From Faecalibacterium sp. I4-3-84 (GTDB lineage: Bacteria > Bacillota > Clostridia > Oscillospirales > Ruminococcaceae): 64,000 nucleotides of DNA. Location of the stretch: the NCBI RefSeq assembly GCF_023347255.1, contig NZ_CP094466.1, forward strand, positions 3,038,001 through 3,102,000, given 5' to 3'. Of this stretch, positions 1 to 64,000 are shown piece after piece (the first letter of the stretch is position 1; each line of letters begins with the position of its first letter). The position numbers were made by a program, and so were the translations under genes. The notes beneath the pieces were generated by a model that was not told where the DNA came from, ran no database searches, and saw only the letters and a list, made by a program, of their open reading frames with translations.

Positions 1-1
1 G

Positions 2-1138
2 TATCCTTCGGAAGCTTATATCAGCGTCCGGAAAGCACCTGCCTACCCGGTAACAGTGCATGGAGGAGAACTCGATAACTCTGAGAATAACACGACCTTT
101 TACAAAGGTGAAACTGTATGGGTGAAAAGCTCCCGGCCAGAAAAGGGCCTGAAATTCAACCGCTGGTTTTTCCCGGCTGACGTAGAAACTACCGATGACC
201 CGACAGATACGGCCTTTTTCTTTACCATGCCAGACCATGCGGTGGAAGTGACGGCGAATTGGGAACTTTACACCGGCAGCGAACCGACGGTGTTCTGGGA
301 ATATTACACCGGTAGCGGTTTGCTTACCCCGGATAATACTCCGCAGGATCCGGCTGGCATGTCAAACATGACCGTTTCCTATGACTCTGCAAGCAAGACA
401 TACACGGTCGATCTTAAGGGCGATCTTGAGATTCCGGTGGATTTCAAAGGCAACGAAAATCCGAACATCAAGGTCAAAGGTGAACTGGGAAATTCCGTCC
501 ATATTTCCGGTGCAAACAATGTAAGCGTCGATATTGATTCCCAGGAGAGGAGAACAGATCTGAATGTGGATTGCGCCGGTACGCTGAGGCTGGAAAATAA
601 AACCGGGAACTCTCCTCTGGAACTAAAACTGACCTATAAGCAGGCCGAAGGCGCGGGCTACACTGTGGTGCTGGACGGCGAAGAACTGGAAGAAGCGCCT
701 GCTTATGAAAATGCCGCCGTAAGCCTGAACGAGAGCCTGACCATCATCCCGGACATCTCGGACCCCATCCCGGATGATTCCAGTGCGGGCGGTGACAGCT
801 CCGATGCCGCAGGGGCTCTTGTGGCAGCAGCTGTTGCAGGTGCTGCTGTCTTTGGCGGCTACACCATCATCACGGAACTGATGCTGCAGGATCTTCTGCC
901 CGAGGGCGCGGCGATCCCCAAAAATCAGGCCCAGCTGGCAAAACTGGTCTGGCAGACGGCGGGCTTTCCGGAACCGGAAAATGCTTCTGCCTTTGCCAAT
1001 ATGACGGACCCCGAAACAGCCAAAGCTGCACAGTGGTGCGTGGAGCAGGGCTATTTGGATGCGGATTTCGATCCCGACAGATGGACCCCGAAATTCAAGG
1101 TCATCCAGACATGGAATAAGGCATTCCCCAAACAGTAA
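2..1138 (+). CDS. Cell-surface protein with InlB-type repeat and SLH-like C-terminus (5' truncated by window)
   Basis: The reading frame is open from base 2, so the gene begins upstream of the window; the GTG at 56 is only the first in-frame start codon and is probably not the real start. The N-terminal part (around KGLKFNRWFFPA and FFTMPDHAVEVTANW) looks like a divergent InlB B-repeat (beta-grasp repeat of Firmicutes surface proteins). A Ser/Asp/Gly-rich linker and a short hydrophobic Ala-rich stretch (near 815-890) follow. The last 70 residues (AQLAKLVWQTAGFPEPENAS onward, with AAQWCVEQGYLD) resemble one S-layer homology repeat. I infer an exported, wall-associated protein of unknown ligand. 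A rho-independent terminator lies 15 bases after the stop. Confidence 0.6.
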   Translation, partial: YPSEAYISVRKAPAYPVTVHGGELDNSENNTTFYKGETVWVKSSRPEKGLKFNRWFFPADVETTDDPTDTAFFFTMPDHAVEVTANWELYTGSEPTVFWEYYTGSGLLTPDNTPQDPAGMSNMTVSYDSASKTYTVDLKGDLEIPVDFKGNENPNIKVKGELGNSVHISGANNVSVDIDSQERRTDLNVDCAGTLRLENKTGNSPLELKLTYKQAEGAGYTVVLDGEELEEAPAYENAAVSLNESLTIIPDISDPIPDDSSAGGDSSDAAGALVAAAVAGAAVFGGYTIITELMLQDLLPEGAAIPKNQAQLAKLVWQTAGFPEPENASAFANMTDPETAKAAQWCVEQGYLDADFDPDRWTPKFKVIQTWNKAFPKQ

Positions 1139-1152
1139 ACATCCCCCCGAAG

Positions 1153-1178
1153 GGAGCGGAGACATCCGCTCCTTTTTT
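1153..1178 (+). terminator. Rho-independent terminator after surface protein gene
   Basis: An 8-bp perfect stem (GGAGCGGA / TCCGCTCC) with a 4-base loop is followed by six T residues, just after the stop at 1138. Confidence 0.9.
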
Positions 1179-1270
1179 GTGCGTACGGGGCAGGGACATT
1201 GTGAGATTGGCTCTTGCATCCTTTTGGTTTTCTGTTATCATAGAAGCAACAGAATTGCAGGAGGAAGTCC

Positions 1271-2266
1271 ATGCGCACATTATTTCTTTTGAACCCAACT
1301 GCCGGTAAGGCCGATTGCACCCGTACGCTGCCGCAGCAGCTCAATGCTGCCGCCGCGCGTGCAGGGCTTGCGCCGGAAGAGTATACCATTCAGGTCACAA
1401 ATCACGCCGGTCATGCCCGGGAGCTGGCCAATGCCGCTGCGCAGCAGGCCCGGCAGAGCGGGGAAGAACTGCGGGTCTTCACTGCCGGCGGCGACGGCAC
1501 CTTCAACGAAGCGCTCACCGGGATCTATGGCTATACAAATGCAGCCGTGGGCTGTCTGCCCTTTGGCAGCGGCAACGATTTTCTGCGCACCTTTGGTACA
1601 AAGGAAGAGTTTCTGGATCTGGATGCCCAGCTGGCCGGTGGGCCGGTGAGCATCGATCTGATGCAGACCAGCCTTGGCCTTTCGGCCACCATCTGCGCTG
1701 CCGGTCTGGATGCGCAGGTTGCCTACGGCATCCCGAAGTTCCGGCGCATCCCGCTGTGCGGCGGCGAGATGGCCTATGTGCTTTCCATTGTGGAACAGCT
1801 GTGCGGACACATTGGCCGCAGGGTGGAGTACACCATCGATGGTGAAACGCTGGATGTGGACTGCCTGATGTGTGCCATCTGCAATGGCCGCACCTATGGC
1901 GGCGGCTTCTATGCAGCGCCGGAAGCACAGCCCGACGACGGCTGGCTGGATGTATATATCATCCGCAAGGTGAGCCGCGTGACCATTGCAAAGCTGCTGG
2001 GAATGTACAAGAGCGGCAAGCACTTCCAGAACGGTCAGCTCGTCAGGGCTGCAGAGCCGTACTTCATTTACCGCCGCGCAAAGCAGGTGAGCCTGCGCGC
2101 TGCGGATGGCCGCGGGCCGATCGTTGCCACGGCAGACGGTGAATGCGCACCCAAGGAGCAGATCACTGTACAGGTACAGCCGCTGGCAGGGCGCATCCTT
2201 CTGCCAAAGCCTGCTTTTGAGCGCTTTGCAGCGCAGAGAACGGCACAGAGTGCAGGCCGAACATGA
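1271..2266 (+). CDS. Diacylglycerol kinase family lipid kinase (YegS/BmrU type)
   Basis: The 331-residue product starts with the family signature LLNPTAGK and carries the nucleotide-binding motif GGDGTFNEAL (about residues 77-86) followed by LPFGSGNDFLR, which is diagnostic of the DAGK catalytic domain (YegS/Rv2252/BmrU lipid kinases). The expected reaction is ATP-dependent phosphorylation of diacylglycerol or a related membrane lipid, recycling lipid for phosphatidate synthesis. The length is typical of the family. The ATG at 1271 has AGGAGG seven bases upstream. It stands alone between two terminators. Which lipid it uses cannot be told from sequence. Confidence 0.88.
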   Translation: MRTLFLLNPTAGKADCTRTLPQQLNAAAARAGLAPEEYTIQVTNHAGHARELANAAAQQARQSGEELRVFTAGGDGTFNEALTGIYGYTNAAVGCLPFGSGNDFLRTFGTKEEFLDLDAQLAGGPVSIDLMQTSLGLSATICAAGLDAQVAYGIPKFRRIPLCGGEMAYVLSIVEQLCGHIGRRVEYTIDGETLDVDCLMCAICNGRTYGGGFYAAPEAQPDDGWLDVYIIRKVSRVTIAKLLGMYKSGKHFQNGQLVRAAEPYFIYRRAKQVSLRAADGRGPIVATADGECAPKEQITVQVQPLAGRILLPKPAFERFAAQRTAQSAGRT

Positions 2267-2278
2267 AAAACCAGAAGA

Positions 2279-2319
2279 AGAGACAGCTTTTTTGTCCAAG
2301 AAGAAAGCTGTCTCTTTTT
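2279..2319 (+). terminator. Rho-independent terminator after lipid kinase gene
   Basis: A 12-bp perfect inverted repeat (AGAGACAGCTTT 2279-2290, AAAGCTGTCTCT 2304-2315) continues into a T run. Confidence 0.9.
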
Positions 2320-2380
2320 CGCTGTACGGCTGATTTTTTCATCTGTCATAAATTCTTAACAAAAAGAAGCAAAAAAGGTC

Positions 2381-2409
2381 TTGATTTTTCGGGTCAAGAT
2401 GAGTACAAT
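2381..2409 (+). promoter_or_regulatory. Sigma-A-type promoter of groES-groEL
   Basis: A -35 box TTGATT (2381-2386) and a -10 box TACAAT (2404-2409) are separated by 17 bp and placed directly before the CIRCE operator. HrcA bound there would block initiation. Confidence 0.85.
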
Positions 2410-2413
2410 ACAC

Positions 2414-2440
2414 TTAGCACTCAGAGAAATGGAGTGCTAA
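2414..2440 (+). promoter_or_regulatory. CIRCE operator (HrcA binding site)
   Basis: The perfect inverted repeat TTAGCACTC-N9-GAGTGCTAA is the canonical CIRCE element. By established knowledge HrcA binds it and represses chaperonin operons in the absence of heat stress. It lies a few bases after the -10 box. Confidence 0.97.
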
Positions 2441-2519
2441 AGAATCAAAGAGCCAACATGAGGCCCTTTGGACACAGCAAAGTTTTAAATTATATTTTTA
2501 CTATAGGAGGGCAAGAACT

Positions 2520-2807
2520 ATGAAGATCATTCCTCTTGCAGACCGTGTTGTCATTAAGGCTGTTGAGGTTGAGGAGACCACCAAGGGCGGTCTGATCCTG
2601 ACCGGCAGTGCTAAGGAAAAGCCTCAGGTGGCTGAGGTCATCGCTGTCGGCCCCGGCGGCGTTGTGGACGGCAAGGAAGTCAAGATGACTGTGAAGGTCG
2701 GCGACAAGGTCCTCACCAGCAAGTACTCCGGTACCGAGGTCAAGGTGGACGGCGAAGAGTGCACCATCGTCCGTCAGGGCGATATCCTGGCAGTCGTTGA
2801 GGACTGA
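2520..2807 (+). CDS. groES: Co-chaperonin GroES
   Basis: The 95-residue protein has the GroES fold signature: N-terminal IIPLADRVVIKAVEVEE, a mobile loop with GGLILTGSAKEKPQ (about residues 22-35), and the C-terminal VDGEECTIVRQGDILAVVED. It forms the heptameric lid of the GroEL folding chamber in the cytoplasm. The ATG at 2520 follows AGGAGG. It is the first gene of a two-gene operon with groEL, 52 bases downstream, and is controlled by CIRCE. Confidence 0.97.
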   Translation: MKIIPLADRVVIKAVEVEETTKGGLILTGSAKEKPQVAEVIAVGPGGVVDGKEVKMTVKVGDKVLTSKYSGTEVKVDGEECTIVRQGDILAVVED

Positions 2808-2844
2808 GCGGTTTCCCCTCTGATATTTGAAAATTGAGCTTTAA

Positions 2845-4503
<1,659 letters not shown>

Positions 4504-4537
4504 GCAGCAGACGTGCTTACTCAATAAGTACCTTATG

Positions 4538-4572
4538 GAGACGGGATCTCTTCGGAGACCCCGTCTCTTTTT
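4538..4572 (+). terminator. Rho-independent terminator of groES-groEL
   Basis: A stem GAGACGGG...CCCGTCTC, with an inner TCTC-TTCG-GAGA tetraloop hairpin, is followed by five T residues. Confidence 0.9.
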
Positions 4573-4620
4573 GTATAGAAACCACAGATGCAGCCCACTC
4601 TATCAAAAAGGGGTGAGCAG

Positions 4621-6216
4621 ATGTCCGGCAAACGGGTATTGGCGTTGCATGCAGCTGTTCTGCTGGGGTTTGCGGTGGTTTTGTGCCGCCTGTATTTTCT
4701 GGCAGAGAACCATACCTATGCTGCCCGGGCCGAAGCGCAGAGCACGGTCCGGCTCTCGCTGCCTGCCCGGCGGGGCAGTTTCTACGATCACAGCGGCCTG
4801 CTTCTCACCGGGCTGGAAACGCGGTATCTTGTCCTCTGCTTCCCGGGCGAAAACAACTACACACGCCTGTATGCATTTACGGACAGTGCCGGGCAGGCAC
4901 TTTTGTACCGGAACCGCAACCGCTCCGCACCGTTTCTGCTGGAAGTGGACCGCGACCTTTCCGGGCGCGGCATACGCTGCTTTGCAACGGCACGGCGCTG
5001 CGCAGAAGTTCCGCTGTGCCAGCATCTGATCGGCTATCTGGATGCAGAAGGCCGCGGCACTGCCGGGCTGGAAAAGGCGCTGGACAGCCAGCTGGCCGGG
5101 ACAAAGGAGCATGACACGCTGGTGTGCGCGGTCACAGCACAAGGACGGCTGCGGGCCGGGGAAACACCGCAGCTCACCCGGCAGGACAGCAGTGCGGTTG
5201 GCGTGCAGCTGACGATCTCCCGCCCGGTGCAGCGTGCCGCCGAAGCGGTGGCCGCAGACACCATGACCAGCGGCTGCATTCTGGTTCTGGACACGGCCAC
5301 TGCTGCGGTTCGCGCCAGCGTCAGCGTACCGGGCTATGACCCGGATGACCTTGCCGCAAGTCTGGATGCACCGGACAGTCCGTTCCTGAACCGCGCACTG
5401 GAAAGCTATGCTGTGGGTTCAGTGTTCAAGCCGGTGCTGGCTGCGGCAGCGCTGGAGCAGGGCATCCTGCCGGAGTACGAATGCACCGGTGCGGTGGTGG
5501 TGGATGGACAGATCTTCCGCTGCGCAGGCGGTGTTCCGCACGGAACGGTGGACATGACTGCGGCTCTGGAAAAAAGCTGCAACGGCTATTTTATCCGGCT
5601 GGGGCAGCAGCTGGGGGCAGAGACGCTTTTGCAGATGTCTCGGCAGCTTGGCTTCGGGCAGGAGGTGCCGGTGGCAGGTGCGCTGCACGCCGATGCCGGA
5701 AAGCTGCCGTCTGCCGAGGAGCTTGCCCAGAGCGGCCAGCTGGCAAATTTCAGCTTTGGGCAGGGCGGTCTGCTGGCATCACCGGTACAGATCGCCGCCA
5801 TGATGAACACAATTGCTTCCGGCGGGGTGTACCGCACGCCTTTCTTCGTGTGTGGCTCGGTGGATGAGACTGACGGTACGCCGCTGGAAACGCTTGCACA
5901 TCCGCAGTCAAGGCGGGTGATGAGTGCGGAAAATGCAGCGCTCCTGCGTAAAATGCTGCAGCAGGTGGTGGAAGAGGGCACCGCACAGGATGCTGCCTGG
6001 CTGGAAGAAGGGGCTGGCGGCAAGACCGGTACCGCTCAGACCGGGCAGTTCACACCGGATGGCACGGAACGCAAAAACTTGTGGTTCGCAGGGTTTTACC
6101 CGGCGCAGCAGCCGCGCTACACCATTGTGGTGCTGCAGGACGGGCAGGTGAGCACGGAACATTCCAGCGCCGCCATCTTTGCCCGGCTGTGCGCAATGCT
6201 GGACCTTCTGGCATAA
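4621..6216 (+). CDS. Class B penicillin-binding protein (peptidoglycan D,D-transpeptidase)
   Basis: The 531-residue protein has an N-terminal signal anchor (residues about 6-26, hydrophobic), a dimerisation domain, and a transpeptidase domain with all three active-site motifs: SVFK at residue 267 (catalytic Ser), SCN at 319 and KTGT at 468. It cross-links peptidoglycan at the outer membrane face; whether it is FtsI-, SpoVD- or PBP2-like is not decidable here. The ATG at 4621 follows AAGGGGTGAG. The stop codon at 6214-6216 lies inside the 15-bp direct repeat that bounds the prophage, so integration leaves the protein intact. Without the prophage, secG would be its next neighbour. Confidence 0.92.
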   Translation: MSGKRVLALHAAVLLGFAVVLCRLYFLAENHTYAARAEAQSTVRLSLPARRGSFYDHSGLLLTGLETRYLVLCFPGENNYTRLYAFTDSAGQALLYRNRNRSAPFLLEVDRDLSGRGIRCFATARRCAEVPLCQHLIGYLDAEGRGTAGLEKALDSQLAGTKEHDTLVCAVTAQGRLRAGETPQLTRQDSSAVGVQLTISRPVQRAAEAVAADTMTSGCILVLDTATAAVRASVSVPGYDPDDLAASLDAPDSPFLNRALESYAVGSVFKPVLAAAALEQGILPEYECTGAVVVDGQIFRCAGGVPHGTVDMTAALEKSCNGYFIRLGQQLGAETLLQMSRQLGFGQEVPVAGALHADAGKLPSAEELAQSGQLANFSFGQGGLLASPVQIAAMMNTIASGGVYRTPFFVCGSVDETDGTPLETLAHPQSRRVMSAENAALLRKMLQQVVEEGTAQDAAWLEEGAGGKTGTAQTGQFTPDGTERKNLWFAGFYPAQQPRYTIVVLQDGQVSTEHSSAAIFARLCAMLDLLA

Positions 6217-6222
6217 AAACGC
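6208..6222. repeat. Left direct repeat, candidate attL
   Basis: CTGGCATAAAAACGC is identical to 58712-58726. It overlaps the last codons and stop of the penicillin-binding protein gene. With a typical host gene order on either side, this is best read as the left boundary of the prophage. Confidence 0.75.
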
Positions 6223-6251
6223 GCTGAATTTGTAAAATAAACGCAAGAGAA

Positions 6252-6294
6252 AACGCAAGAGAAATCTTAGCGGATTCTCTTGCGTTATTTTTTT
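6252..6294 (+). terminator. Rho-independent terminator just inside prophage left end
   Basis: A 12-bp perfect stem (AACGCAAGAGAA / TTCTCTTGCGTT) with an 11-base loop is followed by ATTTTTTTT. It lies 30 bases inside attL. The left arm is part of a 12-bp tandem duplication (AAACGCAAGAGA at 6239-6250 and 6251-6262). It would stop transcription from the host penicillin-binding protein gene entering the phage. Confidence 0.92.
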
Positions 6295-6326
6295 TGCGCA
6301 TTTTTCAGGAAAGCGAGGGAACAGGA

Positions 6327-6575
6327 ATGGCAAAACACATGACGCAGGATGACCGCAAGGCGCTGGAAGCTCGGTACAATGCTGGACAGAGCGTTGCCGG
6401 AATTGCCAGGGCGATGAGCTTCAACTATTCCACCATCTATAAGGAACTGAAGCGCGGCGACACTGGAAAGATGGATGCCAATGGCCGCGCAGGGTATAGT
6501 GCAGAGCTTGGGCAGCAACGCTTATACAACGCAAAGCAGCGGCTCAGGTATCGGGCGGATTGCCAGGCGGAGTAA
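6327..6575 (+). CDS. Small helix-turn-helix protein resembling the IS30 transposase N-terminus
   Basis: This 82-residue protein has an HTH segment (DRKALEARYNAGQSVAGIAR followed by STIYKELKRG) that closely parallels the N-terminal HTH of the IS30-family transposase at the prophage right end (there TDRIRIEKWLKDGLRVKEIA and STVYRELKRG). It has no DDE catalytic domain, and there is no remnant of one after it. It could be a stand-alone regulator, perhaps of transposase or early gene expression, or a domesticated transposase fragment. It is the first gene of the phage, with a methyltransferase starting 3 bases after its stop. Confidence 0.65.
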   Translation: MAKHMTQDDRKALEARYNAGQSVAGIARAMSFNYSTIYKELKRGDTGKMDANGRAGYSAELGQQRLYNAKQRLRYRADCQAE

Positions 6576-6578
6576 GGC

Positions 6579-7298
6579 ATGGGAGAAGTGTTCAAGCTGA
6601 ACCATTGCTACAATGTGGACTGCCTGCCAGCAATGGAACTGTTCCCGGATAATTATTTTGATCTGGCGGTTGTGGATCCGCCGTATTTCTCTGGCCCGGA
6701 ACGCAGAGGCTTTTACGGATCCAAAGTCAGCAAAATAGGCGTACACCGTGACTACCCCGTCTCTCCTGCTTGGAGTAAACCAGAGCCGGAGTATTTCAGG
6801 GAGCTGTTTCGAGTGTGCCGCCACTATATTGTATGGGGATGCAACTATTTTGACTACCAGTTTGCTACCGGACGGATCGTGTGGGACAAGTGCAATGGAA
6901 ATTCTAGCTTTTCAGATTGCGAGATTGCGGCGACAAATTTGTTTTCCTCAGTGAGAATGTTCCGGTATATGTGGTCCGGCATGATGCAGGGAAAAAGCAT
7001 CACAGAAGGCGACACCATGCAGGGAAACAAGAGCTTGAATGAAAAGCGAATCCACCCAACGCAGAAGCCGGTTGCTCTTTATGACTGGATTTTCAAAAAC
7101 TATGCAGAGCCAGGGCAGAAGATCCTTGACACCCACCTCGGAAGCGGAAGTAGCCGCATAGCGGCATATGAGGCAGGGCTTGGCTTTATCGGATTTGAAA
7201 TTGATCCGTTCTATTTCCAGTTGGAAGAAGAACGGTTTTCTGAGTACACAAGTCAAACAAGCCTGTTTCACATGGAGGGAAAGAAAAATGATTCTTGA
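6579..7298 (+). CDS. DNA N4/N6 methyltransferase (DPPY type)
   Basis: The 239-residue protein has the catalytic motif DPPY (near residue 33) before the SAM-binding region ILDTHLGSGSSRIAA (near residue 185), the motif order of beta-class amino-methyltransferases. HPTQKP, typical of this family, lies between them. It would methylate adenine N6 or cytosine N4 in a short DNA site, probably protecting phage DNA from restriction; the target site is unknown. There is no restriction endonuclease beside it. The ATG at 6579 follows the preceding stop closely, suggesting translational coupling. Confidence 0.88.
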   Translation: MGEVFKLNHCYNVDCLPAMELFPDNYFDLAVVDPPYFSGPERRGFYGSKVSKIGVHRDYPVSPAWSKPEPEYFRELFRVCRHYIVWGCNYFDYQFATGRIVWDKCNGNSSFSDCEIAATNLFSSVRMFRYMWSGMMQGKSITEGDTMQGNKSLNEKRIHPTQKPVALYDWIFKNYAEPGQKILDTHLGSGSSRIAAYEAGLGFIGFEIDPFYFQLEEERFSEYTSQTSLFHMEGKKNDS

Positions 7299-7563
7299 AA
7301 AACTTCACAGAGCAATCAACAACTTCAACAAGACATTCAACTGGCGACGCTTTCGCCGCGATGCGCTGCACCTGGGAGAAAGCCTGCTGGTGTTCGGCGT
7401 GCTGTATGGCATTTTTTCAACCCTGATCTGGGGTGTCTGCTGGCTGTTCAAAATCAATTACAACCCAGATCTCATTGCCGTTGCATGGGCAGTGCCGGTG
7501 TTGCTGGACACTTTGGTCAAAAAGGCTTATGACTGGAACAATGAAGTCCGGGACTGGGATTGA
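7288..7563 (+). CDS. Small membrane protein, unknown function
   Basis: This 91-residue product starts at ATG 7288, overlapping the end of the methyltransferase gene by 11 bases, with GGAGGGAAAG upstream. Two hydrophobic segments (about residues 32-54 and 62-75) predict a small inner-membrane protein with charged ends (basic N-terminus RRFRRD, acidic C-terminus). No family was recognised. Confidence 0.6.
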   Translation: MILEKLHRAINNFNKTFNWRRFRRDALHLGESLLVFGVLYGIFSTLIWGVCWLFKINYNPDLIAVAWAVPVLLDTLVKKAYDWNNEVRDWD

Positions 7564-7579
7564 GAGGTGGGAACGACCT

Positions 7580-8134
7580 ATGGATGAAGCAACAAGAATC
7601 TCGCTGAAAGACCAGTTCAACAGCCTTTTGGTACGGGCTATTGAGGGTAGGCGCGGCGGTATGGCACTGATGCGGGTGCTGGAAGAACTGGACTTTTACA
7701 ATTCCCCGGCCAGCGCGAAGCATCACCTGAATGTCCCCGGCGGTCTGGTGCTGCATTCTCTCAATGTGGCAAGAGCTGCCCTGGAATTGTGCGACAAGAT
7801 GCCGCAGTTTGCAAAATGCAATAAGGGCGCAGTCTTGACCGCCGCGTTACTCCATGACGTTTGCAAGGCTGGGCAGTACATCAAAAAGCCGGATGGCAGT
7901 TACCGTTATGAAGATAGTCACTTGATGGGACACGGTGAAGCATCCGTCAGCATTATCAAAGACTGGATTTTCTTGACCGACACGGAAGCCCTGGCAATCA
8001 GGTGGCACATGGGAGCATATAGCGGAGAGCAGGACTGGGGAACGCTCAGCAAAGTATACGACCGCTGCCCGGAAGCCCTGTGCCTGCACATGGCTGACAT
8101 GATCGCAACGCACATCATGGAGGTAGAAGAGTGA
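7580..8134 (+). CDS. HD-domain phosphohydrolase-like protein
   Basis: The 184-residue protein has a likely metal-binding HD arrangement: HHLNVPGGLVLHSLNVA, then LLHDVCK (the HD doublet), GHGEASVSI and IRWHMG, spaced as in HD hydrolases. HD proteins of this kind in phages cleave nucleotides or regulate nucleotide pools; the substrate here is unknown. The ATG at 7580 was chosen over upstream in-frame codons because it lies just past the previous stop, with GAGAGG ahead. Its last bases overlap the next gene (GTGA). Confidence 0.75.
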   Translation: MDEATRISLKDQFNSLLVRAIEGRRGGMALMRVLEELDFYNSPASAKHHLNVPGGLVLHSLNVARAALELCDKMPQFAKCNKGAVLTAALLHDVCKAGQYIKKPDGSYRYEDSHLMGHGEASVSIIKDWIFLTDTEALAIRWHMGAYSGEQDWGTLSKVYDRCPEALCLHMADMIATHIMEVEE

Positions 8135-8640
8135 GCAGAGGCACCGCCTACTATGATCTTCCGAATGGTGAGCGAATAGAACTGCCGACAACCATGCCGG
8201 ATGTTGAGGAAGTGCCGGGACCCCTATGTGATGGAAAATTTGAATTGCCAGAAGCCGTAAAAGAAATGTTCAAGTGGATGGATGAAACATTCGGAACATG
8301 GGAAAGCGACTTCAGCAGTTTCAAAATCTGGATGAAATTGCGGAAAAACTTCAATCCACCGGTGCGCTGGGAAGCGGTGCAGGACAAGCGTCGAAACCCA
8401 AAGCCTTTGGGCCGAAACATCTATTTATATAAAGCAAGGAAGATCAAGAGCTTGGCAAGAAGTACACATACCAGAGTATCCCTGCACAAGGGAAAACAAA
8501 AGGGTACTGAAGAACAGTGCAAGCACACATTCAAGATAACCACAGCCCGGTGCGCGCCTTGCAGTGGTTACAACGTGGAGTGCGAGCACTACGAGAAAAA
8601 CAATACCGCTGATACAAAGCATGGTTCTTCTCAACCGTGA
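8131..8640 (+). CDS. Hypothetical phage protein
   Basis: This 169-residue product uses a GTG start overlapping the previous stop. It has an acidic N-terminal half (residues 1-60) and a basic, Lys/Arg-rich C-terminal half with CAPC and CEHYEKN, possibly a metal site. No family was recognised. It ends the first early gene cluster, with a terminator 4 bases after the stop. Confidence 0.5.
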   Translation: MSRGTAYYDLPNGERIELPTTMPDVEEVPGPLCDGKFELPEAVKEMFKWMDETFGTWESDFSSFKIWMKLRKNFNPPVRWEAVQDKRRNPKPLGRNIYLYKARKIKSLARSTHTRVSLHKGKQKGTEEQCKHTFKITTARCAPCSGYNVECEHYEKNNTADTKHGSSQP

Positions 8641-8643
8641 AAT

Positions 8644-8679
8644 AAGCAGCCCTGCACCGCAGAAGCGGGGCTGCTTTTA
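8644..8679 (+). terminator. Rho-independent terminator
   Basis: The inverted repeat AAGCAGCCC / GGGCTGCTT is followed by TTAT directly after the stop of the preceding gene. The T tail is short. Confidence 0.7.
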
Positions 8680-9117
8680 TATGGCGCATGGCGCTTTTTC
8701 TAGGCATTGAGCGCTGCAAGCAGGGCCGGACCCTGTATGCGCCGAGTTGAGTTTTCCATGGAAGACGGTACGGTCAGGAAATCAGCCGTCCGGCATAGCG
8801 GAATGGTGCTGTACAGCAGCGTCCTCCTTTCCGTTCAAGCCCGGTGAAAGACCGGGCTGCCATTTCCGCGAAAGACGCACCCGCATGGAGCTGACGGGAA
8901 TGGGTGCGCCGCAGCATGAGCGCAGAAATGCCCTGTTTGATCCGCCCAGGACAAAAGCGGTAGGCCACTGCAACGGCCGCCCTGCCCGGTACTCTCTTGC
9001 CGGGCAGGATTGATATGCGGACGCATAATGGATGAACCTGCTTCTGACCTAATCCCCCATGAGCAGGAGTACCAGTTCGATGCTGGTCGTCCGTGCAAGA
9101 AAAAGTGAGGAAAGCGA
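8680..9117. ncRNA. Structured intergenic region with three strong hairpins, candidate ncRNA or leader
   Basis: No convincing gene lies in these 440 bases. There are three GC-rich stem-loops in a row: AGCCCGGT-GAAAG-ACCGGGCT (about 8848-8868), CGCACCC...GGGTGCG (about 8875-8910), and CCTGCCCGG...CCGGGCAGG (about 8981-9008). The series sits between a terminator and the cytosine methyltransferase gene, so it could be a structured leader or a small RNA gene. No known riboswitch was recognised. Confidence 0.4.
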
Positions 9118-9118
9118 A

Positions 9119-9256
9119 ATGAAACTTGAATGTCTGACACCGGAATTTCCGCAAGGTGCAAGAGTTTACAGCGTGGATGGTGTGGCACCCTCACTGCTGA
9201 ACAGTGCATCGGCTATGAGATCGCAGGCGATTCTGGTCAGCGGGGGGGCAGAATGA
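9119..9256 (+). CDS. Upstream segment of cytosine methyltransferase gene, cut off at a G7 tract
   Basis: Starting at ATG 9119 (AGGAAAG upstream), 45 codons read to a stop at 9254-9256, just after seven consecutive G residues (9242-9248). The segment ARVYSVDGVAPSLLNSASA looks like the repeated target-recognition-type modules (V-Y-D-G-A-P-T-L) found in phage cytosine-5 methyltransferases, including the gene that follows. Eight, or five, G residues would join it in frame to that gene. This suggests a slippage switch or a homopolymer sequencing error. Confidence 0.55.
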   Translation: MKLECLTPEFPQGARVYSVDGVAPSLLNSASAMRSQAILVSGGAE

Positions 9257-11040
9257 AAATCTGTGAAAGCGGGCCGGTAATTTGCAGAGCATCCGGTCAG
9301 GCATCGGCGGACACACTGAACGAAACTTGCCCATGCCTAACGTGCGATCATGAAGCGCCTATCGTGGCCGGGGCGTACTGTATGGCTGGAAATTTCGTTG
9401 ACCGGAATACCAATCAGAACGGATGCGGAGTAAGAGAAAACGCTTCGTTCACACTGAACACGGTGGACCGGCACGCCGTTGCCTACGATGCAAGACATCA
9501 CTGTCTTGGTGGAGAGGTCAGCGGAACACTTCAGGCAAAGGGAGAAGGAGGATGGAGTTTGAACTACATAAATCCGGTGCTCCAACCGCTGCCTGAAAAT
9601 ACGGTCGGCATCGACCTCTACAACGGAGCCGTTATTGGAAACACTGCGGCTACTCTCACGAAGAAAAATGATGGCACATCAAGCGGCCCGGAAGTTGCCC
9701 AAAGAAAAACGCCGGACTGGATCGTGCGCAGACTGATTCCGATGGAGTGTGGCAGACTGCAAGGCTTCCCGGACGGATGGGCAGAAATTGAACCACTGAC
9801 CGACTTGCGGGAACTGCCGTTCTGGCGTGAGGTCTACACAAAGGACTGCGAGATCAAGGGGAAAAAGCCGAACCGGAAGATGATGCAGGCAGACAGCGAA
9901 GAAGGCAGGCGTGCCCTGATGCGCTGGCATGATGGCCTGCACAGCAGGGCGGCAGAGTACGCAATGTGGGGCAACGGAATGGCGCTACCAAACGCATTGT
10001 TCTTTGTAAAGAACGCGTTCCGCGAACTGGGAAAGCCGCCCGGAGAAATAAAGCTGGGAAGCCTGTTCGATGGAAGCGGAACAATGCCGCTGTGCGCCGC
10101 AATGTGCGGCGGGCATCCGGTCTGGGCAAGCGAGGTAGAGCCGTACCCCATTGCTGTTACAAAGACGCATCTGCCGAACATGAAGCATCTTGGAAGCGTT
10201 ACGGACATCAAGGGCTTTCTGATTGAACCGGTTGACATCATAACGTTCGGAAGCCCATGTCAGGACTTGAGCATTGCAGGAAAACGTGCCGGACTTAACG
10301 GTGCCAAATCTGGATTGTTCTGGGAGGCAATACGCATTATCTGGGAAATGCTGCTGGCGACCGGCGGAAAATATCCACGGTTCGTCATCTGGGAAAATGT
10401 GCCCGGTGCCCTGTCATCGAACAAAGGAAAGGATTTTGAAGTTGTCCTCAACGAATTACTACACCTCAGAGAGTTTGCCGGAGGTAGAGCAGATCAGTCT
10501 ATTCTCCAACATGGCAAGTGGGGGGGCTTCGCAAACTACGGAGCTGTTGCCTATCGAATTGTCAATGCTCAATGGTGGGGAATCCCCCAGCGCCGGCGCA
10601 GAGTATATGCTGTCTGCGATACTCGTAGAGAATCCGCCGGAGTGGTCGTTTTTGAGCGAAAAGGCACTGAATGGAATTTTGAACCGTGCATCCCGCAGGG
10701 GGAAGAAGTTACAGGACTTACTACTGACTGCTATTCATGGCATGATCGAATGGTGGCAACAAAACCCTGCGGGGGGGGGAGGCAGCGGGAAGCCTACACA
10801 ATGAAGATCCGCAGCGGATGTGACGGCGGAGGAAAGGGACCGCTTGTCCAAGAAGAACTTTCGGCAACATTGGCAACGCACCAAGATCAGACGCTATTTG
10901 AGTTAAGAAATACGGTGCTGAATGACCAGGGCGGCGGTTTCATGGAAGTTACGCATGGGATGACCGGAACACTCCGAGCACAAGAGCATGGGCACGCACC
11001 AATCACATTCGACAAAACAGAAGGGAACGAAAAGACGTGA
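9253..11040 (+). CDS. DNA cytosine-5 methyltransferase, circularly permuted motif order
   Basis: This is a 595-residue reading frame from ATG 9253. Conserved motifs appear in the order IX/X first (RRLIPMECGRLQGFPDGW near 9728-9781 and WGNGMALPNALF near 9967-10002), then I (LFDGSGTMPLCAAM near 10063), IV (GSPCQDLSIAGKRAGL near 10252, catalytic Cys), VI (WENVPG near 10390) and VIII (GIPQRRRRVYAV near 10580). Normal enzymes place IX and X at the C-terminus. The C-terminal 150 residues look like a recognition region (GGGKGPLVQ, SATLATHQDQTLF, TLRAQEHGH). Two further G tracts (10520-10526, 10771-10779) lie in frame inside the gene. It would methylate cytosine C5; the site is unknown. The true start may be 9119. 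Confidence 0.85.
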   Translation: MKICESGPVICRASGQASADTLNETCPCLTCDHEAPIVAGAYCMAGNFVDRNTNQNGCGVRENASFTLNTVDRHAVAYDARHHCLGGEVSGTLQAKGEGGWSLNYINPVLQPLPENTVGIDLYNGAVIGNTAATLTKKNDGTSSGPEVAQRKTPDWIVRRLIPMECGRLQGFPDGWAEIEPLTDLRELPFWREVYTKDCEIKGKKPNRKMMQADSEEGRRALMRWHDGLHSRAAEYAMWGNGMALPNALFFVKNAFRELGKPPGEIKLGSLFDGSGTMPLCAAMCGGHPVWASEVEPYPIAVTKTHLPNMKHLGSVTDIKGFLIEPVDIITFGSPCQDLSIAGKRAGLNGAKSGLFWEAIRIIWEMLLATGGKYPRFVIWENVPGALSSNKGKDFEVVLNELLHLREFAGGRADQSILQHGKWGGFANYGAVAYRIVNAQWWGIPQRRRRVYAVCDTRRESAGVVVFERKGTEWNFEPCIPQGEEVTGLTTDCYSWHDRMVATKPCGGGRQREAYTMKIRSGCDGGGKGPLVQEELSATLATHQDQTLFELRNTVLNDQGGGFMEVTHGMTGTLRAQEHGHAPITFDKTEGNEKT

Positions 11041-11585
11041 AGGTAGAAACGATAAGCAAGGCAATCATTGCGGCGCTTCTTGCGGCGGAACTTGCAAGCT
11101 GCACGAAAGCCGCTCTGATGCAGAACCGGATCACGGATCTGGAAACACAGAGGGATATCTACAAGTCCATGTACGAGGACTGGAAAGGCGCGGCAGGCGA
11201 AGTTGCCGGGTATGCAGATACCTTGCGGGATTCTCTGAAAGCACGGGACCGGCTGGATGGGAAGCTGCTGGTTGAAGATGCTGGAGATTTTCTCTGTACA
11301 GCCTATTGCACCGAAAAGCGAGAGCACATCTGCGGAACAGGAACCGGGATCACAGCCAGCGGTGCCCCCGTGGAAGCTGATGTGACGGTGGCGGCAGACC
11401 CGGACGTGTTCCCGTTTGGGACTGTCCTCTATATCGAGGATGTAGGAGTGCGGATCGTTCAGGATACCGGAGCCAGCGTAAAAGGAAAGCATCTGGATGT
11501 TGCCGTTTCCGGCAGCCACAAAGATGCACTGAACTGGGATGGCTACGGACAGCACAGAGTTTGGATCATCCAGGAGGCGGAGTAA
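11037..11585 (+). CDS. 3D-domain (MltA-like) secreted or membrane protein
   Basis: A GTG start overlaps the previous stop. The 182-residue product has a hydrophobic N-terminus ending in LASC (possible lipobox-like signal), a coiled-coil stretch (residues about 27-75), and a C-terminal 3D domain with CTAYC, GTGITASG, VAADPDVFPFGT and VQDTGASVKGKHLDV, where the three conserved Asp residues are visible. 3D domains form the double-psi barrel of lytic transglycosylase-like proteins (MltA, YocH). A role in cell-wall modification is possible, although it lies far from the lysis genes. Confidence 0.75.
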   Translation: MKVETISKAIIAALLAAELASCTKAALMQNRITDLETQRDIYKSMYEDWKGAAGEVAGYADTLRDSLKARDRLDGKLLVEDAGDFLCTAYCTEKREHICGTGTGITASGAPVEADVTVAADPDVFPFGTVLYIEDVGVRIVQDTGASVKGKHLDVAVSGSHKDALNWDGYGQHRVWIIQEAE

Positions 11586-11587
11586 AA

Positions 11588-11944
11588 ATGCAGAAAGCAA
11601 TCGCCATTGATTTTGATGGATGCTTATGCACGAATGAGTACCCGAACATCGGAAAGCCGATTCTGCACATTATTGACGAAGCCAAGAAACAGCAAGCTAA
11701 GGGCGCCGGGCTGATCCTCTGGACTTGCAGACAAGGAAAAGAATTGGAAGAAGCCGTTGCCGCCTGCGAAAGGTGGGGACTGCATTTTGATGCAGTCAAC
11801 GAGAACTTGCCTTCCTGGAAAGAGTTCTTCAGGAACGACACCAGAAAAGTGGGGGCAAACGAATACTGGGATGATCGGGCAGTGATTGCAGATCAGACTT
11901 GCATTTTGCGAAGCGATAAATGCTTCAAGGAGAATCAGAAATGA
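11588..11944 (+). CDS. HAD-like phosphatase (small phage type)
   Basis: The 118-residue protein begins with IAIDFDGCLC, the HAD motif I (DxDG), followed by LILWTCRQGKEL as motif II (Thr), with a late acidic ANEYWDDRAV as motif III/IV-like. The length fits the short HAD hydrolases encoded by many phages. It probably dephosphorylates a small substrate; the specificity is unknown. ATG 11588 follows GGAGGCGGAG. The gene end overlaps the next ATG. Confidence 0.75.
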   Translation: MQKAIAIDFDGCLCTNEYPNIGKPILHIIDEAKKQQAKGAGLILWTCRQGKELEEAVAACERWGLHFDAVNENLPSWKEFFRNDTRKVGANEYWDDRAVIADQTCILRSDKCFKENQK

Positions 11945-12497
11945 AACTGCCGGAAAAGAAGTACGCGGTGATCTACGCAGATCCGCCGTGGAGTTACCGC
12001 CAGCATGGAACTGGACCAAAAAGCCGCGGGAACGCAGCGCAGCACTACCACACAATGACCGTTGAGGACATTTGCGCATTGCCCGTTCGCCAGCTTGCGG
12101 GGGGGGGCAGGGATGCGCGCTGTTCATGTGGGCGACATTCCCAACCATCCCAGATGCGCTGAAGGTTATGGACGCATGGGGCTTTACATACAAAACGGCG
12201 GCATTCGTCTGGATCAAAAAATACAAGTCGGGCGGAAACTTTTATGGAATGGGTGCTTACACTCGTGCAAATGCAGAGGTTTGCTTGTTGGGAGTGACGC
12301 CGGGATTCAAGGCAAAAGCATTGGTCAAAAGCCATACAGTGCACCAGGTAATCGAATCCCCTATACAAGCGCACAGCGTAAAACCGGATGAAGCCAGACA
12401 GCGTATTGTGGAATTGCTGGGCGATGTGCCGAGAATCGAACTGTTTGCCCGCCAGCACGCAACCGGATGGGATGCGTGGGGAGATGAACTTGAGTAA
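11941..12497 (+). pseudogene. MT-A70-type adenine methyltransferase gene, frame broken at a G9 tract (phase-off or disrupted)
   Basis: The first frame (from ATG 11941) gives KYAVIYADPPWSY, with the DPPW catalytic motif of MT-A70 adenine N6-methyltransferases, and runs into nine G residues at 12099-12107, stopping at 12162. The rest of the protein (CALFMWATFPTIPDALKVM and onward to ATGWDAWGDELE) continues without a break in another frame. A tract of seven or ten G residues would restore a protein of about 185 residues. The sequence outside the tract is undamaged, so I favour a reversible poly-G switch or a homopolymer read error over an old pseudogene. Confidence 0.8.
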
Positions 12498-12510
12498 TTG
12501 GAGGAAAAGT

Positions 12511-12636
12511 ATGGAAGGACTTGTAAAAACGCTGGGCATTCTGATGGCTTTGGCGGCTGTGGCACTGTGGGCAGCATTGATTTTCTTTGTGCCGGCCGCA
12601 CTGATTAAATTCCTTTGGCTGTATCTGGTGGCATGA
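12511..12636 (+). CDS. Very small membrane protein
   Basis: This 41-residue product has one long hydrophobic segment (residues about 7-38) and starts at ATG 12511 with GGAGG nine bases upstream. Its stop overlaps the next ATG (ATGA). Function unknown. Confidence 0.55.
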   Translation: MEGLVKTLGILMALAAVALWAALIFFVPAALIKFLWLYLVA

Positions 12637-12836
12637 TGGACAATGAAACGCTGACACGGATTCTGTCCGAACGATTTATAACGTGTAATGAGCAGGCCTG
12701 AAAAGGCAGTAAGGGATGCACGAAAGAGTGCAAACTCTATGAGCTGCAAGAACCGGGTATGACCTGCCGGGACAGCGTCCTTCTCCACGCAGAGGAAGCA
12801 AAGAAAATTTTGAAAATAAGGTCGCACAACTCCTGA
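12633..12836 (+). pseudogene. Small Cys-containing protein gene with an in-frame TGA
   Basis: From ATG 12633 the frame encodes MMDNETLTRILSERFITCNE then meets TGA at 12699-12701. It continues open (KGSKGCTKECKLYELQEPGM and onward) to a stop at 12834, giving 67 codons in all. The cysteine spacing runs across the stop, so this looks like one small metal-binding-type protein interrupted by a single-base change or read by stop-codon recoding. A terminator follows. Confidence 0.5.
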
Positions 12837-12840
12837 CACA

Positions 12841-12866
12841 GGCCGCCCGCTGCGGCGGCCTTTTTT
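12841..12866 (+). terminator. Rho-independent terminator
   Basis: The inverted repeat GGCCGCC / GGCGGCC with a 6-base loop is followed by six T residues. Confidence 0.88.
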
Positions 12867-12935
12867 GTGAGCATGGGAACAGGCCCGGCCCGGTTCAACT
12901 CCGGGATTGCCCAAAACTGAAAGGAGAACACACCG

Positions 12936-13124
12936 ATGCAGAGGTACTACATTTTGCTGAAAGCGACCGGTGCTGGTGGGTGGCCGGGTTGGCTGCCGTA
13001 CCGGCTGGATGCGGACAGCGCCGAACAGGCTGTTGAAAAAGCCAAGGAGCAGGCCGAGAATCATTACCCGGAGTACGAAAAGTTTGAAGTTCAGGCTATC
13101 GAAATTGAAAGGAGAAGCAAATGA
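12936..13124 (+). CDS. Small hypothetical phage protein
   Basis: This 62-residue product starts at ATG 12936 (AAGGAG 15 bases upstream). YYILLKATGAGGW looks like a beta-strand start, and a charged helical middle (AEQAVEKAKEQAENH) follows. The stop overlaps the next ATG. No family was recognised. Confidence 0.55.
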   Translation: MQRYYILLKATGAGGWPGWLPYRLDADSAEQAVEKAKEQAENHYPEYEKFEVQAIEIERRSK

Positions 13125-13750
13125 AGCTGGCAGCAATCGCAAAGCTCATTAAGGCAGATGGGTACTGTAAACTCTACAAAGTGTTCTATGACGATTGCAG
13201 AACCTATGATTTGTACATTGGAACCAAAACGGCAATCTTCCCGCTGACCGGATTTCCGAAGGCACAAAATGAAAGTGAGTTGGCAACCCTCCTGGGCATC
13301 AGCAAAAAGGAATGGGCAGACATCGAGTTTGATAATGACTGCCCGGATGATCTCCATCACATCGAAGGGATGGATTTGGACGACACGGCAGACGGAGAAA
13401 TGGACTGCGTGACCGGAAGAATCGGTATCCGGTACTGCGGGTGTGAACTGGTTCCAATGATCGAGCCTGTTTCGGGAACGGTCGGTTTTGTGGATGCAAA
13501 GCAGATCATGCCGGTGGCGGACGAGATCCGAAAGAGCGGATATTTCAAATACTGCGCCCGAAAGATGGCAAGTGGTAGCCGCTACTATGTTATCAAAGAC
13601 GGTATGGTGGTGCGCGGTGCGGTACTTCCTGTAAAGCTGGAACCTTTGGCAAAGTCTGGGTTGCGTGAGCTTGCAGATATGGTGAAAAAGACAAAGGATG
13701 TTGCCGATGTAGAGGACTTGAGCGAGCAGGAGGACAAAAACGATGCGTAA
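13121..13750 (+). CDS. Hypothetical phage protein
   Basis: This 209-residue cytoplasmic-looking acidic protein starts at ATG 13121 behind AAAGGAG. The C-terminus (residues 170-209) is highly charged. No family was recognised. It is translationally coupled to its neighbours by short overlaps on both sides, in the early-gene run leading to the VR2 gene. Confidence 0.55.
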   Translation: MKLAAIAKLIKADGYCKLYKVFYDDCRTYDLYIGTKTAIFPLTGFPKAQNESELATLLGISKKEWADIEFDNDCPDDLHHIEGMDLDDTADGEMDCVTGRIGIRYCGCELVPMIEPVSGTVGFVDAKQIMPVADEIRKSGYFKYCARKMASGSRYYVIKDGMVVRGAVLPVKLEPLAKSGLRELADMVKKTKDVADVEDLSEQEDKNDA

Positions 13751-14012
13751 GACTTTGGAACTGCTGGCTTTGTCCACCTGCACTGCCGCGCTGTGCGTAA
13801 CACTGACTGGGTGTGAAGCAGTCAAGGGCACAGCAAGCGGTGAAAAACCGGTCAAGACGGTATATGTTTACCTGCCGGACGGCACTTTACTGGACAAAGG
13901 ACGGGCGGACAAGGTAAGTTCGTTTGCACACAATGATCGTATCGTGAAAGTCACGATTGACGGGAAAACATACGAGACCAGCTGGGCCAATGTGGTTTTA
14001 GTGGAGGAATAA
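13743..14012 (+). CDS. Small phage lipoprotein A
   Basis: The 89-residue protein has a signal peptide and lipobox LTGC (Cys at about residue 24), then a small domain containing LPDGTLL, VKVTIDGKTYETSW and NVVLVEE. These segments recur in the lipoprotein at 15469-15711 (MPDGTVI, VKINGTTYLAHSS, NVVLWH), so the two are paralogues. It is expected on the outer face of the cell membrane. Its stop is 2 bases from the start of the DGR target gene, so the two are probably co-translated. A surface lipoprotein made by a prophage could serve in superinfection exclusion; that is inference. Confidence 0.75.
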   Translation: MRKTLELLALSTCTAALCVTLTGCEAVKGTASGEKPVKTVYVYLPDGTLLDKGRADKVSSFAHNDRIVKVTIDGKTYETSWANVVLVEE

Positions 14013-14014
14013 CG

Positions 14015-14662
14015 ATGAGCAAGATTTTGAAAAGTGTAACCTTGGGTGATGTGAAAAATGGTGGCATCTTCAGAGCGCTGGGCAAGGAGTTTGTGAAGCT
14101 GGATGCGGACGAACACGGCTGCCTTGTACTGGCAAAGGACATTTGGACGAGAATGCCGTTCCGCGACGGCGACGACCCGGAATGCCCCAACGATCTGCGC
14201 CGGAGCGAGATTATGCCATATCTGGGTAACTGCCTGGCAGAGTTTACAAAGAACGGCACTCCGCTGAGTACATTCATTCCGCTCAGAATCGACCTTCAGG
14301 ACACGACCGGCCAGAACGAATACGGAATCTTTGAAGTGAGGATTGGCCTGTTGACCCTGCGCGGGTACGGAAAATATTGGCGGCTGATCCCAAAGGTAGA
14401 TGCGCCGTGGTGGTTGGCAACGCCTTACGGTACGCCGAATTGCTCTCCGTACACCTACTACACCGACTACGTCTGGTACGTCAATTCGGATGGCTCCAGC
14501 AGCGGCGACTGGTACAACTACTCCTATGGTGTTCGCCCCGTTTTGTGCTTTTCCTCTGCACTCTTGGTCTCTGTCGAGGACGAAAGAGAGGCCGGGTTTT
14601 CGCTTTCCGATGTTCCGCTGGATGACCTGCTGGCCGAAATCAAGAGCCGGACGGAGGGCTAA
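14015..14662 (+). CDS. DGR target protein 2 (C-type-lectin-like) carrying variable repeat VR2
   Basis: The 215-residue protein begins at ATG 14015. Its C-terminal part (from PWWLATP through SDG to YGVRP, residues about 130-180) has the lectin-like fold signature of DGR target proteins. Bases 14442-14540 align without gaps to the template repeat at 52862-52960, with 12 differences, all at template adenines. The variable residues include Tyr, Ser, Gly, Asp and Asn. There is no signal peptide. It sits in the early region between two related lipoproteins, not with tail genes, so it is probably not a receptor-binding tail protein. A binding protein acting inside or at the surface of the lysogen is possible. 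Confidence 0.9.
   Translation: MSKILKSVTLGDVKNGGIFRALGKEFVKLDADEHGCLVLAKDIWTRMPFRDGDDPECPNDLRRSEIMPYLGNCLAEFTKNGTPLSTFIPLRIDLQDTTGQNEYGIFEVRIGLLTLRGYGKYWRLIPKVDAPWWLATPYGTPNCSPYTYYTDYVWYVNSDGSSSGDWYNYSYGVRPVLCFSSALLVSVEDEREAGFSLSDVPLDDLLAEIKSRTEG
14442..14540 (+). repeat. DGR variable repeat VR2 (remote)
   Basis: These 99 bp match the template repeat (52862-52960) at all positions except 12, every one an A in the template: eight first-position or second-position changes to T or G in single AAC codons plus doubly changed codons such as AAC to GGC. The 3' end TATGGTGTTCGCCCCG is identical and would be the initiation-of-homology end. It lies in the same reading frame as VR1. Confidence 0.95.
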
Positions 14663-14664
14663 TC

Positions 14665-15009
14665 ATGGATGCGGTAAAAAATGACGTGAAGCGGCTGGTC
14701 AAAATCGAGTTGGCCGCTGCCAATAAGAAGTTTCGGATGTTTGCTGGGCCACATGAGGGCGCGGGAATCATCCAAGAAGAAGTCGTGGAAGCTGTGCAGG
14801 AAATGAACGGTCTGCGTCAGGAACTCAATGCAATGTGGATGAATGTTTACTCCAACAATCCGCAGATTTCCACGAAGGGTGTATATGACCGGGCTGTTGC
14901 TCTGGCCGTGGAAGCTATTCAGACAGCAGCGATGGCCCGGAAGTTTGAGCGCAGCCAGCGCCGTCACTGGCCGGGGGCAAAGGATCCGCACTATGGTGAA
15001 GAAGAATGA
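14665..15009 (+). CDS. Hypothetical phage protein (MazG-like helical pattern possible)
   Basis: This 114-residue product starts at ATG 14665, 2 bases after the VR2 gene. EGAGIIQEEVVEAVQEMNGL resembles the helical E-x-x-E-x-x-E arrangement of MazG-like pyrophosphohydrolases, but the match is weak. It overlaps the next gene by 17 bases. Confidence 0.5.
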   Translation: MDAVKNDVKRLVKIELAAANKKFRMFAGPHEGAGIIQEEVVEAVQEMNGLRQELNAMWMNVYSNNPQISTKGVYDRAVALAVEAIQTAAMARKFERSQRRHWPGAKDPHYGEEE

Positions 15010-15472
15010 CGCACCTACCGAAATCGAGACCATCACGCTGACCATGAGCCGCCCAGTGGCGGAGGCTGTGCAGACTGCCTGCGAGTGGTATCTGCGGCTG
15101 CACATGGGACAGTTTTGGGATCTGGCAGAAGACTTGTGCTTTGCAAAATTCTACTCGGACGCGGAAAACAATGCGTTTCAGAGCGAGGAACAGCGTAAAA
15201 ACGCTTTTAATGTTGCGATAGGCCGCAGAAATACCATGCTGCTAGAAATGGAACGGCTGTACAGCAGATGCGTTCTCCCGGCCCCGACCTCAGACGTAAT
15301 GAAGGTGCCGTACCGGGCAGAACAGGTATGGCTTGCCATTCGCCACGCCCTGGCATGGCATGACAAGCCGGAGGGCGATCCATGGAATGTGTGCTTTGAT
15401 AAGCCGCTGAACCGCAGCGACCAGCCGCAGCCGGTAGTAAAACTCAATGAAAAGCAGGAGGCAAAGAAATGA
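14993..15472 (+). CDS. Hypothetical phage protein
   Basis: The 159-residue product starts at ATG 14993 (in-frame codons further upstream lie inside the previous gene), and GCACTATGG context gives only a weak ribosome binding site. It is a soluble, mixed alpha/beta-looking protein with two Cys. No family was recognised. The stop overlaps the start of lipoprotein B. Confidence 0.5.
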   Translation: MVKKNDAPTEIETITLTMSRPVAEAVQTACEWYLRLHMGQFWDLAEDLCFAKFYSDAENNAFQSEEQRKNAFNVAIGRRNTMLLEMERLYSRCVLPAPTSDVMKVPYRAEQVWLAIRHALAWHDKPEGDPWNVCFDKPLNRSDQPQPVVKLNEKQEAKK

Positions 15473-15711
15473 GAAAGATTTTTATGGTGGGAGCATCTGC
15501 GGCGGCAAGCGTTTTGCTGATGACGGGATGCAACAAGCAGGTAATTGATTTGACCTACGAATATTCGCAGGCACAGATTAAAATGCCGGATGGAACCGTA
15601 ATTGAGGGCAAGGTGGATAGCTGGAACGATTATGAAGGCGACCAGTTACAGGTCAAAATTAACGGAACAACATATCTGGCCCATTCGTCAAACGTGGTCC
15701 TCTGGCACTGA
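15469..15711 (+). CDS. Small phage lipoprotein B
   Basis: The 80-residue lipoprotein has signal peptide and lipobox LMTGC (Cys at about residue 21). Its mature part (KMPDGTVIEGKVDSW, VKINGTTYLAHSSNVVLW) is paralogous to lipoprotein A at 13743-14012. Together they frame the VR2-containing gene. It is predicted to be membrane-anchored and outside-facing. Function unknown. Confidence 0.7.
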   Translation: MRKIFMVGASAAASVLLMTGCNKQVIDLTYEYSQAQIKMPDGTVIEGKVDSWNDYEGDQLQVKINGTTYLAHSSNVVLWH

Positions 15712-15794
15712 GCAAGGGCAAAGTTCGGGATCGAGAGGAAGAAGTTGCACACGAATCTTGAAGATTTTGAGGTTATGAAGTTGGAGAAAGTGCA

Positions 15795-16010
15795 ATGAGA
15801 CAGAACGGAGCAATGTTTATCTGCAACCGTTGCCGGAAGCAGGTATTTGCAGAACGGTTTGATGATGGCCGGTTTGACCAGAAGGCACTGGATGGGTGGG
15901 CGCTTGAAACGAGGGACTTCTTTGGAGTTGGTGACTTGTGCCCGGAGTGCTTCAAGGTGTACCGCGAAACGATGGATCGTTTTTATGAAGGCGGCCGACA
16001 TGGAGGATAA
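15795..16010 (+). CDS. Small zinc-ribbon-like protein
   Basis: The 71-residue protein has two Cys pairs, CNRC (near residue 10) and CPEC (near residue 49), the spacing of a zinc ribbon. The ATG at 15795 follows GGAGAAAG. It overlaps the next gene by about 10 bases. DNA or RNA binding is possible. Confidence 0.6.
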   Translation: MRQNGAMFICNRCRKQVFAERFDDGRFDQKALDGWALETRDFFGVGDLCPECFKVYRETMDRFYEGGRHGG

Positions 16011-16266
16011 GACAGATAACTCCCAGAAAAAGGAAGAACACGATTCTTTGAAACCTGCAAGGGATGCCATTGCAACTGCTATGCGGGCCGCCCAATTTGC
16101 GAAAGCGATCGGCACCCCACTGCCGAAACCACTTAAATGGCAGCGTGAATTCTATGACGCTACCGGTGTGTTTCCATACGGCTGGTATGAGTGCCCGGTA
16201 TGCGGGTACAGGACAGATTGGGAACCGCACGCCTGTCCGATTTGCCACACACTGCTAGAACCGTGA
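16000..16266 (+). CDS. Small protein with C-terminal zinc ribbon
   Basis: This 88-residue product from ATG 16000 (an ATG at 15985 is also in frame) ends in CPVCGYRTDWEPHACPIC, a clear four-Cys zinc ribbon. The N-terminal half is Lys/Asp-rich and probably helical. Function unknown; such proteins are common in early phage operons. Confidence 0.6.
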   Translation: MEDKTDNSQKKEEHDSLKPARDAIATAMRAAQFAKAIGTPLPKPLKWQREFYDATGVFPYGWYECPVCGYRTDWEPHACPICHTLLEP

Positions 16267-16281
16267 CGAAAGGAACACAGG

Positions 16282-16455
16282 ATGATGGAACCTGAAAGAA
16301 CCTGCTGCACCTGCCGCTGGCATGAGGGCTACACCTGGGTATGCTTCAACGGCAATTCACCGAACCGTGCCGACTTCACTGACCCGGAGGACACCTGCGA
16401 GTGCTGGGAAGTCAGAACGGAAGAAAACAGCATCGGTGACTACGAAGTAAACTAA
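16282..16455 (+). CDS. Small Cys-rich protein
   Basis: From ATG 16282, 57 codons encode a protein with TCCTCRWHEG and CECWEV, six cysteines in all, typical of tiny phage metal-binding proteins. AAAGGAAC lies about 12 bases upstream. Function unknown. Confidence 0.55.
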   Translation: MMEPERTCCTCRWHEGYTWVCFNGNSPNRADFTDPEDTCECWEVRTEENSIGDYEVN

Positions 16456-16477
16456 TCAAGCTCTAATCAAGAATTAA

Positions 16478-16526
16478 GCAAGCCCGTCGTTAAATTGCCG
16501 CCCTGACGAGGCGGCAAGGGGCTTGT
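16478..16526. other. Nested double-stem structure upstream of the HUH replication gene
   Basis: An outer stem CAAGCCC / GGGCTTG encloses an inner stem TTGCCGCC / GGCGGCAA with a 7-base loop. There is no T tail, so it is a poor terminator. Its place 215 bases upstream of an HUH endonuclease gene makes it a candidate nicking origin. The rest of 16527-16741 holds no gene I can see, only the ribosome binding site GGAAGGAGGAAG at 16723-16734. Confidence 0.4.
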
Positions 16527-16741
16527 ATGTGTAACTTAATCTAGCGACCACAGAAGAACACAAGCCGGGGAAAGCGGGGGTCAAGGGGGAGAAAACGAGG
16601 GCGGGTCTGTAGGGCTTGATGGAATAGGAAACTTAGAAAGACCTGCCCGGCGTTGTATCCCCCTTGCCCTGCGAAGCCGTGTGTGTTTGGTCCACAGAAA
16701 AGAAAATCCCAGTAGAACTTTGCGGAAGGAGGAAGTGAACG

Positions 16742-17569
16742 GTGCGGGCATGGTACATTCGGGAGCAGAAACACATTCTCGGAACATCCGATTATGCAGA
16801 AGTGGATCTCTTTGAAACAACGGACAAGGAACACACCGCGAGCACCCGCCGCAAAAGAGAGCTGGCAACCTCCATTGCGCAGCAGAAGTATAACGACATG
16901 ATAGCAAGGCGGTATTTCTGCCAGCTGGCCTATACGAATTTCGGGGAAAGCGACTGGGCAGTCACGTTTACATACGACCACAACCACCAGCCAGCACCCG
17001 GAGATTTTGACCAAGTAGACCGGGACTGGACGAATTTTACTCGCCGCTTGAAGCGCTTCTGCAAAAAGATGGGTCGAGAAGCATCCAAGTGGATGCAGGT
17101 TGCAGAGTACAGCGTGATGGATGAGGACGGGAAAGTTACCGGCAGACACCACCATCATGCGATCCTGCAAGGCAATCTGACATGGCAGGAGATCAAGGAC
17201 TTGTGGCGGGACAGCACCGGGCGGCCGATGGGGCTTGTGAAAGTTGAACCTATCGATCTGACCTGTTCCAGCTTTGAACGCTTGACAACCTACATGACGA
17301 AAGCCCGCGCCCGTATCCGGCGCTGGCGACAGAGCCAAGGGCTGCAAAAGCCGAAAACCCCGCGTCCGAACGACACCAGATGGAGCCGCAAGCGCTTTGA
17401 CGAAGCGTTTGCTTTGCCGGATGATCGTGAATACTGGGAGAAAAAATACCCCGGTTATACCCTGCGCGAGTGCGAACAGCACATCACGGGAAACAACACC
17501 AAGCACCTGATCGTGAAACTGAAAAAGAAGCCGGACACCCGGTGGAAGAACAGGAGGAACCAGCCATGA
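16742..17569 (+). CDS. HUH-type rolling-circle replication initiator-like protein
   Basis: The 275-residue product has WAVTFTYD (strand 1), GRHHHHAILQG (the metal-binding HUH motif, about residues 135-145) and LTTYMTKARARIRR (candidate catalytic Tyr about residue 186 with Lys four places on). This is the order found in Rep/G2P-like nicking enzymes. Such enzymes nick one strand and stay attached through Tyr to start rolling-circle synthesis. The GTG start has a strong AAGGAGGAAG site. It is followed by a nuclease gene with a 4-base overlap. For a large tailed phage this implies an unusual replication mode. Confidence 0.8.
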   Translation: MRAWYIREQKHILGTSDYAEVDLFETTDKEHTASTRRKRELATSIAQQKYNDMIARRYFCQLAYTNFGESDWAVTFTYDHNHQPAPGDFDQVDRDWTNFTRRLKRFCKKMGREASKWMQVAEYSVMDEDGKVTGRHHHHAILQGNLTWQEIKDLWRDSTGRPMGLVKVEPIDLTCSSFERLTTYMTKARARIRRWRQSQGLQKPKTPRPNDTRWSRKRFDEAFALPDDREYWEKKYPGYTLRECEQHITGNNTKHLIVKLKKKPDTRWKNRRNQP

Positions 17570-18150
17570 GCGCCAGACTGGAACTGGACGACCTGCCGCC
17601 GCGCTACCGTGCGCAGGCGGAAAAGCAGCTTGCACAGAGAAGGTGCGGGGGCAAAGCTGCACCTGCATCGTTGGAAGCCGCTGTGAATGCCGCCAGATCG
17701 ACCGGACACGAGTTTGACAGCCGGGGCGAGTATGACTACTACATGGGAACTGTTCTGCCCAAAGTCCAGAGTGGCGAGGTCGTGAAGGTAGAGCTGCACC
17801 GCAGGTTTACTATGCTGCCGGAAAAAGAATACGGCAATGTGAAGCTCCCGGCGGCGCACTATACCCCGGATTTTGTGCTGACCTATGCTGATGGCACGGT
17901 TGAGGTGGTGGAAGTGAAAAGCAAATTCACCCGGCGGCAGCAGCGTGATTACATCCACCGCCGCCGTATGTTTATCGATCTTGTGGCAGAACCGCAGCAC
18001 TGGCGGTTTATTGAGCATATCACGCCAGATACGGCGGAAGAAATCAGAAAGTGGAAGCGCCTGGCCGAACAGGCGGGAAAGGATTCATCATGGGAAAAAG
18101 CAGGGCAAGGATGCCAGCATTCTACCGGCAGAGCATCCAGAATGCAGTGA
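17566..18150 (+). CDS. DUF1064 family nuclease-like protein
   Basis: The 194-residue protein contains FDSRGEYDYYMGTVLPKVQS, then YTPDFVLTYADGTVEVVEVK, giving the E...D...ExK arrangement of PD-(D/E)xK nucleases; DUF1064 proteins are phage resolvase or endonuclease-like enzymes. It probably resolves branched phage DNA or processes replication intermediates. The ATG at 17566 has CAGGAGG upstream. Its 3' end overlaps the next gene by 61 bases. Confidence 0.8.
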   Translation: MSARLELDDLPPRYRAQAEKQLAQRRCGGKAAPASLEAAVNAARSTGHEFDSRGEYDYYMGTVLPKVQSGEVVKVELHRRFTMLPEKEYGNVKLPAAHYTPDFVLTYADGTVEVVEVKSKFTRRQQRDYIHRRRMFIDLVAEPQHWRFIEHITPDTAEEIRKWKRLAEQAGKDSSWEKAGQGCQHSTGRASRMQ

Positions 18151-18731
18151 ATCAGCAAATCAACATCGGCAAGTCGAAGCACCGCACGACGCTGAACCGT
18201 GAGGCAATCGGGCAGGTCGTTTCGTACTGCGCAGTTGCCGCGGCACATGATCTCTGGGACTGGGGCGAGAAAGAATCTACGCTCCTGACCTTGAAGATGA
18301 ACAATGCTGCATCCAGGTATATCATGGATCACGACAAGTACGGTGCACCGGAAGCCCTCAAGCGGCTGGAAGCACGCACTGCCCACCTGATGCCGGAAGA
18401 ATTTTGGCTCCCGGCGGGTGGTCTGGTAGGCTCTGAAAAAAAGCTGCGTGTTCTGGCTGAACGCCGGGACGCGGCAAAGATGATCGTTCGTTTCTTTGTG
18501 GAATCGCTGGAAGAAATGGAGTACACCCCTGAACAAATTGAGACCGTGAAGGAAGAAATCAAGAAAAATTACCAGCAGTTCCTCGGCTGGGTGGACGATG
18601 GCGGAGAAGAAGTTGCCTATGATCGTCTGCGCCGTGTCATTGAGGACATTTACGGCGTGGGTGCCATGGTTGAGCGCGTCAAGGGTGAAGAACCCGTTTT
18701 CGAAGAACCCCTTTTCAAGAAAGATTTTTGA
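18090..18731 (+). CDS. Hypothetical phage protein
   Basis: This 213-residue mostly helical protein begins at ATG 18090 inside the end of the DUF1064 gene. GNAVNQ- and ESLEEMEYTPEQIETVKEE-like stretches suggest long helices. No family was recognised. It lies in the replication cluster. Confidence 0.5.
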   Translation: MGKSRARMPAFYRQSIQNAVNQQINIGKSKHRTTLNREAIGQVVSYCAVAAAHDLWDWGEKESTLLTLKMNNAASRYIMDHDKYGAPEALKRLEARTAHLMPEEFWLPAGGLVGSEKKLRVLAERRDAAKMIVRFFVESLEEMEYTPEQIETVKEEIKKNYQQFLGWVDDGGEEVAYDRLRRVIEDIYGVGAMVERVKGEEPVFEEPLFKKDF

Positions 18732-18751
18732 TTTTTTGGGAGGACTGAGCA

Positions 18752-19279
18752 GTGAAAGTACACGAGGCGGAGGCAATCTTGAAATATTATGCGGACATCC
18801 CGCAGCGGATAGAGATCATCCGCCGTCAGTGTACCGCACTGAGCGATGAAGTGGACCCCATGCAGGGCATGGGCACCGATGGAATGCCCCGCGGCGGAAC
18901 ACCTGGGGACAGCACGGCGGCGATGGCCTGCCGGATGGATGAACTGGGCATTGGAGACCAACTGCGTCAGCTGGAACGGCAGCGGGCTGTGTTGCTGGAA
19001 GATCAGAACATTATCCGAGGACAAATGAACCGGCTGGACAGTGGCCACAATCTGATTTTAACGGAGTTCTACATCAGCCACAAAAAATGGCACGAAGTAC
19101 AGCAGAAAGTTCCATACAGTGTGCAGCACTTGAAGTACCTGCGAAACGTCGCTCTTGCACAGCTGGGAAGGAACCTGGAACGGCTCCCGGAGTGCGCCGC
19201 TTTATTATCGCGTGCGTTAAACACGCGCGAGGAACGCTGCCGGGCGGATGCCTGGGCGGAGGGCGATATTATCTTATAG
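18752..19279 (+). CDS. ArpU/RinA-like phage transcription regulator (tentative)
   Basis: The 175-residue product starts at GTG 18752 (GGGAGGACTGAG upstream). It has an N-terminal helix (EAILKYYADIPQRIEIIRRQ), a central helix, and a C-terminal segment reading ILTEFYISHKKWHEVQQKV then SVQHLKYLRNVALAQLGR. That pattern resembles the sigma-region-4-like helix-turn-helix of phage late-gene regulators (ArpU, RinA, DUF1492). I infer that it activates the late operon; the distance to the late genes (about 9 kb) is consistent but unproven. Confidence 0.55.
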   Translation: MKVHEAEAILKYYADIPQRIEIIRRQCTALSDEVDPMQGMGTDGMPRGGTPGDSTAAMACRMDELGIGDQLRQLERQRAVLLEDQNIIRGQMNRLDSGHNLILTEFYISHKKWHEVQQKVPYSVQHLKYLRNVALAQLGRNLERLPECAALLSRALNTREERCRADAWAEGDIIL

Positions 19280-19437
19280 GCAAGGCGGCCTGCGGAACAT
19301 CATGTGCAGGCGCTTCCGCAAAATCGTGTCCATCATCCGCAGAAAAACAAACACGACTACCCCGAAAATCTGAAAACAGGCATAGAAATAACCCGGCGGG
19401 CAGTTGGCCTACCGGGTTTTGTGCAAAGGAGAGCAAA

Positions 19438-19680
19438 ATGAAAATCAAAATCGAGCTTGAAGGAGACATGATAAGCCTGCGGGAATATGCCGTCAGAACC
19501 ATCACGAAAGAAATCGTAAAGACCGGGATCAAAGAGAAACAGACGTGGTATAACGAGGAAGCAATCCGGCACGAGTTTGACGATGCTGGGGTGGGCAGGC
19601 TGGTCAGGTGTTGGCTAAAAAATGTTTGGCCGCTTCCACAGCTACGTCTTTTGCGATGGAGGTTATCACATCGACGCTGA
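19438..19680 (+). CDS. Small hypothetical protein, convergent with DUF2513 gene
   Basis: This 80-residue product starts at ATG 19438 with AAGGAGAG eight bases upstream. Residues 1-50 look protein-like (KIKIELEGDMISLREYAVR). The last 25 residues lie on top of the opposite-strand DUF2513 gene and are basic and Leu-rich, so the natural end may be altered. A terminator-like hairpin (ACCCGG...CCGGGT, 19390-19421) lies upstream. Confidence 0.5.
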   Translation: MKIKIELEGDMISLREYAVRTITKEIVKTGIKEKQTWYNEEAIRHEFDDAGVGRLVRCWLKNVWPLPQLRLLRWRLSHRR

Positions 19681-20047
19681 GAGCGCCGGCTTTTTTGGCA
19701 ACGCTTTTGACCTTCGACCAATTTGTGTCAGACCGGATATTTTCAAGAAAGTTATGCCCGGCGGGGGTCAATTCCCGGACATTGACACGGTATTGCTCCG
19801 GGTGAGAGCCAGCACAAAGGGCGATAAGCCCAGATTCGGCACAGTATTTCACGGAATAAAGAATGTCGTCATTGTCAAATCTGGATTCAAGCTCGATTTG
19901 ATAAGCGGGCGGATCAGTAGGATCTTCGCAAAGCATATCAAGAATATCGGCCCTTGCATAGCGAATGAAGTAGCAATAGTGGTCAAAATCCGTGTGTTCT
20001 TCCACGCAGAGCATAACAGCGCGGACGCAATCCATGTTTAACTTCAT
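19604..20047 (-). CDS. DUF2513 domain protein
   Basis: The 147-residue protein has the DUF2513 pattern: MKLNMDCVRAVMLCVEEHTD, LYSVKYCAESGLIAL, VRELTPAGHNFLENIRSDTN, then a helical tail with VDVITSIAKDV. I chose the ATG at 20047 because GAAAGGA lies 12 bases upstream, rather than the one at 20056, which sits on that site. It is the last gene of the minus-strand accessory operon. Function unknown; DUF2513 genes are common in prophages. Confidence 0.8.
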   Translation of the reverse strand: MKLNMDCVRAVMLCVEEHTDFDHYCYFIRYARADILDMLCEDPTDPPAYQIELESRFDNDDILYSVKYCAESGLIALCAGSHPEQYRVNVRELTPAGHNFLENIRSDTNWSKVKSVAKKAGALSVDVITSIAKDVAVEAAKHFLANT

Positions 20048-20070
20048 ACAAACCATCCTTTCAACACCAT

Positions 20071-20104
20071 AAGCCCGTCAGGTCATCGACCTGGCGGGCT
20101 TTTT
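20071..20104 (+). terminator. Strong hairpin, terminator for plus-strand transcription
   Basis: A 13-bp stem (AGCCCGTCAGGTC / GACCTGGCGGGCT) is followed by TTTTT on the plus strand. It would stop the early plus-strand operon from running into the convergent minus-strand genes. Confidence 0.75.
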
Positions 20105-20116
20105 GGATTTCGTGAT

Positions 20117-20506
20117 TTACTTTTCGTGTGGCGGCTGGTCATCCGGCGGAGCGTTGCGCTTGAAGATGATCTGCGGTTCGTTCGGATCCCGGCCTTCCTC
20201 TTTGGCGTTCTGGGCGATTTCGTCCATCAGGCCGACAGGAAAACCGTTTTCGTCGAGCGGCCCATCGTAACCGGTGAAGTCAACGACGTTCACGCAGGGC
20301 GGTTCGGGGATGGTTTTGTAGTATCTGCCGTCCTCATAGTTCTGATCCGTGACCCGGTTCCAGTAACCAATGTCTCCGTGCTGCTCCTGGGCAGCTTCCA
20401 TCGCTTCCCGTGCCTGTTCTTCAGTCAATCCGTCGAACAAGAGCCGGGAGCCATCAGCAAAGGCAGCGACCAGCCGCCAAGGGGCAAAAAATTCAGCTTC
20501 GTCCAT
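20117..20506 (-). CDS. Hypothetical acidic phage protein
   Basis: This 129-residue product starts at ATG 20506 (MDEAEFF, with GGAG upstream); the frame stays open further upstream but that part overlaps CACGAAA motifs and an AT-rich gap. The protein is acidic, with WRLVAAFADGSRLLFDGLTE suggesting a small beta/alpha domain. It ends in HEK, encoded by a CACGAAA copy. No family was recognised. Confidence 0.55.
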   Translation of the reverse strand: MDEAEFFAPWRLVAAFADGSRLLFDGLTEEQAREAMEAAQEQHGDIGYWNRVTDQNYEDGRYYKTIPEPPCVNVVDFTGYDGPLDENGFPVGLMDEIAQNAKEEGRDPNEPQIIFKRNAPPDDQPPHEK

Positions 20507-20650
20507 GAAAATGCTCCATTTCGTGCGATTTTCGTGAATGAGTTGAAGTTTTGAGCACGGAAAAGTCCAATTCATTCACAAAAAAGTGAATTTCGTGTAC
20601 GAAAAATCATAATCTGCAAACAAGATATGATATTTTGAACACAAAACTTT
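20507..20650. other. AT-rich gap with short inverted repeats and three CACGAAA copies
   Basis: This 144-bp stretch is much more AT-rich than its surroundings. It holds three CACGAAA motifs and a small inverted repeat TTCAC-N6-GTGAA (about 20574-20590). It could be a promoter region for the downstream minus-strand genes or an origin-like unwinding element. No clear -10/-35 pair could be fixed. Confidence 0.35.
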
Positions 20651-21541
20651 CTATTTTGATTTCGTGGGGATGTACCCATTCAGGCAGCGATTGAAACCGC
20701 GTTTCGTGAGCGCGGCGGTGATCCGGTCATCCGGGAAGTAGAAAACAAGTTCGTTTTCGCTCAACAGACCAGACCCGGCGGGGTACTGAACACCGGAATA
20801 CCAATCCGTTTCCATGTCATACTTGCGGTGAAGATACTTGTAAACGTCCCTCTGGGCCTTGTCGAACACCTCAACAAAGGAGAAGGAAGCGCACGGCGGC
20901 AGTTCCGTTGCCAGCATGGGCACATTCCGCACCAGCCATTCCACGATCGCAGCCTTTGCGGCGTTTCGCTTGGGCTTGTCGTCCCGGTGGACTGCATTCA
21001 AAATCTGCACAACCAGCGGTTTGGGCAGATCGTTCAATACCTCTGCCAGCGGGTAAGGGTTTTCGTGCAGCAGGGGCGACGTGCGCAGCTCCGGCACGAG
21101 ATCCAGATCGTGACAGGTTACAGGCTTCTGGCGGTCGTCGATGCGCTCACTGGTGTAATACAGCATATCTTTGATTGCGTTCTGTGCCGCGTCGGAAAGC
21201 TGCTCCACCAGAGCAACACTGTCTGCAAAGCTGATTTGCGCCTCGTTTCGTTCGCCGGTGCTGCGGCCCGTCTTATAGGCTGCATCAATGATACCAAGCT
21301 CCATAGCCAGCCGGAAAATGTGCTTGCAGGGCTTTTTGCGCTTTACAAAATCGTTACAGGTGCAGCTTGCAAGGCTGGTCTGGTACGGCTCTTTACCGGA
21401 TCCATAGAAAACCCCGGTTTCGTGTTCCTTGTCCACGGAAAGCGGGCTGGTCTTGCTCTGCTGGGCGCTGGCAAGGCGCTTTTCTTCGTCAGTGTCTGCG
21501 GGATGCTCTGTCCAGGGGCCGAAGGCGGGAATCATAGTCAT
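20651..21541 (-). CDS. SWIM zinc finger domain protein
   Basis: The 296-residue protein contains CTCNDFVKRKKPCKHIFRLA (about residues 59-78), the CxCx(n)CxH motif of the SWIM zinc finger, a nucleic-acid or protein-binding module. The remainder is helical, and the C-terminus (LTKRGFNRCLNGYIPTKSK) looks like a small winged fold. The ATG at 21541 has AAAGGAGG upstream, immediately preceded by a CACGAAA copy. Function unknown. Confidence 0.75.
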   Translation of the reverse strand: MTMIPAFGPWTEHPADTDEEKRLASAQQSKTSPLSVDKEHETGVFYGSGKEPYQTSLASCTCNDFVKRKKPCKHIFRLAMELGIIDAAYKTGRSTGERNEAQISFADSVALVEQLSDAAQNAIKDMLYYTSERIDDRQKPVTCHDLDLVPELRTSPLLHENPYPLAEVLNDLPKPLVVQILNAVHRDDKPKRNAAKAAIVEWLVRNVPMLATELPPCASFSFVEVFDKAQRDVYKYLHRKYDMETDWYSGVQYPAGSGLLSENELVFYFPDDRITAALTKRGFNRCLNGYIPTKSK

Positions 21542-21644
21542 AACGGGAAACCTCCTTTTCGTGTTTCGTTACTGTCATGATAGAACAAAACGAAAACAAA
21601 AGCAATAAAAGGCAAGAAGATTTCGTGCAGAGGCACCAGAATGA

Positions 21645-21712
21645 CCCCGGCGGGCTGCCGGGAAGATGGGGCGGGGCTACTTTACGGTGCCTGCCCTGCC
21701 AGAGCTTCCGGG
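21645..21712 (-). repeat. Intergenic structured repeat, copy A (degenerate)
   Basis: This matches the family consensus: a CCGGC-GGGCT-GCCGG hairpin, then GGGGCGGGGC-loop-GCCCTGCC. Copy A lies after the stop of the gene starting further upstream on the minus strand and before the SWIM gene. A possible 11-codon ORF (21788-21823, minus) with a good ribosome binding site lies beside it. A second partial hairpin (CCCGGCGGCTGCCGGG) sits at 21863-21878. Confidence 0.6.
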
Positions 21713-21887
21713 TCTGCGCTCAGACGTGGACGGTGGGCAGAGCTACCAGGTCGGAGAGGCGGGGCACGGTCAAGTGGTGACGTTCTGTCACCGGTTCCGG
21801 GCACTGGTGCTCTGGTTCTTCATGGTTGCTGCTCCTTTTCGTGATACTGGATTTCGCGATACTCCCGGCGGCTGCCGGGGCTGGCTG

Positions 21888-22106
21888 TCAGAACGGCAGG
21901 CCGGTATAGTTGCGCATGGGAATGGCATCGGCGGCGGGCACCAGCATATTGAGCAGTTGCCGGTATAAAGCCGGGTTTGCTGCACGCTGGGCGCGGAAGT
22001 CCTCTAGGAATTGCGCCTGTGCTGCCAGATCAGCCAAGTTTTCGTCATCCACGTTGTAGCATTGGCATTGATCCGGCCCGGCGGAGTATATCCAACATCG
22101 AACCAT
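21888..22106 (-). CDS. Small hypothetical protein
   Basis: The 72-residue product starts at ATG 22106 with AAAGGAGG upstream, which follows a CACGAAA copy. It has an N-terminal strand-like part with WIYSAGPDQCQC and a helical middle (NLADLAAQAQFLEDFRAQ). No family was recognised. Confidence 0.55.
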   Translation of the reverse strand: MVRCWIYSAGPDQCQCYNVDDENLADLAAQAQFLEDFRAQRAANPALYRQLLNMLVPAADAIPMRNYTGLPF

Positions 22107-22135
22107 GAAAATACCTCCTTTCTGTTTCGTGATGT

Positions 22136-22204
22136 TCCCGACGTAAATGTCGGGAAGATGGGGCGGGGTTGCTTTGCCCGGTGCAGCCCTGCCAAAATAT
22201 CCGG
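22136..22204 (-). repeat. Intergenic structured repeat, copy B
   Basis: A hairpin TCCCGAC...GTCGGGA is followed by a stem GGCGGGGTTGC / GCAGCCCTGCC around the loop TTTGCCCGGT, ending in ATATCCGG directly next to a CACGAAA copy. The first stem has a different sequence from copies C-E but still pairs. Confidence 0.75.
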
Positions 22205-22211
22205 TTTCGTG

Positions 22212-23837
22212 TTAAGCGTTCAGCTGTAAAAACGTGCTCTGCGTGGGGATCAGGTGCCGGGTGAGGGTGTCGGTGTAGCTGGCCTCTCCCTCGTAGCTGT
22301 CAACCACCCGGCGGTCTGCGGCGGCCATATCGTGATAGCTCTTTTTGCCGTAGGTGGGCGGCAGCCAGCCTTTGCGCTGTCCAGCGTAGAGGTTGAAGGA
22401 CTTCAAAACGTCCGTGTTCGTAAACTCGATGTGGCAGGTGCCTTTCTTGTAAAACGTGGCGGTGAAATAGTGCAGCTGGATCTTCTGGGTCTGGCCGCTC
22501 TTTTCGGCGGCATCCAGCACGGCGCGGAGTTCGTCCCCATTGTAGGGCTTGCCGTTCGTGTCCAGGAAGTGCAGCACCCGCTCGATCTGGGCAACATGGC
22601 CTGTTGCGTTGTACCGGGGGCAGAAACGCCCATCGTATGTATCAAAGGCGTTGCAGCGGAAAATCACCTTGCGGTTGATCTTGTACGCGGAGTTCGTGCA
22701 CCAGCCGTTGTAATAATGCACGTTCTTGCTGTACTCGTCGTTATAATGCAGGTTCGTCCAGTCGTCGAACAGCTTTATAATTTCGTGGTCGATGCTGGAA
22801 AGAAGATTTCGTGAAATTTCTTCCCGGACGGTCAGAATGTTGTACGCGCTGAAGTCATAGCCTTCAAGCTCTTTGATTCGCTTCTGGTAATCCTGCTGCA
22901 TTTCGTAGGTCATCGCATCGAACAGCTGCGGCATTTCAAACAGCTGTTTCCAGTACATCCCGCGCAGTTCCCGGATAGCGTCGTTATAAGATTTCGTGAA
23001 AGCCATCACAGGGTTTTCTTTCTTACCAGCGCCGGCAGAGGAAAACAACGACTTGATTCCGTTGTACTCTTCATAGATCCGGCGCACACCCTCTGCGGCG
23101 GCGTTGTACCGCTCAATGGCTGCCGTGATGGGGTCGGAAGATACCAGGGCGGCAAACTCCGGGTTTTCTTTCAAACGCTCTGCGGTTTCGTTTTTCAGAT
23201 CCAGCCGGATCCGGCTCACCGGCTCCCGGTCGGGAATGTCCACCGACACAAGCGCCACCTCCACGCGGGCGGCGCGGCGGGCGTTCTTGAACGCATCCGG
23301 GATATATTTTACCGTGGCGTGCAGCTCTTCCAGCTTTGCGGCCAGCTCCTTCCGTTCGTTGGTGCAGGGGTTGCGCAGGGTTTCGGCGTTCAGCAGGCAC
23401 CGCACCTTGCCGCCGTCCTGCATGACATCCAGCGCTTTGAGTAGGTGCGCGGCACCAGCGGAGAAAGGCGGATTCATGACGATTGCGGCGTATTTCGTGG
23501 TGGGGCGGAAGGTCAGAAAGTTATCATGCACCACCCGAAAACCGTCTTTCTTCAGCACGGCGCGGAAGTCGCTGGAAAGCTCGATGCAGTCAAGCTCTGC
23601 GCTTCGTGCCTTTTCCTTGTCGTAGCGGTCAACCTCGCCGGTCTTATAGTCGTGGTGGACGTTGAACGCCAGGGCATGGACCTGACGCGCAAGTGCTCCA
23701 TCACCGGCGGACGGTTCAAGGATGGGTTTCGGGTAGGTGGTGAACCCGGATTTTACTTCCCGCAGGGAGAAAACCATATCAAAGGCCAGGCTGTCCGGCG
23801 TGGGGTAGAAGTCCAGGGAATCGTTTGGGGTGGTCAT
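22212..23837 (-). CDS. SAM-dependent DNA methyltransferase-like protein with DUF4942 region
   Basis: The 541-residue protein starts MTTPNDSLDFYPTPDSLAF and has ILEPSAGDGALARQV (SAM-binding motif I, near residue 40) and YAAIVMNPPF (motif IV NPPF, near residue 119), an adenine-methyltransferase core. The rest (from about residue 250) resembles the DUF4942 region found in plasmid and phage methyltransferases. It probably modifies adenine in phage DNA or blocks restriction. The ATG at 23837 has GAGG upstream, with two tandem CACGAAA copies just before it. Confidence 0.85.
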   Translation of the reverse strand: MTTPNDSLDFYPTPDSLAFDMVFSLREVKSGFTTYPKPILEPSAGDGALARQVHALAFNVHHDYKTGEVDRYDKEKARSAELDCIELSSDFRAVLKKDGFRVVHDNFLTFRPTTKYAAIVMNPPFSAGAAHLLKALDVMQDGGKVRCLLNAETLRNPCTNERKELAAKLEELHATVKYIPDAFKNARRAARVEVALVSVDIPDREPVSRIRLDLKNETAERLKENPEFAALVSSDPITAAIERYNAAAEGVRRIYEEYNGIKSLFSSAGAGKKENPVMAFTKSYNDAIRELRGMYWKQLFEMPQLFDAMTYEMQQDYQKRIKELEGYDFSAYNILTVREEISRNLLSSIDHEIIKLFDDWTNLHYNDEYSKNVHYYNGWCTNSAYKINRKVIFRCNAFDTYDGRFCPRYNATGHVAQIERVLHFLDTNGKPYNGDELRAVLDAAEKSGQTQKIQLHYFTATFYKKGTCHIEFTNTDVLKSFNLYAGQRKGWLPPTYGKKSYHDMAAADRRVVDSYEGEASYTDTLTRHLIPTQSTFLQLNA

Positions 23838-23867
23838 GGTGTAAACCTCTTTTCGTGTTTCGTGATA

Positions 23868-23934
23868 TGCCCGGCGGAATGCTGGGCGGTGGGGTAGGGC
23901 CGCTTTGTCCGGTGCGGCCCTACCAGGGCATCCG
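23868..23934 (-). repeat. Intergenic structured repeat, copy C
   Basis: A GCCCGGC...GCTGGGC hairpin is followed by an 11-bp perfect stem GGTAGGGCCGC / GCGGCCCTACC around the loop TTTGTCCGGT. The T-A pair inside the stem replaces G-C or G-T in other copies and keeps the pairing. Confidence 0.8.
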
Positions 23935-23942
23935 GTTTCGTG

Positions 23943-24122
23943 TCAGGCGTTGAGCTGGTAGCCGCGGCGGGCACAGATGAGGCGGAGCCGGGCGGCGGCG
24001 ATCTGCTGGCGGACCGCTTCGGGCCTGCCGGTGCACTGGGCTTCCCGGCGCAGGTCTTGCAGTGTCCACTGCTGACGGATGATCTCGCGGGCCTGTTCAA
24101 AGATGTTGTCAAACTTCTTCAT
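23943..24122 (-). CDS. Small hypothetical helical protein
   Basis: From ATG 24122 (MKKFDNIFEQ, with AAAGGAG upstream) the 59-residue product is Arg/Gln-rich and helical (REIIRQQWTLQDLRREAQ). No family was recognised. The frame extends upstream to 24164, but that part overlaps the end of the preceding gene. Confidence 0.55.
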   Translation of the reverse strand: MKKFDNIFEQAREIIRQQWTLQDLRREAQCTGRPEAVRQQIAAARLRLICARRGYQLNA

Positions 24123-24142
24123 GATTTCGTTCTCCTTTCGTA

Positions 24143-24733
24143 TCATGCAAACAGGCGGTTGCATACCTGCTGTATTTCGTCGTTCGCCTTCATCGGGGCA
24201 ATGAGCACGGAAACGGCGGCTTTCTTCGGGTCTACGGTGTCCGTTGCCAGGATGGGCGCAAACGGGCTGTTGCTGCTGTGGTAAACAAATTCGTGATGAT
24301 CCACAAAAGCGTCATACTCCGAATTTATCATGATGGGCCGGGATCCGTTGCGGAACATCCGGAACATGCCCCAGACTTTGCCCTTTGCTTCGACTTCCTG
24401 CAAGATCGAAGTGCGTTTGACTTCTTCTTTGCAGGCGCTGAACTTCTGGAACATCTGCGCGGCGGTCAGCTGGTGCGGATCGTTGACCACAAACCCGGCA
24501 TCGCTGGAAACGATGGTCACGCCGTCGGCGGGTGCGTCCTGCATGGTCACGGGCTGGATAACATCCCGGTAAAGGATGGCGGGCAGCTTGAACGCTGCAT
24601 AGCCGGTGATGATGTACACGCTGCCGCTCTGGCAGGTGATCCGAACGGCGTTGCGGCTTTTTGCCTGCCCTTTCAGATAGGCGGTGATCTTCTTCACGTT
24701 CAGCCCGGCGGGGGTGCTGGTTGCTCTTTTCAT
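24143..24733 (-). CDS. Hypothetical protein of the accessory operon
   Basis: The 196-residue product starts at ATG 24733 (MKRATSTPAGLNVKKITAYL), behind AAAAGGAG. It is a mixed alpha/beta protein with VRITCQSGSVYIITGYAAFK as a likely beta-hairpin. No family was recognised; similar proteins occur in conjugative elements of gut Firmicutes, in my recollection, which is only weak support. Confidence 0.55.
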   Translation of the reverse strand: MKRATSTPAGLNVKKITAYLKGQAKSRNAVRITCQSGSVYIITGYAAFKLPAILYRDVIQPVTMQDAPADGVTIVSSDAGFVVNDPHQLTAAQMFQKFSACKEEVKRTSILQEVEAKGKVWGMFRMFRNGSRPIMINSEYDAFVDHHEFVYHSSNSPFAPILATDTVDPKKAAVSVLIAPMKANDEIQQVCNRLFA

Positions 24734-24773
24734 ATTGCAAAAACTCCTTTTCGTTTTCGTTCTGTTTTTCGTG

Positions 24774-24840
24774 CCCGGTGCGCTGCCGGGGTAGTGGGGC
24801 GGGGTTGCTTTGCCCGGTGCAGCCCTGCCAAAATATCCGG
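24774..24840 (-). repeat. Intergenic structured repeat, copy D
   Basis: The hairpin CCCGG...CCGGG is followed by the same second stem as copy B (GGCGGGGTTGC / GCAGCCCTGCC), ending ATATCCGG beside CACGAAA copies on both flanks. Confidence 0.8.
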
Positions 24841-24855
24841 TTTCGTGGTGGTGGG

Positions 24856-25707
24856 TCATGCCAGCAGCCCGGCGGCGATGCTTTCAAAGTCCAGCTGTTT
24901 CACGGGTGCTTCATCCGGCGCGGCTACGGCGGCGGGGGCCTGCTTTGCGTCCTCTACGGCCTTCCGGGTCTTGCGCCAGGCATCCAGCGCGGCGGCCTGA
25001 CCCTTGCGGTCGGTTTCGGGGACAGCCAGGAAAGCGGCCTTTGCTTCCCGCTCTGCCTTGCGGAGCACATCCGGGGCGGGCTTTTTCGTGGCAGCGGGCT
25101 TGCTGGCCTTTTTCGTGGGCAGCGGATCGACGTGCACAAGCTCCGGCAATTCGTGGTGTTCTTCGGTGATGATGGGGGCCGGGGTGCTGGCGGTCTGCTC
25201 TGCTGCTGCCTTTGCGGCCTTGCGTTCTGCGGCCAGCTTTTTGTTATACTCCATAATGGCGGCGACAGATCCGAAGCGGCCGGCGGGGGCCTGCTTTGCG
25301 TCGTGTACCTGCAAGCAGCTGAACAGGTGCGATTTCGTGGGGTAGAAATGCGGCGCGGGGGCTGCTTCCTTGCCTTCGGCTTCAGCGGCTTCCCGCTGGG
25401 CCTTGCTGGGGCGGGTGGTGTACTTCCACAGGTAGCATTCGATCAAATGCGTTTCGCCCTTCTTGACGCTCTTGCCTTCTTTCTTCCAGTGATCGAAGGT
25501 GTGCAGCTCTGCCGCTGCAAGGATGATTTCAACGTCTGCGATGGTGGCGGGCTGTTCGTCGCCGTTCTCGTCGGTGGTGACTGCGTTTGCAGCCATTGCG
25601 GCGATCTGCTCCGGGGTGTGGTGCGCGGTGGCGATGGCGTGCAGGGTGGCGGGGTCCAGCTTCGCGGCTTCGTTCATGATGATCTGATTGTTGGTCATGC
25701 CTTTCAT
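24856..25707 (-). CDS. ArdC-like / single-strand DNA-binding antirestriction-type protein (tentative)
   Basis: The 283-residue product from ATG 25707 (AAAGGAG upstream) has an N-terminal helical part with HHTPEQIAAMAANAV, then FDHWKKEGKSVKKGETHLIE and LWKYTT. The sequence W-x(n)-G-K-x-V-K-K-G-E is typical of the ArdC N-terminal domain that binds single-stranded DNA in plasmid antirestriction proteins. The C-terminal half is low-complexity Ala/Lys/Pro-rich (AATKKPAPD, PTKKASKPA). I infer a DNA-binding role, possibly antirestriction. Confidence 0.6.
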   Translation of the reverse strand: MKGMTNNQIIMNEAAKLDPATLHAIATAHHTPEQIAAMAANAVTTDENGDEQPATIADVEIILAAAELHTFDHWKKEGKSVKKGETHLIECYLWKYTTRPSKAQREAAEAEGKEAAPAPHFYPTKSHLFSCLQVHDAKQAPAGRFGSVAAIMEYNKKLAAERKAAKAAAEQTASTPAPIITEEHHELPELVHVDPLPTKKASKPAATKKPAPDVLRKAEREAKAAFLAVPETDRKGQAAALDAWRKTRKAVEDAKQAPAAVAAPDEAPVKQLDFESIAAGLLA

Positions 25708-25751
25708 GGTTCGTTCTCCTTTGTTCGTTGTGGTTGATGTTCGGGATGATC

Positions 25752-25818
25752 TCCCGGCGGCTGCCGGGGTAGTGGGGCGGAGCCGCTTTGTCCGGTGCGG
25801 CTCTGCCAGGGCATCCGG
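25752..25818 (-). repeat. Intergenic structured repeat, copy E
   Basis: The hairpin CCCGGC-GGCT-GCCGGG is followed by stem GGCGGAGCCGC / GCGGCTCTGCC around TTTGTCCGGT, then CAGGGCATCCGG. The A-T pair in the stem replaces a G-C pair seen in other copies. Confidence 0.8.
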
Positions 25819-25825
25819 TGGGCAT

Positions 25826-26038
25826 TCAGCCCAGAAGCGCGGCCGCGGCATCCTGCCAGGTGGGAAAGCTGTAGAACGTGCGGCGTTCGTCGTTGGTGTT
25901 CTCGCCGGTGATCTGGGCGGCGATCCGCTGCCCGGTGCGGGGGTCCCATCCTTCCAGCCGATACCCGGCGGCCTGCAGGCGCTGGGCTGCGGCGTTCTCT
26001 GCCTTGTTGCGCTGGCGGATCTGTTCAAGTGTCATCAT
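25826..26038 (-). CDS. Small hypothetical protein
   Basis: The 70-residue product from ATG 26038 (tandem ATGATG, with AAAGGAG upstream) has an N-terminal helix (LEQIRQRNKAENAAAQRLQA) and a C-terminal part with FYSFPTWQDAAAALLG. No family was recognised. Confidence 0.55.
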   Translation of the reverse strand: MMTLEQIRQRNKAENAAAQRLQAAGYRLEGWDPRTGQRIAAQITGENTNDERRTFYSFPTWQDAAAALLG

Positions 26039-26052
26039 GGCGCGGGCTCCTT

Positions 26053-26409
26053 TCAATCTTCGGTGCAGTCATGGCAAAACAGAGCGTCAACCACTCTGTC
26101 ATCTGCGAAATTGTCCGGGGTGCCGTTGGCATCAACTACCAGCTGCACCCGGTCATAAATCCGCAGATCGGTTTTTGCATCGACGGTAAAAAACCAGTCG
26201 TCACCGTCCAGCGCGTCGGTGCACCAGACTTCAACCGCGCCGTCATCGGTGGCGGTCATGCCCTGCACAATGGCCGGGGCGATGTAGCGGCCCAGGGGGC
26301 CGACGGTGTAGGGGCATTGCGCCGCAGCCTTTGGTGCGGTGCCTGCCAGCAGTGCGGCCGCCAGTGCGGCGGCGGTGGTGATCTTCTTTGCAGCGTTCAA
26401 AAGTTTCAT
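26053..26409 (-). CDS. Small secreted protein
   Basis: The 118-residue product has a clear Sec signal peptide (MKLLNAAKK, then TTAAALAAALLAG, cleavage near APKAAA-Q) and a mature part of about 90 residues with four Cys, including CHDC near the end, probably disulphide-bonded or metal-bound. It is acidic. An exported protein in a prophage accessory operon may act on the lysogen surface or outside; the function is unknown. Confidence 0.65.
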   Translation of the reverse strand: MKLLNAAKKITTAAALAAALLAGTAPKAAAQCPYTVGPLGRYIAPAIVQGMTATDDGAVEVWCTDALDGDDWFFTVDAKTDLRIYDRVQLVVDANGTPDNFADDRVVDALFCHDCTED

Positions 26410-26438
26410 GTTCTTTGCTCCTTTGCTTTTCAGGTTTG

Positions 26439-26509
26439 CCCCGGCGGGCTGCCGGGGCTATGGGGCGGGGCCGCTTTGTTTGAGCGGTGCGACCCTGCCA
26501 GGGCATCCG
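26439..26509 (-). repeat. Intergenic structured repeat, copy F
   Basis: The hairpin CCCCGGC-GGGCT-GCCGGGG is followed by GGCGGGGCCGC / GCGACCCTGCC with a longer loop, then CAGGGCATCCG. It is the first copy in the transcription direction of the operon. Confidence 0.7.
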
Positions 26510-26590
26510 CTTGACTTTACCGCCTTTCGGTGGTAAACTGGCTTACAAGATGCGTTGTGGAAAATTCATCTTGCAAGCCTGTCACCTGCT

Positions 26591-26701
26591 TTAGTGGGTG
26601 GCGGGCTTTTTTGCTGCCTGCTTCTTTTTCCACTCTGCCAGGTAGGCGGCCCAGATCGCTTTTTTCAAAGCGGCGGGGAGCTTGAAAAATTCAATGCTCA
26701 T
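26591..26701 (-). CDS. Very small basic protein, first gene of the accessory operon
   Basis: From ATG 26701, 36 codons encode MSIEFFKLPAALKKAIWAAY followed by a Lys-rich helix. AAAGGAGAG lies nine bases upstream, a strong start signal. It is the first reading frame after the operator-controlled promoter at 26769-26797. Confidence 0.6.
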   Translation of the reverse strand: MSIEFFKLPAALKKAIWAAYLAEWKKKQAAKKPATH

Positions 26702-26768
26702 GTGTCGGCTCTCCTTTCGGCTTACTCGCAACCGTCCGACTGTTGTCCGGCTCGCTTGCTGTGGCTTT

Positions 26769-26797
26769 AGTCTAACCGTCGACGGTTACGAAGTCAA
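26769..26797 (-). promoter_or_regulatory. Promoter of the minus-strand accessory operon
   Basis: Reading the minus strand, -35 TTGACT (26797-26792) and -10 TAGACT (26774-26769) are 17 bp apart. The whole spacer is filled by the palindromic operator at 26774-26787, so the regulator should compete directly with RNA polymerase. Confidence 0.8.
26774..26787. promoter_or_regulatory. Operator site 1 (perfect palindrome)
   Basis: AACCGTCGACGGTT is a perfect 14-bp palindrome. It recurs with one central change at 26831 and 26868. It is probably bound by the ribbon-helix-helix protein encoded at 26926. Confidence 0.8.
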
Positions 26798-26830
26798 GCC
26801 CCTTTCGGCCAATTTGTAGAAACTCATAAA

Positions 26831-26844
26831 AACCGTAGACGGTT
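26831..26844. promoter_or_regulatory. Operator site 2
   Basis: AACCGTAGACGGTT matches site 1 at 13 of 14 bases and lies between the divergent promoters. Confidence 0.8.
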
Positions 26845-26865
26845 CAGCCCGGCGCATTGTGCAAG

Positions 26866-26894
26866 ATGACCGTAGACGGTTTTCGCCTTATAAT
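26866..26894 (+). promoter_or_regulatory. Promoter of the RHH gene with operator site 3
   Basis: -10 TATAAT (26889-26894) and a weak -35 ATGACC (26866-26871) are 17 bp apart. Operator site 3, GACCGTAGACGGTT (26868-26881), overlaps the -35 box and spacer. This predicts autorepression. Confidence 0.75.
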
Positions 26895-26925
26895 ATATAA
26901 TAAAATAAACAAGAGAGGTGATAAA

Positions 26926-27156
26926 ATGGCCGTTTCAGAAGCACACAAAAAGGCAAGCTATAAATATAACGCAAGCCGGGACAGTATCACGATTCGCCCG
27001 GAACGGAGCAAGGGCGCGGCAATCCGTGCCGCAGCTGTTGCCAGCGGAAAAAGTTTGCAAAATTATATACTTGATGCACTCAATGCCAAGATGCAGCAGG
27101 AAGGGCAGCCGTTAGAGATCGACCCGGCGGAATCCGGGGAAGAAGGGGGACTATAG
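26926..27156 (+). CDS. Ribbon-helix-helix (Arc/MetJ-type) regulator
   Basis: The 76-residue protein has DSITIRPERSKGAAIRAAAV, a beta-strand then helix, followed by GKSLQNYILDALNAKM as helix 2, the Arc-type RHH layout with a short strand for DNA contact. The ATG at 26926 has AGAGAGG upstream. Three near-identical palindromes lie in the divergent promoter region, so it most likely represses itself and the accessory operon. It could also be an antitoxin, but no toxin gene lies beside it. Confidence 0.85.
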   Translation: MAVSEAHKKASYKYNASRDSITIRPERSKGAAIRAAAVASGKSLQNYILDALNAKMQQEGQPLEIDPAESGEEGGL

Positions 27157-27228
27157 GGGGTTACTGGGGGAGAGTTCTAGCCTGCTAGGTTAAAGCCCTA
27201 CACCTGCTTCTCACTCCCGTTAGGTGGA

Positions 27229-27848
27229 GAATCTGACCCCTCCGGCAAACGGCAAAATTGACCCGGATGGAGCACCGCCAGCGCCAGCCGTGACGCTGGA
27301 ACGCCGACAGCGGGAACGGTGCCAGCGCTGACCATGCCCACCGGCACCGCCAGCAGATCAGCCCCGCCACCGGCACCGGGACGCACCCCGCCGGAACCAT
27401 TGCCACCAGTGCAGACCAAAGGCCAGAGCAGCAGCGCACGCCGCGCCGTCTGCCCTGGCCTTTTTCTTTTGCCCATCTTCCCGCCGCTGGCCCTGCTGCC
27501 TGCCCGCTGCACCGGATCGCCTGCCGGATCGGTGCGGATCAGTGACGGCCCGGCCCGGTCGATGACCACGCCGGCACCCCGCCGCCGCAGCAGATCACCC
27601 CGCCCACCCGCACCGCCAGCCAGAAGGAGACCGACACCAACAGCACCGCCAGCGCCGCACCGATGACCCCGCAGCCCACAAGCTGCACAGCCTGCACACC
27701 CTGCCAGACCTCACAGCAGCCAGCAGCCCACCGCCAGCACCTACCGACACCGCACCCCGCCAGCCCTGCCGCCCACCTGCCGCAGCAGATCACCCCGCCA
27801 ACAGCCAAAAAACACCCACCGCAGCCCGCCGCCGGAGGGGTCAGATTC
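27229..27848. repeat. C-rich segment bounded by an 18-bp perfect inverted repeat
   Basis: GAATCTGACCCCTCCGGC at 27229-27246 is exactly inverted at 27831-27848, and the similarity extends to about 27 bp with three mismatches. The 584 bp between are strongly C-rich on the plus strand (most of all 27540-27840) and contain three copies of CAGCAGATCA(C/G)CCC. Open frames here on either strand have biased Pro/Ala or Cys/Gly/Val composition and no ribosome binding site that I trust, so I call it non-coding. It could be a small mobile element, an origin, or part of the packaging region. Confidence 0.6.
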
Positions 27849-28199
27849 TTTACCTGACCGGCATATGGCCTTTGCAGTATAGCCAATAGCTAGGCTATAG
27901 CCGCCTTATCTAACCCCCTGCCCCCTTCCTTCTCCGCCTCGACGGCCTGCCGCTGCCCTGGGCACCGCCCACCGGCGGCCCGGCACCGGCCCGGCCTGCT
28001 GTCGCCCCGTCCGGCCCCGCCGCCGGAAAGGTACTGCCCCCCGCCGGCGGGCGCGGTGCGGGTTCCGAAGCCCCAAAATATTTCTAGGTTCAAAATTTTT
28101 TGAAGGGCTTCCGCGTTTTGACACCCGAAAAAGGGGGTACAGGTCAAAAAATTGTAAGTCCGGGGCAAACATGGCGGTAACGTCACCGGGATGGTGGAC
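27849..28199. other. Gene-free GC-rich stretch upstream of the late operon
   Basis: No gene was seen. 27930-28060 is extremely GC-rich (CCGGCGGGCGCGG-type), and then the composition turns abruptly AT-rich (28070-28160). A half-operator TTGTAAG lies at 28152-28158. The place directly ahead of terminase is where a cos or pac site would be expected. Confidence 0.35.
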
Positions 28200-28216
28200 G
28201 CTTACAATTTGTAAGT
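28200..28216. promoter_or_regulatory. Operator-like palindrome 1 (GCTTACAA-T-TTGTAAGT)
   Basis: This is a 17-bp near-perfect palindrome, matching the one at 28463-28479. A half-site occurs at 28152. The spacing suggests sites for a dimeric regulator controlling the late operon region. Confidence 0.65.
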
Positions 28217-28366
28217 AACTCACGTTTTGCCGGTGTCAACAAATCATTCCGGCGTGATCTTGTTGAGGTCAACAAAATCGGGATAGACCATCTTGCCGGG
28301 GCTGGCAAAATGGTGGCTATGTCATAAAGTGTTTACATTTGAAAGCCCCGACCGCCAAAAGATAAG

Positions 28367-28395
28367 ACGTTATAAGACGGTTTTGGTGCTATACT
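28367..28395 (+). promoter_or_regulatory. Candidate late promoter with weak -35
   Basis: -10 TATACT (28390-28395) has no good -35 at the right distance. Instead, tandem 10-bp repeats GATAAGACGT TATAAGACGG (28361-28380) lie just upstream, one helical turn apart. This is the pattern of an activator-dependent promoter, perhaps for the ArpU-like regulator at 18752. Confidence 0.4.
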
Positions 28396-28419
28396 TAGTA
28401 CAGTGGAATTATGGAGAGA

Positions 28420-28452
28420 GGCCCCACGGCGGCGAACCGAGGGGCCTTTTTC
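28420..28452 (+). terminator. Hairpin terminator or attenuator ahead of terminase genes
   Basis: The stem AGGCCCC...GGGGCCT is followed by TTTTTC. It lies between the candidate promoter and the terminase genes, so it may act as an attenuator requiring antitermination. Confidence 0.65.
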
Positions 28453-28462
28453 ATACACTGTT

Positions 28463-28479
28463 GCTTACAAGTTGTAAGC
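28463..28479. promoter_or_regulatory. Operator-like palindrome 2 (GCTTACAA-G-TTGTAAGC)
   Basis: This is a perfect 17-bp palindrome with one central base, the same family as 28200-28216. Confidence 0.7.
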
Positions 28480-28518
28480 GACCCGAAGAAATGCCGCAGG
28501 ACCGGCGGCGAAACTGAA

Positions 28519-28556
28519 TGCTCTGCCTGGATGATTTGCCAGACGGGGCATTTTTT
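28519..28556 (+). terminator. Second hairpin with T run, before terminase gene
   Basis: A 12-bp stem with G-T pairs (TGCTCTGCCTGG / GCCAGACGGGGCA) is followed by six T residues. It ends 4 bases before the GGAGG of the next gene, so it could attenuate late transcription or hide the ribosome binding site. Confidence 0.6.
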
Positions 28557-28572
28557 ATTGGAGGAAAACCAA

Positions 28573-29307
28573 ATGGCAAGGCGAAGCGATGAGCGCGATG
28601 CCGCCCGCGCTGAGTACATTGCCCGGATGGAGAAAGACGGAGAAGTGAATCTTCGGCAGCTGGCGGACGATCTCCATCTTAAATATGATACGGTCCGCCG
28701 CTGGAAGGCAAAGGACGGGTGGGACCCGCCCGCACCCCGGAAGCCCGGCGGACAGCCGGGAAACAAAAACGCCGTGGGCAACCCCGGCGGCGGGGCACCT
28801 GTCGGGAATGAGAATGCAATGAAGGATGGAGCCTATGCGACCATCTTCTTTGACAAGCTCACCCCGGAAGAAAAACAGATCGTAGAGAATGCGCCCCGGA
28901 ACAGCACCGAGCTGACTTCCCACGAAATCGGTGTACTGCTGCTCCGGGAAAAGTACATTCTGGACAAGATCAAAGAGTATCAGGCTTTACCGCCTGACCA
29001 GATGATTACATCCAGCGTCATGGATATGCGAGTACCCGGCGGACGTGGCAAGCGGAAGCGGGACGGCGCAAACCAGCAGATCGGTATGTATCAGAAGGAG
29101 ACCCCGGCACAGCGTATCTTGCAGCTGCAGGAAGCCTTGAACAAAATTCATGGCCGCATCCTGTCTGCGGCGGCCCAGATGCAGAAAAACGAAATGGACA
29201 AGCTGCACCTGGAAACTGAACAGCAGCGGCTTGAACTGCTGCGCATCCGGGCGACCGGCGAGATCGGAGAACCGGGGGACGGTGACAAAGATGCTGTACA
29301 CGAGTAA
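28573..29307 (+). CDS. Phage terminase small subunit-like DNA-binding protein
   Basis: The 244-residue product from ATG 28573 (GGAGG upstream) has an HTH (NLRQLADDLHLKYDTVRRWK, about residues 24-43), then the Gly/Asn-rich GGQPGNKNAVGNPGGG typical of PBSX-type (XtmA) small terminase proteins, and a long helical C-terminus. It probably recognises the packaging site. Because the following gene is Nu1-like, the phage has two DNA-binding packaging proteins; this one may serve another late function. Confidence 0.75.
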   Translation: MARRSDERDAARAEYIARMEKDGEVNLRQLADDLHLKYDTVRRWKAKDGWDPPAPRKPGGQPGNKNAVGNPGGGAPVGNENAMKDGAYATIFFDKLTPEEKQIVENAPRNSTELTSHEIGVLLLREKYILDKIKEYQALPPDQMITSSVMDMRVPGGRGKRKRDGANQQIGMYQKETPAQRILQLQEALNKIHGRILSAAAQMQKNEMDKLHLETEQQRLELLRIRATGEIGEPGDGDKDAVHE

Positions 29308-29779
29308 GGCCGTTGGCGAATGGCTGGGCATCACTGACCGTCAGGTGCGGAACCTGCGGGATCAGGGCGTGCTGTCCGAAGTCCGGCCCGGTGTCTTTGA
29401 CATGAAGGTCTGCGTCCGGCAATACCTGAACTTCAAGATCGGCAACAAAGACGATCAAGCCCGCCTTGTTGCTGCCCGTGCCGAGAGGGAGGAAACCCGC
29501 GGCAAGATCGAGAAAATGCGGATGGAGGAAGCCCAAGGCGACCTGCACCGCACCGAGGACGTGGAACGCGCCCTGAAAACCATCTTTGCAAATTTCAAGA
29601 ACCGGCTGGAAACCATCCCGACTAAGTACGCAAGTACCATGGCCCAGCTGACCGACCCGGCGGAAGCCCACGACATTCTGCAAAAAGCAGTGCAGGAAGC
29701 ACTTGTGGAATTGAGTGACCCCGAAATTGCGCTGGCAGCACCAGCGGGGGAGGAACCCGAAGATGAGCAGGAAGAATAA
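29291..29779 (+). CDS. Terminase small subunit, Nu1-like
   Basis: The 162-residue protein starts MLYTSKAVGEWLGITDRQVR, the winged-helix DNA-binding end of lambda Nu1-like small terminases. A helical middle (ARAEREETRGKIEKMRMEEA, residues about 57-76) follows, with a C-terminal dimerisation region. It binds cos and recruits the large subunit. It overlaps the previous gene by 17 bases and the next by 17. Confidence 0.85.
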   Translation: MLYTSKAVGEWLGITDRQVRNLRDQGVLSEVRPGVFDMKVCVRQYLNFKIGNKDDQARLVAARAEREETRGKIEKMRMEEAQGDLHRTEDVERALKTIFANFKNRLETIPTKYASTMAQLTDPAEAHDILQKAVQEALVELSDPEIALAAPAGEEPEDEQEE

Positions 29780-29957
29780 ATGCCGGGGCTGTGTCTGGGG
29801 CACCCGGATGAATGAGATCCAGCAGTTCTGCCCGTTCGGCGGCTGTGTGAAGAAAGGCGGCGGCAGCAATGGCGATGATCCACCTGGAACCGCAGACTGC
29901 ACAGATGTTCAGCCGAGCGCTGGGTGCGCTGAAGCCGCCCCCGAACCTGACCCTTAG
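29763..29957 (+). CDS. Small Cys-rich protein overlapping the terminase gene
   Basis: A 64-residue frame from ATG 29763 encodes KCRGCVWGTRMNEIQQFCPF and GGCVKK, a four-Cys zinc-binding-like arrangement. AGGAACCCGAAG is a moderate ribosome binding site. The last 30 codons overlap the large terminase start, so the C-terminus is doubtful, but the Cys-containing part lies before the overlap. Confidence 0.5.
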   Translation: MSRKNKCRGCVWGTRMNEIQQFCPFGGCVKKGGGSNGDDPPGTADCTDVQPSAGCAEAAPEPDP

Positions 29958-31707
29958 TCAGTGGGCAGATAACTACCGCCGCTTGTCGGCGGAAGCATCC
30001 GCAGCACAAGGCCGTTGGAATACGGACAACGCACCTTTCCAGCGGGAGATCATGGATGCCATCGGGGATGTCCATATCCGCAAGGTGGTAGCCATGATGT
30101 GCGCCCAGTCCGGCAAGACCGACGGCCTGATCCTGAATACCATCGGGTACTACATGAGCTACTACCCGGCCCCTATCATGATCGTGCAGCCTACGGTGAA
30201 CCTGGGCGAGAGCTTCAGCAAAGACCGTCTGGCTACCATGATCCGGGACACTCCGGTGCTTCGGGGCCTTGTGGATAACAAGAGCCGCTACTCCGGCAAC
30301 ACGATCATGAAAAAGAACTTCGCCGGTGGTCAACTGACCATCGTTGGCGCAAACGCCCCGACCGATCTGCGCGGCCGCCCCATCAAGGTGCTGCTGGCGG
30401 ACGAGGTGGACGCTTACAAAGCCAGCGCCGGCAAAGAAGGCGACCCGGTCATGCTGGCCGAGCAGCGTCAAACGACCTACTGGGATTACAAGACGGTGCT
30501 GGTATCGACCCCCACCGACAAAAACAACAGCCGCATTTTGGACGAGTTCAACGCATCCACCCAAGAGGAATGGACGGTGCCTTGCCCGAACTGCGGCTTT
30601 TATCAGCCCTTTGTTTGGGACAACATGGTATTCGATAAAGACAAGTGGCCGGAAGGCGGCGTGCAATACCGCTGCGCCGAGTGCGGCTGCCTTGACAACG
30701 AATACCGCTGGAAGAAGAACAGCCTGAAAGGCAAGTGGCACGCAGAGCACCCGGAACGGGCGGTGCGGGGCTTCCACATGAACAAGATAGGCTCGACCCT
30801 CTGCGGGTGGGACAAGATCGTGGAGGACTTTATTGCCGCTGACCTGGATGCACAGCGCGGCGATTACGAGAAGATGCAGGTCTTTGTGAACACCGACCTG
30901 GGCTTGCCGTGGGAGGAACCGGGCGAAGCGGTGGAGGCAAACAACCTGCTGGACCGCCGCGAGTTCTACGAGGCCGAAGTCCCGGACGGCGTAGTGTACC
31001 TGACGGCTGGTGTCGATACCCAGGATAACCGCTTCGAGGCCGAAGTCGTGGGCTGGGGCATCGGCAAGGAAAGCTGGGGCATCCGGTATCAGCGCATCTA
31101 CGGCGACCTGAAACGTGGGCAGGTCTGGGCAGATCTGGACGATTTCCTATCAAAGACTTGGAAAAAGAAGGACGGCACGGAACTGTCCCTGCGGTGTGTC
31201 TGCATGGACAGCGGCGGCCACTTCCCGGATCAGGTCATACGGTTCTGCAAAGAGCGCGAGGAACGGCACATCTGGCCCATCAAAGGCCGTGGCGGTATGG
31301 ACGTACCATACCTGCGCAACCCCACAAAGAACAACCGCGTAGGCGGCGAGCTGTTTACGCTGGGCGTTGATACCGGCAAGAACCACGTCCTTGCCCGGCT
31401 GAAAGTGCTTATCAAAGGCCCAAACTACTGCCACTTCCCGGCGGCAGAAGATGCCGGGTATGACGAAAATTATTTCAAGATGCTTACTGCGGAACACAAG
31501 GTCACACGCTGGAAGTCTGGCCGCAAAGTGGAACGGTGGGAGCTGAAGGATCCGGCGCAGAAACGTAACGAAGCATTTGACGTGCGGAACTACGCGACGG
31601 CTGCGCTGGAAATCAGCAACCCGCCCGGTCTGGAAATCCCCGGTGAGGATGCACAGCGTCCTGCACAACAGCGCCAGTACCGCAGAAGGAGATCGGGAGG
31701 TATCTAA
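29869..31707 (+). CDS. Terminase large subunit (GpA family)
   Basis: The 612-residue protein shows the GpA ATPase: AQSGKTDGL (Walker A, about residues 79-87), IMIVQPTVNLGESFSKDR, and KVLLADEVDAY (Walker B, about 173-183). Zinc-type pairs follow in CPNCGF and CAECGC (about 243-265). The C-terminal endonuclease part has TAGVDTQDNRFEAEVVGWG and later acidic residues. It drives DNA into the prohead and cuts at cos or pac. The length is normal for the family. It stands first among the head genes. Confidence 0.93.
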   Translation: MAMIHLEPQTAQMFSRALGALKPPPNLTLSQWADNYRRLSAEASAAQGRWNTDNAPFQREIMDAIGDVHIRKVVAMMCAQSGKTDGLILNTIGYYMSYYPAPIMIVQPTVNLGESFSKDRLATMIRDTPVLRGLVDNKSRYSGNTIMKKNFAGGQLTIVGANAPTDLRGRPIKVLLADEVDAYKASAGKEGDPVMLAEQRQTTYWDYKTVLVSTPTDKNNSRILDEFNASTQEEWTVPCPNCGFYQPFVWDNMVFDKDKWPEGGVQYRCAECGCLDNEYRWKKNSLKGKWHAEHPERAVRGFHMNKIGSTLCGWDKIVEDFIAADLDAQRGDYEKMQVFVNTDLGLPWEEPGEAVEANNLLDRREFYEAEVPDGVVYLTAGVDTQDNRFEAEVVGWGIGKESWGIRYQRIYGDLKRGQVWADLDDFLSKTWKKKDGTELSLRCVCMDSGGHFPDQVIRFCKEREERHIWPIKGRGGMDVPYLRNPTKNNRVGGELFTLGVDTGKNHVLARLKVLIKGPNYCHFPAAEDAGYDENYFKMLTAEHKVTRWKSGRKVERWELKDPAQKRNEAFDVRNYATAALEISNPPGLEIPGEDAQRPAQQRQYRRRRSGGI

Positions 31708-31710
31708 CCA

Positions 31711-31947
31711 ATGCCTGTTATTTCAAAAGAGACCGCCCAGCGGCACCTTGATATGTGGCTGGAAGCTGAGGCTGCCGTATCGACCGGGCAGAGCTACCAG
31801 ATCGAGCAGATGGTCTTGACCCGCGCCAGCCTGAAACAGATCCGGGAAAGCATTGCTTTCTGGGAAAAGAAAGTGGCTGAAGCGGAAGCGGAGGAAAGGG
31901 GCCGGGGCAGAAACCGGATCTACCACTTCTCTCCGCATGACGTGTAA
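31711..31947 (+). CDS. gpW/DUF6148-like head-tail connector protein
   Basis: The 78-residue helical protein (ETAQRHLDMWLEAEAAVSTG, then QIEQMVLTRASLKQIRESIA) matches the small proteins placed between GpA terminase and portal in lambda-like head modules (gpW/DUF6148). It probably sits between portal and tail. ATG 31711, 3 bases after the terminase stop. Confidence 0.75.
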   Translation: MPVISKETAQRHLDMWLEAEAAVSTGQSYQIEQMVLTRASLKQIRESIAFWEKKVAEAEAEERGRGRNRIYHFSPHDV

Positions 31948-31961
31948 GGAAGGTGGAGCAC

Positions 31962-33560
31962 ATGGCGAATTTCCTTGATAAGGCCATTGCGGCAATCTCC
32001 CCCGAAAAGGGGTATCGCCGCGCTGTGGCCCGCACGGCGCTGTCTGTCATAAACAACGGTACCGGCTACGGAAACTATGGAGCAAGCCGCATTTCCCGCG
32101 CTATGCGAAGCTGGCACGTTGGCGGCGGCAGCGCAAAAGAGGATATCGAAGATAATCTTGATATTCTGCGCAAACGGAGCCGGGATGCTTATATGGGCAT
32201 CCCTCTGGCAACGGGTGCCATCAAGACCCTGCGCACCAACGTGGTGGGCAGCGGCCTTGTGCCGACCCCGCAGGTGGATGCGGACTATCTGCACTTGAAC
32301 GAGGAACAGGCAGACAGATTGCAGGCGCAGATCTCCCGCGAATTTGAACTTTGGGCGGACAGCACCCTTTGCGATGCTGCTGGCATGGATAACTTCTGGC
32401 GGTTGCAGACGCTGGCGTTCACCAGTTTCCTGATGAACGGCGATGTGTTTGCGGTGGTGCAGTTCGACGAACATCCGCACTGGCCGTATGCTCTGCGGCT
32501 GCGCCTGATCGAGGCTGATCTGATTTGCAGCCCTGACCGCACGGACATAATGGCACCATGCACGATAGACAAGCATGACGTGTTCCAGATCGTGCAGGGC
32601 GTGGAAACGAACCGGGACGGCGCGGTGGTGGCGTACTGGATAGCAAGTCGGCATCCGCTGGCTTACGACAGCACGGTGCCGCTGACATGGACGCGGGTAG
32701 AAGCCCGCAACCCCGAAACGGGAGAGCCGAACATTCTGTGCGTCACACAGAGGGAGCGTGCCGGGCAGCGGCGCGGCGTGCCCTTGCTGGCTCCGGTGCT
32801 GCCCACGCTGAAACAGATGGGCAGATACACAGAAGCAGAGCTGGCGGCGGCTATCGTGGCATCGTCCATCACGCTGTTTATCAAGCATGAAAACCCGACC
32901 AGTCAGGCACCGTTCGGCGAGGAACCGGCGGATAAGGCGGAGGACCCGAACACCCCGCCCGATGAACTGGGCATCGACCTTGCACCGAGCGCGGTGTTCG
33001 ACCTTGCACCGGGAGAGAGCACGGATACGTTCGACCCGAAGCATCCGACCACGACCTTTGACGGCTTCATGTCGGCCATGTCCAATCAGGTAGCGACCGG
33101 CGTAGAGATCCCAAGTGAGGTGCTTTACAAGAAATTCAGTTCCAACTATTCCGCAAGCCGCGGCGCACTGAACGAGTTTTGGCGAACCTGCGGTGTGCTG
33201 CGGGATAGCTTTGCAGCGGACTTCTGCCAGCCGGCCTACGAAAAATGGTTTGCCGAGGCAGTAGCCCGTGGGCGCATCAATGCGCCCGGCTTCTTTGACG
33301 ACCAGGCTGTGGCGAAAGCCTACATGGGCTGCACATGGAACGGTCCTGCACGCACCAATCTGGATGCCAAGAAAGAAATCGAGGCGGCGATTCTGCGTGT
33401 TCAGCAGGGCATCAGCACAAATGAGCAGGAAACTGCACAGATGACCGGTGGAAACTGGCGGGCAAACATGAGGCAGCGCAAGAGCGAAATGGAAAAAATG
33501 AAGGAGGTAGGGCTAAATGAGCAAACCCAATTCCCGGACGAACCAGAAGATGACAAATGA
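31962..33560 (+). CDS. Portal protein (lambda gpB family)
   Basis: The 532-residue protein has the portal features: N-terminal region, RSRDAYMGIPLATGAIKTLR, VVGSGLVPTPQ and later GVPLLAPVLPTLKQMGRYTE, GVEIPSEVLYKKFSSNYSAS and RGALNEFW (conserved gpB-type motifs). It forms the dodecameric DNA gate. ATG 31962 was chosen over GTG 31953 because GGAAGGTGG lies just upstream. It overlaps the protease gene by 44 bases. Confidence 0.92.
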   Translation: MANFLDKAIAAISPEKGYRRAVARTALSVINNGTGYGNYGASRISRAMRSWHVGGGSAKEDIEDNLDILRKRSRDAYMGIPLATGAIKTLRTNVVGSGLVPTPQVDADYLHLNEEQADRLQAQISREFELWADSTLCDAAGMDNFWRLQTLAFTSFLMNGDVFAVVQFDEHPHWPYALRLRLIEADLICSPDRTDIMAPCTIDKHDVFQIVQGVETNRDGAVVAYWIASRHPLAYDSTVPLTWTRVEARNPETGEPNILCVTQRERAGQRRGVPLLAPVLPTLKQMGRYTEAELAAAIVASSITLFIKHENPTSQAPFGEEPADKAEDPNTPPDELGIDLAPSAVFDLAPGESTDTFDPKHPTTTFDGFMSAMSNQVATGVEIPSEVLYKKFSSNYSASRGALNEFWRTCGVLRDSFAADFCQPAYEKWFAEAVARGRINAPGFFDDQAVAKAYMGCTWNGPARTNLDAKKEIEAAILRVQQGISTNEQETAQMTGGNWRANMRQRKSEMEKMKEVGLNEQTQFPDEPEDDK

Positions 33561-34683
33561 TAAGTTTTGGCAGTTCCGCAATCTGGCCGGTGATGACCAG
33601 AAGGCGGAACTTCTGCTTTACGGCGATATTTCCGAGCGCAGCTGGTGGGAAGATGCCGCGACCCCGAAACGGTTTGCGGATGACCTTGCCGCCCTGGGCG
33701 ATGTGAAAGAAATCACCGTGTACATCAACTCCGGTGGCGGTGATGTGTTTGCAGCACAGGCCATTGGCAATATGCTGGAACGCAACGCGGCCACCGTGAC
33801 CGCCCACATCGACGGCCTGTGTGCCAGTGCAGCAACCATTGTTGCCTGCCATGCAGACAAGGTGGTGGCGGCGGCAGACAGCAGCTACATGGTGCATCCG
33901 GTCAGTATGGGTGTCTGCGATTACCTGACCGCAGAGGATCTCAACAACTGCCTGAAAGCACTGGAAACCATCCGCAGCAGCATCGTCACCCTGTACGCCA
34001 AGAAGTCCGGCAAGACCGAGGACGAATGCGCCAAGTGGATGGATGAAACGAACTGGTGGACGGCAACGGAAGCCAAGGAGAAGGGCTTTGTGGACGAGGT
34101 GGACGACGAAGCGGACGATTCTGTTGTGGAGAACCGCAACGGCATCCTGTTCGTCAACAGCATCAGTATGAACACCCCGTTCAACAAAGCACCGAACTTT
34201 GTCAGAAGCCGGGTGGTGGATAAGACCACGGCCCAGCCTGAAAATACACCCCAGGCGGATCAGCCGGGGAACAAAACCCATGGGGAGGTAACAGACATGG
34301 ACATTAAGGACATCAAGACCGTGGACGATCTCCGCAAGGCGTGCCCGGATATGGTAGCCAAGATCGAGACCGAGGCTATCAATGCCGAGCGCACCCGCAT
34401 TCAGGAGATCGAAAACGCCACTCTGCCCGGCGCAGAGGATGAAGCGAATGAGGCGAAGTTTGTGAAGCCCATTGATTCCGCATCCTTTGCGAAGGCCGTC
34501 ATTGCCAGCATGAAGGCAAAGCAGCAGAAGCAGAGCAAGGATTATCTGGACAAGGCAAAGGCCAACGCCCAGACTTCCGGCGCGAACAACATCACCAATC
34601 CGCCGCCCGCTGACCCGGATCCGAAGGACGCGGAAGCAAACGTTTTCCTGGCCGCGATCCGCAAGGCAAACGGTGTGAAGTAA
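33517..34683 (+). CDS. Head maturation protease, ClpP (S14) family, with scaffold-like C-terminus
   Basis: The 388-residue product has YINSGGGDVFAAQAIGNML, GLCASAATIVA (catalytic Ser at about residue 104) and SYMVHPVSMG (catalytic His at about residue 127), the ClpP-like protease core. After residue 215 comes a charged, helical segment (KTVDDLRKACPDMVAKIETE), typical of an attached scaffolding domain cut off during prohead maturation. It sits between portal and capsid, as expected. Confidence 0.92.
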   Translation: MSKPNSRTNQKMTNDKFWQFRNLAGDDQKAELLLYGDISERSWWEDAATPKRFADDLAALGDVKEITVYINSGGGDVFAAQAIGNMLERNAATVTAHIDGLCASAATIVACHADKVVAAADSSYMVHPVSMGVCDYLTAEDLNNCLKALETIRSSIVTLYAKKSGKTEDECAKWMDETNWWTATEAKEKGFVDEVDDEADDSVVENRNGILFVNSISMNTPFNKAPNFVRSRVVDKTTAQPENTPQADQPGNKTHGEVTDMDIKDIKTVDDLRKACPDMVAKIETEAINAERTRIQEIENATLPGAEDEANEAKFVKPIDSASFAKAVIASMKAKQQKQSKDYLDKAKANAQTSGANNITNPPPADPDPKDAEANVFLAAIRKANGVK

Positions 34684-34696
34684 GGAGGAAAGAACC

Positions 34697-35047
34697 ATGA
34701 GCATGGATCTTGCAAGAAAAGATTTCAGCACCGCGCCGAAGTATTTCATTGCTGGCGTGGACATTGGTATCGCAAAGGCAACCAAGACGGCCAGTGCGGC
34801 GGTCGAGGCGCACGCCCCTGTTCTGATCGAGGGCGGCAAAGTGAAGCCGGTTGCAGATGCAGCCGGTGCAGGTCAGGCGGCTCTTACCGGCCTGTATGGT
34901 ATTACCGCTGACAGTGCAGAGGCAGACAAAGAAGTGCCGATTTATCTGACCGGTGAGTTTTTCGCTGCTGGCCTTGTGCTGCCGAAGAACGTGAGCGTAG
35001 ACGACGTTGAAGTTCCTCTGCGCAATCTTGGCATTTTCCTGAAGTAA
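34697..35047 (+). CDS. Head decoration protein (gpD-like)
   Basis: The 116-residue protein lies between protease and capsid. It has AVEAHAPVLIEGGKVKPVAD and ALTGLYGITADSAEADKEVP, with a beta-rich pattern like the lambda gpD family of capsid-stabilising proteins. It binds the expanded capsid shell. ATG 34697 follows AAGGAGG. Confidence 0.8.
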   Translation: MSMDLARKDFSTAPKYFIAGVDIGIAKATKTASAAVEAHAPVLIEGGKVKPVADAAGAGQAALTGLYGITADSAEADKEVPIYLTGEFFAAGLVLPKNVSVDDVEVPLRNLGIFLK

Positions 35048-35061
35048 GGAGGACAACATTT

Positions 35062-36099
35062 ATGGCTAATGAAGTAAGCATTTATGAGCCTCGGCACCTG
35101 ATCGAGGTTGTTCGCACCACCCCGCCGATCCGCACGTTTCTGCGGGATCGCTTTTTCTCCAACGTGAAAACCTTCCCGACCCGCCGCGTTGACATTGATA
35201 TTGTCAAGGGCAATCGCAAGATGGCTGCATTCATCCATCCGCTGGTTGGCGGCGAGATCGTGCAGAGCGAGGGCTACGAGACCAAATCCTATGCACCGCC
35301 CCTTATCAACCCGGCGACCATCAGCACGGCAGACCAGTACATGGAACGCCTGCCCGGTGAAGATCTGTTCTCTGGCCGCACCCCGGCAGACCGTGCAGCA
35401 GAAAAGCTGATTGAGGAATACAACCAGCTGAACGACATGACCACCCGCCGCGAAGAGTGGATGGCCGCACAGGTGCTTACCACCGGCAAGCTGAAGGTCA
35501 AGGGCAAGGGAGTGGATGAAGTCATCGACTTCGGCTTTGGCAACAAGATCACTCTTGAAGGCACGAAGCAGTGGGGCAAGTCCGCCGCTGACCCCTGGGG
35601 CAATCTGCGCGACTGGAAGCAGCTGGTGAGCCGTAACGGCTTTGCCAACGCAGATATGGTCGTCATGGGCAAGGTTGCAGCCGACAATTTCATGGCTGAC
35701 GGTAAGATTCTGGAACTGATGGACAAGCGCCGCTTCGACATCGGTTCCATGGCACCCAAAGAGCTGGAAGGTGGCCTGACCTATTACGGTCACCTGAACC
35801 TGCCCGGTGTGGACGTTTACGGCTACGACGAAGTTTATCTGGATGACGCGACCGGCGAGACCAAGCCGCTGATTCCCGATAACATGGTGCTGATGATCCC
35901 CAGCAACGCAAACTTCATGCGTGCCTACGGCCTGTGCAACTATCTGGATGATGGCGGCAACTGGCACAGCTTTGAGGGCGACCGTCTGCTGCGCACCTAT
36001 GTGGAGCATCGTCCCGACCGTCGCTTCATTGAGCTTCAGAGCCACCCGCTGCTGATCCCTGATAAGGTAGATTCCTGGCTGGTAGCTGAGGTTTGCTGA
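35062..36099 (+). CDS. Major capsid protein (gpE family)
   Basis: The 345-residue protein starts with YEPRHLIEVVRTTPPIRTFL and has FFSNVKTFPTRRVDIDIVKG and a C-terminal RTYVEHRPDRRFIELQSHPL, matching the lambda gpE-type capsid family (HK97 fold). It builds the icosahedral head. It is preceded by the gpD-like gene, the normal D-E order. AAGGAGG lies upstream. Confidence 0.93.
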   Translation: MANEVSIYEPRHLIEVVRTTPPIRTFLRDRFFSNVKTFPTRRVDIDIVKGNRKMAAFIHPLVGGEIVQSEGYETKSYAPPLINPATISTADQYMERLPGEDLFSGRTPADRAAEKLIEEYNQLNDMTTRREEWMAAQVLTTGKLKVKGKGVDEVIDFGFGNKITLEGTKQWGKSAADPWGNLRDWKQLVSRNGFANADMVVMGKVAADNFMADGKILELMDKRRFDIGSMAPKELEGGLTYYGHLNLPGVDVYGYDEVYLDDATGETKPLIPDNMVLMIPSNANFMRAYGLCNYLDDGGNWHSFEGDRLLRTYVEHRPDRRFIELQSHPLLIPDKVDSWLVAEVC

Positions 36100-36100
36100 T

Positions 36101-36490
36101 ATGCTGGACGTTGACCAGAATTACGGCGAACCGGACACCCCGAAGCCGCTCCCTACGTTCAAAGACTATGTGGCGCAGGATGTGGAAACGGTGTTCTTCA
36201 ACCTGAACGAGTTTGCAGAAGAACGCTACATAGATGATAAGCAGATGCTCTGCATTACCCAGCACCCCGGCGTAAATGAACGTGCGGCGCACTGGGAGGG
36301 CGGAGCAAAACAGTCCTTTGACCAGGGAATGTATAAGGCCGATCTGCTGCTGTTCGTGAAACAGAAAGACTACGGCCCGATGCCAAAGAACGGTAAGCAG
36401 ATCACACTGGATAAGAAGCGGGACTACAAAATCAAGTCCTGCTCCCTGAAGGCGGGAGTTTACCGGATGGAATTGGAAAGGGTGAGGTAA
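36101..36490 (+). CDS. Hypothetical head-tail joining protein
   Basis: This 129-residue acidic protein follows directly after capsid. Its place suggests a head completion or neck protein; no family was recognised. It has a ring of Asp/Glu and ends in EVERVR-like basic residues (MELERVR). Confidence 0.6.
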   Translation: MLDVDQNYGEPDTPKPLPTFKDYVAQDVETVFFNLNEFAEERYIDDKQMLCITQHPGVNERAAHWEGGAKQSFDQGMYKADLLLFVKQKDYGPMPKNGKQITLDKKRDYKIKSCSLKAGVYRMELERVR

Positions 36491-36491
36491 G

Positions 36492-37196
36492 GTGGCATAC
36501 TTCCATACCAACTACGACGCTTCCACCATGACGGTTTCCGTCAATGACGAAGAAGTGTCCCGTGCCCTTGGCGTGTTGTCGAACAAGACCCCGGCAGCGC
36601 TGAAGGTGGCGGTCAACACCACGGCCAGACAGACGCGAAAGCTGATGCTGACCGAGGTTAAGAACCGTTATGACCTCAACGCGGCTGGCAGGCGTATGAT
36701 CGAAGATCTGCGTCAGCGGCAGAGAGCGACCAACCGCCACCCGACGGCTATCCTCGCCATCATGAAGAACGACCCCGGCGCATTCCGGGCAGACCTGGGC
36801 TATTTCAGAACCAGCCCCACAAAGCCCTTCATGGGTCCGTCTGTCCGAAATGCGCCGCCTGTTTTTCAGGCACACGTTCTGAAAGGAAACCCGATGATCG
36901 GCCTGAGCGGAACCAGTGAAAAGAGCAAGGGCTTCCTGGTTCAGTTTAAGTCGAAGCACATCGGCATGGTGCAGCGCCAGTTGGGCGTACCTGCTGACAA
37001 AGACTACACCGAGAGTGGAAAAGAACGCTGGAAGCCGAACGAAAAGCTGGTCACGATGTCCAGCCCTTCCGGCTCTGCGATGCACCGCACTGTGTGGGAA
37101 ATGCAGGAAACGACCGTGGAACAGATGCTTCAGGACAACACCGAACGGCGCATCCGGCAGCTGATTGCCAATGCAAAGCGAAAGGGCGTGATCTGA
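36492..37196 (+). CDS. Minor tail protein Z-like neck protein
   Basis: The 234-residue product, GTG start, has ALGVLSNKTPAALKVAVNTT followed by ARQTRKLMLTEVKNRYDL, which matches the prophage minor tail protein Z family (lambda gpZ-like), involved in tail completion and DNA positioning. It is basic. It overlaps neither neighbour and stands between capsid and sheath. Confidence 0.75.
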   Translation: MAYFHTNYDASTMTVSVNDEEVSRALGVLSNKTPAALKVAVNTTARQTRKLMLTEVKNRYDLNAAGRRMIEDLRQRQRATNRHPTAILAIMKNDPGAFRADLGYFRTSPTKPFMGPSVRNAPPVFQAHVLKGNPMIGLSGTSEKSKGFLVQFKSKHIGMVQRQLGVPADKDYTESGKERWKPNEKLVTMSSPSGSAMHRTVWEMQETTVEQMLQDNTERRIRQLIANAKRKGVI

Positions 37197-37197
37197 T

Positions 37198-37704
37198 ATG
37201 GCCGAGAAAATCACCGGCTATACCAGCGAAATGTGCCAGCAAGCCATGATGGACGAGCTGGAAGAACTGTTCCGGGGCATGATGTTCACCGGGCAGGAAG
37301 GGGAAAAGCCCCTCAAGATCTATAAGCAGTTTTTGCCTACCCAGACGGACAACGATGATGACATTGACACAAACGATGCCATGTACCCCTGCATCATCGT
37401 AATCGAATCGAGCGGCGAGGTCGATAATGACCATGATCCGCAGCTGGTTCTCATGCAGCTGGTTATTTGCAGCTATGACCGTGGAATTGATCGGCAGGGG
37501 TATGTGGAGACCGTGAACATCAAGGAAGCGATTATGCAGCACTTCAAGCGCAAGCCGGTTTTCGGTGGAGCGTTTGAGGTTGGCTATCCCAGAAAGTGGG
37601 AGCTTTCAGACGATGACATGGATCACTACTACTGGGGAATTGTGAATCTGATCTGCAAGACCCCGAACGCACTGAAAAATGAAGAAGTGGAGGCGTTGAT
37701 TTAA
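37198..37704 (+). CDS. Hypothetical tail completion protein
   Basis: This 168-residue protein starts MAEKITGYTSEMCQQAMMDE. It lies where tail terminator proteins (gpU/tail-completion) are usual. Strongly acidic. No confident family. Confidence 0.6.
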   Translation: MAEKITGYTSEMCQQAMMDELEELFRGMMFTGQEGEKPLKIYKQFLPTQTDNDDDIDTNDAMYPCIIVIESSGEVDNDHDPQLVLMQLVICSYDRGIDRQGYVETVNIKEAIMQHFKRKPVFGGAFEVGYPRKWELSDDDMDHYYWGIVNLICKTPNALKNEEVEALI

Positions 37705-37705
37705 T

Positions 37706-38002
37706 ATGGGCACTGAAAAGAAAGCAGCGGCAGAAGTTCAGGAAAATCAGCCTGAACAGACCGTAGCGCAGGTGCAGGTTCCCGTGGCATATTGCGGCCC
37801 GACCATCAAGGGCATCGCACCGCAGTACACGGTTTTCGTGGACGGCCTGCCCGACAAGCTGAAAGAAAAAGTGGAACAGGTGCCGCTTCTGAAAGCACTG
37901 ATCGTTCCGCTGGACAAACTCGCTGAAATGCGGGTGAAACTGGAACAGGACGGCACCAGAGAAAATATTCTCTGCAACAAGGCTGCTGCCCTGATGAAGT
38001 AA
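37706..38002 (+). CDS. Small hypothetical protein before sheath (DUF2635-like position)
   Basis: This 98-residue product has an Ala/Gln/Glu-rich N-terminus followed by VAYCGPTIKGIAPQYTVFVD. It is placed immediately upstream of the sheath gene, where small DUF2635-type proteins are often found. Function unknown. Confidence 0.55.
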   Translation: MGTEKKAAAEVQENQPEQTVAQVQVPVAYCGPTIKGIAPQYTVFVDGLPDKLKEKVEQVPLLKALIVPLDKLAEMRVKLEQDGTRENILCNKAAALMK

Positions 38003-38016
38003 GGAGGATATGACAG

Positions 38017-39474
38017 ATGGCTATTTCGCATGGCTTTAACAAGACCGAAGCAGCGACCAGCGTCACCGCTCCGGTAACGGTCAACTCCGGCCTGCAGATC
38101 GTTGTGGGTACGGCCCCCGTTAATATGCTGGATGACCCGGAAGCAGCGGTGAACACGCCGCTGCTGGTGAATACCTTCAAAGAAGCCGCCGCCGCAGTGG
38201 GCTATTCCGACGATTTTGCAAAGTATACCCTGTGTGAGGCAGTGAGCGCCAGTTTTCAGGTGATGGGCATTTCCCCTATCGTCGTGGTCAATGTCCTGGA
38301 TCCTGCGAATGCAAAGCACATCACTGAACTGTCCAACAAGACCGTTCAGGTGAATGACGGCATTGCAGAGATTGACGAGACCGGCATCCTGCTGAAAAAG
38401 CTGGTCGTGAAGAAGGAGCAGACCGTGCTCACGGCGGACGAGGACTATTCGGCCAGCTTCAATGATGATGGCACTGTGAGCATCGCCCTGGTCAACGGCG
38501 GCAAAGGCGACGGCGCAACGTCCCTGACTGTTTCCGGCTCCATTCTGGACCCGGCCAAGATCACCGCTGCCGACATCGTGGGCGGCGTGAATGCGGCCAC
38601 CGGAGCAGAGACCGGCCTGGAAGTGGTAAGACAGGTATTCCCCAAGCTGGGCATGGTTCCTGGCATTCTGCTGGCACCCCGCTTCTCCAAGGATCCTATG
38701 GTGTGTGCTGCACTTCAGGCAAAGTGCCGCAAGATCAACGGCGTTTTCGATGCTGTGTGCTTTGTTGACATTGACAGTTCTGCTTCCGGTGCACGCAAGT
38801 ACACCGACGTTGCAAACCAGAAGGTGAAGCAGGGGGCAACTTCTCGTGAAGCATATGCCCTGTGGCTGTACGGCAAGATCGGCAGCACCATCTACAGCGG
38901 CAGCTCTCTGGCTGCTGCTGCGGCAGTCTACAACGACAGCCTGTATAACGACACGCCCAATGCCAGCCCATCCAATGTCAGCGTACCCATTTCCTCCGCC
39001 TGCCTGGAAGATGGCACCGAAGTCCTGATGGATCAGGAGCAGGGCAATGTGCTGAATGAGCAGGGCGTGGCGACCTTCATCCGATCCGGCGACTTTGTTG
39101 TGTGGGGCAATGAGACCTGCTGCTACCCGAAAAACACCGACCCGAAGGACGCTTTCCTTTGTGTCCGCCGCTTCTTCAACCACTCCTGGACCAGCTTTGT
39201 TCTGGACAACATGAGCAAGCTGGATAAGCCCATGAACAAGAAGCGCCTTCAGTCCATCATCGACAGCGAGAACATGAAGGGCAGTGTCTATGTCTCTACC
39301 GAGGTATGCGCCAGCTACAGCATGAAGGCAGACCCCGACCGCAACACGACCGCTGAACTGGTTGCAGGCCACTACTCCTTCTATCAGTTCTGCACGCCGT
39401 TCCCGCCTTTTAAGCAGATCAATAACACCATGGAGTACGAGGCCGGCGCGCTGACCTCCGCTCTGTCTCTGTAA
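38017..39474 (+). CDS. Phage tail sheath protein
   Basis: The 485-residue protein has the sheath family patterns LQIVVGTAPVNMLDDPEAAV, PIVVVNVLDP, FSKDPMVCAALQAKCRKING (domain core) and a C-terminal NKKRLQSIIDSENMKGSVYV. The sheath contracts to drive the tube through the host wall, so the phage is a myovirus. AAGGAGG precedes ATG 38017. Confidence 0.93.
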   Translation: MAISHGFNKTEAATSVTAPVTVNSGLQIVVGTAPVNMLDDPEAAVNTPLLVNTFKEAAAAVGYSDDFAKYTLCEAVSASFQVMGISPIVVVNVLDPANAKHITELSNKTVQVNDGIAEIDETGILLKKLVVKKEQTVLTADEDYSASFNDDGTVSIALVNGGKGDGATSLTVSGSILDPAKITAADIVGGVNAATGAETGLEVVRQVFPKLGMVPGILLAPRFSKDPMVCAALQAKCRKINGVFDAVCFVDIDSSASGARKYTDVANQKVKQGATSREAYALWLYGKIGSTIYSGSSLAAAAAVYNDSLYNDTPNASPSNVSVPISSACLEDGTEVLMDQEQGNVLNEQGVATFIRSGDFVVWGNETCCYPKNTDPKDAFLCVRRFFNHSWTSFVLDNMSKLDKPMNKKRLQSIIDSENMKGSVYVSTEVCASYSMKADPDRNTTAELVAGHYSFYQFCTPFPPFKQINNTMEYEAGALTSALSL

Positions 39475-39490
39475 GCAGGAGGAATGACAT

Positions 39491-40024
39491 ATGGCTCTGA
39501 ATATTTCCAGCGACCTGGTTCCCCAGGTCATCAATGACTACAATGCGTATACGGAAGATGACCTGCTCATTGGTCTGGCAGATGAAGTCACCCTGCCCAA
39601 GATCAAGAACAAGACCACCTCCGTGTCCGGCATGGGCATTGCGGGCGAAGTCGATTCTCCCGTGCCCGGTCAGTTTGAATCCATGGAGGCAACGCTGAAC
39701 TGGAACACCATGTACAGCTACGCCACCAAGATGATGAACCCCAACAAGAACATCCAGATTACCCTGCGTGCTGCTATGCAGAACGACAACAAGAACGGCG
39801 GCTACACCTACAAGGGCCTGCGCGTCGTCCTGGGTGGTCGTCCCAAGGAGCTGGATCCCGGCAAGCTGAAGCGTGCCGACACCATGGGCAGCACCACCAC
39901 GCTGGAAGTCACCCGTTACCTGATGGAGGTTGACGGCACTACCGTTATCGACATCGACAAGTTTGCGGGTCGCTACTATGTTGATGGCGAGGATATGCGT
40001 GCCGAGATCAACGCTCTTATCTAA
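39491..40024 (+). CDS. Tail tube protein (P2 gpFII-like)
   Basis: The 177-residue protein has VTLPKIKNKTTSVSGMGIAG and a C-terminal beta-rich part with MGSTTTLEVTRYLMEVDG and DIDKFAGRYYVDG, matching the phage major tail tube family. It stacks as hexamers inside the sheath. It is followed by a terminator. Confidence 0.9.
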   Translation: MALNISSDLVPQVINDYNAYTEDDLLIGLADEVTLPKIKNKTTSVSGMGIAGEVDSPVPGQFESMEATLNWNTMYSYATKMMNPNKNIQITLRAAMQNDNKNGGYTYKGLRVVLGGRPKELDPGKLKRADTMGSTTTLEVTRYLMEVDGTTVIDIDKFAGRYYVDGEDMRAEINALI

Positions 40025-40042
40025 ACCCGATACATGAAGAAG

Positions 40043-40079
40043 TCAGCCGTCCCGGACGTGGGGCGGCTGATTCTCTTTT
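40043..40079 (+). terminator. Hairpin terminator between tube and chaperone genes
   Basis: The stem TCAGCCG / CGGCTGA with CCC/GGG inside is followed by TTCTCTTTT. It would reduce expression of the minor tail genes relative to tube. Confidence 0.75.
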
Positions 40080-40095
40080 GAGAAAGGAAACAGCA

Positions 40096-40719
40096 ATGGA
40101 CAATATCGTGAAGTTCGATAAACCCTATAAGTTCGAGGGCAAGGAATACGACAGCCTGGATCTGTCCGGCATGGAGAAGATGACCGTGCAGGACTTGATC
40201 GACATTCAGAAAAGCATCGGCAACGAGACGGCGGCCATGTACGCGATGGAAATGACCACTTCCTTTGCACAGGAAATGGCTGTTAAGGCTACTGGAAAGC
40301 CGGTGGAGTTCTTCAAGCTCATGCCCCGCGGCAAGATCAAGAAAGTGCAGGCAGCGGTTATCAAGGGCATGGATAACAGCGAGAACGCCGATGAAGTGAA
40401 AAAGCAGCTGGAATCTCACACCCTGAAGTTTGCAGCGCCCTACACCTACGAGGGCAGCGAAAAGGCGGAACTGAAGGGCAAGACCTTTGACGGCATCGAC
40501 CTGTCCGGCGTGGGCGAACTGAACACTATGAGCGAATCCATGGCAGAAAACCGTATGGCTGCGGGCGGATTTGCACCGGTGAATACGCATCGCAACTACC
40601 TGTACTGCTGCATCATCGCCAGCATGGGCACCGGCTACCCGGTGGACTTCTTTGCTGGTCTGCCGCTGTGCGAGGCGGTTAAGCTGCGTGATGCTGTAAA
40701 CTCTGATTTTTTCGAGTAA
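40096..40719 (+). CDS. Tail assembly chaperone (gpE-like)
   Basis: The 207-residue product from ATG 40096 (AGAAAGGA upstream) is placed between tube and tape measure like P2 gpE and lambda gpG. It is acidic and helical. It ends in VNSDFFE, where TTTTTTC occurs just before the stop and allows a -1 frameshift into a downstream frame (separate entry). It probably guides tube assembly on the tape measure. Confidence 0.8.
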   Translation: MDNIVKFDKPYKFEGKEYDSLDLSGMEKMTVQDLIDIQKSIGNETAAMYAMEMTTSFAQEMAVKATGKPVEFFKLMPRGKIKKVQAAVIKGMDNSENADEVKKQLESHTLKFAAPYTYEGSEKAELKGKTFDGIDLSGVGELNTMSESMAENRMAAGGFAPVNTHRNYLYCCIIASMGTGYPVDFFAGLPLCEAVKLRDAVNSDFFE

Positions 40720-40868
40720 AAGGCGGGGCAAAAGGACTTCGGAAAGCGGCTATCCAGCTATCCATTGCCACGCATTCCAACATGACGGATCTGCTGCACC
40801 TGCCCCGGCGGGAGCTGGTGGATCTGTGTAACGAGGTGGCAGACGTATGGCGGGAAATGGAGCACTAG
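40707..40868 (+). CDS. -1 frameshift extension of the tail assembly chaperone
   Basis: The canonical slippery heptamer T TTT TTC (40707-40713) lies in the chaperone frame, four bases before its stop. After a -1 shift the frame is open to 40868 and adds about 52 residues (FFRVKGGAKGLRKAAIQLSI and onward to EVADVWREMEH). A gene of this kind, with the second frame between tube and tape measure, is expected for long-tailed phages (lambda G-GT, P2 E-E'). The extension overlaps the tape measure start by 22 bases. Confidence 0.85.
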   Translation, partial: FFRVKGGAKGLRKAAIQLSIATHSNMTDLLHLPRRELVDLCNEVADVWREMEH

Positions 40869-43800
40869 ACCTCAGCATCCGCATCATGGGCAAGGTGGAC
40901 CCGTCCCTTGTAACTGCAATAAAGCAGACGAAGGGGCTGACCGGTGATCTGGCAAACGCATTGACGGGAACCAAGTCACTGGGCAGCACGGTAGCAAACA
41001 CTCTGGGCGTAATCGGGAAAACCGGACTGGGAATCATGGCGACGCTGATAACTGCGTCCGCTGTCATGATTAAAAAGACAACCTCCATGGCAGAGGAATA
41101 CCAAGCCCAGGCGGCAGATGCAGTCAAGTATGTTGGCGGCATCATGAACGATGACGGCAGCATTGACCCGGAAAAGCGTGCCACCATGAAGGACGCGATC
41201 CTCAAGATGACCACGCAGGTCCCAATCAAACGGGACGAGATGGCGCAGATCGCCGCATCGCTGGGACAGTCCGGTAAGAGCTATGAGCAAATCTTTCTGG
41301 ATAACCAGCAAACCGGAGAAAAAAGCTACCTGTACGATACGGCCCGGCTAGCTGCCGCGTGGGACATTGATGCAAAGTCTGCGGCCGATTATATGGCAAA
41401 GTGGGAAACCGCTTTTGGTAAGACCCACAACCAGATTATCGACATTGCAGATTCCATCAACTATCTGGGCGGCCACATGGCTACCACGGCGGCGGAAATC
41501 GCCAGCGTGGTGAATACGTCCGGCGGTGTCGGCCAGACAGCCGGCGTTGACCTGCACACGACCTCTGCGCTGGCAGCCACCATGCTGGCTATGGGCGTTA
41601 ATGAGGGAAAGGCTGGAACAAGCCTGAACCGTGTGTTTACAAACATCACCCTTGGCAACAGTGCAACGGATGCGCAGGTGGGCGCATGGAACAAACTCGG
41701 TTTTGATCCTGTGCAGATTGCAAAGGATATGCAGTCCACCGGGCCGAACGGAGAAGATGGTGCAGCAAGCACTCTGTACAAAGTCTTTGAGGCGATCTCG
41801 AAACAGGACAAGTACCAGCAGACTGCGACCATCAAGACACTGTTTGGACAGTGGGCCATTGAGGGCGTTTCAAAAATTGTGGGCAACTTGCCTGCGTTCC
41901 AGAATGCCTTGCTTATGGCTGGTGATACCAGCGCATACAGCGGCAGCATGGAGAAAGAATTGCTTGTTCGTCTGGACACCAGCGAAGCGGTAAGCCAGAT
42001 GGCAAGTAATGCGACAGACCGCCTGCTTATCAATGTGGGCAATCAGTTCCTTCCGGCAAAGAAAGAACTGACATCCATGTGGATCGACATAGCAAACGGT
42101 ATCACCGAGAGCTTGCCAGATCTGTGCAACATCGTCAATGGCATTCTGCCGATGTTGCACTCCGCGCTGCTTGGAATTGGCAATGCGGCGCAGGAGGCAT
42201 TGCCGTGGATCCAGAAGGGCATCGACTACACTGCAGAGCATGGGCCGGAAGTGGCAGGGGCCATTGCTGCCATAGTCGCGGCGTTCGGAGCTATGAGCTT
42301 TGCACCGACGGCTTATAGCACAGGTTCCTCGCTGCTGAACACCATCGGGAACATTGCAATCGGCGGAAAACCGAGCGGTGCCCCAGGCGGAACATTCGGA
42401 GGCATCACTGTCCGAAATCTGATGGGCGCACTGACACCCACAAGCCTGATCCAACGGGCAGTTGGTGGCGCATCCTTTGTAGAATCGAATGCCGGAATGT
42501 TTGCTGAAAATGCAAAGTACGGCGTTCAGATGGCCGGTGCCGGAGCGCAGCAGCCCACAACGCGCCTTGGAAAAATTGGGCAGACGTTGGACGGCGCTGG
42601 TGTCGGCATCTGGGCAACACTGAAAAATTTCAAGGGCCTGCGAAGCGGAACCAAGAAAGGAAACACCGGTTTTGTAAATGATGTGCTGGAAGCTAGCACG
42701 AACGGTGGCCTGCTGGGCGTGCTGAAAAACTCCGGCTCCGGTAGGTATGTTTCCAATGTCGGGCAATCGCTGGGCGGTCTGAAAAATGCTCTGGTGGGGT
42801 TCGGAAGCGGCAATCCGGTTGGACGATTTATCGCCAAGACCGGCGGTGTTGCGGGACAGATTCTTTCCGGCATTGCAGGACCGAACGGTCTTGACCTTGG
42901 AGGTATGGCCGGTGGAGTGAAAAATTTCCTCGGTGCAGGAAAGACGGTCATTGGAAATGGGCTGTCCAATGCATGGCAGACCGTCAGCCAGTCCAAAGTG
43001 GGTTCTACCGTCCTCGGTGTCGGCAGCAAGGTGGCGGGTGCAGCATCCAAAATCGGCGGCGGCGCTTTGAGCACGGTGAAGGGAGCTTTGAATGTCGGCG
43101 GCGCAGGGCTGAACGTACTGGGTACGACGGTAGGCCCAGTGGCCGCAAAACTGGGCGGCGGTTTTATGTCGCTGCTTGGCACATTCGGCCCCGTTATTAC
43201 CGGTATCGGTACGATCGTTGCGGCGGTTTCACTGCTGGGAGATCACTTCGAGGACATCCGCAACATCGTCGGAACAGTATTTGGCGAAGGCGGGCTTGCC
43301 GTCTTTGACAAATTCACCGGAAAGATAGCGGGTATCGGCGACACCGTGAAGCAGGTGTTCGGGCAACTCACCACCCCGGAGGGCTTGCAGAGCATCCAGG
43401 AAAAGCTATCCGGCTTCAGTATCGGAGGGCTAAATCTGGGTGACGTGTTCGGAGCTATGACCCCTGCCATCCAGACGGTTATGCCGTTGATTGAATCGTT
43501 CGCCGGTGTGTTCTCTCAGATTGTAGATCTGGGAGTAAACCACATCAAGCCGGTGCTGACTGAGATCTTCGGCTTTATCGTGAATGAAGGCATTCCGGCG
43601 GTCATGCCGCTGCTGTCTACGGTGGTAAGCCTGGTAGGCACCACACTGGTCAACGCCATCAAGGTGGCGGTGGATCTGGTGGGTAAGGTGCTTCCTGTGG
43701 TAGAGCCTGTGATTCTGGGCATCATCGGCTTCCTGAAGCAGGTTGCAACCATCGGCGTGAAAGCGGTCAACTTCATCATTGGGGCGCTGAACAAAATTCA

Positions 43801-44839
43801 GCTCACAATACCGGAAACGCTGTTCGGCATTCCGGTTCCGGTGATCGGCGGTAAGTCGTTCGGATTCAACCTGTCACCCGTGTCTGTCCCGGCATTTGCC
43901 AACGGCGGCATGACGCAGGGACCGTCTATTGCTGGTGAGGCTGGCCCGGAAGCCGTTATCAGCTTCCGGCGCGGCGTTCGTGAAAAGAACATTGATACCT
44001 GGCTGACCGCTGGTAAGCTGCTGGGCGTTGGTCTGGGTGATCTGCTGGGGTTGCCCGGCAGAAAGCCGAAGATGTTCGCGGACGGTGGTTTTACAGAAGA
44101 AGATTCTAACCTGATCGACTTCAACAGAGCACGTCGCCAGCAGTATTACAACCAGGTGGCTCAAAGTTTTGACACTATGGTTCAGCCTGTTGCAGCGGCA
44201 TTGGTACTGGGGTCCGACGCTGGTGTGGCGTTCAGCCGTATCACGGAGATCGCCAACTATGCAGTAGATGGGCTGGAAACTCTGGCGGCAATGCCGACAC
44301 CTACCGTGTCGGATGACCAGGGCAAAGCCCAACAGCTGCTGAACACCGGAATCGGGAAAGTGATTGCTGGTGCCAAGTCTGTTCTTGCAAACGAAAATAC
44401 TCAGAAGGCAATCCGGTTTATCCGGGGAGCAGATGCGGAAAAGGCAAAGCTGGAATACGCTGCAAACCCGGACAACTACGACCTGAGCAATGTAAACTTC
44501 TTCCCGACGGCTGGAAACAGCGAACTGACAAGGCAAAATCTGTCGATGCTGGCAGACCTTCAGAACTACCAGCAGGAAGTAGAGCTGAAGCCCATCGGCG
44601 GGAGCGAAGATGCTTCTGGTGGCAGCACCGGGAACCAGCGCGGTGGATCGAGCAACAGCTACCAGCGTACCTATACGAGTTCCAGCGGAAACACATATGT
44701 TTATGCACCAAACTTCACCATCTACGGCAGCATGAATGCCGAAGATCTACGTTCCATTATGGACGAAGGTTACGAAAAGTTCTGCGAGTATGTGGAACGG
44801 TACGAACGCGAAAAGAGGCGCACGCAGTATGGCACTTGA
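40847..44839 (+). CDS. Tail tape measure protein
   Basis: The 1330-residue protein is the longest in the window. It has N-terminal coiled-coil and TSMAEEYQAQAADAVKYVGG, hydrophobic segments (VAGAIAAIVAAFGAMSF near residue 470; near 780-1010), and Gly/Ala-rich repeats (KVGSTVLGVGSKVAGAASKI). ATG 40847 overlaps the frameshift frame. It sets tail length and probably passes through the host membrane; length would suggest a tail of around 200 nm by the usual 0.15 nm per residue. Confidence 0.92.
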   Translation: MAGNGALDLSIRIMGKVDPSLVTAIKQTKGLTGDLANALTGTKSLGSTVANTLGVIGKTGLGIMATLITASAVMIKKTTSMAEEYQAQAADAVKYVGGIMNDDGSIDPEKRATMKDAILKMTTQVPIKRDEMAQIAASLGQSGKSYEQIFLDNQQTGEKSYLYDTARLAAAWDIDAKSAADYMAKWETAFGKTHNQIIDIADSINYLGGHMATTAAEIASVVNTSGGVGQTAGVDLHTTSALAATMLAMGVNEGKAGTSLNRVFTNITLGNSATDAQVGAWNKLGFDPVQIAKDMQSTGPNGEDGAASTLYKVFEAISKQDKYQQTATIKTLFGQWAIEGVSKIVGNLPAFQNALLMAGDTSAYSGSMEKELLVRLDTSEAVSQMASNATDRLLINVGNQFLPAKKELTSMWIDIANGITESLPDLCNIVNGILPMLHSALLGIGNAAQEALPWIQKGIDYTAEHGPEVAGAIAAIVAAFGAMSFAPTAYSTGSSLLNTIGNIAIGGKPSGAPGGTFGGITVRNLMGALTPTSLIQRAVGGASFVESNAGMFAENAKYGVQMAGAGAQQPTTRLGKIGQTLDGAGVGIWATLKNFKGLRSGTKKGNTGFVNDVLEASTNGGLLGVLKNSGSGRYVSNVGQSLGGLKNALVGFGSGNPVGRFIAKTGGVAGQILSGIAGPNGLDLGGMAGGVKNFLGAGKTVIGNGLSNAWQTVSQSKVGSTVLGVGSKVAGAASKIGGGALSTVKGALNVGGAGLNVLGTTVGPVAAKLGGGFMSLLGTFGPVITGIGTIVAAVSLLGDHFEDIRNIVGTVFGEGGLAVFDKFTGKIAGIGDTVKQVFGQLTTPEGLQSIQEKLSGFSIGGLNLGDVFGAMTPAIQTVMPLIESFAGVFSQIVDLGVNHIKPVLTEIFGFIVNEGIPAVMPLLSTVVSLVGTTLVNAIKVAVDLVGKVLPVVEPVILGIIGFLKQVATIGVKAVNFIIGALNKIQLTIPETLFGIPVPVIGGKSFGFNLSPVSVPAFANGGMTQGPSIAGEAGPEAVISFRRGVREKNIDTWLTAGKLLGVGLGDLLGLPGRKPKMFADGGFTEEDSNLIDFNRARRQQYYNQVAQSFDTMVQPVAAALVLGSDAGVAFSRITEIANYAVDGLETLAAMPTPTVSDDQGKAQQLLNTGIGKVIAGAKSVLANENTQKAIRFIRGADAEKAKLEYAANPDNYDLSNVNFFPTAGNSELTRQNLSMLADLQNYQQEVELKPIGGSEDASGGSTGNQRGGSSNSYQRTYTSSSGNTYVYAPNFTIYGSMNAEDLRSIMDEGYEKFCEYVERYEREKRRTQYGT

Positions 44840-45038
44840 TTACACCACAAAGTCCGGTGACACCTGGGATCTGATTGCCCTGAACGTGTACGGAAGCGAG
44901 CTGAAAGCCGATTGGCTGATGCAGAACAACCCCAGATATATCCATATCGTCCGGTTCGATTCCGGCACGGTGCTGTCAACACCAGCTCTGCCGGCTGAAA
45001 AGAGCGGAGACCTTCCGCCCTGGAAGGCAGGTGCATGA
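44829..45038 (+). CDS. LysM-type tail protein X
   Basis: The 69-residue protein MALDYTTKSGDTWDLIALNV has a LysM-like fold as in P2 gpX and matches the family by size and position. ATG 44829 overlaps the tape measure end; its 3' end overlaps the next gene. It is thought to act in tail hub assembly or peptidoglycan contact. Confidence 0.8.
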   Translation: MALDYTTKSGDTWDLIALNVYGSELKADWLMQNNPRYIHIVRFDSGTVLSTPALPAEKSGDLPPWKAGA

Positions 45039-46108
45039 TGGTACTGACAGCAGCGAGACCCAAAGGAAGGCAGGCTGCGGTTCTTCTGACCTACGAGAAA
45101 ACCGATATTTCGGAAGAAATCGCACCTGATCTGGAAAGTTTCAAGTACACGGATGTGGCTGAATCCCAAAGCGACAGTGTGAGCATTACAGTCAATGCCA
45201 AAGCTGCCAAATGGAAAAATGACCGGATGCCGGAAAAGGGCGTGAAGCTCTACCCGGCTATTGTTGTAAAGGACTGGAATATCGGGGGCATTGAGAGCGG
45301 CTGCAGAGATTACAGCGCCGAGTGCGGGGCATTCGTGCTGGATGATCTTAGTTTTGCCGGTGCACCTGATTCGCTGACGATGGGCGGCGTGGCAAAGCCG
45401 AACGACACCAGCTTCAGCGAGAGAAACCGGACCTTTACATGGAAGAACACCAGCGTAAAGAAAATCGCTGAAACCATTGCAGGCCGTTACAAATTGGAGC
45501 TGAAGTTTGAGGGAGACGACCACGGCATTGATGCGAAGGAACAGGACGGAACAGATAGTGCCTTTCTGCAAGATCTGTGCAGCACCTATGCACTGGTTAT
45601 CAAAGTCTACACTTCAAAGCTCTGGGTGTACGACCGGGAAAAGTACAAGGCGAAAGATCCTGTATGGACGGTATATGAGAGCCGGCCCGTTGGAAATCCG
45701 ACGGCCCTGTGCGTAGAGCGGGGAAGTTTCAAGTGGAACACAAAGCTGACGGGAACATACACGGGCGGCCTTTATACCTACACCAACAAACAGAAAAAAA
45801 TCAATATCAACGTCAAGGTGGGCACGGACGAACGCCAGCTTAAACTTACTGGAAAGGTAAGCAGCGAGGCAGACGCAAAAGCCCGCCTGATAGCGGCCAT
45901 CAAGAATGCCAACCACGGAGCAACCCAGATCAGTTTTACGATGTTGGGCTATCCGGCCGGCGCTTCAGCGCAGTGCTTTAACCTAGTTGGCTATGGAAAG
46001 ATGGACGGAAAGTATTTCGTTGATCAGATGGAACACAGCATATCTCCATCCAGCGGCTACAAAACACAGGTCAAGGCCAGCAAAGTGGAAAAGGAGGATT
46101 TCGCATGA
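45035..46108 (+). CDS. Baseplate hub protein (P2 gpD, late control D family)
   Basis: The 357-residue protein has the gpD layout: ADLESFKYTDVAESQSD-like early part, RDYSAECGAFVLDDLSFAGA, KKIAETIAGRYKLELKFEGD and a C-terminal FVDQMEHSISPSSGYKTQVK. It forms the hub at the tail tip, with the spike attached. It lies between gpX and gpV genes as in P2. Confidence 0.9.
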   Translation: MMVLTAARPKGRQAAVLLTYEKTDISEEIAPDLESFKYTDVAESQSDSVSITVNAKAAKWKNDRMPEKGVKLYPAIVVKDWNIGGIESGCRDYSAECGAFVLDDLSFAGAPDSLTMGGVAKPNDTSFSERNRTFTWKNTSVKKIAETIAGRYKLELKFEGDDHGIDAKEQDGTDSAFLQDLCSTYALVIKVYTSKLWVYDREKYKAKDPVWTVYESRPVGNPTALCVERGSFKWNTKLTGTYTGGLYTYTNKQKKININVKVGTDERQLKLTGKVSSEADAKARLIAAIKNANHGATQISFTMLGYPAGASAQCFNLVGYGKMDGKYFVDQMEHSISPSSGYKTQVKASKVEKEDFA

Positions 46109-46713
46109 GCAGTGAAGTGAGATTCGGCAATGTGAGTTCTATCGACTATGAGGCTGGAAAGTGCGAAGTTACTTACCCAGACAGGGACGACACCGTTACG
46201 GAAATGGTGCCGTTTCTGTCCAATGGTGAGTACCAGACACCGGAAGTTGATGATCTTGTGCTTGTCCTGCATCCAGGAGAAAGCCCGGAGGATGCTGTTG
46301 TGGTGGGCACCGTCTGGAATGAAAAGAACAAACCGCCTGAAGGAAAAGAAAAAGTCTACCGAAAGGATTATGCCAACTCACGAGGAAAGGCATATCGGAA
46401 GTTTGATGCAAATGCAAAAGAACTGACCGACTATGTGGACGGAAAGAAAATCCTGAAGGCGAAAAGTCTTGAGATCCAGGTGGGCGGTGCAACCGTGACC
46501 ATCAGCGAGGGCGGAGAAATTAAAGTGACATCCCCGGCGGGGATTGCACTTGCGGCATCCGGTGAGCTGAAAATGACGGCATCGACCATCACCGCAACCG
46601 CTGGAACCGTGAACATCCAAGGCGGTGGAGGCGACGTTGTTGTGTCCGGCAAGTCGCTGGTGTCGCATACACACACCGGAAACCTTGGCAAGAAAACATC
46701 CGCACCCCTGTAA
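46105..46713 (+). CDS. Baseplate assembly/spike protein (gpV-like)
   Basis: The 202-residue protein has an OB-fold-like N-terminal part (RFGNVSSIDYEAGKCEVTYP, VPFLSNGEYQTPEVDDLVLV) and a C-terminal beta-helix-like part with repeats (GELKMTASTITATAGTVNI). It forms the membrane-piercing spike. It overlaps gpD by 4 bases. Confidence 0.9.
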   Translation: MSSEVRFGNVSSIDYEAGKCEVTYPDRDDTVTEMVPFLSNGEYQTPEVDDLVLVLHPGESPEDAVVVGTVWNEKNKPPEGKEKVYRKDYANSRGKAYRKFDANAKELTDYVDGKKILKAKSLEIQVGGATVTISEGGEIKVTSPAGIALAASGELKMTASTITATAGTVNIQGGGGDVVVSGKSLVSHTHTGNLGKKTSAPL

Positions 46714-46725
46714 GGAGGTTTTGGA

Positions 46726-47118
46726 ATGTATGTTGGAATTTTCGGCGATGTGATTTTCTCTGTGGGACACCTGCGTGTGCTCACCCCGTCAAACTTCAAG
46801 GGAACGACCGGCGCAAACTGGGCGGAACATGAAGTTCTGGGAGGAAAAGCACGAGCAGAGTATTTATCACCGAAACTGAGAGAGTACACCTTTGATATTC
46901 TTCTGGATGCAGCACTCGGCGTGAATCCTCGCAAGATGCTGAACCGTCTGACAGAAATGTCAGAGAACGGAGAGATTCATTACCTGATTATCGGGTTTGC
47001 ACCGGTATCGCAAAACAAGTTTCGGGTCACTGAAATAAGCGACAGCTGGGATTCGGTGATAAAACACGGGCTTTTGATGCAGTGCAAGGTGAGCCTGACC
47101 ATAAAGGAGTACATATGA
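46726..47118 (+). CDS. Phage protein U (P2 gpU-like)
   Basis: The 130-residue protein has VGIFGDVIFSVGHLRVLTPS and LREYTFDILLDAALGVNPRK, matching the gpU family involved in tail completion, with a central ISDSWDSV segment. It overlaps the next gene by 4 bases (ATGA). Confidence 0.85.
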   Translation: MYVGIFGDVIFSVGHLRVLTPSNFKGTTGANWAEHEVLGGKARAEYLSPKLREYTFDILLDAALGVNPRKMLNRLTEMSENGEIHYLIIGFAPVSQNKFRVTEISDSWDSVIKHGLLMQCKVSLTIKEYI

Positions 47119-47432
47119 TCGACTTCAGCAGCACGGTGGTTGAGCTGTCCGGTGACAGCGAAAAACAAAAAGAAGTGCAGGACATTGCAAAGTGCCTTCG
47201 CACACTGTATTCCACACCAATCGGGAGCCAAGAGGGCGACAGAGAACTCGGAATCGATCCAAACATATTTGTCGATAAGCCACTTCCGGTGGCAAAGGGA
47301 TTATATGTGGCTGAGGTAACAGAGAAAACCGCATCGTTTGAGCCGCGGGCAAGAGTGGTGCGGGTGGACTGGCTGGACAGTGATGCGCTGCATGGCGTTG
47401 TAATTCCAAAGGTGGTGTACGAGCTTGTCTAA
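47115..47432 (+). CDS. gpW/gp25-like baseplate wedge protein
   Basis: The 105-residue protein MIDFSSTVVELSGDSEKQKE with DIAKCLRTLYSTPIGSQEGD and RELGIDP matches the GpW/gp25 lysozyme-like wedge family of P2-type baseplates. ATG 47115 was chosen because AAAGGAG precedes it. The gene end overlaps the next start. Confidence 0.85.
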   Translation: MIDFSSTVVELSGDSEKQKEVQDIAKCLRTLYSTPIGSQEGDRELGIDPNIFVDKPLPVAKGLYVAEVTEKTASFEPRARVVRVDWLDSDALHGVVIPKVVYELV

Positions 47433-48570
47433 AATAAAAGAGTTTGAGAACATCCCGGACATCGACATTGAAGGCGAAGAAACGCTGGAAGAAGCTGTGG
47501 CCGATTGCAAGGCACTGTTTGGCAAGTACAACAAAGAACTTTTCAACGGTGAGGTATCGTTGGAACGGTGTTCTGAAGCACGGCTTGTCCTTTTGACACT
47601 GGCACATCGTTCGCATCACAACATGGAGTACAGCACGGCGTGTCTGAAAGCGGAACTGCTGCCTACGAGCACGGGGCCGAATTTGGACAACCTTGCTCCG
47701 CTTGTTGGAGTGGAACGCCTGGAAGCCGGAAAAGCCACGGCGGTTATTCGATTCACACTGTCTGCGCCGAGAACGAGCGCAACCGGAATCCCGGAAGGAA
47801 CACAGGTGAGAACGGCAGACAAACGGTATTTCAAAACCGAAAAGTATGCGGAGATCTCACCCGGTGAACTGACCGTGGACGTAGTTGCCGTGGCGGATGA
47901 GGCAGGAAGCAACAGCGATGGGATTGCCGAAGGCGAAATCAATGTGCTGGTGGATCCTATCCCGTATGTGTCCGGGGCAAAAAGTGTTTCGGCAAGCACG
48001 GGCGGTACGGATACGGAAGGTGACGATTCATTTACCAGACGTATCAACTATGCACCTTCGATTTTCTCCGTGGCCGGTCCGGTGGATGCCTATGAATACT
48101 TTGCATCGAGCTGGCGGTCCGATGTGGCAGATACGAAGATCGTTTGCAAGGAAGGATACACGATCCACATTTACTTTCTGATGGCCGGAGGCAGAGTTCC
48201 GACAAGGGAAGAATGTACCGGAATGCAGGAATATTTCGACACGGTAAAGCGCCCGATGGGTGATCTGGTTCTTTGCCATGCGCCGGAAGAAATCCCGTAT
48301 GACATCGAGCTTACTTACCATATTGCCTTGAGCAATGTCAAGAATGCATCGACGATTCAGGAAAATGTGGAAGCAGCTGTGAAGGAGTATGAAACCTGGC
48401 AGAGAAAAATCGGCCGGGACATCGAACCGGCGGAGCTGATTATGCGTGTACGGGAAGCTGGCGCGAAACGACCACGTCTGTTGGCACCGGTCGAAGCAAC
48501 CGTCTCCGAAATTCAGGTGGCAAAGCTCCGAAGCTGCAAGGTGACATACGGAGGAATCGAAGATGATTGA
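47425..48570 (+). CDS. Baseplate J protein (P2 gpJ-like)
   Basis: The 381-residue product begins at a TTG overlapping gp25. It has PEGTQVRTADKRYFKTEKYA, TVDVVAVADEAGSNSDGIAE and DPIPYVSGAKSVSASTGGTD followed by EGDDSFTRRI, the well-known baseplate J domain. It joins the hub to the wedges. Standard length for the family. Confidence 0.92.
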   Translation: MSKIKEFENIPDIDIEGEETLEEAVADCKALFGKYNKELFNGEVSLERCSEARLVLLTLAHRSHHNMEYSTACLKAELLPTSTGPNLDNLAPLVGVERLEAGKATAVIRFTLSAPRTSATGIPEGTQVRTADKRYFKTEKYAEISPGELTVDVVAVADEAGSNSDGIAEGEINVLVDPIPYVSGAKSVSASTGGTDTEGDDSFTRRINYAPSIFSVAGPVDAYEYFASSWRSDVADTKIVCKEGYTIHIYFLMAGGRVPTREECTGMQEYFDTVKRPMGDLVLCHAPEEIPYDIELTYHIALSNVKNASTIQENVEAAVKEYETWQRKIGRDIEPAELIMRVREAGAKRPRLLAPVEATVSEIQVAKLRSCKVTYGGIEDD

Positions 48571-49330
48571 ACTCCACGAAGTCGGCCTAGTCGAAGGGCT
48601 ACCGCCTGATGTTGCCAAAGAGCCATGGGTACAGATCCTTGATGCAGTTTTCAGGGAGCGGCGCAAGAAGGAACTGGAAGCTGCCGAACGCTTGAAAATC
48701 TACACGGATATTGACCGTGCAGATGAGGCGGTTCTGGATATTCTTGCGGTTCAGTTCCGCGTTGACTGGTACGACACCAGCTATCCGATTGAAACAAAGC
48801 GCAGGATCATCAAAACTGCGCTGGAAGTCCGTCGGTACTGCGGAACGGAGTGGGCAGTCCAAAAGGCGCTGTCCTCGATTTATCCGAATGTGAAGATAAG
48901 TGAATGGTATGACTACGGAGGAAGGCCGGGCTACTGGCGAATGAACGTAGACATTACCGATGATGGTGTCATTTACTACACACCGGAAGAAATTGAAAAG
49001 CGCCTTGGTTATGCCCGGCGCTGTACCGCTCACCTTGAGCACATCATCTACATCGTCGAACCGCATGAACGGTCGCCCGCTTATATCGCCGCCGCACCCT
49101 GCGGCATGGCGACATCCTGCACCGTAAAGGTCCCCGGTAGGATCAAGCCGCGGGAAATCGGCGCAAAGGCGTATGTTGCCGGTGCGGTCGGAAGATCGAA
49201 AATGCAGGTTGCCGTGGCGCTGCCCGGTGCCGTTGAAGCAAAGGCAGTGAAAGCACGAGCCTTTACGGCGGGCACCGTTGAACGGTCGCACACGGCGATA
49301 AACATTGTTATTGGAGGACAGACAACATGA
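48563..49330 (+). CDS. Tail protein I (P2 gpI-like)
   Basis: The 255-residue protein has ADEAVLDILAVQFRVDWYDT and SYPIETKRRIIKTALEVRRY, with CGTEWAVQKALSSIYPNVKI, the gpI family. The C-terminal part (after residue 160) has an Ala/Val-rich beta pattern. It links the baseplate wedge and fibres. It overlaps both neighbours. Confidence 0.88.
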   Translation: MIELHEVGLVEGLPPDVAKEPWVQILDAVFRERRKKELEAAERLKIYTDIDRADEAVLDILAVQFRVDWYDTSYPIETKRRIIKTALEVRRYCGTEWAVQKALSSIYPNVKISEWYDYGGRPGYWRMNVDITDDGVIYYTPEEIEKRLGYARRCTAHLEHIIYIVEPHERSPAYIAAAPCGMATSCTVKVPGRIKPREIGAKAYVAGAVGRSKMQVAVALPGAVEAKAVKARAFTAGTVERSHTAINIVIGGQTT

Positions 49331-50454
49331 GCTGGGAAAAATCCAGTTATACAACTGCCGGTGCCGCGCTCCTGTCGGAATCCCTCTCCGGCGGCGCGCT
49401 CACCATCACCCGCGCCGTGAGCGGCACCGGCATCGTTGAAACCGACTTGTCGGCAGAAACGACCGTCAGCGGCGAAACGCACGAACTGACCATCCTTGCG
49501 ATTGACACCGTAAAGGACGGAGAGGAAACGGCCCGGAAAGTCAGCATCCAGATTACCGGAGCAGAAAGCACTTACATCATGCACCAGATCGGCGTATATG
49601 GCCGCCTGAATGATGATGCCGAAGTGCTGCTGTTCATCATGCAGGATGAACGTGGAATCGAAGTCCCTGCATCCAGCGTGAACGCTGATTTTGAAATTGA
49701 GATTGCTGCCCTTATTGCAATCTCGAACAAAGCAAAAATCGAAATTGCCCTCAGCCCGCAGATGCAGGCTTTGATGAAGCTGGTCAAGGCCGAAATTGAG
49801 AAGCACAACGCCGCCGCTGATGCCCATGCAGCGACCATCACGGCAGCGGTCAGCGCAGCCGTGAAGAACCTGTCTGAATCCGGGGAAATCCTGAACGAAG
49901 AACAGGTAAAGGCTCTTATCAAGGAGCAGGTGGACGGCGGCACAGGCGGCGGCTACTATGGCTCCTACAAACTCACCCTTGCAGCTGACGGGTGGAAGCC
50001 CGCCCGCAGCGAGGATGATTACGAAAACGCTGGCGGTATGGATTACTACCAGTGCATTTATGACGCAGAACTGTCGGACAGCACCAGCGAGCTTGTACCC
50101 GTTGGCGTTGTATCTCCTGGCAGCTTCTATACTACGACCAAAGCGGGCGTCCTGAACGGGTGCGAAACGCATGATGGTTTCATCAGATTTTTCGCTCAGC
50201 GCATCCCGGAAGCAGACATTCAGGCGACCGTAACCCTGTTCGGGAAAGGAGGTGGTTCGGGTGAAACCGGTAGCGTAAGCATCGGTCAGGGCTTGAAGCG
50301 TGACGCGAGCGGCGCTATTGCCGTCCGCATTGGCGAAGGCCTTGACTTTGACAGTGCAAACGCGCTGACTGTCCGCAAAGAAACCGTTATGACGAGCGAA
50401 GACCTGCTGAACGAGGAAGAAACGCAGCAGGAAATCGTTGATATGCTGAAATAA
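49327..50454 (+). CDS. Tail fibre protein (gpH-like N-terminus)
   Basis: The 375-residue protein starts SWEKSSYTTAGAALLSESLS and SGGALTITRAVSGTGIV, the tail-fibre attachment-like N-terminus following gpI in P2-like phages. A helical middle (residues 130-200, Ala/Glu-rich) and a beta-rich C-terminal part follow. It is expected to connect to the baseplate and take part in host recognition. Confidence 0.75.
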   Translation: MSWEKSSYTTAGAALLSESLSGGALTITRAVSGTGIVETDLSAETTVSGETHELTILAIDTVKDGEETARKVSIQITGAESTYIMHQIGVYGRLNDDAEVLLFIMQDERGIEVPASSVNADFEIEIAALIAISNKAKIEIALSPQMQALMKLVKAEIEKHNAAADAHAATITAAVSAAVKNLSESGEILNEEQVKALIKEQVDGGTGGGYYGSYKLTLAADGWKPARSEDDYENAGGMDYYQCIYDAELSDSTSELVPVGVVSPGSFYTTTKAGVLNGCETHDGFIRFFAQRIPEADIQATVTLFGKGGGSGETGSVSIGQGLKRDASGAIAVRIGEGLDFDSANALTVRKETVMTSEDLLNEEETQQEIVDMLK

Positions 50455-50473
50455 TTTTTAGGAGGACACTATT

Positions 50474-51349
50474 ATGTCTAAGCAGATTTCTACCAAGACC
50501 ACCATCCGCAACCTGACCGCTGAGATCAAGAAGACTTTCGTCAAGAAGAACGCCTTTACCCCTGTGCAGACCGCAGCCAACGCTGCTATCAAGTCTCTTG
50601 GCGTTGACGGCAACACCGTGAACTTCTACACCTCTACCGACAAGAGCGGCACTGCTGCTTTCTCCGTTGACTTCCCCTCTGAGCTGTTCCTCGACCAGAC
50701 CAAGACCACCTTCGTGGCCAAGTTCAAGTTCGATGCTGCGACCTACCCCGGCGCCACCGACCCCAAGCTGGACGGCAAGCCGGTCATGGTTCTGGCCGTC
50801 AAGGGTGAGAACCCCGACAACTGCACCTACTCTTTCCTGAACATGGCTGCTCTGGTCGATACCTACGCCGCAAAGACCACCGGCAAGGATGCATCCACCA
50901 CCGTTACCATCGCTGGCTATGAGGTGGATGTCAAGGTCAATGTTTCCGCTGCTGCGGGCAACGCTCTGATTCTGAAGGACGACGGTCTGTATGTTCCCAC
51001 CCCTGAGGAAGTGGACATTTCCGGCAAGGCCGATAAGGTCACTGGTGCCACCACCGGCAACTTTGCTGCACTGGATGGCGAGGGCAATCTGACCGACAGC
51101 GGTAAGAAGCCTGCCGACTTCGTGGCTGCTGAGACCGGTAAGCGCCTGATGACCGATGCCGAGGGCGAAAAGCTGGCCGGTGTCTCTGAGGGCGCAACCA
51201 AGACTGCCGCCAGCTCCACCAACGGCAATGTGAACATCGACGGCAAGGAAGTCGTCGTGTACACCGAGCCGGAGAATGTTCTGCACGACGAGGACGTGGA
51301 GGACTTCTCCGCAGAGGAAATCGCCGCTCTGCTGGCTGACGCTGACTAA
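50474..51349 (+). CDS. Hypothetical tail-fibre-associated protein
   Basis: The 291-residue protein is Thr/Ala/Lys-rich, with DGLYVPTPEEVDISGKADKV and TGATTGNFAALDGEGNLTDS, a pattern common in phage fibre shafts. Codon use is more biased to preferred codons than in neighbours, suggesting high expression. AGGAGG lies upstream. Confidence 0.6.
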   Translation: MSKQISTKTTIRNLTAEIKKTFVKKNAFTPVQTAANAAIKSLGVDGNTVNFYTSTDKSGTAAFSVDFPSELFLDQTKTTFVAKFKFDAATYPGATDPKLDGKPVMVLAVKGENPDNCTYSFLNMAALVDTYAAKTTGKDASTTVTIAGYEVDVKVNVSAAAGNALILKDDGLYVPTPEEVDISGKADKVTGATTGNFAALDGEGNLTDSGKKPADFVAAETGKRLMTDAEGEKLAGVSEGATKTAASSTNGNVNIDGKEVVVYTEPENVLHDEDVEDFSAEEIAALLADAD

Positions 51350-51369
51350 GACATGAGGAGGTAAGCTCT

Positions 51370-51819
51370 ATGGCAAAAGCGAAGGTCAAAACGCTTTTGG
51401 GCACAGGGCTTGCCGCGCTTTGCAGCCACATCAAGCAGTGCAACACCGCACTCGGAGACCTTTCCGAAGCAACGGCAAACGGATTCGAGGAAACCGATGA
51501 CATCCTGCATGAAAAGCAGGATGTCACGGCTGCGGTGTCTTTTACGATTCCGGTCGATGGCTGGGGCGAGGATGATTCCTCCCCCGGCTATTTTTATTGT
51601 GACATCCCCATTGCGGGCCTGTTGGCTACCGACATTGTGGATGTTACGGTACTGCCGGAATTTTACGATGTGGCGGGTGCGGTGGGTTTTATTGCGACCG
51701 AAAGCCTCGAAGGAAAGCTGCGGCTGAGGGCCGCCAAAGCTCCGACCGAGAAAATTTCTGCACAGTATCACATTACAAGCACCGTGAAATACACGGCTGC
51801 ACAGGAAGGAGGAACCTAA
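51370..51819 (+). CDS. Hypothetical tail-fibre-region protein
   Basis: This 149-residue product has a helical N-terminal part (AALCSHIKQCNTALGDLSEA) and a beta-rich C-terminal half (VSFTIPVDGWGEDDSSPGYF). It lies among fibre genes and precedes the small fibre-like gene with no gap. Function unknown. Confidence 0.6.
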   Translation: MAKAKVKTLLGTGLAALCSHIKQCNTALGDLSEATANGFEETDDILHEKQDVTAAVSFTIPVDGWGEDDSSPGYFYCDIPIAGLLATDIVDVTVLPEFYDVAGAVGFIATESLEGKLRLRAAKAPTEKISAQYHITSTVKYTAAQEGGT

Positions 51820-52206
51820 ATGGCATACGGTTCTTTTAACGCAGGCCCCGGCAAGGCGCCGGATGAAGATGTTGTCCGCACTAACCAGATCGGCGTGCCG
51901 GGCGGCATTGCCACGCTGGATGCTGACGGCCATTTGACCGAATCGCAGCGTCCGGCGGTGGACGCATACACCAAGGCTGAAACCGACCAGCGCATCAGCG
52001 CGGCCGTTGACAACCACAACGGTGCGGAGAACGCCCACAGCGACATCCGTGCCAGTGTGGCAGCTATGAACGCCAGCATCAAGGCCATTGAGCTGAAGTT
52101 CGGCACGAACGTGACGAAAAATCCTTTTTCCGCCACGTTCAGCAGCCTTGACGGTCTGACCGTCACTGGCGTGTGGAACGCAGAACAGGCGAGGGTGGAG
52201 TTCTGA
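51820..52206 (+). CDS. Short fibre-like protein
   Basis: The 128-residue product contains GGIATLDADGHLTESQRPAV followed by a helical repeat, the shape often seen in fibre hinge segments, and a C-terminal beta part. It ends 2 bases before the Avd-like gene. It may link the target protein to the tail. Confidence 0.6.
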   Translation: MAYGSFNAGPGKAPDEDVVRTNQIGVPGGIATLDADGHLTESQRPAVDAYTKAETDQRISAAVDNHNGAENAHSDIRASVAAMNASIKAIELKFGTNVTKNPFSATFSSLDGLTVTGVWNAEQARVEF

Positions 52207-52208
52207 CG

Positions 52209-52808
52209 ATGGCTGAAACGTTCAAGGTCGGCGCGAATGCGCGGGAGCTGCTGCGGTACACCCAGAGGGCAACCCGCATTGTCACCGACGACATCAGCCG
52301 GAGCGATGCCCGGAAGATCATCCAGAAAGTCGCGGCGCTCGAAGATGTGCGCGACATCCAGAAGGTGTGCGGCACTGCCGTCCATGCACTCGACACACGG
52401 GACAGGGAGGGCTTTTCCAAAAGCACTTTCCGTCTGTACGGTGAGGGCATCCGGCTGACTGCCCGGCAAATCCTGCTGGATGCACACGCGGCGAACAACG
52501 TCAATTTCCAGACCGACTATGACAAGCGCCTTGAGAAAATCGGTGACGTCATTGATGGCTGCTCTTTGATGCTGCAATATCTGCAACTTTGCACAGAAGA
52601 CGGCATTATCAGCGTGAAGAAATCCGGAATCTGGACGAAAAAGGTAACGGATGTGAAATACCCGGCTATGAAGTGGCTGACGTCGGAACGCGAACGTGCC
52701 GAGTCCCTCCGGCAGGCGGAAGAAAAGAAACGGCTTTACATGCTTGTAAAAGCCCTGAGGGCCGCCCTCGCACCGCCTGACCCGGAAGAAGAAAAAGCAA
52801 GCGGCTGA
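52209..52808 (+). CDS. Avd-like accessory variability determinant of the DGR
   Basis: The 199-residue product from ATG 52209 lies directly upstream of the template repeat, the usual place of avd. It is mainly helical (RELLRYTQRATRIVTDDISR; DYDKRLEKIGDVIDGCSLML), consistent with the four-helix bundle of Avd, and has a basic surface (KKSGIWTKKVTDVKYPAMKW). In the Bordetella phage system Avd binds the reverse transcriptase and template RNA. It is longer than the usual 110-130 residues; the extra C-terminal 40 residues are charged. Assignment rests on context and fold guess. Confidence 0.7.
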   Translation: MAETFKVGANARELLRYTQRATRIVTDDISRSDARKIIQKVAALEDVRDIQKVCGTAVHALDTRDREGFSKSTFRLYGEGIRLTARQILLDAHAANNVNFQTDYDKRLEKIGDVIDGCSLMLQYLQLCTEDGIISVKKSGIWTKKVTDVKYPAMKWLTSERERAESLRQAEEKKRLYMLVKALRAALAPPDPEEEKASG

Positions 52809-52841
52809 CCGCTTTGCATAGGGGTATAGCTTATTTTCTGA

Positions 52842-52962
52842 CGCTGCCGTCTGGTGGCTGCGCTCTCCGAACACCAACAACACCAACAACGTCTGGAACG
52901 TCAATTCGGATGGCTCCAACAACAACAACTGGTACAACAACTCCTATGGTGTTCGCCCCGCT
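52842..52962 (+). repeat. DGR template repeat (TR)
   Basis: This 121-bp segment is the near-copy of VR1 (54870-54990). It contains 12 AAC and one AAT codons in the frame used by the targets (reading SPNTNNTNNVWNVNSDGS and onward); AAC-rich templates are a DGR hallmark because adenine changes there never give stop codons. It lies between the Avd-like gene and the reverse transcriptase gene. The 3' part TATGGTGTTCGCCCCG is identical in TR, VR1 and VR2. Confidence 0.97.
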
Positions 52963-53131
52963 CTGATGGAACCGTGAAACGAGTAAGCCCGGCTGAAAGT
53001 AGTGCGCCCATCAAAGGAGGCTATATCCCGTCGCTTGCCGATGCAGGCAAGTGATAAATACATCCCGCTGAGGCGGGCCATCCCTGCCGGATGCAGCCCA
53101 CTACCGTAACGCGAACCAGCGGAGGGTCATT
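52963..53131 (+). ncRNA. Downstream part of the TR RNA (spacer)
   Basis: This 169-bp stretch between TR and the reverse transcriptase carries small stems: CTTGCC-gatgca-GGCAAG (53034-53051) and CCCGC-TGAG-GCGGG (53067-53080). By analogy with the Bordetella DGR, this spacer is part of the RNA used for cDNA priming. No protein is encoded. It ends with the ribosome binding site CGGAGGG. Confidence 0.65.
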
Positions 53132-54361
53132 TTGACATACGAAGAACTGTGCAGCTTTGAGGTACTTTACAAAGCCTACCTTGAAGCCCGGAAGGGAAAG
53201 CGCAGTAAAAGCAAAACAATCGAGTACGAAGCGCAGGCGCTGGCCTGCACGGAAAAGCTGTCCCGCAAGCTGGCCGTGCGCGATGTACGCCAGCCGGGCG
53301 GCGATATCCGGCAGCAGATATGCTATGTGCCAAGTAAGTTTGAGGTCTTTGCCGTCTACGAGCCGAAGCGCCGCATGGTACACGCCCCGGCGTTTGTGGA
53401 CAAGGTGGTGCTGCACGCTCTGGTCGATAACATCCTGTATGATGCCCTGACAAAGAGCTTTATCCGGGACAGCCACGCCAGCCAGACCGGAAAAGGCACA
53501 GACGACGGCCTGATGCGCCTGAAAACCCACATGGTGGACTATTACCGCCGTGAGGGCCACGGCGCGGACGGCTGGGTGCTGAAAGGCGACGTGCGGCATT
53601 TCTTCGCCAGCATCGACCACCGGAAGCTAAAACGCAAGCTCAAAGCCGTGCTGGACAAGCGCGGCGTTGACCCGCGTGTCTATGAGCTGCTTTGCATCTA
53701 CATCGACGTGATGGAGGACGGCTTGCCGCTGGGCTACCAGACGAGCCAGCTTTTCGCCCTCATGTTTTTGGACGAGTTCGACCACATCATCAAAGAAAAG
53801 TACCGCATCAAATACTATGGCCGATACATGGATGATTTCTACATCATCTGTTCGGACAAGAAGAAATTGCAGTGCATTCTCCGGGATGTTCGGGCGCTCA
53901 TGGACAGTTACGGCCTTGAGCTGAACCAGAAAACCGCCATTTTCCCGCTGCGGAACGGTATTGATTTTCTGGGATTCCATAGCTACCTGACCGACACCGG
54001 CGCGGTCATCCAAAAGCTGCGCCGGGATAGCTCCAAGCGGATGAAGAACAAGATCAGATATTGGGAGACGGCATACCCCGCAGGCGAAGTGACCAAGCAG
54101 GAAATCCTGCGGAGCTTTGATGCGTGGGATGCCCATGCCGCCCATGGTGATACTTACTCTTTACGCCGCAAGTACGCTGACCGGCTCGAAAAATTGCTTG
54201 ACTGTAAAATCCCTATCCATCGGAAAATCAACTCGAACAAACTCGCGCGTGACAGACGGCGGGCGAGGCAATGCCGCTGCATCTACAAGAAGCAGCACAA
54301 AGCCCTGTCCCTCTCTGTATCGCAGAACACGCGGCCCGCGGAGATCATGCCGTGGGCCTGA
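53132..54361 (+). CDS. DGR reverse transcriptase
   Basis: The 409-residue protein has RT domains including KGDVRHFFASIDH (RT2-like, first catalytic Asp), LGYQTSQ (residues 200-206, the I/L-G-x-x-x-S-Q motif found in DGR enzymes in place of the usual PQG) and YMDDF (residues 232-236, catalytic Asp pair). No maturase or endonuclease domain is present, as expected for DGRs. It starts at TTG 53132 behind GGAGGG. It copies the TR RNA to cDNA with errors at adenines and directs transfer to VRs. A target gene follows 20 bases downstream. Confidence 0.96.
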   Translation: MTYEELCSFEVLYKAYLEARKGKRSKSKTIEYEAQALACTEKLSRKLAVRDVRQPGGDIRQQICYVPSKFEVFAVYEPKRRMVHAPAFVDKVVLHALVDNILYDALTKSFIRDSHASQTGKGTDDGLMRLKTHMVDYYRREGHGADGWVLKGDVRHFFASIDHRKLKRKLKAVLDKRGVDPRVYELLCIYIDVMEDGLPLGYQTSQLFALMFLDEFDHIIKEKYRIKYYGRYMDDFYIICSDKKKLQCILRDVRALMDSYGLELNQKTAIFPLRNGIDFLGFHSYLTDTGAVIQKLRRDSSKRMKNKIRYWETAYPAGEVTKQEILRSFDAWDAHAAHGDTYSLRRKYADRLEKLLDCKIPIHRKINSNKLARDRRRARQCRCIYKKQHKALSLSVSQNTRPAEIMPWA

Positions 54362-54381
54362 ACGAAAACAAGGAGGTAACA

Positions 54382-55641
54382 ATGGCAAACGTAAAACTGG
54401 GCACAAAAGCCGTTGGCAGCATTGTCAAAATCAAGGTCAACGGCGCGTCCAAAGATTTTATTGTCGTGCAGCAGGGCAATCCGAATACCGGCACCTATGA
54501 TTCGAGTTGCAATGGAACGTGGCTGCTGATGAAGGACATCTACACCACGTCCACGTTCGGCAACAATAACTCCTACAAGGATTCCAGCATCCACACCCAC
54601 CTGAACGGAACATTCTACAACCTCATCGACAGCAACATCCGGGCAGCTATTAAGCAGGTGAAAATCCCGTACCAGAACGGCACTGGTTCCGGCGGCAGCC
54701 TTGCCACCGGCTCCAATGGCCTGAGCACGAAAGTATTCCTGCTGTCTGGTTATGAGGTTGGCTGGACGACCAGCGACAACGGCTATTTCCCCAAGGATGG
54801 TGTTCGGCTGGCGTACTTTGGCAACAGCTCTGGCGGCAACAGCAAGCGTGTTGCCTACAACGGCAGCAGCGCTGCCGTCTGGTGGCTGCGCTCTCCGGAC
54901 ACCGGCAACACCAACTTCGTCTGGGGCGTCGGTTCGGATGGCTCCTACTACAACAGCTGGTACCACTACTCCTGTGGTGTTCGCCCCGCTTTCATTCTTC
55001 CCTCTACACTCGTGGTCTCTGACGACGGCACGGTCAGTGTCAACACTGCACCTACCGTCAGCACGGACGGCGCAGCTCTGGGGCGGAAGAACGCGGCCTT
55101 TGCGTGGAAGTACATCGTCAGGGATGCCGACGGCGACACCTTGACCGTCACCGAAAAGCTGGACGGAAAGACCGCCAAGACCCGCACCGGCGTTGCCAGC
55201 GGCACGGCCCTGACCTTTGAGCAGACGGCCAGCGCTGCCGGATTCCAGAAAATCCTGAACGGCAACCACACCATCACCGTTGAGGTGAGCGACGGCAAGG
55301 AAACCGTCAGCACGTCCGCGACCTTTACCAAGGCCGTCCACGCCGCAAGCGTGACGCTGGCTGAACCGTTGGCCGTTGAGGGCGACATTACCGTTGCCGT
55401 GCTTCAGGTGACCGGCTCCATCCCCGATGATGCGAAGTTCAAAGCCGAAGTGACCAACAACGCACTCGACAGCTCCCCGGTCTGGCAGGATGCCACGACC
55501 GAGGTAAAAAAAGGCGTGAACATTGTCTTTGAGAATAAGACCGCCACCAACGGCGCGGCGTTTAACTTCCGCGTCAGCGTGGAGCGCGGCGAATCCGGCG
55601 AGGGCGGCTACATCGAAGCCGTCTCCGGCGCATTCCAGTAA
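54382..55641 (+). CDS. DGR target protein 1 (C-type-lectin-like tail protein) with VR1
   Basis: The 419-residue product from ATG 54382 (AGGAGG upstream) has a DUF6273-like lectin fold (residues 1-215): GTWLLMKDIYTTSTFGNNNS, VWWLRSPDTGNTNFVWGVGS, and GVRPAFILPSTLVVSDDG. VR1 covers residues about 163-203. After residue 220 comes an Ig-like/fibronectin-like domain (RDADGDTLTVTEKLDGKTAK; NHTITVEVSDG). It follows tail fibre genes, so it is probably the tail tip receptor-binding adhesin whose binding site is varied. Confidence 0.92.
   Translation: MANVKLGTKAVGSIVKIKVNGASKDFIVVQQGNPNTGTYDSSCNGTWLLMKDIYTTSTFGNNNSYKDSSIHTHLNGTFYNLIDSNIRAAIKQVKIPYQNGTGSGGSLATGSNGLSTKVFLLSGYEVGWTTSDNGYFPKDGVRLAYFGNSSGGNSKRVAYNGSSAAVWWLRSPDTGNTNFVWGVGSDGSYYNSWYHYSCGVRPAFILPSTLVVSDDGTVSVNTAPTVSTDGAALGRKNAAFAWKYIVRDADGDTLTVTEKLDGKTAKTRTGVASGTALTFEQTASAAGFQKILNGNHTITVEVSDGKETVSTSATFTKAVHAASVTLAEPLAVEGDITVAVLQVTGSIPDDAKFKAEVTNNALDSSPVWQDATTEVKKGVNIVFENKTATNGAAFNFRVSVERGESGEGGYIEAVSGAFQ
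54870..54990 (+). repeat. DGR variable repeat VR1
   Basis: These 121 bp align without gaps to TR 52842-52962. There are 15 differences, each at an A in the template (for example AAC to GGC, TTC, TAC, CAC, AGC, GAC; TAT to TGT). No change is found at G, C or T positions. This is the signature of adenine-specific mutagenic retrohoming. Confidence 0.97.
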
Positions 55642-55655
55642 GGAGGACAGTCACC

Positions 55656-55859
55656 ATGATTCAGTGGAAAAAGGACAATCTGCCCACCCGGCAGGAGAAG
55701 GAAGCCGCAGCCAAGAAGCAGCAGGAGCACGAACAGTTGCCCGACCGTGTGGCTGAAATGGAAGATGCCCTGTGCGAACAGGACGCGGCCAACGAGAAGC
55801 GCTTGACCGACATCGAAACCGCGCTGTGTGAGCTGGACGCAGCGCTGAACAAGGAATAA
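55656..55859 (+). CDS. Small charged hypothetical protein
   Basis: The 67-residue, highly charged helical protein (QEKEAAAKKQQEHEQLPDRV, EDALCEQDAANEKRLTDIET) is probably a coiled coil. It follows the target gene with AGGAGG upstream. Function unknown. Confidence 0.6.
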   Translation: MIQWKKDNLPTRQEKEAAAKKQQEHEQLPDRVAEMEDALCEQDAANEKRLTDIETALCELDAALNKE

Positions 55860-55871
55860 GGAGGTATCACC

Positions 55872-56039
55872 ATGAACATTATCTGGGCAAACCGCCTGAT
55901 TGCAGGCACTAAGACTTGGGCAGAGATGCCCGCATCCCGCCGTGCAGGCGTGAAGAAAGTTCTGGCCGCGCGCGTAAACAAGGGCGAGATCACCGCCGAG
56001 GACTACAAGAACATCACGGGCGAAGACTATGCAGCATAA
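55872..56039 (+). CDS. XkdX-like small protein
   Basis: The 55-codon frame from ATG 55872 has GEITAEDYKNITGEDYAA at its end, the typical XkdX family pattern (small protein after tail fibres in PBSX-like phages). AAGGAGG lies upstream. It overlaps the next gene by 11 bases. Confidence 0.7.
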   Translation: MNIIWANRLIAGTKTWAEMPASRRAGVKKVLAARVNKGEITAEDYKNITGEDYAA

Positions 56040-56202
56040 AAGCTGGCCCGATCTGTGCGAAAGCCTGCTGGACAGGCTGGAAACCAGTGGTGCGGACACG
56101 ACCGCAGAGCGCGGCGAATTTGCCGTGCTGGTGGCTGAGTGCGGGTCGAGCGGCTGCAAAATGGCATTGAGCCAGAAAGGAGAAAACGACAATGGCGATT
56201 AA
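56029..56202 (+). CDS. Small hypothetical protein
   Basis: A 57-codon frame from ATG 56029 (MQHKSWPDLCESLLDRLETS) overlaps the genes on both sides by about 11 bases, the close packing typical of phage genes. Function unknown. Confidence 0.5.
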   Translation: MQHKSWPDLCESLLDRLETSGADTTAERGEFAVLVAECGSSGCKMALSQKGENDNGD

Positions 56203-56605
56203 AGCCTATTCACTGGCAAAGGATGGTAACAAGAAACTGTCCGCAAATTTTGCCGTGAAAGAGTTTCGCTGCAAGGATGGGACTGACCCCATCTTTATTG
56301 ATGATGTGTTGGTGAAACTGTTGCAGAACATCCGGAATCACTTTGGAAAGGCTGTTACGATCACCAGCGCATATCGCACTGCCGCCCATAACAAGGCGGT
56401 CAAGGGCGCAACGTACAGTCAGCATTGCTACGGTATGGCGGCAGATATTCGGATTCAGGGCGTGGACGTGGAAACGCTCGCGACCTACGCCGAAACGCTG
56501 CTGAAAAACACCGGCGGCATCGGACGTTACCCGGTAAAAACTGGTCGTCCTGCTGGCTGGGTACACATCGACACCCGTGCGGTAAAGAGCCGTTGGGTGG
56601 GTTAA
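56192..56605 (+). CDS. Endolysin-type M15 D,D-peptidase
   Basis: The 137-residue protein has VTITSAYRTAAHNKAV, YSQHCYGMAADIRI (zinc ligands His78 and Asp85) and GWVHID (His125), the M15_3 peptidase core. It cuts stem peptides of peptidoglycan and so probably releases phage. No signal peptide is present; holin candidates follow. Confidence 0.88.
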   Translation: MAIKAYSLAKDGNKKLSANFAVKEFRCKDGTDPIFIDDVLVKLLQNIRNHFGKAVTITSAYRTAAHNKAVKGATYSQHCYGMAADIRIQGVDVETLATYAETLLKNTGGIGRYPVKTGRPAGWVHIDTRAVKSRWVG

Positions 56606-56623
56606 GAGTAGGAGGAAAACAAA

Positions 56624-57019
56624 ATGGAGAACATTCTGAAAGTTTTTCTGATGGCATTCCCTGAATGGCTGGCCTGTATCTTCATGATGGTCGGCCTTGT
56701 GGTCACGGCGCTGGCGGCGGTACGTCTGGGCTACGGCCTTGTGGTCGCAAAGACTGTGTACAAGTGGATCGTCAACGCAGAGGAAAAGTTCGGCAGTGGC
56801 GCGGGTGCAGAAAAGAAAGCCCATGTCATTGCCGTACTGCGTGGGTACACCCCGGACTGGCTGGACTGGGCAATCAATGAGCGGACGCTGGATTGGATCG
56901 TGCAACTTGTGTTCGACTTTACCAAGAAGAAGCTCGAAGATTACATGGCAAAGAAATCCGCAGAAACCACTACTGTGGCCCATTTCGGTAACGTGGGGGA
57001 GAACAAGCGTAATGACTGA
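56624..57019 (+). CDS. Holin candidate (LLH-type layout)
   Basis: The 131-residue product has an N-terminal membrane segment (WLACIFMMVGLVVTALAAVR, about residues 12-31) followed by AEEKFGSGAGAEKKAHVIAV and a helical tail, the layout of the LL-H-type holin family. It lies right after the endolysin gene. Confidence 0.7.
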   Translation: MENILKVFLMAFPEWLACIFMMVGLVVTALAAVRLGYGLVVAKTVYKWIVNAEEKFGSGAGAEKKAHVIAVLRGYTPDWLDWAINERTLDWIVQLVFDFTKKKLEDYMAKKSAETTTVAHFGNVGENKRND

Positions 57020-57329
57020 CGAGGAACTGGAACATCGCCTGACAGCGGTCGAAAACCGTGCACAGAGCAACACCCACCGGCTGGACGAGCTGGGGAAGCT
57101 GACCGATGCAGTAAACGGCATGAACACCAATATCAAGTTGACCATCCAGCAACTCGAAACCACAAACCGGAGCCTTGAAGTTGTGACGGCACAGAACAAG
57201 AAGCAGGACGACCGCTTGACCGCACTGGAAAAAGCCCCCGGAGTATTTGGAAACAAACTCTGGTGGGCAGTCATTGCGGCAGTGATCGCAGGCTTTGTTG
57301 CATCTGAATTGGCAAGGTATCTCCACTAA
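57012..57329 (+). CDS. XhlA-like membrane protein, lysis accessory
   Basis: The 105-residue product has coiled-coil heptads (LEHRLTAVENRAQSNTHRLD; KKQDDRLTALEKA) and a C-terminal membrane segment (WWAVIAAVIAGFVASELARY), like XhlA-type haemolysin/holin partners. Start ATG 57012 overlaps the previous gene by 8 bases. Confidence 0.7.
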   Translation: MTDEELEHRLTAVENRAQSNTHRLDELGKLTDAVNGMNTNIKLTIQQLETTNRSLEVVTAQNKKQDDRLTALEKAPGVFGNKLWWAVIAAVIAGFVASELARYLH

Positions 57330-57337
57330 GTAAAGCA

Positions 57338-57381
57338 ATGCCCCGCTGGCATCCTGATGGATTGCTGGCGGGGCATTTTTT
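57338..57381 (+). terminator. Rho-independent terminator of the late operon
   Basis: The inverted repeat ATGCCCCGC / GCGGGGCAT is followed by a T6 run, eight bases after the last lysis gene. Confidence 0.9.
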
Positions 57382-57429
57382 GTTTGTCTGGGAGTTTTGC
57401 ACAAAGGAAATGTGCAAAGTGTGGAAAGT

Positions 57430-57459
57430 TTGCGAATTGACAACGGTACACCGTATAAT
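57430..57459 (+). promoter_or_regulatory. Promoter candidate of the transposase gene
   Basis: TATAAT (57454-57459) has TTGCGA 18 bp upstream (57430-57435). A perfect TTGACA at 57437-57442 is only 11 bp from it and so cannot be the partner. A small inverted repeat ACGG-TACA-CCGT lies between and may bind a regulator, such as the HTH protein at 6327. Confidence 0.5.
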
Positions 57460-57514
57460 TTACGCTTAAAACGAAAATAAACGCCATAGTCGGAAGGAGG
57501 AAAACGGCGAGCGA

Positions 57515-58567
57515 GTGTTCAAACAGCTTACGCTTACAGACCGAATCCGTATCGAAAAGTGGTTGAAAGATGGGCTGAGAGTAAAGGAAATCGCAGACAG
57601 GCTGCGGGTGGACCCGTCCACGGTGTACCGGGAATTGAAGCGCGGCAGTTATGACAAGCTGGACGGTAAGACGTGGAAGCTGATTCCTACATACAGCCCG
57701 GACATTGCAGAGCAAAGGTATCAGGCACATCTTCGGGAAAAGGGGCCAAACCTTAAAATCGGCAAGGATCATGAGCTTGCAAGCTATATCGAACAGACCA
57801 TTATAGATAAGGACTGCTCACCGGCTGCGGTGTATGGTTATGCCATGGAAGAAGGACGGACATTCAAAACGCATATATCGGTGCCTACCATATATAGCTA
57901 CATCAAAAAGGGTGTGTTCCTGAATCTGACACAAAAGGCTCTGCCCAGACATGGCGTGCATAAGGGCGACTATAAAAAGGTCAAAACAAAGAATCCTGCC
58001 CGTGCGCCGGCTGGCGAGAGTATCGAAAAACGCCCGGCGGAAGTAAAAGACCGTGAAGAATTTGGACACTGGGAAATGGACACGGTGTATTCCGGCAAGA
58101 AGAAAAGTACGGTTGCACTGCTGGTGCTGACCGAGCGCAAAACCCGGAACGAAAATATTATAATGGTGCCGGATCGCCGTGCAGAGACGACCGTGCAGGC
58201 AATCAATGCGCTGGAACGGAAGTTGGGCGCAGAGAAGTTTGGCATCATTTATAAGAGCATCACGGTGGACAACGGCAGTGAGTTTGCATTGGCCGATCAG
58301 CTGGAACAGTCCTGCATCACCGGGGATAAGCGGACGAAGGTGTACTATTGTCATCCGTATTCTTCTTGGGAACGCGGGAGCAATGAGAATGTGAACGGCA
58401 TGATTCGCCGCAGGCACCCGAAAGGCACAGACTTCTCAAAGGTCACGGCAGAGGAAATCGCGGCTACGGAGAACTGGATCAACAGCTATCCCAGAAAAAT
58501 TTTCGGCTATAAGAGCGCCGGCACAATGTTCCGCGAATGCCTACGGGAGCTTGGTCTGACAGCATAA
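57515..58567 (+). CDS. IS30-family DDE transposase at prophage right end
   Basis: The 350-residue protein has the N-terminal HTH (IRIEKWLKDGLRVKEIADRL, STVYRELKRG), WEMDTVYSG (first Asp, residue 189), ITVDNGSEF (second Asp, 252) and SWERGSNENVNGMIRR (Glu, 286). The last two are spaced D-33-E, as in IS30. GTG start with AAGGAGG. It is intact and lies within the phage, 145 bases from the right direct repeat. Since no integrase was found, it may move the phage. Confidence 0.9.
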   Translation: MFKQLTLTDRIRIEKWLKDGLRVKEIADRLRVDPSTVYRELKRGSYDKLDGKTWKLIPTYSPDIAEQRYQAHLREKGPNLKIGKDHELASYIEQTIIDKDCSPAAVYGYAMEEGRTFKTHISVPTIYSYIKKGVFLNLTQKALPRHGVHKGDYKKVKTKNPARAPAGESIEKRPAEVKDREEFGHWEMDTVYSGKKKSTVALLVLTERKTRNENIIMVPDRRAETTVQAINALERKLGAEKFGIIYKSITVDNGSEFALADQLEQSCITGDKRTKVYYCHPYSSWERGSNENVNGMIRRRHPKGTDFSKVTAEEIAATENWINSYPRKIFGYKSAGTMFRECLRELGLTA

Positions 58568-58711
58568 GCAACACGAAAGCAGAAAACCGTTGGTAAAATC
58601 GAACAATAGAGGGCGGCTGCAAGCGAAGAAAACTTGACGGCCTGTTTGCTTTACGCTAAAATCCACAAAAATAAGGCCGAAAATTTGTTGCATTTAATGC
58701 TTTACTTTTCA

Positions 58712-58726
58712 CTGGCATAAAAACGC
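58712..58726. repeat. Right direct repeat, candidate attR
   Basis: CTGGCATAAAAACGC is the same as 6208-6222. It lies 145 bases after the transposase gene and about 97 bases before secG. The 144 bp between the transposase stop and this repeat are AT-rich and hold no gene. Its left edge (TTTACTTTTCA) is, in reverse complement, loosely similar to the DNA after attL (TGAA...GTAAA...TAAANGCAA), a possible imperfect inverted repeat. Confidence 0.75.
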
Positions 58727-58822
58727 ACGGTTTCTGCTTGCTTTTTTGCGCTTGTTATGCTACTATATATTTGTATTTCTGCGTAGTTTTTATTGAATTA
58801 AAATAAAGGAGCGTTTCAATCC

Positions 58823-59074
58823 ATGTCTGTTATCGAAATTGTTGGCGGTGTGATCCTGCTGATCGCTTCGCTCGTCATCGTTTTCCTCACTCTCATGCAG
58901 CACACCCATGGTCAGGGCCTTTCCGGTGCCATCAACGGCAGTATGGGCGGCGCAAACAATGCCCGTTTGACCCCGGCTGATCAGATGCTGGCCAAGACCA
59001 CCCGCATTGCAGGCATTGTTTTCTTTGTGGTTGCCATTCTGGCATGTCTGTTTGCAGGCCGTCTGGCAGGTTGA
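58823..59074 (+). CDS. secG: Protein translocase subunit SecG
   Basis: The 83-residue protein has two membrane segments (residues about 4-26 and 58-80) and the middle GQGLSGAINGSMGGANNARL, typical of SecG. It helps the SecYEG channel in protein export. AAAGGAG lies upstream of ATG 58823. It is followed by a terminator. Confidence 0.92.
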   Translation: MSVIEIVGGVILLIASLVIVFLTLMQHTHGQGLSGAINGSMGGANNARLTPADQMLAKTTRIAGIVFFVVAILACLFAGRLAG

Positions 59075-59085
59075 CAAGGTTCGTG

Positions 59086-59115
59086 CAGCCCCGTGTAAAG
59101 GACGGGGCTGTTTTT
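59086..59115 (+). terminator. Rho-independent terminator after secG
   Basis: The stem CAGCCCCG / CGGGGCTG with a 9-base loop is followed by TTTTT. Confidence 0.9.
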
Positions 59116-59240
59116 CTGTGTTATGATAGGATGTCGGCGGCAGTCTGACCGCTGGGCAGGGTGGGGCAGCTGGCCCACGATTGGCAGCGCTGCGGCACGT
59201 TGGAGGCTGCGGCCATGGAAGAGCAAGGAGAAAAAATATT

Positions 59241-61361
59241 ATGGCAATGCGCGATAAAATTGAGCACGCGATCCAGAATCAGCCGTGCACCGTCAAAGAC
59301 CTCAAATCCAAATTCGGCGGGGACCGCGGCTCGGACCGCAAGGTGATGGAGGCTGTGGATCAGCTGGTGCACGAGGCGGTCATCTGCCAGCGTCAGGGCG
59401 TGTTCTTTACGGTGCGCTCTGGCCGTGCAGACAAGGCTCTGCTGTGCAAGGTGGTAAAACTGGGCAAGAATTTTGCCTTTGTCATGCTGGAGGACGGCAC
59501 CAGCGATATCTTTATCCCGGGCCGTTTTACCCGCGGTGCCATGCCCGGCGACATGGTGCTTGTAGAAAAGTTTGAGCACCCCCGTGTGGAGGGCAGCGAT
59601 GAAGGCGAGATCCTGGCCATTCTGGAAGAAAAGAACGATCTGGTGGGCACTGCCCGCCGCATTGATGGCCGCCTGAAGTTCGTGCCGGACGACTGCCCGG
59701 CCATCTCCATGCAGATGATGCGTGATTGCGAGGGCGGTGCAAAGGACGGCGACAAGGTGGCCGTGGAGATCCTGCAGCGCGGCAATCGGCAGGAAGATCA
59801 CCGCGTGGGCGTTGCCATGCGGTTTGGCAGCTCGGACGAAGCAAAGCGCTGCGCAAAGGCCCTGCTCTATGCGCAGGATATCCGCAGCCGCTTCCCGGAT
59901 AAGGTTCGTGAGGAAGCCAAGAAGCTGGAGAACGCTGAGGTCTCTGAAAAGGACACCGAGGGCCGCATGGATCTGCGTGCCCTGCCCATCTTCACCATTG
60001 ACAGTGCTGAGACCAAGGATATCGATGATGCCATCAGCCTGACCAAGACCCCGGAGGGCGGTTTTGAGCTGGGTGTCCACATTGCAGATGTTTCCAACTA
60101 TGTCAAGCCCGGCAGCGAACTGGACAACGAAGCGTTTAACCGCGCAACCAGCGTCTACTATGCCGATCAGGTGGTGCCCATGCTGCCCAAGCAGCTTTCC
60201 AACGGCATCTGCAGCCTGAATGAGGGCGTGCTGCGTCTGGCCTTCTCCTGCCTGATGCATCTGGATAAGGATGGCAACCTGATCGATTACCGCTTTGTCA
60301 AGTCGGTCATCCGCAGCCGCGTCAAGGGTGTTTACTCCGAGATCAACGCCTTGCTGGCCGGCAGTGCTGACGACGAGCTGAAGGGCAAGTACCATGAAGT
60401 GCTCAGCCAGCTGCCCGCCATGAAGGAACTGTACGGCCACCGTGCCCGCCTGCGCAAGGAGCGCGGCTGCATGGATATCGAGAGCGGCGAGGTGAAGCTG
60501 ATCCTCGACGAGGACGGCCACTGCATCGATGTGAAAAAGCGCACCTCCGGCGAGAGCGAAGCTATGATCGAAGAGTTCATGCTGCTGGCCAACCAGTGCG
60601 CTGCCCACTTTGCCCGCGTGAAGCAGATCCCCTTCGTGTACCGTGTGCACGAGGAACCCAATGCTGAAAAGCTGGAGCGTCTGCACACTCTGCTGCAGGC
60701 CTGCGGCATCAACGATCACTTTGCCAAGGATGTGCCCACCCCCAAGGAGCTGAGCGCCATTCTGGAAGGTGTGCGCGGCGGCCCGTATGAGCAGATCATC
60801 AATACCGGTATGCTGCGCTGCATGTCCAAGGCTGTGTATGAGGAAAAACCCAAGGGCCACTACGGTCTGGTGCTGAAGGACTACGCTCACTTCACCAGCC
60901 CCATCCGCCGCTATCCGGATCTGGCCATCCATCGCATCATGACCGCCCAGCTCAAGGGCATGGATAAGGATACCATGGTGCTGCGCTACAGCGACTTTGC
61001 CGAGAAGGCAAGCAAGCAGTCCAGTGAGCGCGAGATCATTGCAATGCAGATCGAGCGCAAGGCTGAGGACTGCTACAAGGCCGAGTATGCCCGCCGCCAT
61101 CTGGGCGAGTGCTACGAGGGCCGCATTTCCGGCGTGACCCAGCGCGGCCTGTTCATCGAGTTGGAGAACGGCGTGGAGGGCTTTGTGCCGGCTTCCAGCC
61201 TGACCCCCTCCGGTACCATGCTCACCGAGGGCATCCGCCTGTCCGACCCCGTCTCCGGCAAGAACTGGAGTCTGGGCGACACCATGATGATCACCATTGT
61301 GCGTGCGGATGTGAACCTGGGCAAGATCGACTTTGAGGTTGCTCCGGCAAGCGCAAAGTAA
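59241..61361 (+). CDS. rnr: Ribonuclease R
   Basis: The 706-residue protein has an N-terminal winged helix, cold-shock-like OB parts (GKNFAFVMLEDGTSDIFIPG), the RNB catalytic core (FTIDSAETKDIDDAISLTKT with catalytic Asp residues; FNRATSVYYADQVVPMLPKQ; HFTSPIRRYPDLAIHR), and a C-terminal S1 domain (YEGRISGVTQRGLFIELENG). It degrades structured RNA 3' to 5'. ATG 59241 has AAGGAG upstream. The secG-rnr order is common in Firmicutes. Confidence 0.96.
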   Translation: MAMRDKIEHAIQNQPCTVKDLKSKFGGDRGSDRKVMEAVDQLVHEAVICQRQGVFFTVRSGRADKALLCKVVKLGKNFAFVMLEDGTSDIFIPGRFTRGAMPGDMVLVEKFEHPRVEGSDEGEILAILEEKNDLVGTARRIDGRLKFVPDDCPAISMQMMRDCEGGAKDGDKVAVEILQRGNRQEDHRVGVAMRFGSSDEAKRCAKALLYAQDIRSRFPDKVREEAKKLENAEVSEKDTEGRMDLRALPIFTIDSAETKDIDDAISLTKTPEGGFELGVHIADVSNYVKPGSELDNEAFNRATSVYYADQVVPMLPKQLSNGICSLNEGVLRLAFSCLMHLDKDGNLIDYRFVKSVIRSRVKGVYSEINALLAGSADDELKGKYHEVLSQLPAMKELYGHRARLRKERGCMDIESGEVKLILDEDGHCIDVKKRTSGESEAMIEEFMLLANQCAAHFARVKQIPFVYRVHEEPNAEKLERLHTLLQACGINDHFAKDVPTPKELSAILEGVRGGPYEQIINTGMLRCMSKAVYEEKPKGHYGLVLKDYAHFTSPIRRYPDLAIHRIMTAQLKGMDKDTMVLRYSDFAEKASKQSSEREIIAMQIERKAEDCYKAEYARRHLGECYEGRISGVTQRGLFIELENGVEGFVPASSLTPSGTMLTEGIRLSDPVSGKNWSLGDTMMITIVRADVNLGKIDFEVAPASAK

Positions 61362-61374
61362 GCAAAAAGATCAG

Positions 61375-61426
61375 AACACCTGTACGGCGTTTTCCTGCAT
61401 AGGAAGAGACTGTACAGGTGTTTTTT
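61375..61426 (+). terminator. Rho-independent terminator after rnr
   Basis: The 11-bp stem AACACCTGTAC / GTACAGGTGTT has a 26-base loop and a T tail. Confidence 0.85.
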
Positions 61427-61464
61427 GTCCGCGGACAAGAAGCGATGGAAAAGGGGAGAACGAC

Positions 61465-62709
61465 ATGCTGAAAAACGAAACACTGCGCAGAGATGCAGAT
61501 GCCATCATCCGTGCCAGCCTGAACGCTGTTCTGCCGGACGAAGCGGTGCGCCGCGCGCTGAAAAATTTTCGGCCGCAGGGCGGCAGGGTGCTGCTGGTGG
61601 CTGCCGGTAAGGCAGCATGGCAGATGGCCCATGCGGCGGTGAAATTTCTTGGCCGGGTGGATGGCGGTGTGGTCGTGACTAAATACGGCCACGTGAAGGG
61701 CACGATCCCCGGCGTGGACTGCTGTGAAGCCGGGCACCCCGTGCCGGATGAGAATGGCTTTGCCGCCACCCGGAAAGCGCTGGAACTGGTGCAGGGCTTA
61801 ACGGCAGAGGATACGGTGCTGTTTCTGCTGTCCGGCGGAGGCAGTGCACTGTTTGAGAAGCCGCTGATCCCCGGCGCAGAGCTGCAGCAGATCACGGGCC
61901 AGCTGCTTGCCAGCGGTGCCGATATCGTGGAGATGAACACCATTCGCAAGCGCCTGTCCGGGGTCAAGGGCGGGCGGTTTGCACAGAGCTGTGCGCCCGC
62001 GCAGGTGTTCAGCATCGTGCTCAGCGATATTCTGGGCGACCCGCTGGATATGATCGCCAGCGGCCCGGCAGTGCCGGATACCTCCACCTGTGCACAGGCC
62101 CTTGCCATTGCGGAAAAATATCACCTGCAGCTTTCGGCACAGGCCAAGGCTCTGCTGGCACAGGAGACTCCAAAGGTGCTGGACCGTGTTGCCACGCAGA
62201 TCACCGGCAGCGTGCGGGAGCTGTGCAGCGCAGCAGCCAACGCCTGCCGGGAGCTGGGCTATGAGCCGGTGATCTTGACCGACAGGCTCTGCTGTGAAGC
62301 GCGGGAGGCTGGCAGCTTCCTTGGTTCCATAGCCAGCACCCACGCGGGGCAGGGCAAAAAGCTGGCCTTTCTTGCAGGCGGTGAGACGGTCGTCCATCTG
62401 ACCGGAACAGGTCTGGGCGGGCGCAATCAGGAGCTGGCCCTTGCTGCAGCACCGGTGATCGCCGGGCTGGACGCAGCGGTCTTTTCGGTGGGCAGCGATG
62501 GCACCGATGGCCCAACCGATGCTGCGGGCGGCTATGTGGACGGCAGCACGGCCGCGGCACTGGCGCAGAACCAGCTGAAGGTGTACGATGTGCTGCAGAA
62601 CAACGATGCCTACCATGCCCTCAAGGCGGTGGATGGGCTGATCATCACCGGCGCGACCGGCACGAATGTCAACGATGTGGCCGTGGTGCTGATCGGAAAT
62701 CAAGGATAG
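61465..62709 (+). CDS. Glycerate 2-kinase (type II, MOFRL/DUF4147 family)
   Basis: The 414-residue protein has VLLVAAGKAAWQMAHAAVKF (N-terminal), CEAGHPVPDENGFAATRKAL, LFLLSGGGSALFEKPLIPG, NTIRKRLSGVKGGRFAQ and a C-terminal MOFRL part (LAFLAGGETVVHLTGTGLGG, RNQELALAAAP). It phosphorylates D-glycerate to 2-phosphoglycerate. The ATG at 61465 follows GGGGAG. It stands alone between terminators. Confidence 0.9.
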   Translation: MLKNETLRRDADAIIRASLNAVLPDEAVRRALKNFRPQGGRVLLVAAGKAAWQMAHAAVKFLGRVDGGVVVTKYGHVKGTIPGVDCCEAGHPVPDENGFAATRKALELVQGLTAEDTVLFLLSGGGSALFEKPLIPGAELQQITGQLLASGADIVEMNTIRKRLSGVKGGRFAQSCAPAQVFSIVLSDILGDPLDMIASGPAVPDTSTCAQALAIAEKYHLQLSAQAKALLAQETPKVLDRVATQITGSVRELCSAAANACRELGYEPVILTDRLCCEAREAGSFLGSIASTHAGQGKKLAFLAGGETVVHLTGTGLGGRNQELALAAAPVIAGLDAAVFSVGSDGTDGPTDAAGGYVDGSTAAALAQNQLKVYDVLQNNDAYHALKAVDGLIITGATGTNVNDVAVVLIGNQG

Positions 62710-62712
62710 AAC

Positions 62713-62762
62713 AAAGCCACCGGGAGTTCTCTGCAAAAGCGGAAAGCTCCCGGTGGCTTTTT
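62713..62762 (+). terminator. Rho-independent terminator after glycerate kinase gene
   Basis: A 14-bp perfect stem (AAAGCCACCGGGAG / CTCCCGGTGGCTTT) is followed by TTGTG. Confidence 0.88.
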
Positions 62763-62785
62763 GTGTGATACAGGGAATGGACTTT

Positions 62786-62944
62786 TTAGAAATTTTCCTC
62801 CGGTGCAGCAGACGGGGCGGTGATGTCCCGGTAAAAGACGGCCCACGCGGATTCCTCATAGGGGCGCAGGAAGAAGCCAATGCGTAGCGGAACCTTGAAC
62901 AGCATGCAGGCAATTGCCAGCGGGAAATGCGGAAAGTACTCGGC
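62786..62944 (-). pseudogene. C-terminal remnant of a host gene
   Basis: On the minus strand a frame ending in TAA at 62786 encodes about 52 residues (AEYFPHFPLAIACMLFKVPL, RIGFFLRPYEESAWAVFYRD), which look like real protein. Upstream the composition changes and a TGA is met at about 63002, with no start or ribosome binding site. I read it as a remnant of a gene that was otherwise deleted. The parent family is not recognised. The rest of 62945-63028 holds only a short repeat (GAATCGACC at about 62989 and 63010). Confidence 0.4.
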
Positions 62945-63028
62945 AGAACAAGAAGGCTCCAAAGGCGGCGGAAGGCCGCTCTGTGCGCGAATCGACCGTT
63001 TTCAGACGTGAATCGACCATTTCGTGCA

Positions 63029-63058
63029 TTGACACCCATTTTTCGGAAATGGTATAAT
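63029..63058 (+). promoter_or_regulatory. Strong promoter of the sensor gene
   Basis: TTGACA (63029-63034) and TATAAT (63053-63058) are 18 bp apart, with a TG just ahead of the -10 (extended -10). Confidence 0.85.
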
Positions 63059-63097
63059 TTCTCTGGGAAGATATAAGAAAAGTAGAGGGAACAGCTT

Positions 63098-64000
63098 ATG
63101 AAACAGCGGAGGAAGAATATCCTTCTTGGGGCAGGGCTTGTTCTGGTAATGCTGCTCAGTATTGTGGCATACAGCCGCTATACCCAGCGACAGATCCACC
63201 ACGAGAGCACGCAAAATCTGCTTTCCACCTATGGGCAGGTAAGCAAGACCTTTACCATGTTTGTGCAGCGCAACTGGAACATCCTTGAGATCTGGTCTGA
63301 TGATCTTGCGCAGCTGGCAGAGGAAACGAATACCGAGGTAAAGTGGCGCAGATATGTGAACGAAAAAGCCAACTGGCAGTACAGCGAGGTGGCCCTGTTC
63401 AACGCGGATGGTCAGTTCTGGACGGTCAGCGGCAGACGGGGAGATGCCCCGCATATGCAGTCTGCGCTGGAAGAAGTATACACTATGGACGGCCCTATCG
63501 TGACCAGCTACATTTCCAGTAAGGGTGTGCGCAAGGTCATGTTTGCCCAGCAGATCGAGCCTGTCACGATGGATAGCGTTACCTATACCTCGCTGGCGAT
63601 CTGCTACGATAACTCCGTACTGGAAAACATGCTGGGCGGCTTGGCTTATGAGGGACAGAGCGATTGCTACATTGTTCGCTCCAATGGCAATATCGTGCTT
63701 TCCACCGAGCCGAAGAGCGAGATCCCGGAGCAGATGACCAACCTGTTCGACTATCTGGAAGCAAACGTCAAGGCCGACCAGCCGTATTTTGACGAGATGC
63801 GCAAGAACCTGCCGCTGCAGTACAAAGGCAGTGTGAGCTATACCTTCAACCGCAAGCGCTACTATATGGTATACCAGCCGGTAGGTGTAAAAGACTGGGC
63901 CATCATCGGCATTGTGCCCACCAATGTGATGGACGCGGGAATGCGCCAGGTGCAAATGTTTACCATTGCACTGCTGGCAGTGCTGTCTCTGATGATCTTG
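63098..64000 (+). CDS. Membrane sensor protein with extracellular Cache-like domain (3' cut by window)
   Basis: The frame is open from ATG 63098 to the end of the window (301 codons). It has an N-terminal membrane segment (NILLGAGLVLVMLLSIVAYS), an extracellular region of about 250 residues with YSEVALFNADGQFWTVSG, SDCYIVRSNGNIVLSTEP and YYMVYQPVGVKDWAIIGIVP, in the order of a Cache sensor domain, and the start of a second membrane segment (MFTIALLAVLSLMIL). The output domain, likely a histidine kinase or GGDEF type, lies beyond the window. Confidence 0.8.
   Translation, partial: MKQRRKNILLGAGLVLVMLLSIVAYSRYTQRQIHHESTQNLLSTYGQVSKTFTMFVQRNWNILEIWSDDLAQLAEETNTEVKWRRYVNEKANWQYSEVALFNADGQFWTVSGRRGDAPHMQSALEEVYTMDGPIVTSYISSKGVRKVMFAQQIEPVTMDSVTYTSLAICYDNSVLENMLGGLAYEGQSDCYIVRSNGNIVLSTEPKSEIPEQMTNLFDYLEANVKADQPYFDEMRKNLPLQYKGSVSYTFNRKRYYMVYQPVGVKDWAIIGIVPTNVMDAGMRQVQMFTIALLAVLSLMIL

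Follow-up and report, generated by a model that had tools for sequence, protein, structure and literature searches.

A diversity-generating retroelement of a prophage appears to rewrite a remote second target in the early gene region

The diversity-generating retroelement (DGR) of the Bordetella phage BPP-1 combines a reverse transcriptase (RT), the accessory protein Avd and a template repeat (TR) with adenine-specific change in a single target, the tropism determinant Mtd. A hairpin follows the variable repeat (VR) in that system, a feature that is not known to be required of all DGRs. Other targets are tentaclins, proteins in which an N-terminal C-type lectin domain is followed by Ig-like domains. 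Phage DGRs have mainly been read as receptor-switching devices, and an early, apparently cytosolic target prompts the question of what a phage gains by diversifying it.

Second, distal DGR targets are already in print, one of them in a phage whose remote target protein is 80% identical to that described here. Two-target layouts are described for Lelie and CP11, the former having two variable regions and DUF6273 targets called 'large' and 'small' (Gulyaeva, 2024; PMC11792537), and for nd4 and nd12, in which a tentaclin is accompanied by a second distal target named target2 (Baykov et al., 2023; PMC10743442). A second, distal target is likewise described for the Quimbyvirus DGR (Benler, 2021; PMC8008677) and a distal second VR for four gut prophage species (a 2025 Nature paper; PMC12629997). 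An earlier note on the present DNA had considered a remote target in the early block of a prophage unusual, which was an overstatement in view of these systems and of the 13 phages in which we found the layout. What is added here is evidence of rewriting of the remote target, the breadth of this arrangement among phages, and the description of DGR cassettes whose only targets are early genes.

The stretch analysed (hereafter the window) comprises 64,000 nucleotides of a 3.12-Mb genome belonging to the same genus as its relative G016, and its features are collected in Table 1. The window element is a DGR, with an RT gene beside the TR, adenine-directed differences between the TR and its VRs, and an Avd gene. 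The copies of the 15-bp direct repeat that bounds the prophage (6208-6222 and 58712-58726) coincide with the points where similarity to the G016 prophage ends, the latter aligning, with gaps, over window positions 6215-20188 and 47101-58711 in the two stretches compared. The possibility that VR2 belongs to a separate mobile element beside the prophage was ruled out by this alignment and by the position of the bounding repeats outside both VRs. Insertion of the prophage may have been a transposition that left a long duplication of the target, and none of the genes tested was a site-specific integrase. At its right end the prophage carries an IS30-like (rve + HTH_38) transposase gene (57515-58567), and the G016 prophage is bounded by another repeat, of 16 bp (L076 5578-5593, L077 11587-11602). 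The start of the VR1 gene was set at the ATG at 54382, which follows AAGGAGG, while the profile scans were run from the longer start at 54271.

Table 1. Coordinates of the prophage, the DGR components and the genes surrounding the remote target in the window.
Feature	Position	Strand	Remarks
Prophage carrying VR2, TR, RT and VR1	6223..58711	.	Bounded by 15-bp direct repeat
Operon around VR2	13121..15711	+	Gene spacings -8, 2, 2, -167, -4 bp; phrog_24518, phrog_25385, transcription-regulator phrog_36225
VR2 (target2-type) gene, 215-aa DUF6273 / phrog_9958 protein	14015..14662	+	Profile matches
VR2, remote variable repeat, 99 bp	14442..14540	+	12 mismatches to TR, 12/12 at TR adenines
36 nt after VR2 Arg-Pro codons, candidate homing-recognition part	14540..14575	+	VR1/VR2 identity 0.72, TR/VR2 0.25
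Gene for a replication initiation protein, located after VR2	16742..17569	+	phrog_3584, E 1.8e-58
Avd accessory protein gene	52209..52808	+	phrog_3206 'Avd protein of DGR', E 1.9e-29
TR, template repeat	52842..52962	+	Between Avd and RT genes; 52862-52960 common to VR2
DGR reverse transcriptase gene	53132..54361	+	RVT_1, E 4.9e-19; phrog_1423, E 1.1e-122
VR1 gene, DUF6273 + Hoc-like C-terminal part (tentaclin-type layout)	54382..55641	+	DUF6273, E 2e-34; phrog_10993 Hoc-like, E 2.3e-140
VR1, local variable repeat, 121 bp	54870..54990	+	15 mismatches to TR, 15/15 at TR adenines
36 nt after VR1 Arg-Pro codons, counterpart of 14540-14575	54988..55023	+	VR1/VR2 identity 0.72

When VR2 was compared without gaps against both window strands (at least 60 of 99 positions identical), the matches were VR2 itself, 52862-52960 (87/99), 54890-54988 (79/99) and nothing else. 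With the TR as query, the complete 3.12-Mb genome gave three copies, namely TR, VR1 and VR2 (the last at E 7e-30), and no fourth at E 0.001. The earlier note had assigned all 12 differences between TR and VR2 to template adenines, and a recount reproduced this exactly, with six A>T and six A>G changes. The 99-bp TR contains 31 adenines, so that random placement would put 12 of 12 mismatches at A with a chance of (31/99)^12 = 9e-7; the mismatches between TR and VR1 are equally confined to template adenines. The shared reading frame, the identical 3' end and the separation of about 38 kb described in that note were also confirmed, as VR1 and VR2 are in the same frame, GGTGTTCGCCCCG is the 3' end common to TR, VR1 and VR2, and the distance from TR to VR2 is 38.3 kb. 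On its 5' side VR2 is shorter than VR1 (99 vs 121 bp).

Comparison with the G016 prophage indicates that VR2, too, undergoes the replacement from a TR that is expected of a DGR target. The VR2 genes of the two prophages differ at only 3 of 549 bases outside VR2 and at 17 of 99 inside it (Fisher p 3e-12). Twelve of these 17 differences fall at adenines common to both TRs, and the remaining five coincide exactly with the full set of positions where the window and G016 TRs disagree. The window VR2 has the letter of the window TR at 5/5 of these divergent sites, and the G016 VR2 has that of the G016 TR at 4/5, the fifth TR letter being an A that is now G in VR2. Toutatis, Lelie and IMG genome 649989951 are set apart from the window at the same five sites, and their VR2s track their own TRs. 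Because neither a relic nor a plain paralogue would mirror the TR sites in this manner, VR2 appears to have been overwritten from its own TR since the phages parted, and we hold its rewriting from the TR of its own phage to be nearly certain. Old paralogy as the origin of VR2 was excluded by the adenine-only differences together with the mirrored TR sites. The proposal that VR2 was written from the TR of the window is thus supported by G016, in which VR2 varies instead of being fixed and the sites not shared between the templates follow the TR.

Differences confined to the VR were also observed between related viral contigs, compared without a TR in hand. The contigs of the pairs L111/L113, L114/L116 and L104/L106 differ at 10 of 915 bp, 12 of 645 bp and 9 of 624 bp (plus a 3-base gap), respectively, all of these differences lying within the place of the VR (a span of 29-53 bp across the pairs), and in the pair L103/nd4, 13 of 21 differences occur within 51 of 702 bp. 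Among the other pairs less than 15% divergent, L097/L098, L107/L108 and L111/L112 are identical, L096/L109 ends before most of the VR, and the further pairs are more divergent throughout. Reads of Lelie in culture are reported to be without variation at the VRs (PMC11792537), as would be expected if VR2 were the relic of one old homing or recombination event and were no longer written. Such a relic is nonetheless highly improbable, given that the mirrored TR sites and the 3/549 differences outside VR2 speak for rewriting after the split from G016, that VR-confined differences recur in the three pairs above, and that both VRs are reported to vary across CP11-like genomes (n = 37; PMC11792537).

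By self-comparison of sequences, 13 phages were found to combine a TR and a VR1 with a remote VR2, namely those of the window and G016, Toutatis, Lelie, IMG 649989951 (two contigs, counted as one phage), G801, G982, G754, G050, L095, Brigit, nd4 and nd12, some of which are only about 30% alike in the VR2 protein. In these phages the share of TR adenines changed in VR2 (0.33-0.65) is similar to that in VR1 (0.19-0.68), and VR2 is the shorter repeat in 13 of 13. Pooled VR2 mismatches lie at A in 147 of 151 cases, partly by construction, since the repeat scan penalises non-adenine mismatches and requires 80-85% at A; the 12/12 of the window were not so selected. From these relatives, targeting of the early gene by the DGR seems both old and deliberate. 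The paper describing Toutatis and Brigit mentions one target in its accessible portion, and in the RefSeq record of Toutatis a gene annotated as 'DUF6273 domain-containing protein' (L087 2049-2201; NC_047915.1 49048-49200) really covers the TR. In G050, two equal-score matches to the VR2 protein (G050:C1 1043569 and 1606006) perhaps represent two related prophages.

Within the wider family the picture is mixed. The 24 GTDB genomes considered are the best-scoring from overlapping sets in which 3 of 31, 6 of 297, 89 of 391 and 13 of 394 genomes had a match; the remote layout was found in five and a local one in three, and no TR for the VR2-type gene was detected in the stretches searched of the 16 others. 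The 26 viral contigs with a VR2-type gene, some of them duplicates, include one with the remote and three with the local layout, and no TR was found in 22, often as the contig or stretch ends first. Templates on either strand were sought in all 24 genomes and in 23 of the contigs, the remaining three having already shown repeats. Either diversification is not universal in the VR2-type family or the searched stretches are too short. Besides, the scan of genome contigs for relatives returned one relative only, and no TR to pair with L008 was present on contig L052.

The genes of VR1 and VR2 are homologous around the VR, and VR2 could in principle be a bystander, i.e., a DUF6273 paralogue with the same homing site that is rewritten without benefit. 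The 16 of 24 best-scoring genomes in which no TR was found for the gene would agree with this, as would the nd4-like genomes, of which 39 of 54 have two targets and 15 of 54 have the tentaclin as their only target, so that target2 seems dispensable in that group (PMC10743442). We consider a bystander improbable, as VR2 is retained in 13 phages that represent several groups, some DGRs (G340, G758 and G623, described below) have no other kind of target, and the codon before Val-Trp encodes Tyr in 7/7 near-relative VR2s, at a diversifiable codon where the TR codes Asn, compared with F, Y, N, G and G in five VR1s. This Tyr is kept while flanking TR sites have been rewritten between the window and the other near relatives, which makes selection on the codon likely, though seven related sequences are few.

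A candidate recognition site was found downstream of the two targets. In nine of the 13 phages, with the window alone standing for five near relatives, the 36 nt after the VR are 0.75 identical between VR1 and VR2 within a phage, 0.58 between phages and 0.27 in comparison with the TR. Moreover, where downstream codons specify the same residue, the same codon is used in 54 of 66 cases within a phage vs 222 of 376 between phages. The shared stretch fits a recognition site 3' of the VR, and genome base composition could add to the likeness. No consistent hairpin structure was detected 3' of VR1 or VR2 in 12 stretches of six phages (z -1.4 to 1.0).

The VR2 protein aligns along its full length with phrog_9958 (residues 5-214 of 215, E 1.1e-71) and, in its C-terminal part, with DUF6273 (E 1.9e-5). 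It is a target2-type small DUF6273 protein, with the VR on the C-terminal side of DUF6273 and no Ig-like part, and it falls outside the definition of a tentaclin because it is devoid of the C-terminal part present in the VR1 protein. No membrane-like stretch was found (maximum 19-residue hydropathy 1.21; 0.60 near the N-terminus), a profile search recovered no virion anchor or Ig-like anchor domain, and no PADLOC defence model matched at E 0.01. The predicted model (pLDDT 87) matches viral DUF6273 models at E 4e-9 and, weakly, C-type lectin chains among solved structures (E about 0.7-1.6). The best solved-structure match was 9qa6 (E 8e-4), and the search of solved structures brought up nothing more than an IgA peptidase and a weakly matching bacterioferritin.

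The VR2 gene is separated by 2 bp from each of its neighbours and belongs to a run with the regulator-like phrog_36225 gene; the -167 spacing in Table 1 results from giving 14843-15472 its longest possible start, and the family match of that gene sets in at residue 51. The VR2 gene sits between DNA methyltransferase genes (6579-7298, 9130-11040 and 12072-12497) and the replication initiator, and the terminase small-subunit gene starts after it, at 28411. It precedes the terminase in all six maps that could be placed (window, Toutatis, Brigit, G801, G982 and G754), and in nd4, whose record has a different starting point, it is on the side where the replication genes are annotated. The map position thus bears out the earlier assignment of the gene to the early region instead of the tail genes. 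Judging from this location, its expression would be early, and its product is probably an early, non-virion protein. A 541-aa gene on the reverse strand in the early half of the prophage (22212-23837) also has methyltransferase-like matches, and a similar stretch occurs in Lelie.

In three genomes (G758, G340 and G623) a complete DGR was found in such a setting, with two tandem VR2-type genes followed by Avd, TR and RT. A Cro/CI-type regulator gene is 1.5-2.2 kb away and an integrase is nearby; the Avd label was assigned by test in G758 and by position in G340 and G623. A replication-initiation gene, the terminase and a P22-type portal follow the cassette in G758, and an HNH nuclease, a Lin1244-type gene, the terminase and the portal follow it in G340. 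In G623 no structural gene was detected among five proteins scanned, nor by tblastn with phage structural proteins over 20 of 68 kb. The TR of G340 as query does not recover any of the four VRs known in G758 and G623, and each genome was hence searched with its own TR at E 0.01, which gave exactly three copies in each (the TR and two early VRs); the G623 genome is 88% complete, and a further VR may be missing from its assembly. The viral contig L099 is organised likewise and also has genes for an integrase, a methyltransferase and replication initiation, and L100 carries the same repeats. Published descriptions of early-placed DGRs with only early targets were not found among the matches listed in searches of open-licence texts.

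In some relatives the VR2-type domain is joined to other domains. An open frame leads from DUF3310 into it in L104, L117 and nd12, DUF3310 also precedes it in frame in L106 and L091, and in L118 a Lar restriction-alleviation domain (30.8 bits, cut-off 28.6) runs in frame into it; DUF3310 in the target2 of nd12 had been noted previously (PMC10743442). An AAAGGAG motif, resembling a ribosome-binding site, stands before an internal ATG at this junction, and DUF3310 or Lar and the VR2-type domain may therefore be separate products. The near relatives L117 and L118 have swapped their N-terminal part at the same junction.

These findings bear on whether target2 belongs to the virion, for instance as a receptor binder comparable to Mtd and diversified for adsorption, its early position being accidental, as has been hypothesized for nd4 and nd12 (Baykov et al., PMC10743442). 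A possible C-type-lectin-like fold as in Mtd and the aromatic-rich variants would suit such a role, which we nevertheless regard as unlikely, since the VR2 protein is without an anchor domain, its gene precedes the terminase in the six placeable maps, and in-frame junctions with DUF3310 or Lar domains occur in some relatives. Furthermore, the only TR copies in G340, G758 and G623 are two tandem early genes with their own DGR near a repressor-like gene, which makes an Mtd-like receptor binder less likely; these early-only cassettes argue against a receptor binder and favour an intracellular binder.

In the mechanism that we propose, reverse transcription of the TR RNA would be error-prone at adenines, and the resulting cDNA would replace VR2 as it does VR1. 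The outcome of this replacement is read from the sequence and the biochemical steps are borrowed by analogy from the BPP-1 DGR. Recognition would probably involve the common 3' end and about 30 bp downstream, which occur in both targets and are absent from the TR. The target would be a single-domain C-type-lectin-like protein, probably cytosolic and made with the early genes, whose diversified face would most likely bind a fast-changing intracellular partner, be it a defence protein or some other factor of the host or a protein of a competing phage. One retroelement could thereby retune both the particle and an early protein. Taken as a whole, this explanation, in which the DGR at 52.2-55.6 kb has VR2 as a genuine second target with an early, cytosolic, intracellular-binder role, is the one toward which we lean, with some reservation. 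The narrower proposal that the VR2 product acts as an intracellular binder against defence or host factors is put forward tentatively, and guilt by association with the methyltransferase genes nearby hints weakly at a counter-defence role. It is likewise conceivable, if short of probable, that the target2 family supplies the hypervariable component of a phage system acting inside the cell, with temperate phages either sharing the tail-region DGR or carrying a complete early-region DGR, and with changing early cytosolic binders directed at host defences or rival phages and not at receptor range.

Compared with BPP-1, the window DGR shares the RT, Avd, TR and adenine-specific change, but it has two targets instead of one, and the hairpin known after the VR of BPP-1 was not seen in the six phages compared. 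The Quimbyvirus DGR is alike in layout and differs in that the phage infects Bacteroides and the target lies on the opposite strand (PMC8008677). The nd4 and nd12 phages are alike in having a VR1 gene composed of DUF6273 and further domains, a VR2 gene encoding a small DUF6273 protein and a shorter VR2, but their VR2 proteins are only 28% and 31% identical to that of the window. The Faecalibacterium phage Lelie (PP479942) combines the 80%-identical VR2 protein with the same TR-RT-VR1 order and a remote VR2, while its TR differs at 5/99 sites and its record annotates a resolvase, the gene found at the right end of the window prophage being the IS30-like transposase. An early target that is actively rewritten, kept in distant phages and the sole target in some makes the idea of hypervariable early proteins testable, and Lelie, the sister phage, is reported to be cultured and inducible (PMC11792537).
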